From Sphagnum magellanicum (taxonomy: Eukaryota > Streptophyta > Sphagnopsida > Sphagnales > Sphagnaceae), in NCBI GenBank assembly GCA_021904315.1, contig CM038922.1, positions 5,245,347-5,309,346 of the forward strand: a stretch of DNA of 64,000 nucleotides. The letters run 5' to 3'. Of this stretch, positions 1-64,000 are shown piece by piece. The number at the start of each line of letters is the position of its first letter. The first letter of the stretch is position 1. The notes beneath the pieces are model-generated. The model did not search any database, was not told the origin of the DNA, and worked only from the letters and a program-made list of their open reading frames with translations. Both the position numbers and the translations under genes were made by a program.

Positions 1-1726
1 CACTTGGAGATATTGATATCACTTCTTGAAGATAAGAAAGGGACAACTATCATGGGTGAAGATGTTTTTCAAAATGTAAAACTTGAATCTTGAAAATTAG
101 ATTATGTTATTATTTAAGTTGTTCAAAAGGATGCTAGTCAAATGGTTGAAATGCTAAGAGGCAATGGTTTGTTAGTATAACCCAAGCTAATTATGCTCCC
201 AACTTCTTGCCCCTCAATGTTTAATTCAACCTCCAATGGTACTAATGTAATGCCTTCTAAGTTTTGTAACAAATGGTACCATTGAATTATTTGGACATGT
301 AGTCATAACATCTTATAAGCATTATACCTCCTTTTTTTTAGGTGATATTTTGAAACAACAAAAAAAAATCCTTGTTTGTAATTATTACATCTTAATTGGT
401 GGCACATAGTCAAGATTTTTGAGATATTGAATATGATGAAATCAATTAGGGGTTGACTAGTGAGTTGGGTTTATAGGAACCAAAGATCAAGTTGTCATTA
501 AAAATGAGCTTTACAATGGACTATTCTACAAGTAATGTTGACCATCCTTTATTCTTTCATTTTCAATAAATACATTGTCATGGTGTGTAATTACTTGGAC
601 TAATTGAAAATTGAAATTTGTCCTTAATGTTACTAGCTTGATTGTTAAAGTGTTGACTACTAGTTAATTTACAGTCTTTGTTATTCTTTTAAACCAATTC
701 TTAAATTTATGTTCATTTCCTTTGCTCTATCCTTAACTAAATCCTTTAGTCCTTGATTAACATTGAAAGTTCTTTATCTCATTTTCTTATACTTTAAATT
801 GATTTGTTTTAAGTGCATTACAATGTGTTGATAGTTGCAAATTTCCTTTGGTTTGTTGTTTAAAAATGATTGCTTTGGTCTTTGATGTGTTAATTCCTTA
901 ACATTTTTTTTAATATGATTGATTTAGTGTTGACCTATGTTAACATGTGTTGAACTTCCATTATTTCTTTCCTAAGGATTGATTACTTTAGTATTAGATG
1001 TGCTAATAATCATTTGTCTCCTTTCTTCTTTGAAATTGATAGTTTTTTAATAACAAAAGTTAACTTCCTTGAAACTCCAAATTATTCTTTTGCTCAAACC
1101 TTATTGTTTTAGTCTAAATGTGTTAATTTGGGTGTTGATGGCACCAATGAATGTGTTGAATTTTCTTTTGGTAATTGCAAGTTTAGCTTGTTCATTTAAA
1201 TGTATATATGATGTCAAATTGTGCATTATGCAAATGATTTGTTTTCATGTTAAAGCATATTGAGTTAAAGTTTACTAGTACAAAAAAACCATTGAGATGT
1301 TCAATATCATCAACTAAGATAGGTTTGTCGTAGCCTTATGGAGTTAGTAACATTCATGGGTGGCCCTCATATGACACCTCATGAATCTCCAACAATTATG
1401 AACAAATATGAAGTAAAGTCCCCTTTAAAGGTGAAAGATGAAATGTAAATTGCATGACATAAATTCATTGAAGGTGGAAGTATGAGGGTTAAGAATTTTA
1501 ATAATAGTTCTTACACGTTGAATAAAAGAGTGCAAGTTGTAATAAATGTTTGTAATGGTTGTACGTAACACCAATACAATTTTTAATGACTATTGGACAA
1601 AGTTATACATAATAAATAAAATGCTTGCAAATGGTAAATTGCCTTGTCGGGTGGTAATAAGCACATTAAGGGTGAATGACTTTTGTCCAAAAAAAACGAT
1701 GTATTACAAGTATGATAGTACACAAT
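1..1726. other. AT-rich DNA left of the CACTA element, unidentified
   Basis: No coding region or repeat could be supported here. All open frames are short and lack recognisable domains. The stretch ends at the target site of the CACTA element (AAT at 1724-1726). Confidence 0.5.
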
Positions 1727-2450
1727 CAATACAACAACAGGGGGCTATTTTGCGATCCACATATCATCGCAAACAACAAAGAAAGAAGTTTTCGAAAACC
1801 CGCATTTGCAAACCATAACTCATCGCAAACTGTTAAGCCTTTGTGATATTATAACATTCGCACCCGTACAATCGCAAGTCCTTCGCGACTCTCGAACTTG
1901 ATACAATCGCAAACCTTTTACGATTGTAACTGCTTCTATATACCGTTTGCGATTGACATTACATCGGAAACTATTTGCAACAAACCCATCGCCGCAACGA
2001 CTTGGCGAATCAACTCAAAAGTCTAATCCAAGTGGTTTCCGAAATAAGGTCCATCGCAAACCCTTAGCGGCATTTTGAGAATCCCAACAAATTTGCATTA
2101 GATCTTATATCGGAAACCACGCAAACTTTTTGGGATTCTCAGAATGCCGCTAAAAGTTTGCGAAATCTATGATTTCACAAATGTGTTCTGGAATGATTTT
2201 ACCCCCAAGAATGTAGCGATGTCTGTGACATGGTATTATTGGTCTTTTGGCTTTTGCACCCATAACAAAGAATTATGACTCGCAAATTTTTTTGAGATGC
2301 ACTGCGTATCGCAAGAGCATGGCACTGTATTCTTATTTTGGAAACAGGGTTTATTTGGGTCACTATGGGTCGCAAAAAAAAAATCTATATCAAAATTTCA
2401 AAATTTACAATGTAAAAGGGTTTGCAACCCTTGGGTATCTAACACACTAG
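1727..2450. repeat. Left subterminal region with TCGCAAA motifs
   Basis: About 17 variants of ATCGCAAAC or its reverse complement occur, in both orientations. Subterminal motifs of CACTA elements are the usual binding sites of the TnpA-type protein, so these are candidate sites for the protein encoded at 2455-4227. That pairing is inference. Confidence 0.75.
2054..2163. repeat. 34-bp inverted repeat (hairpin) in left subterminal region
   Basis: Arms 2054-2087 and 2130-2163 are complementary over 34 bases with about 3 mismatches, separated by a 42-nt loop. Each arm has a TCGCAAAC motif at its outer end followed by a GCGGCATT core. Confidence 0.85.
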
Positions 2451-2454
2451 TTGT

Positions 2455-4227
2455 CTATCTAGACCTCCTTCCCCTCTTGGATTTCTTCCTTGAATCTTTC
2501 TTCCTAGTGTTCTCTGGTGGAGGGGGAGGCTGCTCATCCTCCTCCCTCTCTTCATCGTCCCCCTCCTCCTCCTCCTCCCTATTCTCTTTATCTTTGGCCC
2601 TTGCAGAACCTTCATTTCGACTAGCAAACGAATTGGGTCCACTGCTAGTGGTAGCACTCGGAGCAGGTAGCACACTAGGAGCAGTGCTACCTGCTCTCTC
2701 CTCCTCATCACTGCTGCCCTCGGAGCTCTCACTTTCACCCTCATATGCCTGCATTTCAACATGCAAAGCTTAGTTAATGAAAATCTTGATTCAAATGAAA
2801 ACAATTTCAACACAAACAGAAATTGAATCCCAACCAAACCCACTCACCAATAGTGCATCAACATGTTGAAAAAGATGTTCCTTGCCATGCTCCTGGCCCA
2901 TATTCATTTCTGCAGTTGTGATCTTCCTTTTGTACCTCTTGTATTGTCCCCATAATACAACAGGTATAAAAAACGCATAAAGAATCTATTCAAGTCTCCG
3001 ACCACTTTTGCGAAGCGCAGAACTTCGCATACTGACACTTGCGAAACAGATTGCGAAACAAATCGCATCGCATCTACTATCGCAACCCAAAAGGCCAAAA
3101 CTCCATATACCTGTTTTTGCGATGCAATTCGCATCGCAAAGGTATCGCAAAAAGTCCAGTTTGACTGGACAGAAACTCACAAGCATGTGAGTTTTTGCAG
3201 GAAAGAAATGGAGGAGAGGGTTTAGGGTACTTACAAATGTTGCTTTGAGGCCAGGAATGCCACCTTGCCTTAGCCTGTGGGTGGTGTTTGGAACCATTTT
3301 CACTCGCTCTGCTGCCTTGAAGAACTTCAATGGTGGATCCCCAACCTCGTCCACCACTGATTGGCATTTAGCAAGCTTCAGCTCCAATGCCTTTAGGTCA
3401 CGGTCAGACCTCCCAAACTCTCTTGCCTTCTTGGCCTTGGCTAGCTGCTCTGTGATCTCCTTCAGTTGCCTTGCTGGTTTTAGTTGCACCTCAGACTGGT
3501 AGAAGGCATTCCAGATGTCTTCTAAGAACTAAAGCGGCCTCTCCAAGTTCCTGTACACATTCAGGTCTCTTAGGTGAGCACGAATCTTCATCCTGTCATG
3601 GTATCTTGCTTGAGACATTGAATTGGAGATCTTGTCTGCAATCCACCCAGAATCAAGCTCTCCTCCATTTCGAAATGCTCCCTTGACCTTATTTATCACT
3701 CTCTTCTGCTCTGCCTTTGAGAGAGTGCCCCACTCAACTCCTCGTGCAAAGTTGGTGGAGACAATGTGCCTAATGGTGCTCTTCGCCCCAGTGTATGCCA
3801 GCTCGGTTGGAATTCCCTCCTCTGCCAATGTTATCAGAGGGAGCTTCTTCCTCTCCTCTTCCTTCTTCTTTAGGTCGAGCTTCTCCTTTCTGATGGCATC
3901 CCTCTCATCCTTCCTCCTTTTCTTCTTGAGAGTTCTAGGTTAGAAAACTCCTGTTGTTGCTCTCTCATCTCTCTTTCTCTTCTTCTCTGCTGCCTTGGCT
4001 TCTGCAGCCTTCCTTGCCTCCTCATCTCTTTGTGCTTCCCCAGCAGTCAGCCCTGCTTGCAATGCTTGACCTAAAATGGCTGTCAAGGATGCTAACCCTT
4101 CAGGTGTCCTAGTATCGATTGCAGAGAGCTCTGAAGCTCTCAAGTGATCAGCAATCATCTTCCTCAACCTTTCCTCATTGTTATCACCTCCTCCAGACCC
4201 AGAACCCCTTCCACCAGTCCTAGCCAT
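2455..4227 (-). pseudogene. TnpA-like CACTA accessory protein, three exons
   Basis: Probable DNA-binding accessory transposase of the CACTA element. Exon 1 is 4227-3235, starting at an ATG that reads MARTGGRGSGSGGG. Exon 2 is 2985-2848 and exon 3 is 2748-2455. Donors GTAAGT and GTGAGT and a TGCAG acceptor support exons 1-3, and all joins are phase 0. The acceptor of exon 2 (AATAG) is weaker. Exon 1 carries a Lys/Glu-rich linker, then a segment like the plant Ptta/En-Spm transposase family (VEWGTLSKAEQKRVINKVK, then SQARYHDRMKIRAHLRD). The C-terminus is acidic, then proline-rich, ending in a basic cluster (KKDSRKKSKRGRRSR) that could be a nuclear localisation signal. Exon 1 has two in-frame stops (TAA at 3942-3940, TAG at 3531-3529). 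About 474 residues if read through. The family assignment is moderate. Confidence 0.65.
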
Positions 4228-4858
4228 CGCAATCCGCTCTGCCCAAGCTTTCCTTCGACAATTCTCGAGCAATGCCGAGAACGAATTCAAATTCCGACAT
4301 CGTTTCACTCTAGGACCCCAGAAAGATTTCACTACACCAGCTTCAAGGGATTCCGTTTCACTACACCTTAGGGACTTTCGACAATTCAGGGCTTGCGATG
4401 TAACCTGCATCGGAAGTTGCGATACGGGTTTTATCGCAAAGGCCATGCAATGTTGTTACTTTCGCAACGTTGGAGGGTTGCGAAGTCGGGGACTTCGCTA
4501 ATGTAAGAGGAAGTTTTAGGGTTTAGGGCTTGGGTGCGAAGAGGGATGCGATGGTGGGGGGTTCGCAAGGGGTTCGCAAAGTTTTAATTTATTCTGGCTT
4601 TAACATTTTGTTGTTTTTTTTTGCATATGCCAAAGGGTTTTTACAGTATTGCCCCCTACTTCGAAATTAGTGTTGGGATTATTTGAGCAACCAGTCCTAT
4701 AGGCATTGTTGAGCCCACATTGGATGCAGGTATGCATTTCTTTTTTGTTTAGGTTGTCTCAATTTATGAATAGTCAAGGGTTTATATTGTTGTATGACAT
4801 GATTTTTGAAAGTCTAATTTGGTTTTTGCCTTACACTTGTGTTGTATTAATGTGACAG
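4228..4858. promoter_or_regulatory. Divergent promoter region with TCGCAAA motifs
   Basis: This lies between the start codons of the minus-strand TnpA-like gene and the plus-strand SET gene. 4390-4580 again holds several TCGCAAA/TTGCGA motifs like those at the element ends. A possible non-coding first exon of the SET gene ends at a CAG/GTATGC donor near 4730, with an acceptor at 4857-4858. Motif presence is seen; promoter function is inferred from gene orientation. Confidence 0.4.
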
Positions 4859-6011
4859 ATGATATGTCTTCCTCTTCCATTGTGTTCACTAGTGACTCAT
4901 CCTCCTCAAATGACGACGCATTAGCTCATACGCAAGCAGAGGTGTCTCATTCTCCTCGTGGTCCACCTCGGCAGCTTTGCCAATGCACCAAGTGTGTTGG
5001 TCAGATTTCACAAAAGTCATATGTTTGTGCTCAACACATTCAGCGATTTGGGCGTCATCGTGGTCTGACTCCAGGAGCTTCTTCATTTCATGTGGTAAGT
5101 GTCATTTACCATTGTCATTTTTTCCTCTTTGATACATGATATTTTTCATGAAATCCTCTTTGAAACTATTTTCACTTCCATGGTTTGTTGTGGTTTTTTG
5201 AATGTAATAGGGTTCCCGTATGAAACCACCACCCTATGTTCTATCACAAGGGGTTTTAGCTGCCATAGGAAATGCACTTTCACAGGCATTTGCTATAGGG
5301 ATTGGTACCTCTCATGAGGCCAATAAGTCATAGCATGAGGCAAGGCCACGTGTGCTTTCCGTTAGACAGCGATCCAAAGCACAACGTCCAAGTGAGGGTC
5401 ATGCTAGGACTATTGTTGAGGGTAGATGGGGTATGTGTGAGTTCACTGGCAAATGTGCCAATATTATCCAATCATGGAACCTTGCAGTTCTTGGGTTGCT
5501 TGATAGTTTGCCCTATGATGAGGAGGTTGTGGTTTGGGGTAGACGATAGATTGTTAAGACCTCTACACTTGGAGAGAGGCATGGCTATGGAGTATATGCT
5601 TGTGAGGACATCATTGTAGAGGATTCAGCTAGATGTCGTAGAGAGGGTCCTACTTTGTTCCCTTATGGTGGGCCTATCTATAAGAAAAGACATTGGAACA
5701 GGATCCTCACACAACATCCTGAGTGGAAGACCTTTGCTCTTGAGATGGACACCTTTGCTGGTAGCACTAGGAGGCATAGTGATGTGAGGGTGATAAATGG
5801 AGACCCCATACGTTCTGGAAACATTGCCGGTTTCATCAATAGTACAGTGGGGACTCATCTTAAACGTAGGGCTAATTGTGAGTGGGTTTTTGTTGAGGGA
5901 CCTCCTCCAGCACAATATGGCCAGACTTATCACGAAGACCATTGCCTGGTTATAGCTACTAGGACCATCAGATTAGGAAATGAGTTGTTTACACACTATG
6001 AGTGGAGTTAG
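4859..6011 (+). pseudogene. SET-domain protein carried by the CACTA element, two stops
   Basis: SET domains are usually lysine methyltransferases acting on histones. Exon 1 (4859-5094, ATG at 4864) encodes a Ser/Asp-rich start, then a Cys cluster (C-x-C-x2-C ... C-x3-H) ending FGRHRG. The intron 5095-5210 has GTAAGT and TAATAG borders and is phase 0. Exon 2 runs 5211-6011. The SET domain covers about 5568-6008: entry motif GERHGYGVYACEDI, then PYGGPI, then GNIAGFINST...ANCEW, then VIATRTIRLGNELFTHYEWS. This is the family's order G-x-G-(V/L)-(F/Y)-A, GN-x2-x-F-I-N and G-x-E-L-x2-x-Y. NHSC is changed to NSTV and GEEL to GNEL, so activity is doubtful. In-frame TAG stops lie near 5331 and at 5547-5549, the second just before the SET domain. 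It sits between the TnpA-like and TNP2 genes, well inside the element ends. Confidence 0.78.
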
Positions 6012-6178
6012 GATTCCACCATTTCTGAACTATGTACTTTGTTTAAGACATAACATACCATATCTATATACATGCATTTTGGCATTTTTTATTTATAATG
6101 TAATATGCAACTATGCTTGGTATATAGTTAAGATCTTCTGGATTTGATATTGCATAGAATATTCGGCCTTCTGAAAAC

Positions 6179-6466
6179 ATGCTGCCATGGAGGTTGAAAG
6201 CAACATATCGGGAAATGGGCATGCCACACAAATTAGACTCTTCATCAACTCATTCTTCATCAAATGACTTGTCTGCTCATGATGAAGGTGTCTTTCAACC
6301 AATTCAGGAAGCACCACTGCCTGCAAACCAAGAACAAGCGATGGATGACTTCATGGTTGACTGGTTTGGACTTGACATAGTTGATGATATGTCTGGCAAC
6401 CCACATGATGAAGGAGCCAATGCAGATGTTCCACATCATCAACATACTGCCCAGGGACAACGGTAG
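6179..6466 (+). pseudogene. TNP2 transposase, N-terminal linker fragment
   Basis: The plus-strand reading contains an acidic Asp-rich linker (MDDFMVDWFGLDIVDDMSG) of the kind that precedes the first conserved TNP2 block. It stops at 6464-6466, exactly where the inverted middle part of the gene begins. The expected next segment (FQGARLSRLTAILGLL) is found reversed at about 8226-8180. Identification depends on this order, since the linker itself is weakly conserved. Confidence 0.5.
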
Positions 6467-6489
6467 TGGCAAGAGGCGGAGGCACTTGG

Positions 6490-8228
6490 CCACTTGTGGT
6501 CATCGTCCCTACCAAAAGCTTTTTGAAGATTAGCTCCATAACCTGCAACAAGGATCCATAAAATTATACAAAAGTATTCTGGACATCCAACAGATAGCCG
6601 ACTATATTTCAAACTCTTTTTCTAGTATAAGGCATACAGATTTAAATATAAATAAAAGCAACAAAGTACTTCTAAATTCAACCCTTGCCATCAAAGTTCA
6701 AATCTGTAGGGAATCGCATCTCTCCTATGCGATTTCGAAAGTCTTTTCTTTCTTGTGTAGTAAGTGTCCATGGAGCTGATGGTCGCTGCTCAATACATGT
6801 GTTAGGATCAACAGTAATCCACACATCGGGATGCCTCTCAAAATCCTCACAGGCTTCCCTAAAGTTACTATGCATCTCTCCATAGAGCTGTTTTATGATA
6901 GCCTTGCCCACATTTCCCTCAATTTGCATGGGGTCCAAGAGATGACGTATTTTCAACTCACCCCAATAGGGCAAGCTCTTGAGTATACCCCACCTTGTCA
7001 ATCCACTACCCTCAAACACCATAGAATCATTTGGGTCAATAACTCTATTGGCCACATCCCTCCAATATGCAAAAGTGGTAGCTTTTGGAATATCACGCTC
7101 ATCACCATAAGGCAAGTCAAAAGATGAAAATAAAAGTGGGTCTAATCTCATATCATGTCCCAGTGGAAGAAACTTTGTATGGCCAAGGTAATCAATTTTG
7201 CGAAGATGGCTTGAGTATTTAGCCATGTCCTCCAAACTTGGGCCACATGTAGAGCAGGCCTTGTAGCCTTGAGTTTGCAGCCCACTTACAAAACCAAACC
7301 CTGATTATAGAAGAGCTGAATATTAGAATAACAAATAATCACAAAACAGAATAATAATAAAAAATATAGAGGCATGTGCATGATTTCTTACCAGGATAAT
7401 CATGCATTGTCCACATGCAGATTGCCCTCAACTTGAATACACGTGGTATTCCTCTAGTGGTCTTCCTCCCATCATATGCCCATACTCCATCCCACAGCGT
7501 TTTGAGCTCATCGACCACTAGTGCTAAGTAGGTGTCTAGGTTTTTCACCTTACTTGGCCCTGGGATAATAAGAGAAAGCAGCAAAAATCCTTTTCTCATA
7601 GACAATCATGGAGGAAGGTTGTAATTCATGACAACAACTGGCCAAACAGAGGTAGGTCGTCCCTTTCCTCCAAGTGAATGTGGACTAACACCATCTGATG
7701 CTAACCCTAACCTCACATGCCTAGGGTCACGCTCAAACTCTGGCCATGTTGACTCCACATGCTTGTGAGCAGGAGAGTCAACCGGTAACCTCATAACACC
7801 AGGCTCTGATCGATGTTTCTTATGCCAAACCATTAACTCGGCCAAATCTGTACATCGATACATGTGTAGCAAGCGAGGAATAATGGGAAACCACCTTACT
7901 GATTTCCTAGGCACCATCTCTATAAGTATGTGAGGATCATATCGAGCCTCTTCACATGTACTGCACTCCGTTAAATGGTCATTGTTCCCATGAAATAGCA
8001 TGCAGTCATTAACACATGCATGGACAATTTGATACTCCATGCCTATGGAGGATAAGATCTTTTTAGCCTCCTTCCAAGATCCTGGCAAAACATTTTCCTC
8101 AGGCAGCAAGAGGCTATGACAATACTGGAAAATGTCTAACAACATAGTATTGCTTGCCTTGTGTTTTGCTTGGATGTTTAACAACCCCAGTATGGCTGTT
8201 AAACGGCTTAACCTTGCACCTTGAAAAA
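6490..8228 (-). pseudogene. TNP2 (CACTA) transposase, middle part, inverted
   Basis: This is the core of the Transposase_21 family. Read on the minus strand, exon A (8228-7392) has FQGARLSRLTAIL, LLPEENVLP, an EAKKILSSIGMEY block, a C-x4-C ... C-x2-C cluster and IIPGPSKVKNLDTYL. Exon B (7300-6683) has GFVSGLQTQGYKACSTCG, YLGHTKFLP and LPYWGELKIRHLLDPMQIEG. Exon C (6542-about 6490) has YGANLQKAFGRDDDHKW. Introns 7391-7301 and 6682-6543 have GT/AG borders and keep the frame. One TGA at 7608-7606 replaces the Trp expected in NLPPW. The next block of the family (LKTHDYHRLL) is not downstream but on the opposite strand at 8229, so this segment is inverted relative to both flanks. Confidence 0.9.
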
Positions 8229-9672
8229 CTGAAGACACATGACTATCATCGTTTACTGGAGCACATATTGCCTATGGCAATAATAGGCTTAGCCAGTGCA
8301 GAAGTACAAGATGCTCTTTGGTCATTGGGATATCTGTTGAGATGCGTATGCTCAAAGGAATTATTTGTAGAGGAGATTCCAAGAATGAGGGTAATAGTAG
8401 CAGAGGTGGTATGCAAGTTGGAAAAGGCCTTCCCTCCATCATTTTTTGATTGTCAAGTGCATTTACTAGTTCACCTTGTGGATGAGATAGCCATTGCTGG
8501 TCCTGTGCATTGTCGGTGGATGTATATATTGGCTTGAAAGATATATGGCAGTATTAAAGGGTTATGTTCGTAACCATGCACGAATGGAGGGAAGCATGGC
8601 AACAGGACACTTGGCAGCAGAGAGCATGTTTTATTGCACCAACATCTTGGCCACTATAGATCCATCATGTCCTCATGTCTGGATGGAGGAAAGAGAAGAG
8701 GAGGAAGACCGTTTGACTGGTGCCATCCAAACACGTATGTTATTACCTACAGAGTTAATTCAGCTGACCACATTCATGTTGAATAATAGCAATGTCATGG
8801 AAGAGTGGAGGAACTTCTATGAGAATGTCAAAAGTATGAGTGGGAGATCAAGGATTTTTCCTACGTTGCATAAGTACATGAAAGAGAAGTTGGCTGAAGT
8901 GGATCAATTGTTGGCACAAGGAGAAAGTATATCATGTTTTCCAGAGATCACAGATGATGTTCGCACCATTGTTCATGGACCACAGAGAGTTGTGACAACA
9001 CGTTCAGCAATGTGGACACAAGGAAGACATTTCAGGTATTTATTTTTTCTATTTCATTAGGCATATTAACTCATCTTCACATTCCAGACAAGTTTTTTAG
9101 AATGTTCTAGGATGATTTTTATGGGCATGAAGTTTCTATTATCATATAAGTTGTTGACTCACAATGTTTAACACAATATTAATTTCAGGATTTCCACTTT
9201 GGATGAAAAGAGGGGCTGCACCTTTGACTGTGGAGTTCAAGGGCAATTCATTTAGGACTCTAGAAATAGTCGACATGACAGGAATATTGTTCGAAATATT
9301 ATGCCACATTATGGAAAGCTGGAAGAGATCTTGGTGGTGTCTTATGATGCACATTCAAAGTTTGAAGAGTATGTGTTTAAGTGCAAGTGGTTTAAAATGA
9401 ACCTTGCTGGTGCAAATTGCACTTTAGTTCAGGATGAGTGCGGACACACACGGTTAAAGACATCTGCCACCAGTTATCAGCCATTTCATTGGCAAACTTC
9501 AGAGCCATTTACTTTTCCCAGTCATGTAGAACAATGCTTTTATCTTCCTTATCCCCCAAACCCAGAGGAGTGGTCACTTGTTGTCACATATGTGCCACGG
9601 TCCCGTTCTATTCTAGGTGAGAAACCAGAGGTTGTGCTCACAACCTCTGAGGTGGATGATGACCACGTATAA
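8223..9672 (+). pseudogene. TNP2 (CACTA) transposase, C-terminal part
   Basis: It begins abruptly with LEKLKTHDYHRLLEHILP, the block that follows the middle exons in intact TNP2 proteins. Next come FPPSFFDCQVHLLVHLVDE, VHCRWMY and ERYMAVLKGYVRNHARMEGS (DUF4218-like). An extra 4 nt near 8532-8536 breaks the frame. An intron 9036-9188 has GT and TTTCAG borders. The second exon (9189-9672) carries a stop near 9253 and then a DUF4216-like domain (HYGKLEEILVVSYD, FKCKWFKMN, EQCFYLPYPPNPEEWSLVV). Order and orientation show that the original gene ran left to right. Confidence 0.9.
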
Positions 9673-9849
9673 TGTACTACTCATTATTTTTATGCAAATT
9701 GCCATTCAGGCTTGTGGTTTTATATTACTCCACAATGTTCATTGTGTCAAAATCTTTAGCGAATTTCAGCCTTTATAGTTCCGGGAGTAGGCCCTTTAGG
9801 AACTTTGTACTACTCTCCTTCGCACTACTGCATGTACTACCTCAATGTC

Positions 9850-10388
9850 ACCGAGATTTTATGCGACTTTAAAAAGGCCGTGATAAATCAGATGACATTG
9901 CGAAACCTTTTGTGAAACTTCCTTCTCCAGGATCCCTTTTACTACTTTGCGAACTAATGCACATCGCAACTTGCGATACGTCCAACACCGGAAACTTTTG
10001 TAAAAATTTGTGATGAGGTTTGCGATACATATTCAAACGCAAAATGCGATGCTCCGAATAACGCAAGATTGCGATTTCTTGTGAGTCTCAAAGTGTTTTG
10101 CGATACTTTGTGTATTTTAAAATTTGCGATGTTGTGAGTATGATTAAGAGGTGCGAACTGTGGAATATCGCTAGCATGCACAAAGACTGAGAGGGTCACA
10201 AAGTTTTGGTTGTGGTATATGTCGCAAAAGTGCTGCGATGATTTAAGCTACATTATATATTAACGATGGTTGGTGAACCACAAGTTGTGATGCGTGTCAC
10301 ATCGCAAATATGGCAGGTTGTTTTTGCTTCGTAAACCCTTCCGATTTTTTGTTTTTCCCTTCGCAAAAAGGCACAATATGTAGTAGTG
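9850..10388. repeat. Right subterminal region with TCGCAAA motifs
   Basis: About 16 variants of TTTGCGAT/ATCGCAAA occur in both orientations, matching those of the left end, and the region terminates in TAGTAGTG. No gene is present. Confidence 0.75.
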
Positions 10389-13300
10389 AATAAGTTGAAA
10401 TCTTGATGGCATGTTTCGAAACCCTAAACACACCAAAAAAAAATTTTAAATGTGCATGACAAAATTTTGGAACTCAAAGCTCACTTTGAATCAAAGTTAA
10501 GCTAAATCCAAGAATTAAATGAAGAGGATTGGCTAAAACTCATGTGCATATATATTACAACCATAAGGCCTCATGTTTGTGGTTCATGACACATTGCAAA
10601 AAATAATAAAATTGAAAAAATAATGTAATCCCATCTATAAAATCTTATCCTATTTATTTAGGTAAATTGTTTTCCACAAAGCAAGAGTTTATTATTCTCT
10701 TATTGTTCAAAAGTGCAAAAAACATTTTTTTCATGGATTTTCAACCAAAAGTTTTTAAATTTCTAAATGGCCCTATATTCCATTGATGTATATCATTATC
10801 ATTCACCACAAAAAAATTCACCCAAAAATTCCACCCACAACCTTAGTTTTAAACATGTATGCAAATTTTTAAACTTTGTAACATGTATTTATTTTTTCAC
10901 AAATATATTCTATTTTATTTATTTTCAAATTTGTTGGATATTCTTGAATATTTGAGTAACTTATGTATAAATCTAATCAAATATACTTTTTAAAAATAAA
11001 AATAATTCATGATGTGATGTCCATATGTTACCCAAAACATTGATTGTAAAAAGATTGCACATGTGCCTACAATTTTTGGGGGACTTAATGTGTTTTCACC
11101 TTGTGATGCCTCGAACTTTGAATTATTTTTCATGGTGAAATGGTCATACGTGTCAATTTATTATGTTTGAAATTACTAAGGTTTTGTTTCCCATTTTGTA
11201 TTATTATTTTCCATGAGTCAAATGTTATACATATGTTCAACACTTGGTGTACATATTTATCTACATAAAAAGAACTAGATCATGTGGTCTAATTTTTTGT
11301 ATGTGTCTAATCAAATGTTTTATTGGTCAATGTTCCATTGATGCAAAATTGAATCTACATATTGTGGCCGAGACATGTATCCTTTACATTGTTTTTTTTT
11401 GGAGTTGTGTATTCAACATGTTTAAATATCCATTTGTGTGGAGTTGTATGTGTGTTTTAGAATGAAGTTATACATTTAAGCATGTCATTTAAAATTTTTG
11501 GAATTGAACTTTATTAATTTATAATGTTATTTAATCTTGCTTGTTGTTGATAAGAACTTACAAACAAAGGTATCTATGTTTTGGTTATAGGGCATCAATC
11601 TAGTCATGGCATCCTCAACATTTTTGTATTCCCACATCAGCACCCACGTCCATGAAACTACTACCCACAAAATATCAAATTCATAAATTGAGACTAAATA
11701 ATTTGTTCATGTACACATGTGCATGATTTCTTCAATTATGGTCATAGTAGCATACACCTTTAGACCTTACCCATATTTTACATGTGTTGGAATCATTATA
11801 GTCCAAGAGACCACATTAAAATAGGGCATTTGGTAACACATTCTCTACATCCACTTCATGGCCCCATGTTTAATGCACATGTCAACAAAGATATTACTCA
11901 CAAAAAAATTGTAATTCAACATTTTGAACAATCTTTTCATGCATATTCCCACCCTTTTCAAGTGTTTTTGTGCACATGCATTTAATATTATGACAAAAGT
12001 GAAACAATTAGTCACACCCCCTTCATATTGCATTTTTTAAGATCATTCCACTTGGACTCTGATTCATGCACTAATGTTAAGCATTTAATGAACCCACATT
12101 TTGCATATATGTTGATGAGCTACTACCACAAAACTTCAAACTCACAAACTCCATTTTGAAAATCAAAGATCTTAAAAGAACCCCCAACAACAAATCCCCA
12201 TGAAAAGGAGAAATGATCTCACCAAACATCGAATCTCTAGACCCAAATTGTTGAAAAATGCAAGCTAGAGGAAGTCTATGAACCTATAAGACTAAAGGCA
12301 TTGGGTTGGATTAGGTTTAAGGCATAGGATTTAATAGTTTTGTTGAAGATGTCAATTAGATACAAGAGCACAAAATAAGAGGGAAAATTGGGCAAGGTTC
12401 ATGATTTGGGTTTAATTTGTTCATGATGTTGTTTTTGTTGCTTCCAATTAGGAATTTTAGGTCATGACATGTGTGGCTTGGAACTTTTTCTACATGTAAG
12501 ATGTTGAAGTCTTTACAATTTCAATCTATAACTATGGTGGCCTTTGAACATCTACAAGACTTTGTACATATCGTCAATCCATCAACAATTCCACATAATG
12601 TAAATGAATGTGATTGACACAAAACCATAAAATGTTCTATTACAGTAAAAAAAGAAGAAGCTTGGCAACAATTAAATATGAACAAAAATTACATTCACAT
12701 AAAGGTGTCCACCTTCATTTCAAAATATAGATTTCGGGGTTAAACAAAACCACATGGAAAATGTAATTATTGTTTATATGCGTGCACATCATGTCAAAGA
12801 TGTTGTCTTATATTAACACCTATTTACGAAAGTGCATAAATGTTATTGTTTTATGCCTCTAGGTGCAACTCCACAAAAAGATCCAAATACCCTACCTTGC
12901 CAAAGTGCTCCATGCAAGCTAATGTCCATAGTAATTTAAATTGAAGATTTCCAAATGCCATCGATGCCCACAATCAATGTACTCAGATATGAGTTGAACC
13001 GTAATTTGCACAAATGTGAAAAATTAATTCATGCATAAATCTCAACAAATAGATGTGTGCACACAAACATGAAAAATAAAATAAAATCACAAAATACAAA
13101 AACTTTCATTTGCATATGGAGTCTAACAAATAGTTCTCAATTAATACATTAGAAAACTTGGCTTGTATAATTAATGAATATTTTTAAAAGGAAAGGTCAA
13201 TTTTATATGCTCTTATTTCCACATCACAAATTTCATGGGTCATGATTTGGCAATAATAATCATGCGAAATTTTTTTTTCATAGTCTCATATGGAATAGAC

Positions 13301-14180
13301 ACAGATGTCATTCATCTACTTGTATTATTTGAACATCAATATCATGTGCATTGTTTAGACACATATGTTATATGTCTATTTGTGTTATTTACACATGAAA
13401 GTTGTGCACAAGACTTCCATATTTAAATAATGCATGAAATTCATGTTTAAATGATATGCACCCATAAAACAAATTTCGCACGAATTTGGAACAAACCCAT
13501 GAAGCCTATAAATTTGTGATGACAAACTAGATATGCTTTGATCTAAATCCAATTGCTAAGTTTCAAGCATTCCTTCCTTTATCACACAGTAATTAAAAAC
13601 TTCAAATTTACAAAAAAAATCCTATGTTGAAAACATGGGCCAAAGTTACTTCAATTTAATCTCCTTAAATGATCTAAAATGTATGCCTTGCCAATGGCTA
13701 ACCTGCCTAGCTTGATAAAAAGTTATAACTTCACCCATAAACTAACCCTTAACATTGGCGCCTTCAACCAAGACCCAAGGTAGACCGGCCCATCATTGAT
13801 CACTTGCCTAATGACTAAACACATATTTATATCTTCATCATATGTGCTTTATTTTGAATGATTTAAAATGTTATGGAAGCCCTGCCTCAAGCTTTAGAAA
13901 TCATCTTTGAAGTGCAAAGGAAAAGGAGTAATGAAAAAATAACAAGAAAAATAAGCTTTCCAACTTACAAAATGCATCTACACAACTTAGATCCAAATGT
14001 TCCAAGTCATTCTTTGTAGGAGCATAAACTATCATGCATGTTGAAAATGAAACAAATATGTTCTTGATCTATGTTTTTTCCCACACTAAACATTGAGTCA
14101 TATAAAGAAGAAATCCCCTTTCAATACAAATAGTATAAAGGTGTGTTTGAAAAGAAGAATGCTAACATTTTGTTAGAACA
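10389..14180. other. AT-rich intergenic DNA, unidentified
   Basis: No coding domain was recognised. Open frames are short and unlike known proteins. A possible 310-bp inverted-ended element around 13218-13528 (CATCACAAATTT at both ends) is not supported by a target duplication. Confidence 0.4.
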
Positions 14181-14900
14181 TCAACTATACGATTATAAGA
14201 TTGATCTTGAAGAAGGTGAACAACTTCAATTTGGACCCATTTACAACTTGTTATAAATGAACTTATAACACTTTAAGAATACATTGATGAAAATCTAAAA
14301 AATGTGTTCATTCGACATTCCAAATTTCCAACTAGTGCCCCAATCTTGTTTCGCAAGAAGAAGGATGGTTTTTTACAAATGTGTCTTGATTATCGTGGCT
14401 TGAGTTGGCTTACTATCAAGAATCAATACCCTTTACCTTTGTATTCATGACTATTAAATTAGCTGAGTCGTGTTAAAGTGTATATTAAAATTGATATGTG
14501 ATGTGGAGTGTACAATTTGGTGCATATTAAAAAATGTGATGAATGGAAAATAACATTTTGCACACTTTATGGCCATTTTGAGTATGTTATGATGCCCTTC
14601 AACCTTACAAATGCACATGCCATATTCCAACACCTAATAAACAATTTTTATTATGAATACTTGGATAATTTCGTGGTCTATTACATCATTGACATATTCA
14701 TTTTTTTGAAGAACAAGGAGGACCATGAACACAATATACAAATTATTTTAGACAAGTTTAGGTAAATTGAACTTATACCAAATTGGAAAAATGTGAATTT
14801 CATTGAACTGAAATGAAATTCTTAAGTTTCATCATCTTTACATACAACATTTGCATGGATCCTTGTAAGGTCCAAACCATTATGGATTGGGTTAGCTCAT
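14180..14900 (+). pseudogene. Ty3/gypsy reverse transcriptase relic
   Basis: Gypsy RT blocks appear in order across shifted frames: [36 protein letters not shown], then YNLVHIKKCDEWKITF, LYGHFEYVMMPFNLTNA and IFQHLINN. The active-site block that is normally Y-L/V-D-D reads YIIDI, so it is destroyed. ICMDPCKVQTIMDW follows near 14850. No LTR was found. It belongs to a different gypsy lineage from the DNMT-carrying element. Confidence 0.85.
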
Positions 14901-17824
14901 TTCTGTTTGTGATCATTATGAAAAATTATGTCCACGACAACTAGATTGCCTTGTAACTAGATCTCCAAAACAACTAATATACAATTATGTTACAATTCTC
15001 CCATGGAAATTCCCCTATTAATAAATAAAATGCCATGTCAAAAAATCAGGAATTGTACTATAGTTGCAAGTTAATTACAAGATGGACATCTATACAATAG
15101 AACATACACACCATAAATACAGTTGTAATTGACCATGCTTGATTTTGTTGGCAAAATACACTTTAGTAGGATGTGACAATTAGGGTAAATGTAGCACCCA
15201 ATTAACGATTACTTTACAACTAGTGTAAGGCCTTAACACATATGATCATGTCACATGTATGCATTTCATCGCCCATTATATATGAAACTTTCAACTTGTT
15301 TATAGTTAGTTATCAACTATGATTCCTTGTGATATGGTTAATTCATGTGTCTAAGTTGTCATATATATAAGTATTACTTTTTCATTGTTTTGTGACTATT
15401 ATTCAACTATTTTATTGCAAATTTTTCATTACATCACAATTCATAACATCATATCACCATATAAACCTATTAAACCACAAAATTCATTAAGTTGAAAATT
15501 AGTTTTTAAAAATGATATTGAAAATAATGTGTATATTATAAATTATAAATTCAATTGGGGTGAAAATATGGATATGCCTTTATTTACTTCGATGTTTTAT
15601 ACCTTAAATGTCTAATTGGTCAATTGACAAAGGTTGATTCCTTCAAGCTGATCATGTGCATGTATGCTTAATATAAGAAAGTTCAAGATGAATTACAAAG
15701 GATAGTTTTTTCCTTTTAACAACTGACATGTAGTAAGCATATAAATTGAAGCAACAATGTTAGTTAAGCCATCATGTGGACACATTAGTCAAGTGATCAT
15801 TGTGAACAAATAGTATGCAATTAGAGTTCAATTTGGAGTTTGGAATTTGAAAATATGAAATATGTGGGGGAAACTTTTAATCAAGTGATACATGGTAGTA
15901 AATTAATAGATCTCCCCCTTTGCATCAATGACTTTCATGCACTTATGCCTATTGTAAAGAAACTCAAAATAAACTAAAAAGGAAAAGGTTTTTTCTCTAA
16001 ACATTTTGTGCATTTCTTAGTTTTTTCAGTGATATATTTGTCATATCATGTGTTACATAATTTTATTTAATTTTTTTGAAAGTAGAACTAAAAGGTTCTT
16101 ACAAGTTTTTTTGTTTATTTATAAAACTTAGAGGTTGAAGATTCTCGTTTTTAGAGGTTGAAGGTTTGTGATTTATGTTTTGTGAAATGTTTATTTACAT
16201 ATATTTTAAAGAAAATGGTGAGCAAAAATCTTCCATTTTCTTTAGAAATTGATTTGTAAAGTGTAACTTATAATGATGAAGGATTTGTGAGGGGTGAATT
16301 ATTTTTTATGGGAATCATGTTGTGGCTTTTGTTTGTGTGTTTGAACATTTGGACTTTTAAGGTGGAAGGTGGAGTTGAAATAAAACTAGTTTGCTCAAAC
16401 ACACATGTTTTTGTTATTCTTGTGTTAAAGGGCTGAACTTTGATCATGCTTGAATCCATTAGAATTGAAGTTGTGCATACAAAGTAAGGTTTTTTCAAAA
16501 TTAAAATGGTGGATTAGTTGAAAATATATAATCTTCAGTAGAAAAACATGCACATATGATGTATAATTAGATTAATTTGTTAATAATTATGTCAGTGAAT
16601 GTGTTGTTGTTTGTTGTCTAATAATCCAAACCAATACATGTAAAAAATGCAAATTCCAAAATAACAACAATAAAGTAATAAACCAAATATGGTGAATTCA
16701 AACCTTGATACTCCAAATATGTGATGCATTTTATTTTGAAAACCATTATAGAGGCAAATATAGTTGATTGCAATTTAGTTTTGTATCAATGTTATGTATG
16801 TTGCATTTTAATGATAAATTAATTTTATTATTGTCACTACATTATAAACTAGTTTTATTTAAGTTAAAAGGATGGACATCTAGATATCTTTTGCATTACA
16901 ATGTTATGTATGTGTTATTGATCTAATTTCACATATGACATTGAATATCACAATATGGTAAATATTGTGCATTCTTATGTTAACACCTACAACCTTCACT
17001 ATCAACACACATAAACAAAACAACATAATACCATCCTAACATAATGCTTACGATCCAAACCAAAATAAATTCACTTGCAATTGCATAAGAATCCAAGCCC
17101 AAAACCAAAAATGGAGATCAAAACACAAATCCATGAAAACTACAAAATACAGCAATTGCACCTCTAACAAATGTGAATGTTTGAATGTCAAAACCATGAG
17201 GCATTGATAAAAGGTTAGATCATTAATGTGGGGAGGTTCACTCATTATGGAAAAATTGTGTTTGTTGCAACTTAAAATGTCCAATAAAACTAGATTATAA
17301 TTAAGAAATGTTTGATAGAACTAGATTACAACTAGATAGGCTAGTTGCAACAAATATGGTTTTCTCATAATGAATGCCAAGTTCACCTATTATAACCATT
17401 CTATTAATAAATACATTTTCATTATACCAAAACATGTGCAAGATATGTGTTTCACTAGATTTTGAATGAAATTGGACAAATTTATCATGGTGAAAGTGGC
17501 CAACCCTTTAATAAACGAAGACTAATTGTTATGAATAGGTGAATTCATTAATATTTAATTGAATTCATGAATAGTTAATTCCAAACCTAGGCTAGTCACC
17601 TAGGACCCTTCATTAGGCTACATTACTTAAATTAAAGACCTAGTTCACATAAACACCTAGCCCATCAACCTAGGGTGCAAGTTTAAAGGTTTGAACCTTT
17701 CACATCCTCTCATCTCCACGTTTAAAAAGAAAATTGTTAACCATTGAATCATTATGCTATGGGAATGAATTTTTGTTGTCATCACATATGATTATGCATT
17801 TTTTTTGTTACCCTAAACTATTCT
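14901..17824. other. AT-rich intergenic DNA, unidentified
   Basis: Scattered TAGTTGCAA/TTGCAACTA motifs (for example near 17310-17350) resemble the subterminal motifs of the non-autonomous elements further right, but no paired ends could be shown. No coding domain was recognised. Confidence 0.4.
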
Positions 17825-19040
17825 TGACAAATTTACTATAAATTATTTTAGGTTATTTTATCATAGGTTTTTGTTAATGATTTTACATTATTTTATTATA
17901 GGTTATTCTTTTTTATTTTAAGCTATTTTACCATAGGTTATTGTTAACTATTATAAGTTATTTCTTTCATAGGTTATTTTTGGTTATTCGATTATTGACT
18001 GGTTTAAGAAATTTAACATAAACTATTGTTGGCTATTGTAGGCTATTTACCATAAATTATTGTTGGTTATTTTCAGCTATTTACCATAGGTTATTTTTGG
18101 ATATTTTATTGTAAGTTATTATTGGTTATTCTATGGTATTTACCATAGGTTGTTTTTGGTTATTTTATTGTAGGTTATTGCTAGTTATTCTAGGTTATCT
18201 TACCATGAACTTTTGGTTATTCAATTGTGAACTATTGTTGACTATTCTATGTTATATTACCATAAATAATTTATGGTAATTTTGTTATAAATTATTATTG
18301 ATTATTATAGATTATTTTATTTTAATTTATTTTTAAAAATTTTATCATAGGTTATCATTGACTATTTTATTGAAGGCTATAATTGGTTATTTTATAGTAA
18401 GTAGTTATTTTATTATTCTAGGTTATTTTTCATTATTTTAATTTATTATACCACAAATTATTATGATTTTTCAATTATTTTACTAAAAATCATTTTAAGG
18501 TTTGGTTATTCTATATAAACCATTTTCGGTTTTTTTAAACTATTTTATCAAAACTATTATTAGCTATTTTAGATTACTCTACCTTGTGTTATTCCACTTT
18601 AAGTTATTATATGCAATTTTCTTATACATTATTTTAAAAGTTCAAGTAAATTTAAGTTATTATACCTTAGGATAAAATAACCTATGATAACATAAAGTAA
18701 AATGACCTTGAATAGCCTAAGGTGTAACTTTAAATAACATATAATAATTTAAGTAAAATAATTTAAGGGGTTATTTAATTAGACTATGGCTAGTTAATTA
18801 GTTTAACTTAAAACAACTTAAAGTAAAAAACCTATAATAAGTTAGGATATAACTTATGATAATTTAAAGTAGAATAATCTATAATAATATAAGGTATAAC
18901 CTAAGGTATAATAACTTATATAATATCTTATAATAGCCTATAATAACTTAAGGTATAATTTAGAATAACCTAAGGTAACTTAAAATAACATAGGGTATAA
19001 CTTAAAATAACTTAAGATATTTAAAATAAAAACATAAAAA
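17825..19040. repeat. Degenerate low-complexity foldback, about 1.2 kb
   Basis: The left part (about 17825-18650) is a run of imperfect units of the type GGTTATTTTACCATAGGTTA. The right part (about 18660-19020) consists of the reverse-complement type (AACCTATGATAA, TAACCTAAGGTAT). The switch in strand bias is near 18650. It is visible as alternating TTATT/AATAA richness, not as an exact repeat. Confidence 0.65.
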
Positions 19041-19169
19041 AAAACTTATTTAACATCATAAATTGTAATAATGAAGTATGCCAATTAGTAATGAAACATG
19101 ATGTTTACATAGTGATTCTATAGTGAATGATTTTAATTAGACTAAAATCACTAAAATGTAGTGAACTTA

Positions 19170-19977
19170 TAACACGAAATTAGGTCACCCAAGTATGAAC
19201 GCTGGCTAATCTTGAGATTTTTGTTGTTTTATTAGCCGTCATCTTATTACGGCGCCCCATTACTGTTGCATGGAAATGGGGGAAGAACGGAATGGAAAGG
19301 AGGCAGCTTGTGAAAAAAGCTTAGTAGAGAAGCTGAATGGAGAAGTAACAAGAAGTTTTTCAAGCAGGCAAATGGGAAGAGAAGGTGGGAGGTCTGCGGA
19401 AGGAGAGCTTCAAGTCTAGAGTAGTGTGGCTGATTTTTGGGAGAGATGTGTAGATCAGCACTGGAGATAACTAAGATAGGCAGATAGACAGAGAAGAACG
19501 AGGAGTTTAGAAGATTGCTAGTTGCTGATTTCTTCCGCTGCATTAGTAACTAAAGGATGGCTAGCTCCTGAATCTAGTGAGAGTCAGGTCGAAATTGAGG
19601 GTTGATGTTGTAGATAGGTGAAGCCTTGAAGGTGACTGAAGTTCAGGAAGGTGCATGGATAGATAGCTTGAGCAGTTTGTTTTTGGAGCGCAATGTTTAG
19701 CTGAGGAGTTGTTAGTCTGTTGATGAACGCACTGGAAAAAGAGGAAGCTTGTGCTCGTGGGGCATTTTGTAAATGAGGGCGTATGCAATCACACCTGTTG
19801 ATGTTGTGTAAGCGTCCATTATGTCTAAGTGAAGATTAGGGAGTGTGTGAGAACATTGTGAGGGAGAGAAAGAAAGAAGATCAGAAGTGTGGTTAGAATC
19901 AGGTTTTGATGAGAACTCAACTCTGCATAGTTCGTTCAGGTGCTTGAGGTTAGTTGTAGAATCTAGCACTCTCTTTT
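19170..19977 (+). repeat. 5' LTR
   Basis: It aligns without gaps to 22330-23137. I counted 14 differences, all transitions (about 1.7 percent). Confidence 0.9.
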
Positions 19978-19989
19978 TGGTATCAGAGC
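19978..19989 (+). other. Primer-binding site (initiator-Met tRNA type)
   Basis: TGGTATCAGAGC directly abuts the left LTR. This 12-mer is the common plant PBS complementary to the 3' end of initiator methionine tRNA. Confidence 0.92.
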
Positions 19990-20070
19990 AGGTTCCGACC
20001 AGGTGATTTTAGCAAGACCATGTGTTGTGGGAAGCGTAACAATTGTGGTTTGTTGCTGGATACTTGCAAA

Positions 20071-21338
20071 ATGACAAGTCCTCAGGGAATGGACGAGTTG
20101 TTTTGGGGACGAAATCATGAGGATGTCCACGACTGGGCGGAGCGGCTCACAATGGCTGCCGAGGTACGCGATCTCAATACTGACAAGCTATTCAAGATCG
20201 CCAAGCTGAATTTGTGGGGCCGAGCCAAAGAATGGTTCAAGCGGCTGTAGCCAGCGCCAGCTGATTGGAACAAGCTGAGGACGCTAATCGTGCAGAAATA
20301 TGGAGATGTGGATGCCGATGACATCAGGATGAAGCTTGATGGCATCAAGTAGGAACCCAGGGAGAGGGTTCAGAAGTACTTTGAACGTTTGGACAGGCTG
20401 TTTCAGAGAGGCCGAATACCAGACACCGAACAGAAACGGAGGTTTTTGGCCAGACTAAGGCCTGAAATTCGAAAATTATGCATCGTAAGAACTTTTGCTG
20501 ACATTGAGGAGCTGGTGGGTGCAGTTACCGAGCTCGAGCGAGTGCTGGGCGAGCTTGGAGAGACTCCCTTCGAACCACTGAAGGAGGAGCAAGAAGAGGA
20601 AGTCACTGAAATAATAATGGAAAAACAGGTTACTGCTTTGAACAACGCGCTTGTTAGCTTTTTCAAGAGGAATGTGCCGAGACCTGTCACACCATGTTCG
20701 GCGGATGCCAGATCTGTAAGGGAGGAGATCACATAGCCACAACATGTCCAAGGCTTAATGAACCCCGGCCAAAATGTGCCAGATGTGGGATGCCTCATAG
20801 GACAGAGAATTGTGGGATGAAGTGCTCTTTCTGTTCAGGTTTAGGACACTCGGAGGACAGATGCTGGAAGAAGCCGAAGGATGGGAAGGTGCATCCTGGA
20901 TCAACAAACTTTCTGGAAGTGTTGCTGAATGATGAGGGAGCAACAACAATAATTAAGGATAAGATTCCTGAACAACAACCTGTAAAAGAGTTTGCGAAAG
21001 CAACAGAAGTGAGTGAAAATGATGAGACCCAGGTTGTGCCTAAAGAATTGTTGATTGGGAGATTCAAGCTCGCAGAAAAACAAGCTTCTGCTGCAGAGCT
21101 TGAGGAAGAAGCAAAGGATAAAGTTCAGGATGTGATTCCTGAGCAAGAACCTGTAGCAAAGCTTGCAAAAGCAACAGATGGGATTGATGCAACAAACGGG
21201 ATTAATGTTATGATGGAAGATGTATTGAAGATGGCCGGAATAACCATTGGCCAAGAACTTAGACCAGAACTCGGTGCCACAAACAAGGAACTTACCGATT
21301 CAGCCGAAGACAGAATCGACACATTACTTGTTGAATGA
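20071..21338 (+). pseudogene. Retrotransposon Gag with three zinc knuckles, broken
   Basis: Structural capsid/nucleocapsid protein of the LTR element. Start chosen at ATG 20071 (MTSPQGMDELFWGRN). The Retrotrans_gag core follows: DWAERLTMAAEVRD, LNLWGRAKEWFKRL, VQKYFERLDRLFQRGR. Two TAG stops (20248-20250 and near 20350) both sit where Gln (CAG) fits. A frameshift near 20690 moves the reading into the second frame, which has CQICKGGDHIATTC (C-x2-C-x4-H-x4-C), a shortened CARCGMPHRTENC and CSFCSGLGHSEDRC. After 20900 the protein becomes acidic and repetitive, and it stops at 21336-21338 by a second frameshift into the next entry. Confidence 0.85.
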
Positions 21339-22282
21339 TAGCAGTGATCGAGAATGATACCAACATTGTATCTAAAGAGCCACCAGTTGACAGACTAGAG
21401 ATGTCAGAAGAACAAGCGTTTGCGGAGCTTCATGAAAAAGCAGAAGATGAAGCTGCTAATGTGATTCCTGAGCAAGAACCTGTAGCAGCAGAGCTTGCAG
21501 AAGAAGGAACAGACATGATTGATGTTCTAATTGAAGATGAACTTCAGGCTAGAATAACCCAAGATGAAGAATTCAGAGCAGAACTGAATGACACAAACAA
21601 GGAACTTGTTCATTCAGCCCAAGATGGAACCAGTGCAGATTTTGTTGAAGCAATATCAGGGATGGAGAATCATACACAGGTTGTATCTAAAGAGCCACCA
21701 GTAGACACCAGATTAGGGCTGCCAGAAGAGCAAACCTCTGCAATGCTTGAGGAGGAAACACAAGAAGGTTATAAAGTTGAGGAAACACCTGTTGTAGTAG
21801 GCCTTGCAGAAGTAGTGGATGGGGGGATTGAGGTTGCAAATGAAGATGAATTTGAGGAAGCTGGAATAACCCATGATGCTGAAGAATCCAGAGCAAAACT
21901 CATTGACACAATTGAGGAGCTTGTTGACTCAGCTCAAGACAAAATAGGTGCAAAACTTGTTGAAACAACAAGGGGGGTGATGGGATGTAAGAAGGCTCTG
22001 GTAGCATATGAGTCTGATGTTGCCAAAGCTTCTGAATACCTCTGGAAAAAGGGATTGGCAAGTGTGGAGAAGGGAAAACAGGCCATTTTTGAAGCTGTGA
22101 ATTGTGTAAAAGTGCATGTGCTGCTACAAGTCCATCAAATAGACAGTGATGACTCTCCCAACGGGTGTGGAAATTACCGACCATTCTCATGCTGCAGAAT
22201 ATACATCATCCAGGATGTTGATGGACGTCAGTGGGAAAGATCATGTCGGGATCTTCAAATCCATCACCTTCAACCAGACTAG
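21335..22282 (+). pseudogene. Acidic tandem repeats plus EF-Ts N-terminal-like domain
   Basis: Continuation of the gag reading after a small indel at 21335. Modules of roughly 100 residues recur (also in 20940-21330), built from VVSKEPPVD, EEQ-SA-LEEE, VIPEQEPVA, EDEL--AGIT, and TNKELVDSAQD-I-A-LVE. At 21962-22090 the sequence becomes VMGCKKALVAYESDVAKASE followed by YLWKKGLASVEK. This is the CKKAL ... D--KA-EYLRKKGLASA pattern of the UBA-like N-terminal domain of elongation factor Ts. That match is strong by eye. Capture from a host (perhaps plastid) EF-Ts gene is inference. The last 60 residues look frame-shifted. Confidence 0.7.
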
Positions 22283-22307
22283 ATGAAGCTGAGGGACTCA
22301 GCTGTTT

Positions 22308-22320
22308 AAGAAGGGAGGGG
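22308..22320 (+). other. Polypurine tract
   Basis: AAGAAGGGAGGGG lies 9 nt before the right LTR. This is the usual position and composition of the plus-strand primer of LTR retrotransposons. Confidence 0.75.
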
Positions 22321-22329
22321 TTACATATT

Positions 22330-23137
22330 TAACACGAAATTAGGTCACCCAAGTATGAACGCTGGCTAATCTTGAGATTTCTGTTGTTTTATTAGCCGTC
22401 ATCTTATTACGGCGCCCCATTACTGCTGCATGGAAGTGGGGGAAGAACGGAATGGAAAGGAGGCAGCTTGTGAAAAAAGCTTAGTAGAGAAGCTGAATGG
22501 AGAAGTAACAAGAAGTTTTTCAAGCAGGCAGATGGGAAGAGAAGGTGGGAGGTCTGCGGAAGGAGAGCTTCAAGTCTAGAGTAGTGTGGCTGATTTTTGG
22601 GAGAGATGTGTAGATCAGCATTGGAGATAACTAAGATAGGCAGATAGACAGAGAAGAACGAGGAGTTTAGAAGATTGCTAATTGCTGATTTCTTCCGCTA
22701 CATTAGTAACTAAAGGATGGCTAGCTCCTGAATCTGGTGAGAGTCAAGTCGAAATTGAGGGTTGATGTTGTAGATAGGTGAAGCCTTGAAGGTGACTGAA
22801 GCTCAGGAAGGTGCATGGATAGATAGCTTGAGCAGTTTGTTTTTGGAGCGCAATGTTTAGCTGAGGAGTTGTTAGTCTGTTGATGAACGTACTGGAAAAA
22901 GAGGAAGCTTGTGCTCGTGGGGCATTTTGTAAATGAGGGCATATGCAATCACACCTGTTGATGTTGTGTAAGCGTCCATTATGTCTAAGTGAAGATTAGG
23001 GAGTGTGTGAGAACATTGTGAGGGAGAGAAAGAAAGAAGATCAGAAGTGTGGTTAGAATCAGGTTTTGATGAGAACTCAACTCTGCATAGTTCGTTCAGG
23101 TGCTTGAAGTTAGTTGTAGAGTCTAGCACTCTCTTTT
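22330..23137 (+). repeat. 3' LTR
   Basis: Gapless match to 19170-19977 with 14 transitions and no transversions. Confidence 0.9.
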
Positions 23138-23138
23138 T

Positions 23139-23312
23139 CGGTTACAAACCTATTTCACTTTTAAAGTCCTAGAATGATTTCGGCCAATGAATTATACCCC
23201 ATTTTTGTATTAATGTTTTTAACCATGTGGGGGTATTAACTTTTGACATTCCATTACTTACATTGAAGAAGGTGCCTACTTCCACTTTTGAAACCAAAAC
23301 ATGAAACAATTT
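23139..23312 (+). pseudogene. Gypsy gag fragment left of a CACTA-like insertion
   Basis: The reading ending KPKHET at 23309 joins, after removal of the element 23313-26403 and one TTT, to ICCGWHNNYTKHHC at 26406. That restores a zinc-knuckle-like sequence. The rest of the fragment is too decayed to identify. Confidence 0.45.
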
Positions 23313-26300
23313 CAATAGTAGAAAAACCCTTTTTTTCAACTATGTCTCCAATTACATTTCAACTAAAAAACATAGTTGAAAGGAATAATTGTATTGCAAA
23401 GTATTTTTTACAACTAAGAAATGTGTTTTTAAACTATAAACCAAAAAAATCGACAAGTACAAGTCGAAAATGAGATTCATAGTTGAAAAAACATGTGTCA
23501 CCACCATAACAATAGCCAATGTTTACCATTCAATTGCAAACCACATACCATTATAGTTGAAATTTTTTTTCAATTATTTTCGATTGGTGGATGAACCTCA
23601 TCCATTGATTGGGCATGACATCATCCAAAATTTTAGTTGCAATTTCAACTAGGTTACAATTATGTAAGTTGAACATTTGTCTGTTTGTTGACATGTGGCA
23701 TGTTCACAAAGTTTAAGGTCAACAAATAATTAAATAACATGTGTCACATCCACATCCATAGTTTAAGCCATATGGTGTGTGAACATTGGTGACCTAACCT
23801 AAACATAAGTTAGGTCCAAACCTAGAAACCTAAGCTAAGCCTACATATACACCATTTAACTTAGGTTTAAATTATGATTAGACCTAGGCCACATGGCACT
23901 CAACAAATGAAATCCTATTTGATTTGGTTTAGCCTTTACGATTCAACCTTTTTTATTGGCTCATCCCAGATGACTATTACATTTTTATGATCTTATTATG
24001 TTTCTCCAACAATTTTAGTATTACATTCCAGTATATAGTTTGCATTCTTAGAATGGAACCCAAACAATAGGGGATAAACATTTTAATTGAAACCTAGTTG
24101 CAACCTAATTCCAATTCTTATAATTGTAATTTAGTTATAATCAAATTAGAAACTACTCTAAGCTTAATGAGGCCTAGATTAAAGGTAATAATCTACCTAG
24201 CCTAAGTATAGTTAGTTACATTAATCATTTGTAATAATGATTCATTAACCATTTAAAAATTTATAGTTAAATCATTTTAAAAATTAAATATATCATTATC
24301 ATTTATTAAATAATATGATAATTAGTTTAAATTTTTAAAATTTGAATGATTAACTATAGTGATATATTAAATAAATAACTATAAAGAATTAATAATTGGC
24401 TAAAATTACAATAACAACATTTATAATAATATTATGACTTGTAGTTATGCTAGGCTAGGTATATAACTATTATTATTCATATTGTTGCCTAACTTGTTAT
24501 AATTATTATAATATAATATATAATATATATTTGTAAATATAGTAATGTTAAAGTAATAGTATGGTTTTCAATTACATAGTAGTTTATTAAATATCCTAAC
24601 TAATTATTCTGATCGTTGCTATAATTGAATAGCGAATAAATAAATAAAAGATTGCTAATTAATTAAAATCTAAAAAAAATCTTGGAACTAATAATCAACA
24701 AAAGAATAAACATTATAATTTCGAATAATGTATCATTACTTGATATGTTGTAAACAAAAATTGAATCTTCACATAAATAATAAATTATGCATATATTGAA
24801 CATACACATTATTAAGTTGATTTACATTTCAGAAATTATTTTATTTTCAAATTAAAGTGTAATATTTATGTGCACAAAAAAATCATCATACATAAGCATT
24901 TATACAAAAAAGGTAGTTTAATAATTAATGAAAATCTATTTTAGTTAAAAAAAAATTTAAAACATCATATGTATAAAAACGAATAAACATCAAAGTTCCA
25001 CAAAAATATTAACTATATGTCGTTACTTCATTTTTTGTAAACTAACATTTGATTTACATATAAATATTAAATTACATATATTGAACATAAATTATCACAA
25101 AATTAGATTTCAAAATTTCTTTAAATTTTATTTTGAAATTAAAAATTTAATATTTATATGAAAAATACAACATAGAAAATAAAAAATCATACATAACTAT
25201 TCATTTATAAAAATAATATTGCATGTAGTTTAATGAAATTTTATTACAATTTAAAACAAATATTAAGATATCATGTCCATGAAAATGAATAAACATCAAA
25301 CTTCCAAAAAATAATAATTTATGCATCATTACTTGATTTGTTGTAGACTAACATTTGATAGAAATACTAAATTACATATATTGAACATGAATTATTAAAA
25401 AATTAAAAATAATAATTTCCCTCAAATTTATGTTGAAATTATAATTTTAACATTTATATGCATAATTGTTTTTGCATCATACATAACTATTCATTTACAC
25501 AAATATAATTTACATGTAGTTTAATGTGTAGTGAAATTTTTATTATAATTAATAAAAAAATGAAGATATCATGTGTATAAAAATTAATAAAAAATTAAAT
25601 TTCACAAAATCATTAATTATGTATCATTATTTGATATGTTATAAACTAAAATTGGGTCTACATAAAAATAATAAACTAAATGTATTGAACACACACATTA
25701 TTACAACCATATGTTTCAAAATTTCCTTCAAATGTATTTTTATATTAATATTTACTATTTACATGTACACACAAAATTGCATTATACGTAATTACTAACA
25801 TATATTCTAGATTTTTTTCAAAATTTATTTTGAGATTATAGTTCAATATTTACATGCACAAAAAAATAACCATTCATTTATTAAAATAATTTTTATATGT
25901 AATTTAATGTTATCATAATTTTAAATAAATATAAAGATAAAATTGAAATCGTATATTAGTTGTTTAACTCATAGCTGAATTAAATAGTCACAACAAAATT
26001 CCATTTCATCCAACCTCTAAAATATTTTATCATCCATATGTGTGTGTTGATGGCGTCACCATAATAGTTGAATAGTAGTTAATGTTTTGACTATGTGCCA
26101 ACTAGAAAAGCTTAGATGCCAAGATTATTTCAAAAATGGCCCCTTAGTCAAAATATGTTTCACATTGTTTACCTATATAATTGGGTGTTCAACTTAAAGA
26201 CATTGTTGATGTAGGGAATATTTAGCAAATGACCACCCAATTGAAAAATGTTTTCAACTATGTACTAATGCAGTAAATGAGTTGATTTAATTAGTAATTC

Positions 26301-26403
26301 CATAATTTTAGTTAAGACTTTTAAAAATCTTAGTTGCAACATAGTTGTAAATGACATGTAATTGAAAAAAAATTGGTTAAAAAAAGAGTGTTTTTTACTA
26401 GTG
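23313..26403. mobile_element. Non-autonomous CACTA-like element, 3.1 kb
   Basis: The left end starts CAATAGTAGAAAAACCC and the inverted right end starts CACTAGTAAAAAACAC. TTT flanks both sides (23310-23312 and 26404-26406). The interior is AT-rich and non-coding, with AGTTGAAA/TTTCAACT words near both ends. It interrupts the gag knuckle of the ancient gypsy element. Confidence 0.75.
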
Positions 26404-27250
26404 TTTGTTGTGGGTGGCATAACAATTATACTAAACACCATTGTTTTCACCAAAATCATGGTTCACTATTAGCCACCTTGTGCAAGGGTGGGGAAAAACT
26501 AGGCACAAAGGTTAGGTTCGATCCTTCAATATCAACTATAATTCCCCAATATATTTTCAAGGCCAACTAAACAAAGGCGTCCAAGGTTAAATCTTGGCAT
26601 CAAGTGGTAGCCAAACTTCACAACTTAGCCTCCTATTGTATTATGCCATTGATAGAGCATTAGTTTTCCCTATAAGTGTAGTTACAATTGATAATGAGGA
26701 AAAAGGTTTTCAATTTAAGGGGTTGTTGGCACAAAGATATTCTCCTTAAAAAATATATATTGGATTTAGGTTCTCAAACTTTGATGTTGGGCAAGGTAGC
26801 AATTAAAGGTCTTGGATGACTAATGTTAACTTGAAGCCATGACTTGTACCAAAATTTTACATCAATGGGTGGATAAGAAAGGGTTAGGATATTAATTAAG
26901 TAGGAAATTATGATTCAAGTTAATCCCAATAAACTAGTAGACTTGTTATACCACAGTGTGGGCATGAACAATAATTTCACTTGCCACATTTTATGATGTA
27001 CATAGTAGAAGAATGGCTTTGTATCATCAATTTTTGGGAAGAAACCACATATTATTGACTAGGATGGTAGACATGACACATTTGTAGGGCTTTGTTGCAA
27101 GTCTATTTCATTTGGGGGCATCTAAAAAAACCCACCTGGTCCACTATGTTGGTTGGATTGTCAAGGCTTCCCCATGGTTTGGACTTATTGGAAGGCAACA
27201 TCCATGATTACCCCATAGTAGTGACTTGACAATGTCAAAGGCAATGGAAT
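26404..27250 (+). pseudogene. Ty3/gypsy zinc knuckle and aspartic protease relic
   Basis: 26406-26450 reads CCGWHNNYTKHHC, a decayed C-x2-C-x4-H-x4-C knuckle. From about 26755 the protease region reads LDLGSQTLMLGKVAIKGLG. The catalytic Asp-Ser-Gly is D-L-G here. IMIQVNPNKLVD follows near 26910. It is the first enzyme of the gypsy pol that continues through the DNMT and RT pieces to the right. Many stops and frameshifts. Confidence 0.75.
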
Positions 27251-27454
27251 GCCATTGATTTCAATTTTTACATTAGATCCCATGCCACCTTGGTGTACGT
27301 TGTCATAGTTGTAAGCAACAACTAGCCACTACATTCATCAAGTTTAGCACATGGCCTCATCATTGAACCCATAGTTATTTGTGGATGCTGGTAATGGGCC
27401 ACCCTAATTGAGCCCATTGGATATTAAGGTTATCTAGTGGCACATTCCCAACGA

Positions 27455-27690
27455 TGAAATATGCTATTGGAATTGTTTGGATGCATCAATTTTGGTTTAG
27501 TTGTGGTTTTACATTTTAACATCCAAATGTAGAGATAACATTATGTTGAAAAGGATCTACAAGTTAGATTAACCTCCATGCATCATGCCATCATCATTAC
27601 AAAACATGTTTTAAAAGTTTTTTAAATGAAAAATGTGAAAAATGATAGATGTAAAAAAGATCACCTTGTCAATTTGGACATGCCATTGTG
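27455..27690 (+). pseudogene. C5-cytosine DNA methyltransferase, motifs I-II (gypsy-borne)
   Basis: 27461 onward reads MLLELFGCINFGLVVVL. This is the cofactor-binding motif I of C5 DNA methyltransferases (ELFGGIGTGL), with two glycines lost. Near 27540 YVEKD gives motif II, followed by a HH pair. It lies just after the gypsy protease and in the same orientation. The remaining motifs are found in order at 34200-34935, so the domain has been split by about 6.5 kb of other DNA. Confidence 0.75.
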
Positions 27691-27829
27691 ATTGGGGTAG
27701 TCTTGGGGTAGTCTTTTTTTTTGGTAAAATAAGGGATTATTTTATTAAACATTTTGAATGGTAAATAATGGACCATTTGGCTAATCAAAATTTTACCTTA
27801 ATTTAAACCATTTTTTTTTATTATTTTTA

Positions 27830-28400
27830 AAATTAGGTAGGTAGATAGTAAATAGGTTTAGGTAGGTAGTAAAAAATAAGTAGGTAGATAGGTGGTTAGT
27901 TTTGCCAACATAACTTAAGCCTACCTACCCTAGTCCTTTAAACATACACATAGGCTACAAGTATAAGGAACCCCTCACCTTCATAATGATAAACCAAGTC
28001 CTTGCCAATGGACTTTGGAAAAGGTGACAATTTTTGTGAAGTTTTATTTATTTCACATCACTATTTATGTAAGTAAATAAAAAAGTTAGGTAATTAGTAA
28101 ATAGGTTGGAGGTAGGTTGCAAGATGATGGTTAAGTATATGAAGTAGGGGTGGGTATTTAGGAGGTAGGAGGTAAATAGGTAAGTAGATAGATATAAGTA
28201 TATGATAGTTAAATGTAGATAGGTAGATGGGTAGACCCAAGCTACTTATTTAACCTAGCTAATAGTTAGGTAGGTATGTAAATAGGTAGGCCTTGGTAGG
28301 TAGATTTAAGTTGCCTGCTTATTTAAATATACCTACCTAACTTAGGTAGTAACTAAATAGGAAGGTAGGGGTAGGTATGTAGGTAGATTTAAACTACCTA
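27830..28400. repeat. Interspersed TAGG/CCTA tetranucleotide array
   Basis: Many short blocks of TAGGTAGGTAG and CTACCTACC are separated by AT-rich spacers. Similar arrays recur in the CACTA-like elements at 37.3, 40.3, 42.1, 43.8 and 52.6 kb. Confidence 0.85.
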
Positions 28401-29665
28401 CCTAGATTAGGCAATAGTTAGTTAATTTGACCTATTAATTAACATAGGATTGTTGGGCCCCAATGAACTTAACCTCGTTTTGGTTAAGCATAAGTAAGCT
28501 GACTAATGAAATATTGGGGTTAACTTGAGGCTCATGGGAGAGGATAATTAATGGGGTGATCTTATCTAAGGTCGACTTCTACAAGATGGGTGGTTTGGTT
28601 AAGATAAGGTGGGGGTAAGATTATTGGATTAGGTTAAGACATGGTTATCTTGGCCTAGTTGGATAAGTTTGCTAGATAGGAGGTATGGATATGGTGTGAG
28701 CCTTTGTTCACCACCATCATTTTCCAAAGCCTCATTATTAGTTACATTTTAAATTATTAATAGTTTAAGATAAATAAGGGTTACATTTTAAAAAAATTTG
28801 CCCATATAAGTTTTCCAAGTTGTTCAAAGCTTATTAATTCAACTTTTGATAATTATGTAATTTTAAATTTGGATAGCCTTAATTATAGTATAGGGTGTTC
28901 CATCATTTTGCATCTTCAAGCTAATAGGTTCATTCACACACATTTGCATTGTTCAAATCTAGTTAAGCCTTGGATCAATGAAGTTGAATTTAGTTACTAC
29001 ACATTGGAATTTGAACATGTGTACGTTTATGGGTATTAACCTTTAGCATTAACATTTTGAAGTAGAGTTTCAATGGGTCAAGCCTATGATATAATTGAAG
29101 CATAAAAATCAAAACAAAAACATGTAATGGGCATAATATGTAATATGAGAAAATTAGTGGTCCATTAGTTTTATGAATCATCATCAAGATGGCAAAAGCC
29201 TTGAAAGGAACTCAAGAAAAGATTTAATAATTCTTGAGGTAGTTGGATAAAATGCATATGCAAATAGATAAGTAACATGAACTTCTCCACATTTTTACAA
29301 ATTCCTACAAGGGATACAATGGCATGACCATCATGTCATTAGACCATAGCCTAACATATATTCATTCTATTTGTAAGAACCCCAAGATACGATGGATAAT
29401 GTGCACACATAGTTATATTTTACGATTAGTCGAAATCTGAAACAATGGACTATGCAACCATCGATAATGGCCTAATCTAGGTTTTGCAAATCACATTAGA
29501 ACATTAATTTCATCCCATTTGTAGACACCTTCATACAAAATCTCTAGTTCACCATTTATAATAGGTTTGACTTTTAGCACCAAAACGAAGGAACGTGCAT
29601 TGGCACCCAACCTCTAGTGACATGATCTAGTGATGTGTTTAAACTCTAGGGTGAAAACATACTTA

Positions 29666-29687
29666 GGGGGGGGGGGGGGGGGGGGGG
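29666..29687 (+). repeat. Poly-G tract, 22 G
   Basis: An uninterrupted run of 22 G in otherwise AT-rich DNA. Length may be affected by sequencing. Confidence 0.9.
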
Positions 29688-30039
29688 CAAAAATGTTGTC
29701 ACATTATACTGTTTTCTAGGGGTGTCCATGTTTGAACTTCAACCATGATAATATTAGAGCATATTTTTTCAAACTTTTTATATAATATGGTAGATTATAA
29801 CACAAAGAATTCAATCACAAAGATTTTTTTTTCAATTTATATCGTGCAATTCCAAAGTATATTTGTGGCAAAAAAATGTACATCACTATCTACTAAAAAT
29901 GCAAATATATTTTTAAAATGATTGAAATGATTTTTTAATTTTTATGAAATTTGTATTATCTACTAAACATTGTGATTCCATGTGATTGGAATAAGTTTGT
30001 GAGTCATGTGAAGAGTTTGATAATTGTCATATCACAAAT

Positions 30040-30860
30040 GGGTGTTTTTGGAGGTGATGACCATAAGTGTTGCAACCCCACTTTGAGGGAGTTGTGAGGT
30101 CGCCACTCACACTCCCAAAAATGGGACTTGGGAGTCCTCTGAGACTCCCGAAAACTCAGAGCATGATTGTAGGGGTCAAAACACCTTGCATTGAGGCGTT
30201 CTTTATACCTTTGGAAAGGTCTTGAAGTGTAGATGTCCAAAATGGCCTCGCATGAGCCATTTGGACATCTATAGCACAAGTTATGGTCGAAAGAAAGGTC
30301 GGGAATCGACCCAACTCCGGTGTGTGCAAATGAAGTGCAACACATCGTTGGAAAGATCTCAAGGAGAGCTACAACTTTGGATTAGACCTCGTCCCGATCC
30401 GAGTTTGGGGTGAGAAGTTATGAACGCCCAAAGTCCCAGGAGTTCTAACTGGGACAGTTTTGGGACTACACTTTGGGAGTCCTGGGGAAAAAAGCCATTT
30501 GGATGCAAGTACGATGGAGAGCTGCAGAGAATACTATATGGGGGAAGGTGGTGGCTTCCCCCAAGTCCAGGCCGTGGTGAGTCAAGTGAGTCGAAGGTAA
30601 CTCGTGGCTTGTCCCAACACCAAAAGGGTGCAAAATGAGTTCTAACCAACTTGTTGGTTGGATTTGGATGCAGGACCGTATAATTGAGTAAGCTTGTCCC
30701 TCTTCCTAGTCTATCCCGGAGCTTTTAGCACGCCCCTCTCACCCCCTTTAATGCTAGAAGCTAGGAGCGTGCCCCGAGTCCCAGAAATTCCGCAATTTGA
30801 ATGACCTAGCCCCAACTTGGGGCTAACTTGGGACTTGGGAGTGCGTCAATAAGTATGTGG
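30040..30860. other. GC-richer island of unknown identity
   Basis: Base composition changes sharply from its surroundings. GGGACTTGGGAGT occurs at 30123-30135 and again, nearly entire, at 30830-30842. Open frames exist on both strands but match no family I know. It could be a fragment of an LTR or another element. Confidence 0.4.
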
Positions 30861-32170
30861 TAAATTAACATTTTGACAAACCATCACTTTCAAATGGAAG
30901 ATGACAAGATATGTGGAGTGGGCCATTTTTTTAAATTTTCATTTCAAACATCTTTTGGCTAACTAATTCAAACCCAAACCTAATGTAGTCGAAAAATATA
31001 AACATGTTATATTATAGTGTATATATCATAAATATCTCATTAATCCTTGAATTTAAGCTTTAATTTTCAAATAATATAGATATCATTAACTTTGTGAAAA
31101 TTAAAATATTAAGTTCAAACACTAAAAGTGAAACCAAAAATTAAATGCAATATGTTTTGCAAAAATATATTTTACATACATGTTGTGAAAGTGACCAAAG
31201 TGGCCCCGTTGTAATGCGATTTCACCTTTTAGTCAAAGGCACGTTCTTCTTTTAATAGGTTTTTCATGTTTGGGCAATTGTGTTAGATTCAAATCAAGAG
31301 GTGATTCATGCTTTTCATCATTTAGTGGTGCAAATTGAAGTTCATACTTTCTGAAATTGTTTGCCATTTTAACAAACTAATTATTCCATGAATTCTTGTT
31401 TCTTCAACTATAATTGTGATTAAGGTTAACAGGTTCAATTGATAGCCACAACAATGGTAATCAAACAAAATGCCTAGTTTCGACAAAATTGATGAAAAAC
31501 CTAGATTGAATGATAGATTGAGTGTGATGGAAATCTTGTGGTAGGAAATGTATTTTTTAACTTTACTATGTACTACATAAATAAGTAGTACATGGGAAAT
31601 AATAATAATATGTACTAAATGAATGAATAATACATGGGTTGAAAAGAAGGTTATTAATGTTTTAGGGTTGACTTAATCAAAGAAAAACCAAAAGATATTA
31701 CTTTTTACTATTAGTAAATTATCCTAAAGGTTAGTTACTTAAAAAGGACTAGGATGAAAAATTAGGATGTTGGGGCCAATTGGATAGAATTGGCAATGAT
31801 CAAGCTCAAGGCCCATCAATATGACCAAGGTAAGAAAAAAAATGTTTCCTCCAAATTCATTGGTCATGAAGATTATTATCCTATTTTGAGTGCAAGATGG
31901 AAATTTTTTTTGTGTTCTCATTGGGTACAAGGATTCTCATCATAACCATCATTGGAGGCCATTGATTGAAAGGAGGGATTTCCACAAGCTTTCATTGGCC
32001 AAGGGAAAATAAGTTCAAAGAGGGGTCCTATGGGTGGTTCCTTGAATTTATGATATTTTGCTTGTGCTGAAAAAAAGGGAATTATGATTTGGAGTGGAAT
32101 TTTGACACGAAAGTGTTAGATTGAGGAGGAGAAAATGTTATGATTGAACAAATTTTCTCTTCCTTGAAAA

Positions 32171-32520
32171 TAGTCTCTAGATTTTTTGTTCTAAATTCAA
32201 GATCTCCTAATTGCAACAATGGATTAGTTTAAAAATGGAGACAACGTTAAATTAATACTCAATGCATCTTCACACAAAATTTCAGCCTCATCAAACTTTT
32301 TTTGGGAGAGATATAATTGTTAGAAGTAAAGGGGGTTTGTTATGAATCCGTCTTAGATGTAGTCTTTGAACTTTTTGTTTTAAATTCAATATCTCCTTAT
32401 TATAACAATGAATTCATTTAGGAATTAAAACAATGTTAGAGTATTTAAAGTATCCTCACACAAAATTTCAGCCTCATCAACCTTTTTGTTGGAAAGATAT
32501 AATTGTTGGAAGTAGAGGGG
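32171..32520. repeat. Tandem duplication, about 165-bp units
   Basis: 32171-32335 and 32360-32520 are diverged direct copies sharing CACACAAAATTTCAGCCTCA, GATATAATTGTT and AGTA-AGGGG. No coding content. Confidence 0.75.
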
Positions 32521-34199
32521 ATCTATTGTCATTTTTTCCCAATGTTGTCAAATTAATTCTTGGGATTTAAAGGATATAATTTGATTATCAAAATAAAAAC
32601 ATATGAACTTTTGTATGAGTGTTGCCTCTAAGATTAACTTTCCAACAACCTTATGCTTGTTAGATTTGAAGGTTGTATAAAGACGTTATCGCAATTGGAG
32701 CAAGGGGGGGTCAAATTGTCAAAAAAGATGAACTTCCAACTCGAACACAACACAACACTTCTTCACATCTTATCATCGTAAGTACATTGATTTTTTACAT
32801 CTTTTGGAACTAACTACATGGACATAATGCCATAGGTTCCTTAAGTGATTCATTACCTTCCATTCAACCACATCTTTACTTGTTAGAATATGACTATATA
32901 ATGATTCCACCCCTGAATGAATTTTGTGAATTGCATGTCTCTAAGTCGAAAGGTGTGCACATAATCCTCACATATGATAGAGGGAGATTTTAGGAAGGCA
33001 CTAGAATTTAGGTTTAGATCAAGATAGTAGTTGTTATTTTTCTAAAGCTTGTTAATTGCTTTCACTTTCATGAGTGATGAATAGTGTGCAAGACAGTGGG
33101 AGGGAGTGAAAAGTGATGATGAATAATGTGAAAGATGGGCTAATAGGGGGATTGGATATATCATGAAAAGGTAATATCACATGAGGAGGCCATTGCATCA
33201 TGAGGAGGTGGGTGCTGCCCAAATGCATTCAACTAAGTAGAAGTGGAGGTGGAGGTTGCGGTGGAGGAATTGCTAATGGGTGATGGTGGCTGTTCAAGGG
33301 TGATTTTGGTGAATGTTTCCATTCAAAGGCTAAGGAGGGAAAAGGTACATAGACCTTGTGCTAGGCTTGGTAAAGGAAGTAAAAAATGAAGATGAAAAGA
33401 AAGAAGGGGTTGACTTGAAGAGGAAATAAAAGGTCCACCCTACTGTGGGGAAATAAGAAAAATATATAGGAAGAAAAAGTAGAAGGTATGCCCTCTTGTG
33501 TGAGAGCAAGGGCAATAAGAAGAGGAGGATTGGTTTCAAGGAGTTTGAACATGTAATGTTTGTTAATAAGGTTGGGAACACAAAAAATGAAGATTTCAAA
33601 GAAAGAAGGTAGCGGTGCTTATAGGTAAGAGAATGTTGTATCAAGCATTAGTAGGAGCTTGGTTGGAGTAGGAGATCCATAGCTAGGGACTAAGGATTCC
33701 AATGTAATTTTTTTTTTCTTTTTCATGTGTGAAGCTTTGATTTTAGGAAATCTTATTCCAATCATTACATGTTGTGTGTGTTCCTAGTTGTAATTCTCTA
33801 GTTTAGGGTTGTGATTAGTTATACATGAACAAAGGGACATGGTTGTGAACAAGGAAGGTAATTGCTATGTAGATCAAACAAGGCACGATGGAGTAAAATA
33901 TATATAGAAAGATAGAAAATTCATTTCCTAACTATGACACCTTTTGGATGTCTTCCAAGGGGTCGGGGGGGATCATGGCTTAAAGTAAGTTGTTAGGCTC
34001 AACTAATTTTGTGTTTAACAAGGATCTCCAAGTTGATTAAAAAACCATTGGTTATTTTGACAAAACATGTTATTTTGTTTTGTTCAACTTAACTAAATGT
34101 CTCACTTGTCAAAACCCATTGGCCATTTTGATCATAATGGTCAATTTTTTGTTCAATTTGATTGGATGTGCAATTTGACAAATAATCAAATACATCATT

Positions 34200-34935
34200 A
34201 TAGTCAAGTTCACCTACCAAATAACATCACTTTGCTACGGTGTCAAATTTGACTAGGATTGGGTCAATTGATTTGGTCATTTTAGGACGGCCATGTTAGG
34301 GTGTTTCATAGGTTGGTGCATGCCAAGGACTTTCAAACCCCATATTAGGATTATTAAAAAATTAATATGGATTTTATAATATGTGTAGGTTCAAATGCAC
34401 TTATGTGTATACTTGTTGGAGAATTTTCCACTATTGGGATATTTTCTATCAATTGTTTTGGTAGGATGATAATATATATTGGATTGGCAAAATAGTGTAG
34501 GTGGATGCTGCAACAATTAATTCACGTGCCCATTGGTTTTGGTGGATTAACTTAGCACCACCAATGGTGATCCAATGAACAAATTACCTCATGTTAAAGT
34601 CACCCATGTGCTTAGTGGATGACATATTAAATCCAACATGTTAGTCATGCGCTTCACTATGATGACTAACCACATACAATGGTCGATAGGGTTGGACTTC
34701 CACTATCATCCTTACCAACATTTTAAAATTTTCCACATTTTTGATCATTTTGAAATGGAGGCCTAAAGATGATTTTAGAATCCAATTCATGTAGTATTGA
34801 AGAGTTAAATGTTAATGAAAGGGAGCATGCCATGCGTTTCCATAATAGTTCCATTATTATGTTAATTACTTTAGAAGGAGTTTGTAGGTAGACTTTAAGG
34901 TAAGTTGTGGACATTAATTGCTTAGATACTTATTT
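34200..34935 (+). pseudogene. C5-cytosine DNA methyltransferase, motifs IV-X (gypsy-borne)
   Basis: The catalytic region reads IDLVILGRPC then a TAG, then GVS (34267-34308). This is motif IV, GWPCQG; the catalytic Cys codon is 34294-34296 and the Gln is now TAG. GLSNP follows. LLENFPLLG at 34413-34439 is motif VI (ENV). VDAATINSRAHWFWWINLAPP at 34501-34560 resembles motif VIII. LNVNEREHAMRF near 34802-34840 and VVDINCLDTYF near 34898-34932 resemble the C-terminal motifs (ERE-AMGF, GQAMDLN). Five motifs in order make the family call firm. Stops and shifts make it inactive. It is followed directly by gypsy RT. Confidence 0.83.
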
Positions 34936-35997
34936 TATTATAAATAGAACATATACATTTTGCTTGATCACACCCACTTATTCCACCCAAGTTATCACAT
35001 GTTGCACCTTTAGTTGGGATTATTGTATCCATGCAAAGGGGGTGATATTACAACAACAAAAATTATACATCCTTGTAAGTTATGGGATTAAGAACAACAT
35101 GAAAGATGCATGGGTGTGGGGAAGGAAATTGGGGATGTGGGGGCACTGAGGTCAATTGGCACTTCCCCATCTTATGTGTAACAATCATAGGTAATATTTT
35201 CATCCTTAGGCAACATGAATAATTTGTCATCCCAACCAAAAATACAAGTGATAATACAAACATGGGATCCAAATAATAGTTTTTTTATAGGAGATGAGAT
35301 GCATAAAACAAGATAATTAAACTACTTGATCATGTTGGATGTTTTGCCTTCAATTTGAAGGAATTAGGTTAGTTGAAAGGACAAGAGGTTTGAATCATAT
35401 TGGAGGATGATAATCCAATTTTTAAACAACCTTATAAGCTTAATGATGTGGAAAAGGCCTTGGTTCAAGTTCAAATAGTATAATTGTTAGATGTCGGTAT
35501 GGTAAAATTATATAGAAATGAGTATGCTTTAACAATGGTGATGTTAGCTAATAAATATATTTTTGGTAATTGGATTAAATGTTACATGTGTGAGGATTAT
35601 AGTCCAATGAACAATAAACACATTTGGACAAATGTCATTCCCTTACAATAAAGATCTATGATGCCTATGGGTAGGCCAATTAACTACCATTAATTGCCAT
35701 TGAGGGAAATAAAGTTAAAACAACTTTATAGGGGATTGATTTTCACGAGAAAGATTATTTGTACCAATGGTGGTTCTTACTATTTAAAATAAAAAATATT
35801 TTTGTAGAATTTCAAAGGGTTACATCACAAATTTTACCATGCTTCATAGGTTCAGATAAATTCCATGTGAAATTCGGTTTTCATAAGTTCGTACAAAAAT
35901 CACATGAATTTCATGTTGTAGCTAATATAAACAATATTTGTATGTAGTCAATATCTTATATATTCAAATGGATAATTATTATTTTTTGAATGACATA

Positions 35998-37755
35998 CAT
36001 TAATAGAAATCTTATCATTTGCAACCAGTTATTATGCAACTACATGCAACTAGGTGTTGTTTGCAACTACATTGGTTGTGTGTATAATTACAAAATTGAT
36101 ACAATATAATTTTGGGCCATATGGTTGTGTGTGCAACTAACATGCAACTAGTAATGTACAAAATGGAAACGTGTCATAAAAATCACAACCTAAACTAATA
36201 CATACCTACATCAATATACTAAATATATTTACTTAGGCTATGTATGATAGTCTCATAACTTTAATACTAAGGTTAAATTCATATTAACTAATGCTACCCA
36301 AGGCAACAAATTAGCTAAACCTAGGCCAAACTCACATTGGCTAAACTAACCATATTTAACAAACTAACTTTGGCTAAATTAACTATGGCTAAACTAAATA
36401 AATTAGTTACGAGGTTAAATTAACTAGTAAATTTAAAATTTTAGTTAATTTAATTACGATTAGTTGACCCAAAATTAATTTACTATTTAAAATTTTAATT
36501 AGGATTTATTTTAGAAAAAAATAGTTTATCCATCATTAATTTAGCCTTGTAATTAATTTGGCCATGGCTAATTTAAGCAAAATCATTTTATCCAAAAATT
36601 ATTAATCAAAATTAATTTAGCCCAAAATTTTTATATTATATTATTATCATTATAGTTAATCACATACAATGATTTTAAAATAATTATAATTGTACTTATA
36701 ATAATTAACATTAGTATTTAATAATGACTTGATTATTATTATTATTATTATTTGATGGATATTATTTAAATATTTTTATAATATTTTTATTTATGGTATT
36801 ACGTTTGTGGTTAGTAAATTACATGGGTTAACATATGATTATCTATTAAATTATTTATTAATAATTATTTAAATTAATATAATATTTTATTTATGATTAT
36901 TATTATCGTCCTTAATTTTTATTATAATAATATTATAGTATTGATCATTAATTATTGTAAAAATCATAATTATTAAAACATTATTATAATTATAAATATT
37001 TATATTTATATTTATTCACCAATTAATAATATCATCATTATATTATATTATTATTACTTATTATGTTTTAATACTTATACCTTAATTAATTTTATCTAGT
37101 GGGTAAATTAGGTTAATATGGTTAATTACATGTAGGTTGTAATTATATTGGTTACACTTGCAACTGAAATTTTTATCCCATAGTTTTTTGCCATGGATTC
37201 CAAATGTGCACATTATATAAATAAGTGCATTTGATTTGTTCACAAACCAAGTACCAAATGCTATTTGGGATGGGCCAACGAAAAAGGTTCAACCCAAAAA
37301 CAAGATTAGATTATTTTAAATTTACCTACCTACCTACCTACCTAATTCAAAAACAATAATTAATGAGTTTTAAAAATGGTCACATGTCACCACATAATTA
37401 GCCTTCACAAATGGACATGTCTCAAAATCCAATTCACCTTTTATTGGATGGCCAAGATATTATTAATTTATTAATAACAATGAATATTAAAATAATGTTT
37501 AAATGTCACATGTCACCATATAATTGAGCTTCACAAATGAACAGGTGTCACCATGGGCAACCCTTGTAAAATAATGTAAATGTATAAAGTATAAATTCAT
37601 ACCATACATACTATCCGCATACATATTGTCATATGTAAATGCTAGTTGTGTGCAACTTGTCTTATGCAACTATGGGGTCTAGTAGTTGCATGTGTCACAT
37701 GCAATTAAAAATTAGTTGCATATGGTAGTTGCAAAATGACATTTTTTTTTTAATG
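35998..37755. mobile_element. Non-autonomous CACTA-like element, 1.76 kb, nested in MITE
   Basis: The left end is CATTAATAGAAATC. The inverted right end is CATTAAAAAAAAAATGTC. ATA occurs on both sides (35995-35997, 37756-37758). Subterminal TGCAACTA motifs cluster at both ends, and the interior is AT-rich and non-coding with a CCTA array at 37321-37342. The MITE sequence continues across it, confirming the boundaries. Confidence 0.82.
37321..37345. repeat. CCTA tetranucleotide array
   Basis: A perfect run of ACCTACCT units about 410-435 bp from the right end of the enclosing CACTA-like element. Confidence 0.9.
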
Positions 37756-38457
37756 ATATGTGAATGTTCATAATTAATACACAAAAATCACACAATTTTA
37801 TGCAAAATTGCATCACGATAATTGCACGAATTTAATTAAAATGTAAATTATACATGTATTTCATATCAAAACATCATAAATAAATAAGACACACATTTAT
37901 ATAGAAGTTATATATATATTCGTTTTTACATTTTGAAACCCACGGGTTTTGCATTTGAATATTTTTTAATGATTTCGCATGGATTTTATTGAAATTTTTT
38001 ATATTAGAAATTTTGATGTATGGATTAGGTGTTGGTAGGTCTAAATTTTGTTAGTCAATACTTTCATGACATTAATGTTTCTAGTTTAACTCCATGAACT
38101 CACATGTGACGTTTGTTGGACTTATTTGAGAGATGTAAATAATAAAACCTTTAATTGCATCATTGCAAGTGCCAATTCTTTCACATTCAAGTCAAATATT
38201 TGGGTCATATAACTTAATGTAAGTGAATTAGGGGTTTAAAAGGCCAAGGTTGAAGTTATTTCATAGGTTCTTCAATAATCAAATGTTAATTAATTATAAG
38301 TTTTCATAGGTTTGCATATCAAAGGCTTGTTAAGTAATTTAATAACATTGTTAAACCTTTAACCCAATTGACAATTTTGATTATGAATACATTTGGGGTG
38401 AAACATAAAAACGATTTTTTTCAAGAATTGAAAGTTAAGCTCACATTATCACCTATT

Positions 38458-40885
38458 CACTCATAGAAATTGGCCAAATTTTAACCATTTTATTTATGAC
38501 AACATGTAATTATTAATCATTTGCAACTATTTTTGGACGTTTTTGTAACTAGTTCTTATGTTGGTCATACTTGTGACTACACTACACCTAATTTGCAACT
38601 ATTGTGGTTTTCATCCTCCCATGTGAACAACATTTAGTTTGATTTTTATCCAAGAAAAACAACTTATGTGCCATTAGCTGCAAATGTGACCAAATTAGTT
38701 GTAGCCCTATGAGTATGTAAAGGTGTATTTTGTGTATTCTAATGCATATAGTTGGATATATTTGAAGTTACAAATGTATATTTTGAATGCATATGAATGG
38801 CCATATTCCATGTATATTCAAAAATTATTATTAACATTAAATGGCTTCGATATTATGGATACATTAGGTGTATGTTTTGAATGTATTAAAATTTTATGTA
38901 GGACGTTTATTAAATGTATTGCAAACCATCTTACAAATTGATCCAAGTTGCCTTATTCTAATTTTTGAAATTATTACAAATAAAATTCATTATTATTATT
39001 TATTTATTTATTCTATTAATTATTTTATGATAAGAAAAATCTAATTTTAAATATTATTTTCGACTAAAATTAAGAAGTAATAATATTTTATATTATATAA
39101 TGATGATGATGAATATAATTTTCAAAGGACTAATGTACTTATTAAAAATTAATTAAATTTTTATTATAAAGGTTGTAATACCTATAACAAGTGACATAAT
39201 AATATATGTAATAATAATAAATAGCTAACGTAAGCTACTTACATATAATGTTATTATTATTATAAGCAATAAGTTATTAAAAATTATTACATTATTATAA
39301 TAATTTAAATAGTTAATATTTAGTTTTTAAGTTAACAATTCATAATTATTCAATAATTATAAGTAATTACCATAATTTTTTCATTTTCATTTTTATTATT
39401 TAATTAATTTATAATAATTATTATAATAGCTAGTAAGGATATTCATTAAATTATTATATAAATGAAAAATTATATTTATTGAATATTTATTATAATAATT
39501 CATAAATAATGATAACAAGTGAAATAATAATATGAATAATAATAATAAAATAGCTTGCCTTGGCTCTCAACTAGTTAGAATAATAATTCAATTAATGTTA
39601 TTGCTATATTTATATTTATACATTTATATTTATGATTATCTATAAAAATATAAAAAATTGGAGTAAATATAATAAAGTAGTTAACCTAGCCTAGGCTAAC
39701 TATTAATTATATAATTAGAGTTTTAAAAACAAGCATTTAATATTCATAATTAATAGTTAATTAAATTAGGTGATAGATCAAAATTGTTAATATTTAATTA
39801 AAATTAAATACGTACTACTATTTATTTATGTAATATACCTAATAATTTTTAATAATATATATTATTATAATTAAATTTCTCATCATATTATTATACATTT
39901 AAATTTATTGATGATTATTAGTATAAGTAATTAGTTAATTGGCTAGTTTATTAGTTTATTAGTTTATTAATTAATTAAGTAGTTCACAAGCTAGTCACTT
40001 ACCTATTGAATTATATAATTAAAAAAATGAAAATGAAATTAAAAATATGGGATAAACTTTTTTGTTGTAAGTAGTTTGTGATTAAACCTTTTTTTGTTGA
40101 AAACTATTTGCAACTAAAAAGTTTGTCCCATATGTTTTGTTTTTCATTTTCATCTTGAAAAGTATATAAGGTGTAAATTGTCTTACATTTTCATATTTAA
40201 AAACATGGACATATGAGATGAATATATCAAAAAGGCTTAACCCAAAATAAAATATTAATATTAATGTACCTATGCCTAACTTACCTACCTCTTTAACCCA
40301 CCTACCTACTTACTTAAGTAGGTATTTAACTTAGGTAGGTAAGTAGGTCCTACCTAAATAGGTGTCTAACTTAAATAGATGGGTATGTAGATCCTACCTA
40401 TGTATTTATCTACCTATGTAGGTAGATAAGCATGGGGATTAGGTACCTACCTACCTATATACCTAAATATTTATTTAAATTTATTTTGAAAGAAATCAGT
40501 TAATATGCCACATGGAAATTTCTATTGCACTGCATGTCATAATCTAAAACTATTTAAACATAAAAACTAAATGTCTTAAATTATTTCAAAATTATAATAA
40601 AATTATTTGAAATTATTAAAAGGTGGGACATATGGCAACACATCACTTGTTCCCATTGTTCACCAAAATAATCACATCCTAATCACAAACAATAATATGT
40701 ATATGGTTAGTCAAAGGATGAAAATGCATCTTGTTGATTTTATTTTCATCCAAAACTCCTTCTCGTTTGCAACTAGTGTTGCATGTGATTTGTCCAACAT
40801 GACTTACAATTTTAGTTGCAAATGTCACCAACAACTAAAAATTAGTCATATAAACTAATTGCAAAATGGTCATTTTCTACTAGTG
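38458..40885. mobile_element. Non-autonomous CACTA-like element, 2.4 kb
   Basis: The left end is CACTCATAGAAATTGGCC. The inverted right end is CACTAGTAGAAAATGACC. TATT lies on both sides (38454-38457, 40886-40889), one base longer than the usual 3. Subterminal words include TTGCAACTA. The interior is AT-rich and non-coding with a TAGG array. It splits gypsy RT/RNase H between SPI and LQQP, which rejoin cleanly when it is removed. Confidence 0.8.
40262..40470. repeat. TAGG/CCTA array
   Basis: Blocks of CCTACCTACC and TAGGTAGGTAAG, 415-620 bp inside the right end of the enclosing CACTA-like element. Confidence 0.88.
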
Positions 40886-41713
40886 TATTTTGCAACAACC
40901 CATCAAGGGGCAACCTTTTTAATTGTACATGAATTGGAACACTTTAAAGTTAAGAGTCATTTTTACTCAATTTGATGATGATGGTTGACAATTTGTAATG
41001 GTTTATGCCAATTGGTCCAACAACAAGGTGAAAGAAAAATATAATTCATATGAAAGGGAATGCCTCATTATTGTTTGGGAAGTTTTTTCGTTCCAATGTT
41101 ATCTTTCTTGTAGTCCATTCACATTGGTCATGGGATATTCATGAATATGTAGTTATTATTGCATATTTGCACATAGGTGAAATTTGGATTGGATTCACAC
41201 CCAAGGAACATGACTACATTGTGCATAGGGCCAAATAGTTCAAATGGGAAGGCAATTCTCTCATGTAAGTGTGGATGGAGGATGAGTGTGGGTTGTGCTT
41301 TGTCTAGAGCAACATGAGGGCCTTATATGGCATGTTCACAAGGAAATGGGTCACTTTGGGTTTTGACATGCCTAAAGTTTCTTTTAACAAAGGATTTAGT
41401 TGTAGGTTCAACAATTTGTTTCATAGTGTGTGGTGTGTGATTGAATGTAAACGTCATTCAATACATTCATCTACAACCATTGCCCATTGTGGGGCTTGGG
41501 TATCAATGGAGTTTCAATTTTGTTAGCCAAGTAAATTTGTTAATTCGACATAGTATGTTTTGTTATGATTCAAGTGGTTGGAGTTGATGTTAGTTCCAAT
41601 TTGTGATAATGAGGGAATTACACACACATTTTTGGACAAGGTGTTTAGTAGGTTTTGTGCACTAAGTGAAGTATTCATCAACCAAGGTACAAAATTTCAT
41701 GGGGAGTTCCAAA
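40886..41713 (+). pseudogene. Ty3/gypsy RNase H and integrase start, decayed
   Basis: Resumes with LQQPIKGQPF, then FTQFDDDGWQFVMVYANWS, YNSYERECLIIVWEVFSFQC (RNase H) and PFTLV. Near 41320 HVHKEMGHFG matches the H-x4-H zinc-binding start of integrase. Near 41660-41713 EVFINQGTKFHGEFQ matches the second catalytic Asp block of integrase (here N instead of D). It is cut at 41713 by the next element. Confidence 0.82.
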
Positions 41714-42049
41714 CATTATAAGGAATCCTTAAATCTATGATTATAGTAGTTATGATTGATATTGTAGTCATACCAAAAATTATATGACTAAGGGGCCTTT
41801 AGTCATGCTAGAGAAGTTTTGTTTAAGACAAGAAGCCATTGAATGTTCAATGTGGCATTTTTCATTTTGTAATCATAAAAGGACCATTGTCAAGTTATAT
41901 AGAACAAATCATAGAAGACAAGTAATATATATTCCTAAAGTTTCATGGTAATGAATGACTAGAATATGATTAGTAAATAATGGAACAATTTGATTGGTCA
42001 AATTTATATTTACATTAAAATATATATTTTGGATTGTTATAAAAAATAA

Positions 42050-42125
42050 AATTTAATAGATAGGTAGGTAGGTGGTAGTTTAACCTATTTAACTAATTAC
42101 CTTAATATAACCTACCTACCTTAGC
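42050..42125. repeat. TAGG/CCTA array
   Basis: AGGTAGGTAGGTGG and CCTACCTACC about 340-410 bp from the left end of the enclosing element. Confidence 0.85.
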
Positions 42126-42188
42126 TTTTTAAGAATGCACGTAGGTTGGAAGTATTAACAATTGAATCTCTCAACTCCCCAAGGATTA

Positions 42189-42609
42189 CATCACAAACTT
42201 ATTAGGCTTAATAAGTTCATACAATTTCATGTAAATTTTGATTTTCACAGGTTTGTAAAAAAATCTCACAAAATTTGTGCTTTGGTTAATATGAAATATA
42301 TTTGTATGTATCCAATATCTTCAAACAAAAGAGACATTGTTTTTTAATGACATACGTGAATGTTCAAGTTTAATATAGAAAATACATAGTTTTATTCCAA
42401 ATTACATCACTTTAATTACATGTATTTAATTAAAATTAAAATTATACGTACTTCACATAAGGACATCACAAATAGAAAAGACACATCATTTATACAAATA
42501 TATATATCATTTCATTTTTACATTTTGAAGCCCACGGATTTTGCATAGATATATTGTTTTATGATTTTCACATTCTATTGAAATTTTATGATATTATCAG
42601 TTTATGATG
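42189..42609 (+). mobile_element. TA-flanked MITE copy 2, 421 bp
   Basis: Begins CATCACAAACTT and ends TTTATGATG, with TA on both sides (42187-42188, 42610-42611). Homologous along its length to copy 1 (for example CAATATCTT, AATGACATACGTGAATGTTC, TTTTGCAT). Non-coding. Confidence 0.8.
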
Positions 42610-42704
42610 TACCAAGTTTATTCATTAATGGACTTTACCATCAAGAGGTGTCTAATTATTTTTTTCAATTTTATTTGATATGTTTATTTGATATCATTAC
42701 AAGA

Positions 42705-42830
42705 CCACAAGGTAGGTGGTAGGCAAATTGTATGATGGTAAGTAGGAGGTGAGTGGGTGGATGGGTGGGTGGATTGGGGGCAGGTAAGCAAAAAGGTAGG
42801 TAGGTGGGTGGGTCGGTTGGTAGGTAACAC
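42705..42830. repeat. GGTAGGTGGGTGG array
   Basis: A run of TAGG and TGGG units between the MITE and the interior of the CACTA-like element. Confidence 0.85.
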
Positions 42831-43505
42831 AATAACATATCTTGGGTTTTATAACCAGTTAATAAAACAACTATTGTCTTTTTTTTTATAATTGTAACTA
42901 CAAGTTCATGTTAATGACTATGTCATTCGAAAGGACACTATGGTGCCATGAAGCATGATGGTTTTATGATTGCAGTTAATATCACGACTTCATGGTTTTA
43001 CACAAATATCAAAGTTTCAAAAATGTATTTTTGATGTATTTTTAATCATCCAAAATTAGGTAATAACAAGATTCCATTTATTCTTGCAACTTTTGGTGAA
43101 TAATAACTTATGGTTGTGTGATGTTGACATGACATGCCACATGCAATGAGGTTGACAACACTTCATGGCTTGTGACACTAATTTCACGATCATGATTCAT
43201 TTCATTGAATTGATGAATTAATTTCATTTATTAGTTAATTGAAAATATTGTTGTCCTTTGCGAGTAATAATGACTCGATTTTCCATGTGATGATAACATG
43301 GCGTGCCATTTGGCAACAAGGCGTCATAAATTTTCATGGTAATCCATGATTTTTGTGACATCATAAATTTTTGTGTGTCTTGAATTTATGGCACCAATAT
43401 TTGTCATGGCATGCCATTAATTTTCATGTGCCATGAGGTTTTTGAAATCATGAATTCACATGCATATGTATGTGTATTAAACAATCTATTGTTAAATTGT
43501 AATTA

Positions 43506-43970
43506 CACTAGAAGAAATTCTTAAATCTATAACTCCATATATGACTAATTTTATAGTCATACTAGACATTATATGATTAAAGGCCTTTAATTGGAATGGA
43601 TGAATAATAAAGGACAACCAATCATTTAGTGTTTGACATGGCACTTTTTATCTTATAGTCATTAACGACAAGTCATAAAAGACAAGCCATTTATAATGCT
43701 AAAATGTCATGTAATGAATGTTAAAAATATGATTGGCAGACATTAAACCATTTGATTATTTGAATTTATATTTAGATTTAAAAAAATTCTGGATTATTAT
43801 TATTATGTAATAAGTAGGTAGGTAGGTAAGTAGGTAGGCAATATGTTTAAGTAGGTCAAAAAAGGCAAGTAAATAGGTAGTAGTCTAACCTACCTAACCT
43901 GATTTATGTAACCTATGTAATGTACCTTAGTTTAGCCTACTTATCTTACTTACATAGGTAGCTTCATTAC
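43506..43970 (+). repeat. Second CACTA-type left end with TAGG array
   Basis: CACTAGAAGAAATTCTTAAA at 43506 is homologous for about 300 bp to the left end at 41714. It is followed, at the same distance, by a TAGG array (43812-43950). It is either a nested second copy whose right end I could not find or an internal duplication. Confidence 0.6.
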
Positions 43971-44278
43971 AAAATATTTTATCAAGTTTGTAACCACCTC
44001 AAGTTTGTATAACTAGATGCGACTAGATTTGACATAATCATCTTAGGTTTTTTTTTTAAGCTTAACAATGTTTAGGTTAACCTAGGCTAGGTTTGTAAAT
44101 TGGTTTACAAACTAGTTCATCTTAAGTTAGCCTAAGGAGGTCTAGGTCTAGGTTAGGTTAGTAAGTAGTAGGTAGGTTGACCTAGGTCAACCTAGGGTGG
44201 CCAAGGTTAATTCAAGGCAAATTGTTTTGAGTTTTATAACTTTCTTTTAAATATAATTAGTATTAAAAAATGTGGTAG

Positions 44279-44341
44279 TGCAAAGGATGAGGACTTGAAC
44301 CCCAAAATGAAAGTGAGGGGTTCAAGTCCTCCTCCTTGCAA
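44279..44341. repeat. Hairpin with tRNA T-arm-like stem
   Basis: GAGGACTTGAACCCC and GGGGTTCAAGTCCTC form a perfect 15-bp stem with a 13-nt loop (44304-44316). Pairing extends outward with mismatches to about 25 bp. GGTTCAAGTCC resembles the tRNA T-arm/B-box, but no full tRNA can be drawn. Confidence 0.75.
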
Positions 44342-45352
44342 CTTATGATACCTAGGCCACGTGGCTTAGGTTAAGAAGTCTAAACTAGGCTTCTTGGGTT
44401 AGGAATCTAATGTTTGTTTTTAATTTAAGCCATATACCCTAGGTTGTTTAACATAAGTAATTAGCCTAGCTAGGTTAAGTTAGTTTGACTTTTGATTAGC
44501 AAGTTAAACTAGGTTGTTTAGCCTAGTTAGGTTATGCTAGGTTGACTTTTGATTATGTTAGTTACATGGGTTGAACTAAGTTGACTTTTGTTCATTTGCA
44601 ATGACTCATAACATGTTTATAGATTTTTGACACATGTCATCCATCCATCAAGGTATCTTTTGTAACACTTAGTCAAATAAAACAACTAAGTTGAGATGAC
44701 ATGTACTTTACACATCATACCAAAATTAGTGATAACATGGAATTTCATTATAATGAAAAAAAATTAAAATCCAAATTGTTAAAGTGACCAGGCTTTACAA
44801 TTGAACATCCTTTGCAATTAAATGGGTAAAACAACATGGGTTTAACAACTCATTAATCACTAGTCGCATATGTCTTTTTTTATTTGTATGTATTTGTAAA
44901 GGTCAGTTGCAAAACCCAAAATGTGTTGTTATGTAAATAGGTAGGTAGGTGGTCATGACATTACCCATGTCATTATACATTAATCATTTTGTATCCAATT
45001 TCCAACTAATTCCTCATATTATAGTCATTTCAAAAACATTTAAAACTACCATGTCATCATTATCCATGTCATGTTAAATAATAATAATTTTAGAATCATA
45101 TAAATGACAATTAAAAATCCACATCACTGTGTCCTTTGTCATGGATGTCTTATCAATTAAAAAAATTACGAACTAATGATTTCATTATTACCATATGTAA
45201 CATTATCATCCATTAGTGACAAAAACAACTCATTTATGACTATTTGTTTTTCCACATAGGATTAAAAGTTATATTATATGAGTATAATCATTCATAGAAT
45301 CATGGAAGACTTCTAATCATCTTGGTTACAAAGGTAAAGATTCCTTTTAGTG

Positions 45353-46350
45353 AAAAGTTGTGTGAGAAAACACTAATTGATCATTAAACAATTTCACAAG
45401 ACCATTTTGAAAGCACGTGGGTTAGTTCAGTGGATAGTGCAGATGGTGAAACAATGTTTACAAAAGTAAAGGTTTCAACAAGGCTATACTAGAGATTGAA
45501 ACTTGTAATTATCATGGTCAACCATGGGATATAGGTTGAGTTGACAAGCTTTTCTTACATCCTTTACACCATGTTTTCTAATTTTTATCCATGAGCCCAA
45601 ACTACTAGCCTCAATTCGTTGCAATATGATGGAAATAACTAATTTGGATGATCTATATGTATGATTTTATGCACATGTGAATAACATGTCATTATATTCT
45701 AACATGTAATGTTAATGGTTACATCATACATTTTCAATATCATGAAATTTCAATAGAATCCGTGTGAAAATCATAAAACAATATGTCCATGCAAAATTCG
45801 TGAGTTTCAAAGCATAAAAATGACATGTATTTTCTACTTATGACATCTTGATGTGAATGTGGACTTTACATTTTAATTAAATCCATGCAATTATTGTGAT
45901 GTAATTTTGGTGTGTTAAATATGAACATTCACATATGTCATTCAAATATAATGTATCATTCATTTGAATATTTAGGATATTGAATACCTATAAATACCGT
46001 TCATATTAACCATAATATGGAATTCATGTGATTTTTACAATAACCTATGAAAATTGGATTTTGCACAAAATTTATATGAACTTATGAAGCTTGGTAAGTT
46101 TGTGATGTATGAAGAATTTGGTAATTTCTTAGCATCAAGATACATTATGTTATGTCACTATTTAAAGAGGTGGTTATCAACCTTGAATTCACAAATTCAA
46201 GATAAGAGATTATGTATGTTTATAACAACATCAACTACGTTGGATGTAGGATGTGTTTTTTTGCATGTGTGAAAGGTATTACCTTTGACAATGTTATTAT
46301 TGGAGGGCCAAGGTAGCGAGATATGGAAAAGCCATGTGCAAAATTGAAGT
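45353..46350 (+). pseudogene. Ty3/gypsy integrase C-terminal part, interrupted by a MITE
   Basis: Resumes with LCEKTLIDH, then near 45490-45570 a decayed ETCNYHGQPWDIG block and near 45590 HEPKLLASI (conserved REP-LPSSI). After removal of the MITE 45722-46107 and one TA, the reading continues MVMKNL, HQDTLCYVTI, RGGYQP and DYVCL at 46108-46220, matching the region after the integrase core of this gypsy lineage. LLLEGQGSEIWKSHVQN follows at about 46292-46345. Many Gln positions are TAG or TAA. Confidence 0.8.
45722..46107 (-). mobile_element. TA-flanked MITE copy 3, 386 bp, inverted
   Basis: Reads CATCATACA at the left and ends TTTGTGATG, with TA on both sides (45720-45721, 46108-46109). It is the reverse complement of copies 1 and 2. 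Its removal restores MVM-KNL in the gypsy polyprotein. Confidence 0.8.
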
Positions 46351-46404
46351 TTGTCTCTTCCTAATGTGGATGGCCAAATTGACCCCTTTTTGGCTTTTGT
46401 CTTT

Positions 46405-46550
46405 GTTGGCCTTCAATGTATATTGTGTGAGCAATCTTTAGGGGCAACAATTATGTTGGTATGTGACCAATGTTCAAGAGGTTGCATATGGGATGCTTGA
46501 CACCACCTTTGAATGAATAAATTGGTAAATGGTTCTGTTTTTTATGCATG
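46405..46550 (+). pseudogene. PHD finger at the gypsy polyprotein C-terminus
   Basis: PHD fingers bind histone H3 tails. The sequence gives QCILCEQSLGATIMLVCDQC, then SRG; allowing one missing base near 46483, WHMGCLTPPLNE follows, and after one stop IGKWFCFLC. All eight zinc ligands are present (C-x2-C, C-x2-C, H-x2-C, C-x2-C; codons at 46417, 46426, 46462, 46471, about 46485, 46494, 46536 and 46545) with the usual Trp two residues before the last Cys pair. It follows the integrase directly and in the same orientation, so it is most likely the C-terminal domain of the gypsy Pol. Confidence 0.8.
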
Positions 46551-46559
46551 ACATAAACA

Positions 46560-49500
46560 TGGGAATTTATATACTTAGGTAGAAGGGAGCAACCTATGTT
46601 TTTTTCCATGATGATGCACATTAGGCTAAGGATTTGGGGGGATTATAATTAGGCAATTAATGATGGGGCTAAAATTTGCAACCAACCTATTGGTCTTTCC
46701 ACCTTAGAACCAAAATGTTCATTTTTGGCAAATGTACAATAAAAATTTCCTACATTGTTATTTGGCTTAGAAGGACATTAGCCCTAGATAGGGGGGCGAT
46801 TTGGATGTGATGCACCATTAAGGGTTATTGTGTGTTATTTGGTTTGTGTGTTTGTGCACAATGATAGGTGTGGGCATTGATGTGGTAACACACAACATCA
46901 TTTTTTATGGAGTTAGTCTATGAATGTCCACTTTTCATCCACATGGATGAATTTCATATAATGTTCATCCATAATGTAATTATGAAGGTTCTCAAAAAGG
47001 TTCCTTGAAATAATTTGAGATATTTAAAAAAAGTTTAGTCGATTTGAGATCTTTCAAGAAATATTTTGAAAAATCTTGAGTTAATTTGAAGTCTTTTAAA
47101 ATCTTTTGAAATATTCTAAAACATTTTGAGTTAGCCAAAAATATTTTGAGATAGTTTTCTTCAACAATTAGATCTCCAATAATTTACAAATAAAGATAGT
47201 TCCCCTCATGTGACCTTTAGTTTGTTCAACACCAATTTTGGGTATGATTTTACACCATCACTAGTACACAATGAGTCCAAATCCACTAACCTAAATCACT
47301 TTGGGGTTGTAAAAGTGAACCAAATTTACCATGCTTTAATTTCATTTCACTTTCAATGAAACTTCAACTACACATTCACTTATAGTGAAAATAATTTACT
47401 AATGTTATTTTTGGTACTATTAAGATGATAATTTCGATGTTATATAAAATTTATAATAGTAATTATTTAATATAATTAATTTATAATGTATAAGATTATT
47501 TATCATAACCGTTATTACATAAATTCATTACAATATGACAAATTAGAAGGTGATTTAAACCAACTTATGCTTTATTGTGTAAAAATATTAATATTTATAA
47601 ATCCAAGATATATATTATTGAAATAAAATTGTATTTTTATTCTGAGAAATAGGTCAGATTTTATTTTCTGCCTTTATTTAATAAAATGCTTTAAAATTTT
47701 TACAACAAAACAAAATGAAAATCCAATTCTTTTAGCATAAAAAATATAATATATAATATATCATAAATCATATGTCTATTCAATATAAAATACATAATGT
47801 ATAAAATTATGTACATATTACATATAATTTTTTAAACTAAATAATATTTTATTGTGGGCTTCACTTGATAAAAATGGATAACATAATATTCATCCATGGA
47901 AATATAATTTTTTTGATCCAATATCTTTATCATATAAGATCACTTATATACTTGGGCTCCACATTGCTACACACTACTTGTGACAATGAAATGACAAAAA
48001 AGAAATAAAGATTTACATTTAAAAACTTTCTTATTTTCAAATTAAATATAGGATTGAAATTGTACAAAAGATTGCCCTATTATCATCCAAGGGGAGAATT
48101 AGTCAGTCACCCCTATTTTTAATTCATTAAAATTTGGAAGCAATTAGGTGGATAAACATTAAATCAATTAAACAAATGGGGATTAAATCCTTGAATTATG
48201 TATTTAAAGAGAAGTTTTTATTGGAAACCTACTTAATTTCAAAGAAAAAAAAATGTTAATCTCTTGAAATATTATCAACATATTCAAATGAAATAACATA
48301 TATTTACATTTGTATGAAATTACATATAAACATGTGTATGAAATTGGAAAAACACAAAATGTTTTTTGGAAAGGACACAAATATTCCAAAAAACATTGAA
48401 AAAAATAAAAAGATTTATTTCTTTTTTGATATCTTAGGATCCTCCATAAGGACATTTTGAAACATTACAACTTGTAAAATGTTTTTTTTTTTTTAAATTC
48501 TGGTTTGGAATTGACTTCTAACAAAGGTGCAATTTGGAATTGTGTTTTTGTACAACTTACAATTATAGCCCATCCCACCTAAACCAACTTTGATGAAATC
48601 ATCGTCACTAGAATAATATATGACAATGTTTATTTGTTATATATTATATTAATACAAATATTTGTGCATAAGATGAATATAATATTAAATTTATTTATTA
48701 TTTTTAAAATTTTAATTTTTAAAAATAAATTTTATTTTATAATTATATAATCAAACTCATATTATAATATAAAATTTAACATGTATGTATTTAATATACC
48801 ATATTTACATGCAATTTTTTTCAATTCAAGTATTTAAAAAATAATTTTAATATTTTTGTTGTGTAGATTTTGAAAAACTTTTCAAAATGAAGTTTAAATC
48901 ATTTCATTTTGACATAATATGATAAAGATATTACTAATTAAATTTGGCTTTTAGAAAAGGTTTAATTGCATCTCAATTTAAAATTAAGGTGTAAGTAAAA
49001 GGTTTATTCCATATGTTTTTTCTTTGAATCTCATCTCACAAACTATATAAACAACATGTCTGACCTTGACTTGTCACATTGAAATGCATCTGCCAATTTG
49101 GGATGAATGAAAAATTGTTTGACCTTAAATGGAAATTGTAATGTAAATGAAATATTTTTTTGGCTATTCATTCCATCTACATTTTTCCTTGCCTACCTAT
49201 TTGCTTACATACACAAGCAAGTAGGTGCTAGTTTTCTACTTCTTGAAATTTTTAATTAAAAGAAAAAACCAAATAATAAGGTTGTAGGTTCAAACCCACT
49301 AGTGTACATGAAAACCTTACCAACCCTTTGCCATTGAGCTTGACTTGGGTGAGCCAATGGCTGTCAATCCATGAAAATAGAAGAAAATGAAGATGTTATT
49401 GTGCCAATGGCTTGTAAGTTCATGAAATAGAAGAAACTTTTATGAAAGAAAATGAAGATGTTATTGTTAAACTTGGGGTTATAAGCTTGGAAGACATTCT

Positions 49501-50330
49501 AATGTTAGACTATTGGTGAATGTTTTATTTTGTGTTGGGACATTTTTATTTATTTATTTTCAACTTTGACTCTCTTTAGTTTAGGTGGTTGATTTTCATT
49601 GTTGATTTTATTTGTCACAAATGCAAATGTTGGAGTGATGTTTGGAGTTTCTTGTGGGAGGGGTGGTTGTTCTATGACCCTAAACCCTTTGATACTCACA
49701 ATATTTGTATGAAATTAACAAATTGGATGCTAGATTTAATGATGGTATGGGAGATAATGCAACTTTTTAAATGGAGGTGTGTTATTTCTTATGTCACATT
49801 TGAATCGAGTTGAAAGGGCCATATGTGGGACAAGGACAATGAGAGTCTTTGCCATAGTTGTGTGGCTACCAGCCATTCGAAACCAATCCAGAGTTTTGGA
49901 TGCATTATTTTTTGGTGATTTTTTTATATTTCCTATCCCATGTGTAATTTAGATTTGTGTTGTACATTGGATTGTTGTGCTATTCATTGTTTCAAAGAAA
50001 GAGTTAAGCTTTGTGTGTGACAACTTTTCAAGTTGGTTTAATTTAACAAGTGGTGTTGGAGTTCAAGGAAGTGACAAGGTGTGGTTGGACTTGGGCACCA
50101 TGAAAGCTTCTTACAAACAAGTTTTACAAGTTTTTACCAACCATCAAGATTCGAGCCATGTTGCACAAATAGGAAGCAGTGAAATGGAGGATTCACAATG
50201 GGGGATGTTTTTGGCATAGTGGACACACTAATAGCAAGGCTGGTTGGAAGTGGAAAAGTGAACCCATTCATACTAATAGAGGGAGAAGTTGCCTTGCCAA
50301 GTTCATTCATAAATCATAAAGGACCGCTCA
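46560..50330. other. AT-rich DNA, unidentified
   Basis: The right LTR of the DNMT-carrying gypsy element should lie here or beyond, but with no left LTR to compare I cannot place it. No coding domain was recognised. Confidence 0.4.
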
Positions 50331-50539
50331 TTAAAAAAATGGTGAATGTTTGTGTGGATCCAAGAAATTAACCATAGCATTAGCTCTACTAAAGTGAGGT
50401 ATAGAATGGACATTGGAAAGAGGCTTTGTCACTTGGCTTCTCCTAACCAACAAACAAGTCAAGCACTCTTGATGCTTACACCACATAAAACATTGTGGGG
50501 AACATCCATTTATCAAGAAAGGATTCATTCATTCAAGTA

Positions 50540-50800
50540 TTTAATTACCTAGTGGGGTTGAAGCTTCCAATATAGTTATCTTTGCGCATGCTCTCACTAG
50601 AGTACCACCCATTGGAATTTGTGATTGCAAATTTAATGGGAAAACTGCTTGGTGTTGACCCTATTAATAGCACTAGGCGAGACCCTAGGTTTTGCGTTGC
50701 TTTAGACCTAGATGTTGGATGGGCGGCCAAAAAGAATATTATAAGGCCAAATTGTGGAGTTGAGGTGTTCATTGTCTATGAATGTTACCCAATGCCAAAT
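50540..50800 (+). pseudogene. LINE ORF1-like (DUF4283-type) relic
   Basis: LEYHPLEFVIANLMGKLLGV followed by DPINSTRRDPRFCVALDLDV resembles the LPLEFW...IG--LG--L-VD--T segment found in ORF1 proteins of plant L1-like LINEs. It may belong with the ORF2 relic at 55.5-58.5 kb, the CACTA-like insertions at 52.15-54.84 kb lying between them. Moderate support only. Confidence 0.5.
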
Positions 50801-50821
50801 ATATATATATATATATATATC
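50798..50821. repeat. TA microsatellite
   Basis: A run of ATATATAT units directly after the ORF1-like segment. Confidence 0.9.
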
Positions 50822-52150
50822 TACATATTTTATTTTGGGCTTGAACACCGAATTAAAGACTATACACAATTTGGGGGAAGGAGAGACCCTCATGGTGTTG
50901 GCATGGTAAGGTGGACCAATTTTGACGTCACATGGGTACTTTTTTGCAATGGGTGTGATTGCAAGTGTTATATTTTATTACATATGTCGGGTTTAGTTAA
51001 TAGGGATTCATTTTCAAATAATAGACTCTAATATTTACATGGTGCAATTTTTTTTTTAATGCAAAAAACATAAAATCCCAAGAGTTGTGAACTTTTGAAA
51101 TTGAAAAATTGGGGTGTAACGCCAATTGCAATTAGGCTAATGGACTTTAATTTGGTTCAATGATAGATTTAAAACTTGTTTAGGGAATTGGGTTCAAGGT
51201 GGAAATGTATTAATAAAAGAAATGCAAAAAAGTTTTGCATTATATGAATTCGAGGTATTACATTATGGAAAAACACACCCTATTTTTAAAAGTCCATAAC
51301 ATTTCAAAATAATTGTGTTTTGAGTTTAAATTTTGAAGACTTCTATAAATCACTAGCTTTTATGATGCACAAATCACATATGGAATTTTTTTGCTAAGAA
51401 TGGATAGATATCATTTTGTCATCATCATGTGTCAACATTGTGCACATTGTAAAACTTGCAAAATGAACTTTGGGCCAAGTTGTTTTTTGCCAGATTTTGG
51501 TCCATCCAACCATGCTAAGACCCCTCATATAATGGTAATCATCAACAAGCAAAGGGAGAAGATCCATGAAAAGGGGCATGGAAGTCAAAGATAAACACAA
51601 AACAATGGATAACAAATAAAGTTGTCGAGGCTCCAAGGAAGGAAGACGAGAAAGAGGATGAAAGGAGGAACATGCCTAGCAGAATGATCAAAAGTATGTG
51701 AAGAATGTGGCTAGTGGATTGGACCACAACATGCACAAGTCAAAACATTTGACTGACCAATAAGGGTTTACACAAGTGGTTAGGAAGAAAAATCAATTCC
51801 TTCAAACCACATCATAGAAAAATAATGAACATAATGAGCCTACCAAAAGATTGGTTGAAAAGGATGGCCAATCAATCCTTTCTCAAACTCCAAGTGTAGC
51901 ATCAGTTACACACAATGCACCAAAAGAACATGCAAATGCATAAGAACGATAAGTTGAAAAGAGGATACATGACCAATAAACCAAAGGGTCAAAACCATTG
52001 ACATTACAGGGGAAGGTGGATGGCACCAAAAGAGGGGCAACATACATGGAGGTTGAATTGGAAGGTGAAGTTGCTCAAGAAGTGGGTCAAACAGAAGATT
52101 GGGGCCACTACCTTTCACTAGATGTTGAATGCCCTACCACACATAATTTT
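50822..52150. other. Possible remainder of LINE ORF1, unconfirmed
   Basis: Lys-, Glu- and His-rich readings occur on the plus strand without a recognisable domain. It ends at the left terminus of the next element. Confidence 0.3.
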
Positions 52151-52567
52151 CACTAGAAGAAAAACATGTATTTTCGACTACTCTTTGTGACTAAATTTTA
52201 GTCGCAAAAGACATTTTGCAACTAAAATCCCTTTAATCGCCTAAGACAAGTCACATGTGATAAATTTGTCGTAAATGACAAAGGGTATTGTATGAAAGAA
52301 AATATCAACAAATACATTCCATACTTTGACTCCATTGTATACGTATTGTCACATGCGACTACGATGTAAGTATTTTGGTCATAATTGAAGGCAAATCATG
52401 TGTTACCATGTGTCTTAATATTTGATTTAAAAAATAAAATAATTATTATTATTTTGAAATAATCTAAGACGTTCAATTCAAATATTTGGATGATCTTATA
52501 TCATGACACGTGGCCCAATGTAAATATGCCAAATGCCATAAACATTAATTTAATAAAATAATAATAT

Positions 52568-52790
52568 TAGGTTGGTAGGTACATAAATAGGTGCCTATAA
52601 TCCTTACCTACCTACCTACCTACCTACCTACCTATTTAGGTGAAAAAGTAAGTAGGTAGGTTCTACCTTCCTAGGTTAAATACTTACTCATATAGGTAGG
52701 TACTTAGGTAGGTACATAGGCTGACCTAGATGGGTAAGTCAAACTAGGTACCTACTTAGCTAGATAGGATAAGTAGGTTGGGGAGGTAAG
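52568..52790. repeat. TAGG/CCTA array
   Basis: Includes a run of seven CCTA units near 52605-52633. It begins about 417 bp from the CACTA end at 52151. Confidence 0.88.
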
Positions 52791-53959
52791 TATTTTAAAG
52801 TTGTGCATTATTTGTTTTTTTGTTTTCGGTTGAGCCTTTTAATTAGCTCATCCCATGTGCACAAATTTTTTAATGTGAAATTCAATGGCCACACCCCCCT
52901 TGTTTATATAGTGTTCAACATAGGAATGAAGAACAAACAATATGGGATAAGTTTTGAAGTTGCAACCTCCTTACAAATTAAGTTATAATTCCAAAACTTT
53001 CTTCATGCCTTACTCTTTTAGTTTTTAGATTTTAAAACAATTCAAGTATCACATAATTAAATAATCATTAAAATAATAATGATTAAATTTACATATATTT
53101 AAATTATAAACTATACACTACAAATATTCAATATCAATTATTTAAATAAAAAATAACTTCTTAATATTTAACAAAATAGTTATTTAGTTATTCACAAGTT
53201 ATAATACATAACTCATAAATAAATAAATAAATAAAATATTTAAAAATATTTTATTACTTTTTAGAATCTGATCAAATTATATATAATATAATTAATGTCA
53301 AACTAATTTAATGACTATAATTTTTATTAAATAATTAAATAATTATTTTTAAAATTATAAGTAATGAATTAATCATTTTTATTAGAAAGTAAATTCTTAC
53401 ACAAATTTTTTTAAAAATTATTATTCAACTAATTACATTACTTACTATATAATTACACTTATTGTTGTAAAAATTATTATAGGTAAAGTAAATTTTTTAT
53501 TTTGGTAATTATTGATTATAAATACAATAATTTGTTAAACATAACATTAATTTTCATAATTATTGTAAAATTACTATAAAATATTTATCATAGATGATTA
53601 ATCACAATTTTTAAAAAGATAATATTATTATATAATAATTCGTGAAATTAAAATCAGTAAAATAATTATTTTAACTGCACTATAAATTTTCCAAAATTTT
53701 AATTCAAGTTTGAAGTTATAAATTAAAGAGTATGAATAATTATGTTCAATTAGAAAATAATTCTGCACATACTAATTAGTTCTTATTTGAAGTAATTACA
53801 ATGATTTGAAAATAATGTCACATTAATTTAATTAATTAATTTCTTCTAATATAAGAATATAAATTATATAATATAAAAATCTATGTTATAACAATAATTA
53901 TTTAGTCTCACTTAGATTTAATAAACATATTCATTTATTATGGATAACACTAGTAGAAA

Positions 53960-54540
53960 AAACCCTTGAAACTCAATCAATAATTTTTTGAATTAAAATA
54001 TAAATCTAAGATTCCAAAATAGTAATTCAGAATTCAAATATCAAATTTCAAGTTCAAATTAAAATATTTAAAATCAAGTTGCTAATTTTTAGACTCAATA
54101 AAGTTTCTTAAATCATAATAATATTTTTTAGATTGGAAAATAATAATTTAGAATTAAAATATCAATTTTTAGATCAAATAATTTTTTAAAATTTAAATAA
54201 CAATTTTCAGAATTGAAATGTCAATTTTCATATTCAAATAACAATATTCAAAATTGAAATGTCCATTTTTAGACTCAATTACTAATTTTCAGACTTGAAG
54301 TATAAATTTTGAAAATCCAAAATAATAATTTGGAATTTAAATTTCAGGTTTGAATCAAATGATTATTTAAAATTTAAATTAAAAAAATTCAGAGCTGAAA
54401 TATAAATTTTCATATTCATATAAAAATATTCAAAATTATAATGTCCATTTTTACGATCAGTTAATAATTTTCTGAATTGAAATACTAATTTTTGGATTCG
54501 AAAATATTAATTTGGATTCATAATCAATTTTCAGATCAAA
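53960..54540. repeat. Degenerate short-period repeat
   Basis: Recurrent AATTTTCAGA, ATTCAAAATTGAAAT and TTTTTAGACTCAA words form a loose tandem array of roughly 25-45 bp period. Confidence 0.6.
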
Positions 54541-54686
54541 TAGTTGTGAAAATGACCTAAATAATTGAAAGTTGGTCTTGTAGTTATAAATATTCTCAAA
54601 TCTAGTTGCAAACGACTACAAGTCGCATGTAGTCGGAAATGGAATGGTTACATTTTGGTTAATTACTATTAGTGTAAGAACACACC

Positions 54687-54839
54687 CATTACAACAAAAG
54701 TGTCTTTGTACGCCAAGTGATTTCACTAAATTTTGAGTGAATTCATTGGTTTTAGTAAACAAGGACTAGTTGGAAAGTAGTGAATTCATTGATTTAATGA
54801 ACAGGGACTAATGAACTGCACTCACATTTTGTAGTAGTG
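54687..54839. mobile_element. Miniature CACTA-like element, 153 bp
   Basis: The left end is CATTACAACAAAAGTG. The inverted right end is CACTACTACAAAATGTG. ACC lies on both sides (54684-54686, 54840-54842). Inside are two direct copies of about 35 bp beginning GTGAATTCATTG (from about 54737 and 54780). Confidence 0.75.
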
Positions 54840-55524
54840 ACCTAAGGGTAATGAAGTTGGTGAGCCCACGACCACCATATATAGTACCAAAAAGAAACAA
54901 CTTTAGAAAATTTGCAATGTAAATCCCTCTACCTAAAATGACATCACATAAACATATGTCAACATTATCAATGACCAACACAACTGAAGGAGGAGAAATG
55001 CCACATCTCGCTCCTCATGTTCATTCTAATTGGGAGATTAAAGCATCATTAAATATGGGTCCCATTAAAAAAAAAAGATAACAAATCTTGTAAGAAATAG
55101 GATGGGTAGGTGAAGATGAAATGATGGAAGACTTTGAAGATGTTTTATAAACTCAACCTCCCGCAATGTCAAACCTAAACTAGATTGGTAAACACCATCC
55201 CATGTTAAGGATGCCCAACATGTTATTTGTGCTTAAAGAAGTCAATGGCAGGAACAACGTTACTACATAGTTTGAATACCTATGCAAAGATGGTCTTCAA
55301 AACGCATGTGTGACCAACTTGAAGCTAAAGGAAATGAGTTCATAGCTTAAGAGCTATTAAGGCTCCGGATAGAGGAAATGGAAAAAAACCTTCAATTTTG
55401 TCATCTATGCAAAAAAGGTAGTTGTTAAGCATGGACATTTAGGGATTCAAGAAAGGTGGACAATAGGGTAATCATGAACGGTAATGAGTAAACAACCTCC
55501 CAACAACAGAAAACCAGGTGCATC

Positions 55525-58520
55525 ATGAAAATCCATATTCTATCATTTAATGTCAAAGGGTTAAACATGGAGGTAGAAGCGCGAAAGTTAGGGCATTACC
55601 TAAAAGGTATCCATCCTTTGTTAAACTAATTTATTTTCATCCAAGAGCACAAGTTGATTGGAGATAAGACTAAAGAGGTTGGCAAAGTTATGTGGAGGAG
55701 AACTACAAGTTGGTTTACAAAAGTTTCATTTGGATATTCAACACATGAAAAGAGCACAAAAGGAGGCAAGGTGGGATGGGAATCTTGATGCATGAATGAT
55801 GGGCCAATTTGGTTACATAGTAGGGGGTAATTATGGGGAACATGGCCTAATGGATTCAATTCAAAGGGCTCCCAAGAGGTAATCTAGGTTTAATAAATGT
55901 TTATGCACCAAATGATGCCTAAGAGAGAAGTCAACTTTGGGAAAAAATGTTGTTGGACCTACTTGAAGATTATGACTAGATTATTTGTGGAGACTTGAAC
56001 ATGGTTGAAAGAATGGAGGATAAAACTTCAACATGTGGCCACATCCTATTAGATAAAGAGAAGGTTGCATGGAAAAAATTGAAAGATGTTTTAAACATTG
56101 AAAAGCCCACACACTCACAACATGAACTGAAATTTTCTTCGGGTAACCTTCAACAGAATAGTGTAAGAGTTTTTACTAGGTTGGACATGGTTTACATGAC
56201 AAAAGGCAGTATAGGTCAAATATTGAAAGCTTTTCAATACTTTGTAAAGGGAAATGCCTCCAAATTAGACCACCAACCTATTTCAAGTGACATCAACATA
56301 ATGGGAAAAAAAAAAGGGATCCTATTGGAAAATGAACATTAGATACTTTGATGAAGCTATTGAAAAGATTAAAGAACTGCGGGAGAACTTTCCATTAAAG
56401 GCCATATTCTTTGCCAAGAGGAGAATAATTATGAAATGGTATAAGGGTTTTTGTTTAGTGAGAGCTAAGGAGTTCAAGTAGGATGACAAGCAACTAAAAA
56501 CTCAACTAGGGGTGACAATGGAGCAACTTCATTCTAACTCCTCTTATGAATATTTGCAAAGGTTAGTGGACAATACAAGGGAAAAGCTAGAGGAGCTCGA
56601 GAACATCAAGGTGACAAACTAGTGCATTTGAGCTAGAATCAAATGGAAAGATAAGGGTAATACCATGAGCAAGGGATTTTTCTTTGCTATCAAAGAACGT
56701 TCAATTGCTTCATTCATTACAACAATGAAAGATTGGGATGGGAACATACCCACAGATAGCAAAGACATGGAGGCCACTTGCTATGAATTGTATCAAACCT
56801 TGTACAAGGCCCCAACTCCCATTCATCAAACTAAGCAGACCACGAAAGAAATTTTGGAGTAAATTCCAACCAAGTTCATAGATGGCATGAACAAGGTCCT
56901 ACGAATGCCAATCATAGAACTTGAACTTTTGAAGGCTGCTAAAGCTATGGTTAGAAATAAATCACTTGGCTTGGATGGGGCGGTGACAGAATTTTACATG
57001 TGAGGTTTTGGCATGTGATAGGGACAAAATATAATAAGATGATCCAAGAGGCTATTAGTCAAGGAGAGTCTCTCAAAGGTATTAAAAAGGTCTAATTACC
57101 TTAATTTTCAAAGTCGGCATGAGAGAAGAATTGGGCAATTAGCACCCGATAATTCTTCTCAATACCACATACAAAATTAATGCCAATACTTTACAACTAA
57201 AGCTACAACCATTACTTATGGAAGTAATAGACAATGATCAAACTTCATATTTTCCATTGAGATATATATTCTTGATAATGTTTTGTTGGCACATGAAACA
57301 ATTGATTGGGTCAAACGAACAAAACAACCATTAGTCTTTTTGAAACTTGACTGTGTTGAGGCCCTACAACAAAATGGCATGGACATTTCTTTTCCAAGCC
57401 ATGGGAAAGATCGGAATAACAACCAAGTTCATCACAATGGTCAAGGTGTTGTTTGCAAATGTGGAGGCTGCAATCAACTAAACTGGCAAAGTGACAAAAA
57501 CATTTGAGATTAGAAGAAGAATTAGGTAAGGCTACCTATTAGCGCCATATCTCTTCGTCATCGTAGGGGAAGTGTTGAATGTGACGGTGAAATCACATTC
57601 AATATTTCCCTAGGGAGGGTGCAATCCAAGAAATAAAACTTTTAGAGGGAAAAGCTAGTAGATCATATCGTAATATGTAGATGACATAGGATTTACATTA
57701 AAGGTGACAAAGACAATGTGAAGAATGTGATTAAACTTTTGGAGGAATTCCTTATAGCATCCAGCCTATAGTTAAATTGGAAAAAGAACTTAAGATACTA
57801 GAAGGCATACCAACAACCTAAGCCACCATGGTGTGCTTTATGCAAGTGGAGGTGGGCGGAAGAAGGAAATGTATCCAAACTCTTGGGCACCCCCTTTGGA
57901 ATTGATGTGGACATGAAAAAGATTGATGAGTTCTTAATTAGGGGGTTGAGGAAAAACATGAGGTATTGTTACATAATGCACCTCCCCTTGGTAAGCAAGG
58001 TGTTGGTGATCAATTCCATCCTTGTTTCCTCCCTTTGGTTTTTTTGAGTGTTTAGGTTGGCTCCAAAAAAACTATCCAACTTGGTGCAAAGTTATCCAAT
58101 GTAATTACTTATGGGCTGATATAGAGCAAAACACAAGGATGAAAATGAAATGGAAGGATTGTCATGTAAGAAAAAAAGGTGGGTGGGTTAAGTTTAATGG
58201 ACTCAAAAGACATCCTTTCGTCATTCTTGGTGTAAATGGGTCATCTTAGCATCGAAGCCAAGAGAATCCAATTTGAAAAGCATAATTCAATTCAAATTTT
58301 GTTGATGTGCCCCATCAAAGTGTAAATAGTGAAAACTTGAGTGGCAATGGATGTTCTCATATTCACAAGTGTTTGTTAAGGGCAAGATTGTATTGTAGTA
58401 ATTAGACCAAATAAACATAGAAAATAAGCACTATGATGTCTATTTTGAGACATGCTGGACATAATGGGTTTAATAAGTACATGATAGATGAGATTAAGAC
58501 TTTTGAGGAGGAGTTCAAAT
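55525..58520 (+). pseudogene. LINE (non-LTR) ORF2: endonuclease, RT, C-terminal region
   Basis: ATG 55525 begins MKIHILSFNVKGLN, the start of the apurinic-type endonuclease, then FIFIQEHKLIGDK. CGDLNM lies near 55988, and DHQPISSD near 56270 matches the terminal SDH motif. RT: KAAKAMVRNKSLGLDGAVTE near 56932, LLNTTYK, LAHETIDW near 57283, PLVFLKLD, RIRQGYLLAPYLF near 57514 and QYVDD (57674-57685). Downstream LGTPFGIDVD and DEFLIRGLRKNMRY (57887-57960), then MKWKDC...KKGG, match the C-terminal region of plant L1-like elements. Stops and shifts occur throughout. Confidence 0.88.
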
Positions 58521-59390
58521 GATGTTTTAGGCAAGAAAGTTGAGAATTAAAAAGGCTCTAGATATATTTTTTGGATGTTCTTTCCTAACTAGTTTTTTTA
58601 ATGTCCAATATTAGGAGTATAGAAAAGATAGAGAACAAAATAATAGTTATGGAAATAGAACAATTTTGAGGATCTACATAAAATTATTAAACTACGATAT
58701 TTGATCTTTTGTTTTCTGTATTTATTTCCATGATCTGAATCTTTTTTTCTTTGATATTAATATGATAATTAAACTGTGGTATAATTATGACATATTCATA
58801 ATTATGCAAATACTTAAGTTGTGAGGAATGTGGTTGTTGAAAGATTTTGGATTATGTATGGATTTTTAGTACAGATTTTGTATAATTGAACCTAAATATG
58901 TATAAGAACAAAAAAATGCAATTGAAATAATATTAGAATATTAGGATTTACCATTTGGTGACCATATTGGGGATGAATTTGGGGTAATTTTGAGTTGTAT
59001 GAATTGCTTTGGTTTTATTGTGTGGTAGTAAATATATAAAGGTTATTCCAAAGAATTTCGTTTATTATCTAAATTACAAATCCAAAATTGGTGATGAAGA
59101 TTTGCGAAAAGTTAAATATGAATAAACAACTATTGTAAGGATTTAAATCTATGGCATTTTTTCCCTCGAAAGACAAGTAATAGAATGGTGAGAAACATAA
59201 ATTGAGTAGTAACTCAAAGTTAGACCAAGTAGCCATGCAGCAAAATAAAGACGAAAATGTAATAGAGGGAGAATTGTTGTTCACAAGTGATGTAATGCAA
59301 TTTCATATTCTAAATAATATATAATATACCATGCCAAGAATACCTAGGACAAAGGAATGGCTTCAGTGGTATAGGATGTCATTTGCAGTA
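58521..59390. other. AT-rich spacer, unidentified
   Basis: Nothing recognised between the LINE relic and the gag start of the next element. It may include the LINE 3' tail and the gypsy leader. Confidence 0.4.
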
Positions 59391-59397
59391 GTCATAT

Positions 59398-61650
59398 ATG
59401 GAACCTCAAGAAACATTCACTAACAAAGTAATGAGGCGACCTAGTGTCCAAGCAAAGCTACTAATGAGGGTAGAACCTTTGGAAGTTGAACTAAAGGGAT
59501 GGGGAAAAAATGCATTTAAGGTTCCCTCTATATATCTACAACAAAGGGAACAAGAAAGAACAAATATGAGTATGTCAACCCAAAGACATGGCATTTTGTA
59601 TAGATCCAAAGAGATACTACATACATATCAAGAAGTACAAGGAGGAATGGAGACAATATCTATAGACAAAGGCTCTACTTAGTGATATGTTTCATTTCAG
59701 TACTAACATCATCATGAAGAATGGGATGAAGACCTAGACAACGATGAGGTTGAACAAGTGTTACCACAATATGTTAAGATTGTATTACAGATTGAGGATT
59801 TGGAAGAATAGGTTTTTGTAACTGAAGCAATGTATCAAAACAAGAAGGAGCATAGAATTGAACATAACATTCCACCAATAATGATGGTTGGTACTAAAAT
59901 ATGAAAGGCAAATTGGGTGATTGTATTACAAACTAATGAGTTCAAAATTAAACCTAGCCATCAACATCAATTATTACCAAGAAAACAAGTTTGGAATAGA
60001 TCCAATCAAAATGTAGATCGACATTATAAATCGCCATCATTCACTATAATTTCTATAAATAAGAAGATCATTCATTCACAGATTGTTTGTTTATTGAACG
60101 AGATGTATGAGATGCAATGATCAATAATTTCCATATTCAAGTACAGAGTCATTATAATCCAAAAGATGATCACAATCCATTAACTATTCCATGAGACGTG
60201 GTAATAACAACACAATTACAAATTTACAGAAATTTATGTAACATTACTGAACAAGGTGATGTACATAGCACATTTTTAAAGGGTAGAATACCCTTACTCA
60301 CTAGGCCATGTCATTCCACACCAAAAAAAGTAAGGATGACTGCACACCATCTTATTTAAACCACACAAAACTTGCAACTTTTAGAAGTATAGAATTTGTG
60401 CATGGAGCAAGGAATAGAACATTGCCATATCCCATAGTGTTAAACAATAGTGGCATACAAATTCATGGAAAACCAATATCATAATTTCCAAGTGATATTT
60501 TGTTTTGCAAACATTTTTCATAACACAAATCATTGTTAGAATTATGTGATCAAATGTATCAAAAGTTTTACTCTGCAAAAACTTCAAATGCTGAGAGGTT
60601 ATCACAAAATGCAGAGCAATGAAGGAAAGAGGGGTGTTGATCATTGGTGCATTTGGGGGCGCAAATGCTCCTTAGTACGACCTTTACCCTTAACTTGAGA
60701 ACAATCAATTGCAGTTTGTAATATCAACTTGTTAGTTTTTTTTTAAGAACTACCTAAATGTGTTTAGGAATGCATTGCAGACTCATTATACCTTTTGAAA
60801 GGTATAATGCTCTTCAATGCATGCCATGTATAATTTGTAGTACCCTATTATAGGTTTTTCATGAAACCACTGACTTATGTTGAATATAAGAAAGAACCTA
60901 ATCCAAATGCTCATGTATGAGTATTCAAAGCCACTATCAAAACTAATGATGAGATGGTGGATGAGGAACTAACCAATTTGTTCAATATTACATTGAAAGA
61001 TAACGCATCTGATTGGTGTAACAATTTTATGCAACATAATCCCAACTGTAGATTTGCAAATTTAAAACAAATCTTCTATAGACATTATCAAACAATGTGG
61101 AATGATGAACATGTTTATCTACAACTAAAGAACTTGAAACATGAATCCATAAAAAGAATAGAAATGTATTATGAAAGACTATTGAAATTGGCTAATAGTT
61201 TACAAACACCTACTACTAACAAATTTTTGACTGTACTATTCTAATCGAAATTACAATCTTATTTATGCATTGCCATTATGGGAACGAAGTAAGAGACTTT
61301 GCAACAACACAAAAAGTCGATGTTAATTTGTGAAGAAGGTATTTTTATGCTTGAAGCATAGATTACACTTTCTGTACCACAAACCACAAGGACAAGGAAC
61401 ATAGCTACGGGAAACCTAACAATCGCAAAGCTAAGTATGTATTGTATTAATTGTCACTGCACAAACCAAAACATGGGAATTTGCAGAAGCAAGAAGAAAG
61501 AAGAACCTATTATAATTACTACTAAAGCTACCTCTTAGGTTGGTAAACCTTTCAAATTGCTAACATATTTGTGGAATGGTGGGTCATAAACTAACGAACT
61601 ACCCAAGATTCGGTGAATGCAAAATATGTTCAAGGATAAAGGAGGTTAAT
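59398..61650 (+). pseudogene. Ty3/gypsy gag region, decayed
   Basis: First piece of a second Ty3/gypsy element running to the window end. The clearest part is 60954-61244: LTNLFNITLKDNASDWCNNF and YERLLKLANSLQ, typical Retrotrans_gag spacing. Near 61570 a decayed knuckle reads in part CGMVGHKLTNYPRFGEC. The 59398-59682 reading lies in the expected N-terminal position but has no diagnostic motif. Many stops. Confidence 0.65.
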
Positions 61651-62169
61651 CCACAAAATCTAAACCAACATCCAAGGTTAAAATAGTTACTACCTTAGTC
61701 AACATGGTGGATGTTAATGTTACCATTTATAGTAAGACAAGTGAAAAATAAATGTTTAAAGACCAAGAGCTAAGGAAAAAAAAATTTGCAATAGATTGGG
61801 AAGCCGAAAAAAAGTTGAAGAGGTCTATGGTGGAAACCATACAACAAATGTAGGTAATCAATCCACCACCAGATTTACTTATTCCTTCAACTAGAGAATG
61901 GATTACTAGTTGGGCGGGAATGCCAAGCTTAGTAAAACTTATAGACCTAACAAAATTTTAAGAAGTACCTTTTATTTCTCCAAGTAAAACCGTTTATGGA
62001 GAAAATAATTTTTAGGATATTAGTAAGCAGATGTTGGAAACCAGTTACACCATAAACCTTGGACAACTGATAAAAATAGCACCAAATTTGAATAAACACT
62101 TGTGGTAGAAAATGAAGATTAATAAAACACAAATGAACATTAGGGCAATGAATGAGAAAACAACCATGT

Positions 62170-62866
62170 ATGTAGTACTTGACATTAGAATAATAATAAT
62201 GGCTATAAATAATCACATGGTTGTATTCAATTACAGATCGGCATAAATACAATTGATGATGTCCTCTTGGATGGGGGATATGGAGTAAATATTATCATAA
62301 AACAATTAAGAGTTAGGTTAGGATTACCTAAGCCAAAATATGTTCCTTATAATTTGCGAATGGCAAATCAAACTACAACCAAACTAGTAAGATTTATCAA
62401 GGATCTAACATTCACAACATACCATACATAGTTACATTTACAATCCTACAGAACATTGTTGTAGATTCCAATTATTCCATGTTGCCTAGTAGACCTTGGT
62501 TCATAGATGTTGAAGTAACACATGATTGGGGAAATAACATGATCACAATATAAGGGAACAATATAGTCCAAACCATAATTGTGACTAAACACCTAGGGAC
62601 TAACTTGAAAAGACCAAAGGTTTTACTATGCTTTGATTATCAAAATGGCATTATAGATGAGGAAGAAGATCAAATGTTTGCTAGTGAACATGATTTATTT
62701 TCTATTGGTACAATTACTTTGCCATTAGAAATTCTAAAAATAGTGGTAGTTAATACAATGCAAACTAAGAGAACTATAGAAACTACAGATGTTAAAGTAG
62801 AGCCTTCTTGTAATTTTAGAAGTAGTGTAGAAATCGCTATTGATAAAAAACCCGAGGTCAACTAAA
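62170..62866 (+). pseudogene. Ty3/gypsy aspartic protease relic
   Basis: IGINTIDDVLLDGGYGVNII (from 62238) is the protease active-site block. The catalytic D-S/T-G is D-G-G, as in related plant gypsy copies that read LLDGGSGVNI. LRVRLGLPKPKYVPYNLRMA follows, then SMLPSRPWF near 62480 and THDWGNN near 62520, and TKHLG at 62584-62598. The rest is a spacer before RT. Confidence 0.8.
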
Positions 62867-63059
62867 AGATAAGGAATATCTTGAAACCTATTATCACCAC
62901 ACCCCGGGTCAAGTGCAAGTTGAGGAGACACTAATGAGGGTTTGAGTACATGAACAATAGATTGCGAATTGGACGTTAATATAAGAATAACAATTGATGT
63001 TGATCAATTTGGGAATAATAGAAAATCCTTAGACAATCAAGGTGAATGCTTGGTTGATT

Positions 63060-63973
63060 GAGGAGAACATGATTTCTTTGAAGAAGCTATTACTAGAGTA
63101 TAAGGACATGTTTGCATGGACTTACAAGCACTTGAAAGGTATACCTCCATAATAGGCACAACATTATATTGAGTTGGATACATCGATTCCACCAACACAT
63201 TAGGCCATGTACAAAATGAATCCAAACTACATTGTAGCCATTAAACATGATATAAATAAACTATTAGCAACACAATTTATCCAACATGTAAAAGAAGCCA
63301 CCTTATTATCACCAATTGTGGTAGTACCCAAGAAGAATGGAAAATTCAAAATTTGTGTAGATTTTAGAAAATTGAATGTAGCTCCTGAAAAATATCCCTA
63401 CCTTTGCCATTCATAGATGAAGTTCTAAATATAGTTGCAAATCATGATATCTATTCCTTTCTAAATGGATATTTTGGATATCATCAAATATCTATAACAT
63501 TAGAGGACAAATACAAAATAGCCTTTGTAATAGATTGGGGAGTTTTTACCTAGGTAGGAATGCCTTTTGAAGTAAAAAATGGCCATCCCACTTATTAGAG
63601 GGTAGTGAATAGAGCCTTTAAAAATTATCTAAACAAATTCATGAAAATTGTTTTGGATGATTTCACTATCTACAATGATATGGACATTCATTTACAAAAA
63701 TTTAAACTATGTTTTCAAAAGTGCAAGGAGTTTAGGATTAATTTAAACCCAGATAAGTGTGCCTTTATGGTATTTTCAAGTATGATACTAAGGTTTATTG
63801 TTTCCAAAAAGGGTAAATTATTGGATCATAAGAAAATCCAAACCATAGTCCATATGCATGTATCCACGAATGAAATGGTTCAATTCTATAGATGCTTCAT
63901 CAAGAATTTTGCATTTATAATGGCCCCAATTACCAAACTCATGAGGAAAATAAAATGGTTTTTGTGGACGTAG
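63060..63973 (+). pseudogene. Ty3/gypsy reverse transcriptase, runs toward window end
   Basis: SPIVVVPKKNGKFKICVDFR (63309-63368), then in another frame FIDEVLN, YSFLNGYFGYHQISI and YKIAFVIDWG (63412-63540), then from 63605 FKNYLNKFMKIVLDDFTIY with the catalytic pair intact as VLDD, and LNPDKCAFMV and KIQTIVHM. It ends LMRKIKWFLW (the conserved F-W), so RNase H and integrase would follow outside the window. Frameshifts near 63410 and 63600. The lineage looks like the Tat/Athila type by its DDFTIY and LNPDKC blocks, which is tentative. Confidence 0.87.
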
Positions 63974-64000
63974 AATGTTAGGCAGCATGGGAGTTGATTA

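What the first reader, a model, noticed from the sequence alone, without database searches (positions are those of the whole stretch)
27455..34935. Ty3/gypsy element carrying a C5-cytosine DNA methyltransferase
Motifs I, II, IV, VI, VIII and the C-terminal motifs of a C5 DNA methyltransferase occur in order and on one strand between gypsy protease (26.8 kb) and RT (35.3 kb). The catalytic PCQ is still visible as PC-TAG. Retrotransposon-borne DNMTs have been reported in dinoflagellates and charophyte algae. A land-plant copy would extend that, and suggests an element able to methylate DNA. This copy is dead.
Basis: partly seen in the sequence, partly recalled or inferred. Interest (0 to 1): 0.92.

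Follow-up and report, generated by a model that had tools for sequence, protein, structure and literature searches.

The report
Moss retrotransposon carrying a DNA methyltransferase
The window holds the decayed remains of a jumping gene that carries its own DNA-methylating enzyme, and the same genome, probably a peat moss, holds many better-preserved copies, extending to land plants something previously described in algae.

Summary
Better-preserved relatives in the window's own genome align by tblastn with protease (26583-26816), both DNMT halves (27464-27586, E=0.002; 34246-34924, E=2.7e-16), RT, RNase H, integrase and a C-terminal PHD finger (to 46482), all on the + strand in element order. 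A 6.7-kb insertion splits the DNMT; TAG follows the catalytic PC at 34297-34299. The copy is dead.

The genome (438,994,042 bases; inferred Sphagnum divinum) has at least 120 related DNMT places, some in long open frames, one of 2379 aa reading GAG-PR-DNMT-RT-RH-INT-PHD. No young DNMT-less copy turned up among those checked. The DNMT is DNMT3-like and conserved (dN/dS 0.25). Terminal repeats read A-coding-B-A-B, the layout published for KnitGypsy-Dnmt3. Relatives occur in Marchantia, Closterium and unnamed sources.

So: a land-plant member of a known kind. Seen here but not in the 2018 paper's text: a PHD finger; also a WECQ catalytic variant and a second DNMT position in relatives. Self-methylation of its cDNA is inferred, not shown.

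The parts
26583..26816 (+). aspartic protease remnant (DLGS for D-S/T-G)
   Evidence: tblastn with family B ORF L033, E=1.3e-6
27464..27586 (+). DNMT N-half: motifs I and II; 2 stops inside
   Evidence: tblastn L033 E=0.002, 44% identity; Marchantia P0021 E=7.6e-4 over 27440-27586
27587..34245 (.). later insertion(s) splitting the DNMT; no match to the element proteins used
   Evidence: absence of matches; contents not identified
34246..34924 (+). DNMT C-half: motif IV (PC-TAG), VI (LENFPLLG, other frame), VIII, C-terminal motifs; 11 stops in the aligned stretches and frame changes
   Evidence: tblastn L033 two stretches E=2.7e-16; P0021 E=2.5e-15; frameshift-aware scan best of window
34297..34299 (+). 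TAG stop directly after the catalytic Pro-Cys
   Evidence: sequence
35322..35836 (+). reverse transcriptase, first part
   Evidence: tblastn family B RT E=4e-20 and 1.9e-7
38020..38373 (+). reverse transcriptase, second part, after an insertion
   Evidence: tblastn family B E=1.5e-11
40887..41129 (+). RNase H
   Evidence: tblastn family B E=2.7e-20
41134..41718 (+). integrase, zinc-binding part and start of core
   Evidence: tblastn family B E=5.8e-10 and 3e-14
45352..45652 (+). integrase core, second part, after an insertion
   Evidence: tblastn family B E=1.5e-13
46112..46482 (+). integrase C-terminal region and start of the PHD finger
   Evidence: tblastn family B E=9e-24

Best explanation
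The window carries a dead, insertion-riddled copy of a Gypsy-type LTR retrotransposon whose polyprotein includes a DNMT3-class C5-cytosine methyltransferase between protease and RT and a PHD finger after the integrase. It belongs with, or close to, family B of this genome. Shown: domain order, conservation of the DNMT across copies, wide distribution of relatives. Inferred: the DNMT is made as part of the polyprotein, cut free or kept beside RT by the element's protease, and methylates CG sites of the element's new cDNA before or at integration, so that new copies start out methylated and are kept quiet by the host's maintenance enzymes; the PHD finger steers the integrase to chromatin with particular histone marks. 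Odds: element identity about 0.97; DNMT catalytically active in at least one family about 0.6; self-methylation of cDNA as its main role about 0.4.
For: tblastn map of all domains, one strand, right order. A 2379-aa open frame GAG-PR-DNMT-RT-RH-INT-PHD in the same genome. PR-DNMT-RT order in 11 of 11 family A and 2 of 3 family B loci, DNMT-RT in the third. dN/dS of the DNMT 0.25, against 0.32 for RT and 0.23 for INT, over 11 family A copies. DNMT3 is the closest solved family, E=5.8e-12 and 7.8e-9. DNMT and RT trees agree on the main split. Retrotransposon DNMTs were reported to methylate CG de novo (PMC5890265 abstract, and the Discussion passage on the DIRS DNMT).
Against: The 11 copies in the dN/dS count were picked for long open frames. 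Family A, the most numerous, has WECQ instead of PCQ in 11 of 11 copies, so activity is uncertain. CpG depletion of the elements (0.25-0.38) does not stand out from host-gene loci (0.27-0.36) or window flanks (0.25-0.38). No expression, methylome or enzyme data. The window's terminal repeats and gag were not found, so its family membership rests on protein similarity.
Confidence: 0.85

Rival explanations
1. The DNMT of the element is retained for a non-catalytic task, like DNMT3L: binding DNA, RNA or host DNMTs, perhaps to blunt host silencing.
For: WECQ instead of PCQ in all 11 family A copies and in 19 of 36 database relatives, yet purifying selection.
Against: The cysteine and the other motifs (LFGGI, EN, R-x-R) are kept; family B has WPCQ.
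Confidence: 0.25
2. The DNMT acts on RNA of the element (DNMT2-like) rather than on cDNA.
For: Suggested for another retrotransposon DNMT in PMC5890265 (passage).
Against: Nearest solved relatives are DNMT3A/B, not DNMT2; the Discussion of PMC5890265 reports CG methylation for the DIRS enzyme.
Confidence: 0.1
3. A host DNMT gene fragment was picked up once by this one copy, by chance.
For: None beyond the window itself.
Against: At least 120 places in the genome, 104 of 144 related RT places with a listed DNMT upstream, relatives in other plants and metagenomes; retro DNMTs form one clade apart from three host exons.
Confidence: 0.01
4. The motifs are chance in AT-rich decayed sequence.
For: No Pfam hit; weak p with a distant profile.
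Against: E=2.7e-16 and 0.002 for the two halves, plus seven further stretches in order.
Confidence: 0.005

Closest known systems
KnitGypsy-Dnmt3 of Klebsormidium nitens (de Mendoza et al. 2018, PMC5890265; abstract, introduction and the start of the results, section 9 and passages seen)
   Same: Gypsy domain set with a Dnmt3-type DNMT in the Pol frame; purifying selection on the DNMT; repeats laid out as in DIRS elements (A-coding-B-A-B), as found here in four family A loci and one family B locus.
SymbioDIRS-Dnmt3 and SymbioLINE-Dnmt of Symbiodinium (same paper)
   Same: Retrotransposons with a DNMT; SymbioDIRS also has A-coding-B-A-B repeats.
   Different: DIRS with tyrosine recombinase, and LINE; here an rve-type integrase with TG...CA ends and 4-base target duplications.
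Predicted protein MARPO_0084s0073 of Marchantia polymorpha (P0021) and a protein of Closterium sp. NIES-53 (P0039)
   Same: GAG-PR-DNMT-RT order; P0021 groups with family B at 99/99.
   Different: P0021 is listed as partial and its predicted protein lacks the motif IV stretch; P0039 is distant (29% identity) with WECQ.

Membership tests
Ty3/Gypsy LTR retrotransposon | PR-RT-RH-INT order with rve integrase | tested here: met
   Pfam on L039 and L040; window pieces in that order
Ty3/Gypsy LTR retrotransposon | plain LTR-internal-LTR termini | tested here: not met
   A-coding-B-A-B in 4 of 11 family A loci, A-coding-B-A to the locus end in L040, A plus a single B in 4, single B with 5' side out of view in L039, none found in L041; window termini not found
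Ty3/Gypsy LTR retrotransposon | TG...CA ends and short target-site duplication | tested here: met
   4-base duplication read by eye in 7 of 8 loci with both ends in view (L042, L043, L044, L045, L048, L050, family B on C14; not L047)
KnitGypsy-Dnmt3 kind | Dnmt3-class DNMT inside Pol | tested here: met
KnitGypsy-Dnmt3 kind | DIRS-like split repeats | tested here: met
   for the relatives; not for the window copy
KnitGypsy-Dnmt3 kind | sequence clade with the K. nitens element | not testable with these tools
   K. nitens sequence not held
DNMT3 class | closest to DNMT3 among solved DNMTs, unrearranged motif order | tested here: met
   DNMT3A 5.8e-12, next classes 6.6e-5 or weaker; motif order I-IV-VI-VIII
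DNMT3 class | catalytic PCQ/PCN | tested here: inconclusive
   family B WPCQ; family A WECQ in 11 of 11; window PC-TAG
Active DNA methyltransferase | methylates DNA | not testable with these tools
   needs an enzyme assay

The most novel reading that the evidence does not exclude
A single old clade of Gypsy elements, spread from charophyte algae through liverworts and mosses and into unnamed relatives, carries both a writer (DNMT3-like) and a reader (PHD) of chromatin, writes its own methylation on its cDNA, moved the DNMT once within Pol from before RT to between RNase H and integrase, and uses an unusual Glu-Cys-Gln catalytic motif in many members; the 'independent' K. nitens acquisition would then be one branch of it.
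Probability: 0.35. Interest if true: 0.8.

Novelty: new member of a known kind. Interest (0 to 1): 0.65.

Why it matters
Retrotransposons that methylate DNA look paradoxical, since methylation silences them. A small, chromosome-scale land-plant genome with at least 120 related DNMT places, some nearly intact, makes self-methylation directly testable with methylomes, and shows that this is not an algal oddity. The pairing with a PHD finger and the WECQ variant raise testable questions about targeting and catalysis.

Tried and rejected
Direct Pfam scans of the window: nothing. PDB with window pieces: DNMT3B/3C only at E about 0.9, below antibody chains at 0.03; nothing. Protein database with the window's RT piece: 17 candidates, none at E<=0.01; with the motif IV-VIII piece: 33 candidates, none at E<=1. 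Viral contigs: none; 22 stretches with an ELFGGI-like pattern, none with a DNMT, RT or INT match at E<=1e-3. Alignments of window pieces with DNMT3A misplaced the C-terminal piece. My first guess of a conifer host was dropped. A self-methylation footprint in CpG counts was looked for and not seen. GAG and terminal repeats of the window copy were looked for and not found. Structure prediction was not used.

Full report
Window. Three-frame translations showed by eye a chain of DNMT motifs. Alone they were hard to prove: Pfam saw nothing, and a distant profile gave only motif IV as the best hit of both strands, reached by 2 of 60 resamples, with the other motifs at chance level.

Own genome. A PF00145 search of the window's genome (window = C16:5245347-5309346 of 438,994,042 bases in 31 contigs) gave 124 matches, a lower bound that also contains host genes. 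Size, and a 4.7-Mb contig C20, fit the S. divinum assembly (439 Mb, chromosome 20 of about 5 Mb; passages of PMC9946827); the species is thus inferred, not named by a tool. L039 holds one open frame of 2379 aa with, by Pfam, protease, DNA_methylase, RVT_1, RNase H, integrase and PHD, and zinc-knuckle gag by eye.

Proof for the window. tblastn of family A and B proteins maps PR, both DNMT halves, RT in two parts, RH, INT in two parts and the PHD region onto 26583-46482, one strand, right order. Identity is higher to family B than to family A for most parts (for example RT 42% against 33%; C-terminal stretch 52% against 29%). In the RT tree the window lies nearest Marchantia P0021 and family B, at an unresolved fork. 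The DNMT stretches contain 13 stops in the alignments.

Families. Eleven family A loci all show GAG, PR, DNMT, RT, RH, INT and PHD by tblastn (gag partial in L042, PHD partial in L041). Three family B loci show DNMT-RT, two of them with PR in view, and on C14 RH, INT and PHD follow (L051). The DNMTs of A and B are about 42% identical. Family A searches found 121 rows, 120 places, at 78-100% identity (capped); family B searches found four places at 93% or more and further groups near 60% and 40-50% (122 rows, capped).

Is DNMT always there? Of 144 RT places, 104 have a listed DNMT within 4 kb upstream on the same strand: 4 of 4, 20 of 22, 9 of 23 and 71 of 95 in the identity bands 90+, 60-90, 50-60 and under 50%. 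For that count I used all 121 rows, 47 of 122 rows and 36 of 124 rows. Six of the 40 unmatched places were fetched: four have most of the DNMT and one its C-terminal 55 residues; L057 has none in 3 kb. The other 34 are unchecked.

Termini and age. Four family A loci have A(311-315)-coding-B(172-186)-A-B; L040 A-coding-B-A up to the locus end; four (L043, L046, L047, L048) A and a single B; L039 a single B with the 5' side out of view; none found in L041. The family B copy on C14 has A and B repeated likewise, its 3' A copy with an extra stretch. The two A copies of L040 are identical over 310 bases; others 96.8-99.0%; family B 98.6% over 287. If the repeats are equal at insertion, as LTRs are (inference), some insertions are very recent. 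Ends are TG...CA with 4-base duplications in 7 of 8 loci with both ends in view.

Selection. Pooled pairwise NG86 dN/dS over 11 family A copies: GAG 0.21, PR 0.56, linker 0.14, DNMT 0.25, RT 0.32, RH 0.30, INT 0.23, PHD 0.11. These copies were picked for long frames, and 6 of 11 have at least one stop in GAG and 4 of 11 in the DNMT.

Relatives. With the DNMT of L040, 36 of 3244 candidates scored E<=0.001. In 26 the DNMT lies after RT and/or RH, in 8 before RT or after PR (P0005-8, P0010, P0021, P0039, P0040; RT seen downstream in three), 2 undecided; 23 of 36 match the PHD. Motif IV reads ECQ in 19, PCQ in 10 and was not matched in 7. In the DNMT tree the 26 form one clade (100/98), family B groups with Marchantia (99/99), family A with P0005 (100/100); the RT tree also keeps the after-RT group together (99/100). 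A smaller tree with three host exons, DNMT3A and phage enzymes keeps the eight retro DNMTs together (100/98). The host exons look DRM-like by recall.

Literature. PMC5890265 (abstract, introduction and start of results, section 9, passages) describes KnitGypsy-Dnmt3; PMC12344493 (passages) repeats that DNMT3 occurs in retrotransposons of streptophytes and dinoflagellates. Searches for Sphagnum, conifer, fern, Marchantia, PHD and moss combinations and for phrases such as DNMT-encoding retrotransposon gave no land-plant report in listings. PMC9946827 has no hit for methyltransferase, gypsy, DNMT or retrotransposon in its main text. The library lacks most subscription papers.

Noticed in passing
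window 19170-22629: Two 300-nt direct repeats, 98% identical, flank gag-like ORFs with zinc knuckles (by eye); no RT seen in the ORFs listed there. A weak EF-Ts_N match (E=0.17, below cut-off) lies at the end of the last ORF: perhaps a non-autonomous element with a captured host piece.
   Followed up: partly
window 14277-14801 and 63054-63970: Remnants of two other RTs of gypsy type, not close to the DNMT elements.
   Followed up: partly
window 35834-36004 and 45927-46097: Inverted repeat arms, 77% complementary, lie just at the edges of two insertions in the element, perhaps two copies of one transposon in opposite orientation.
   Followed up: no
P0012 residues 1958-2000 (unnamed source): Weak match to the D12 class N6-adenine methyltransferase (E=0.0037, below cut-off) at the C-terminus of a polyprotein that also has DNMT and PHD; P0017 looks alike by eye. 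Possibly two DNA methyltransferases in one element.
   Followed up: no
L043, L046, L047, L048, L039: Short form A-coding-B without the second A-B, with 4-base target duplications in L043 and L048: recombination between the B repeats, or a different integration product.
   Followed up: partly
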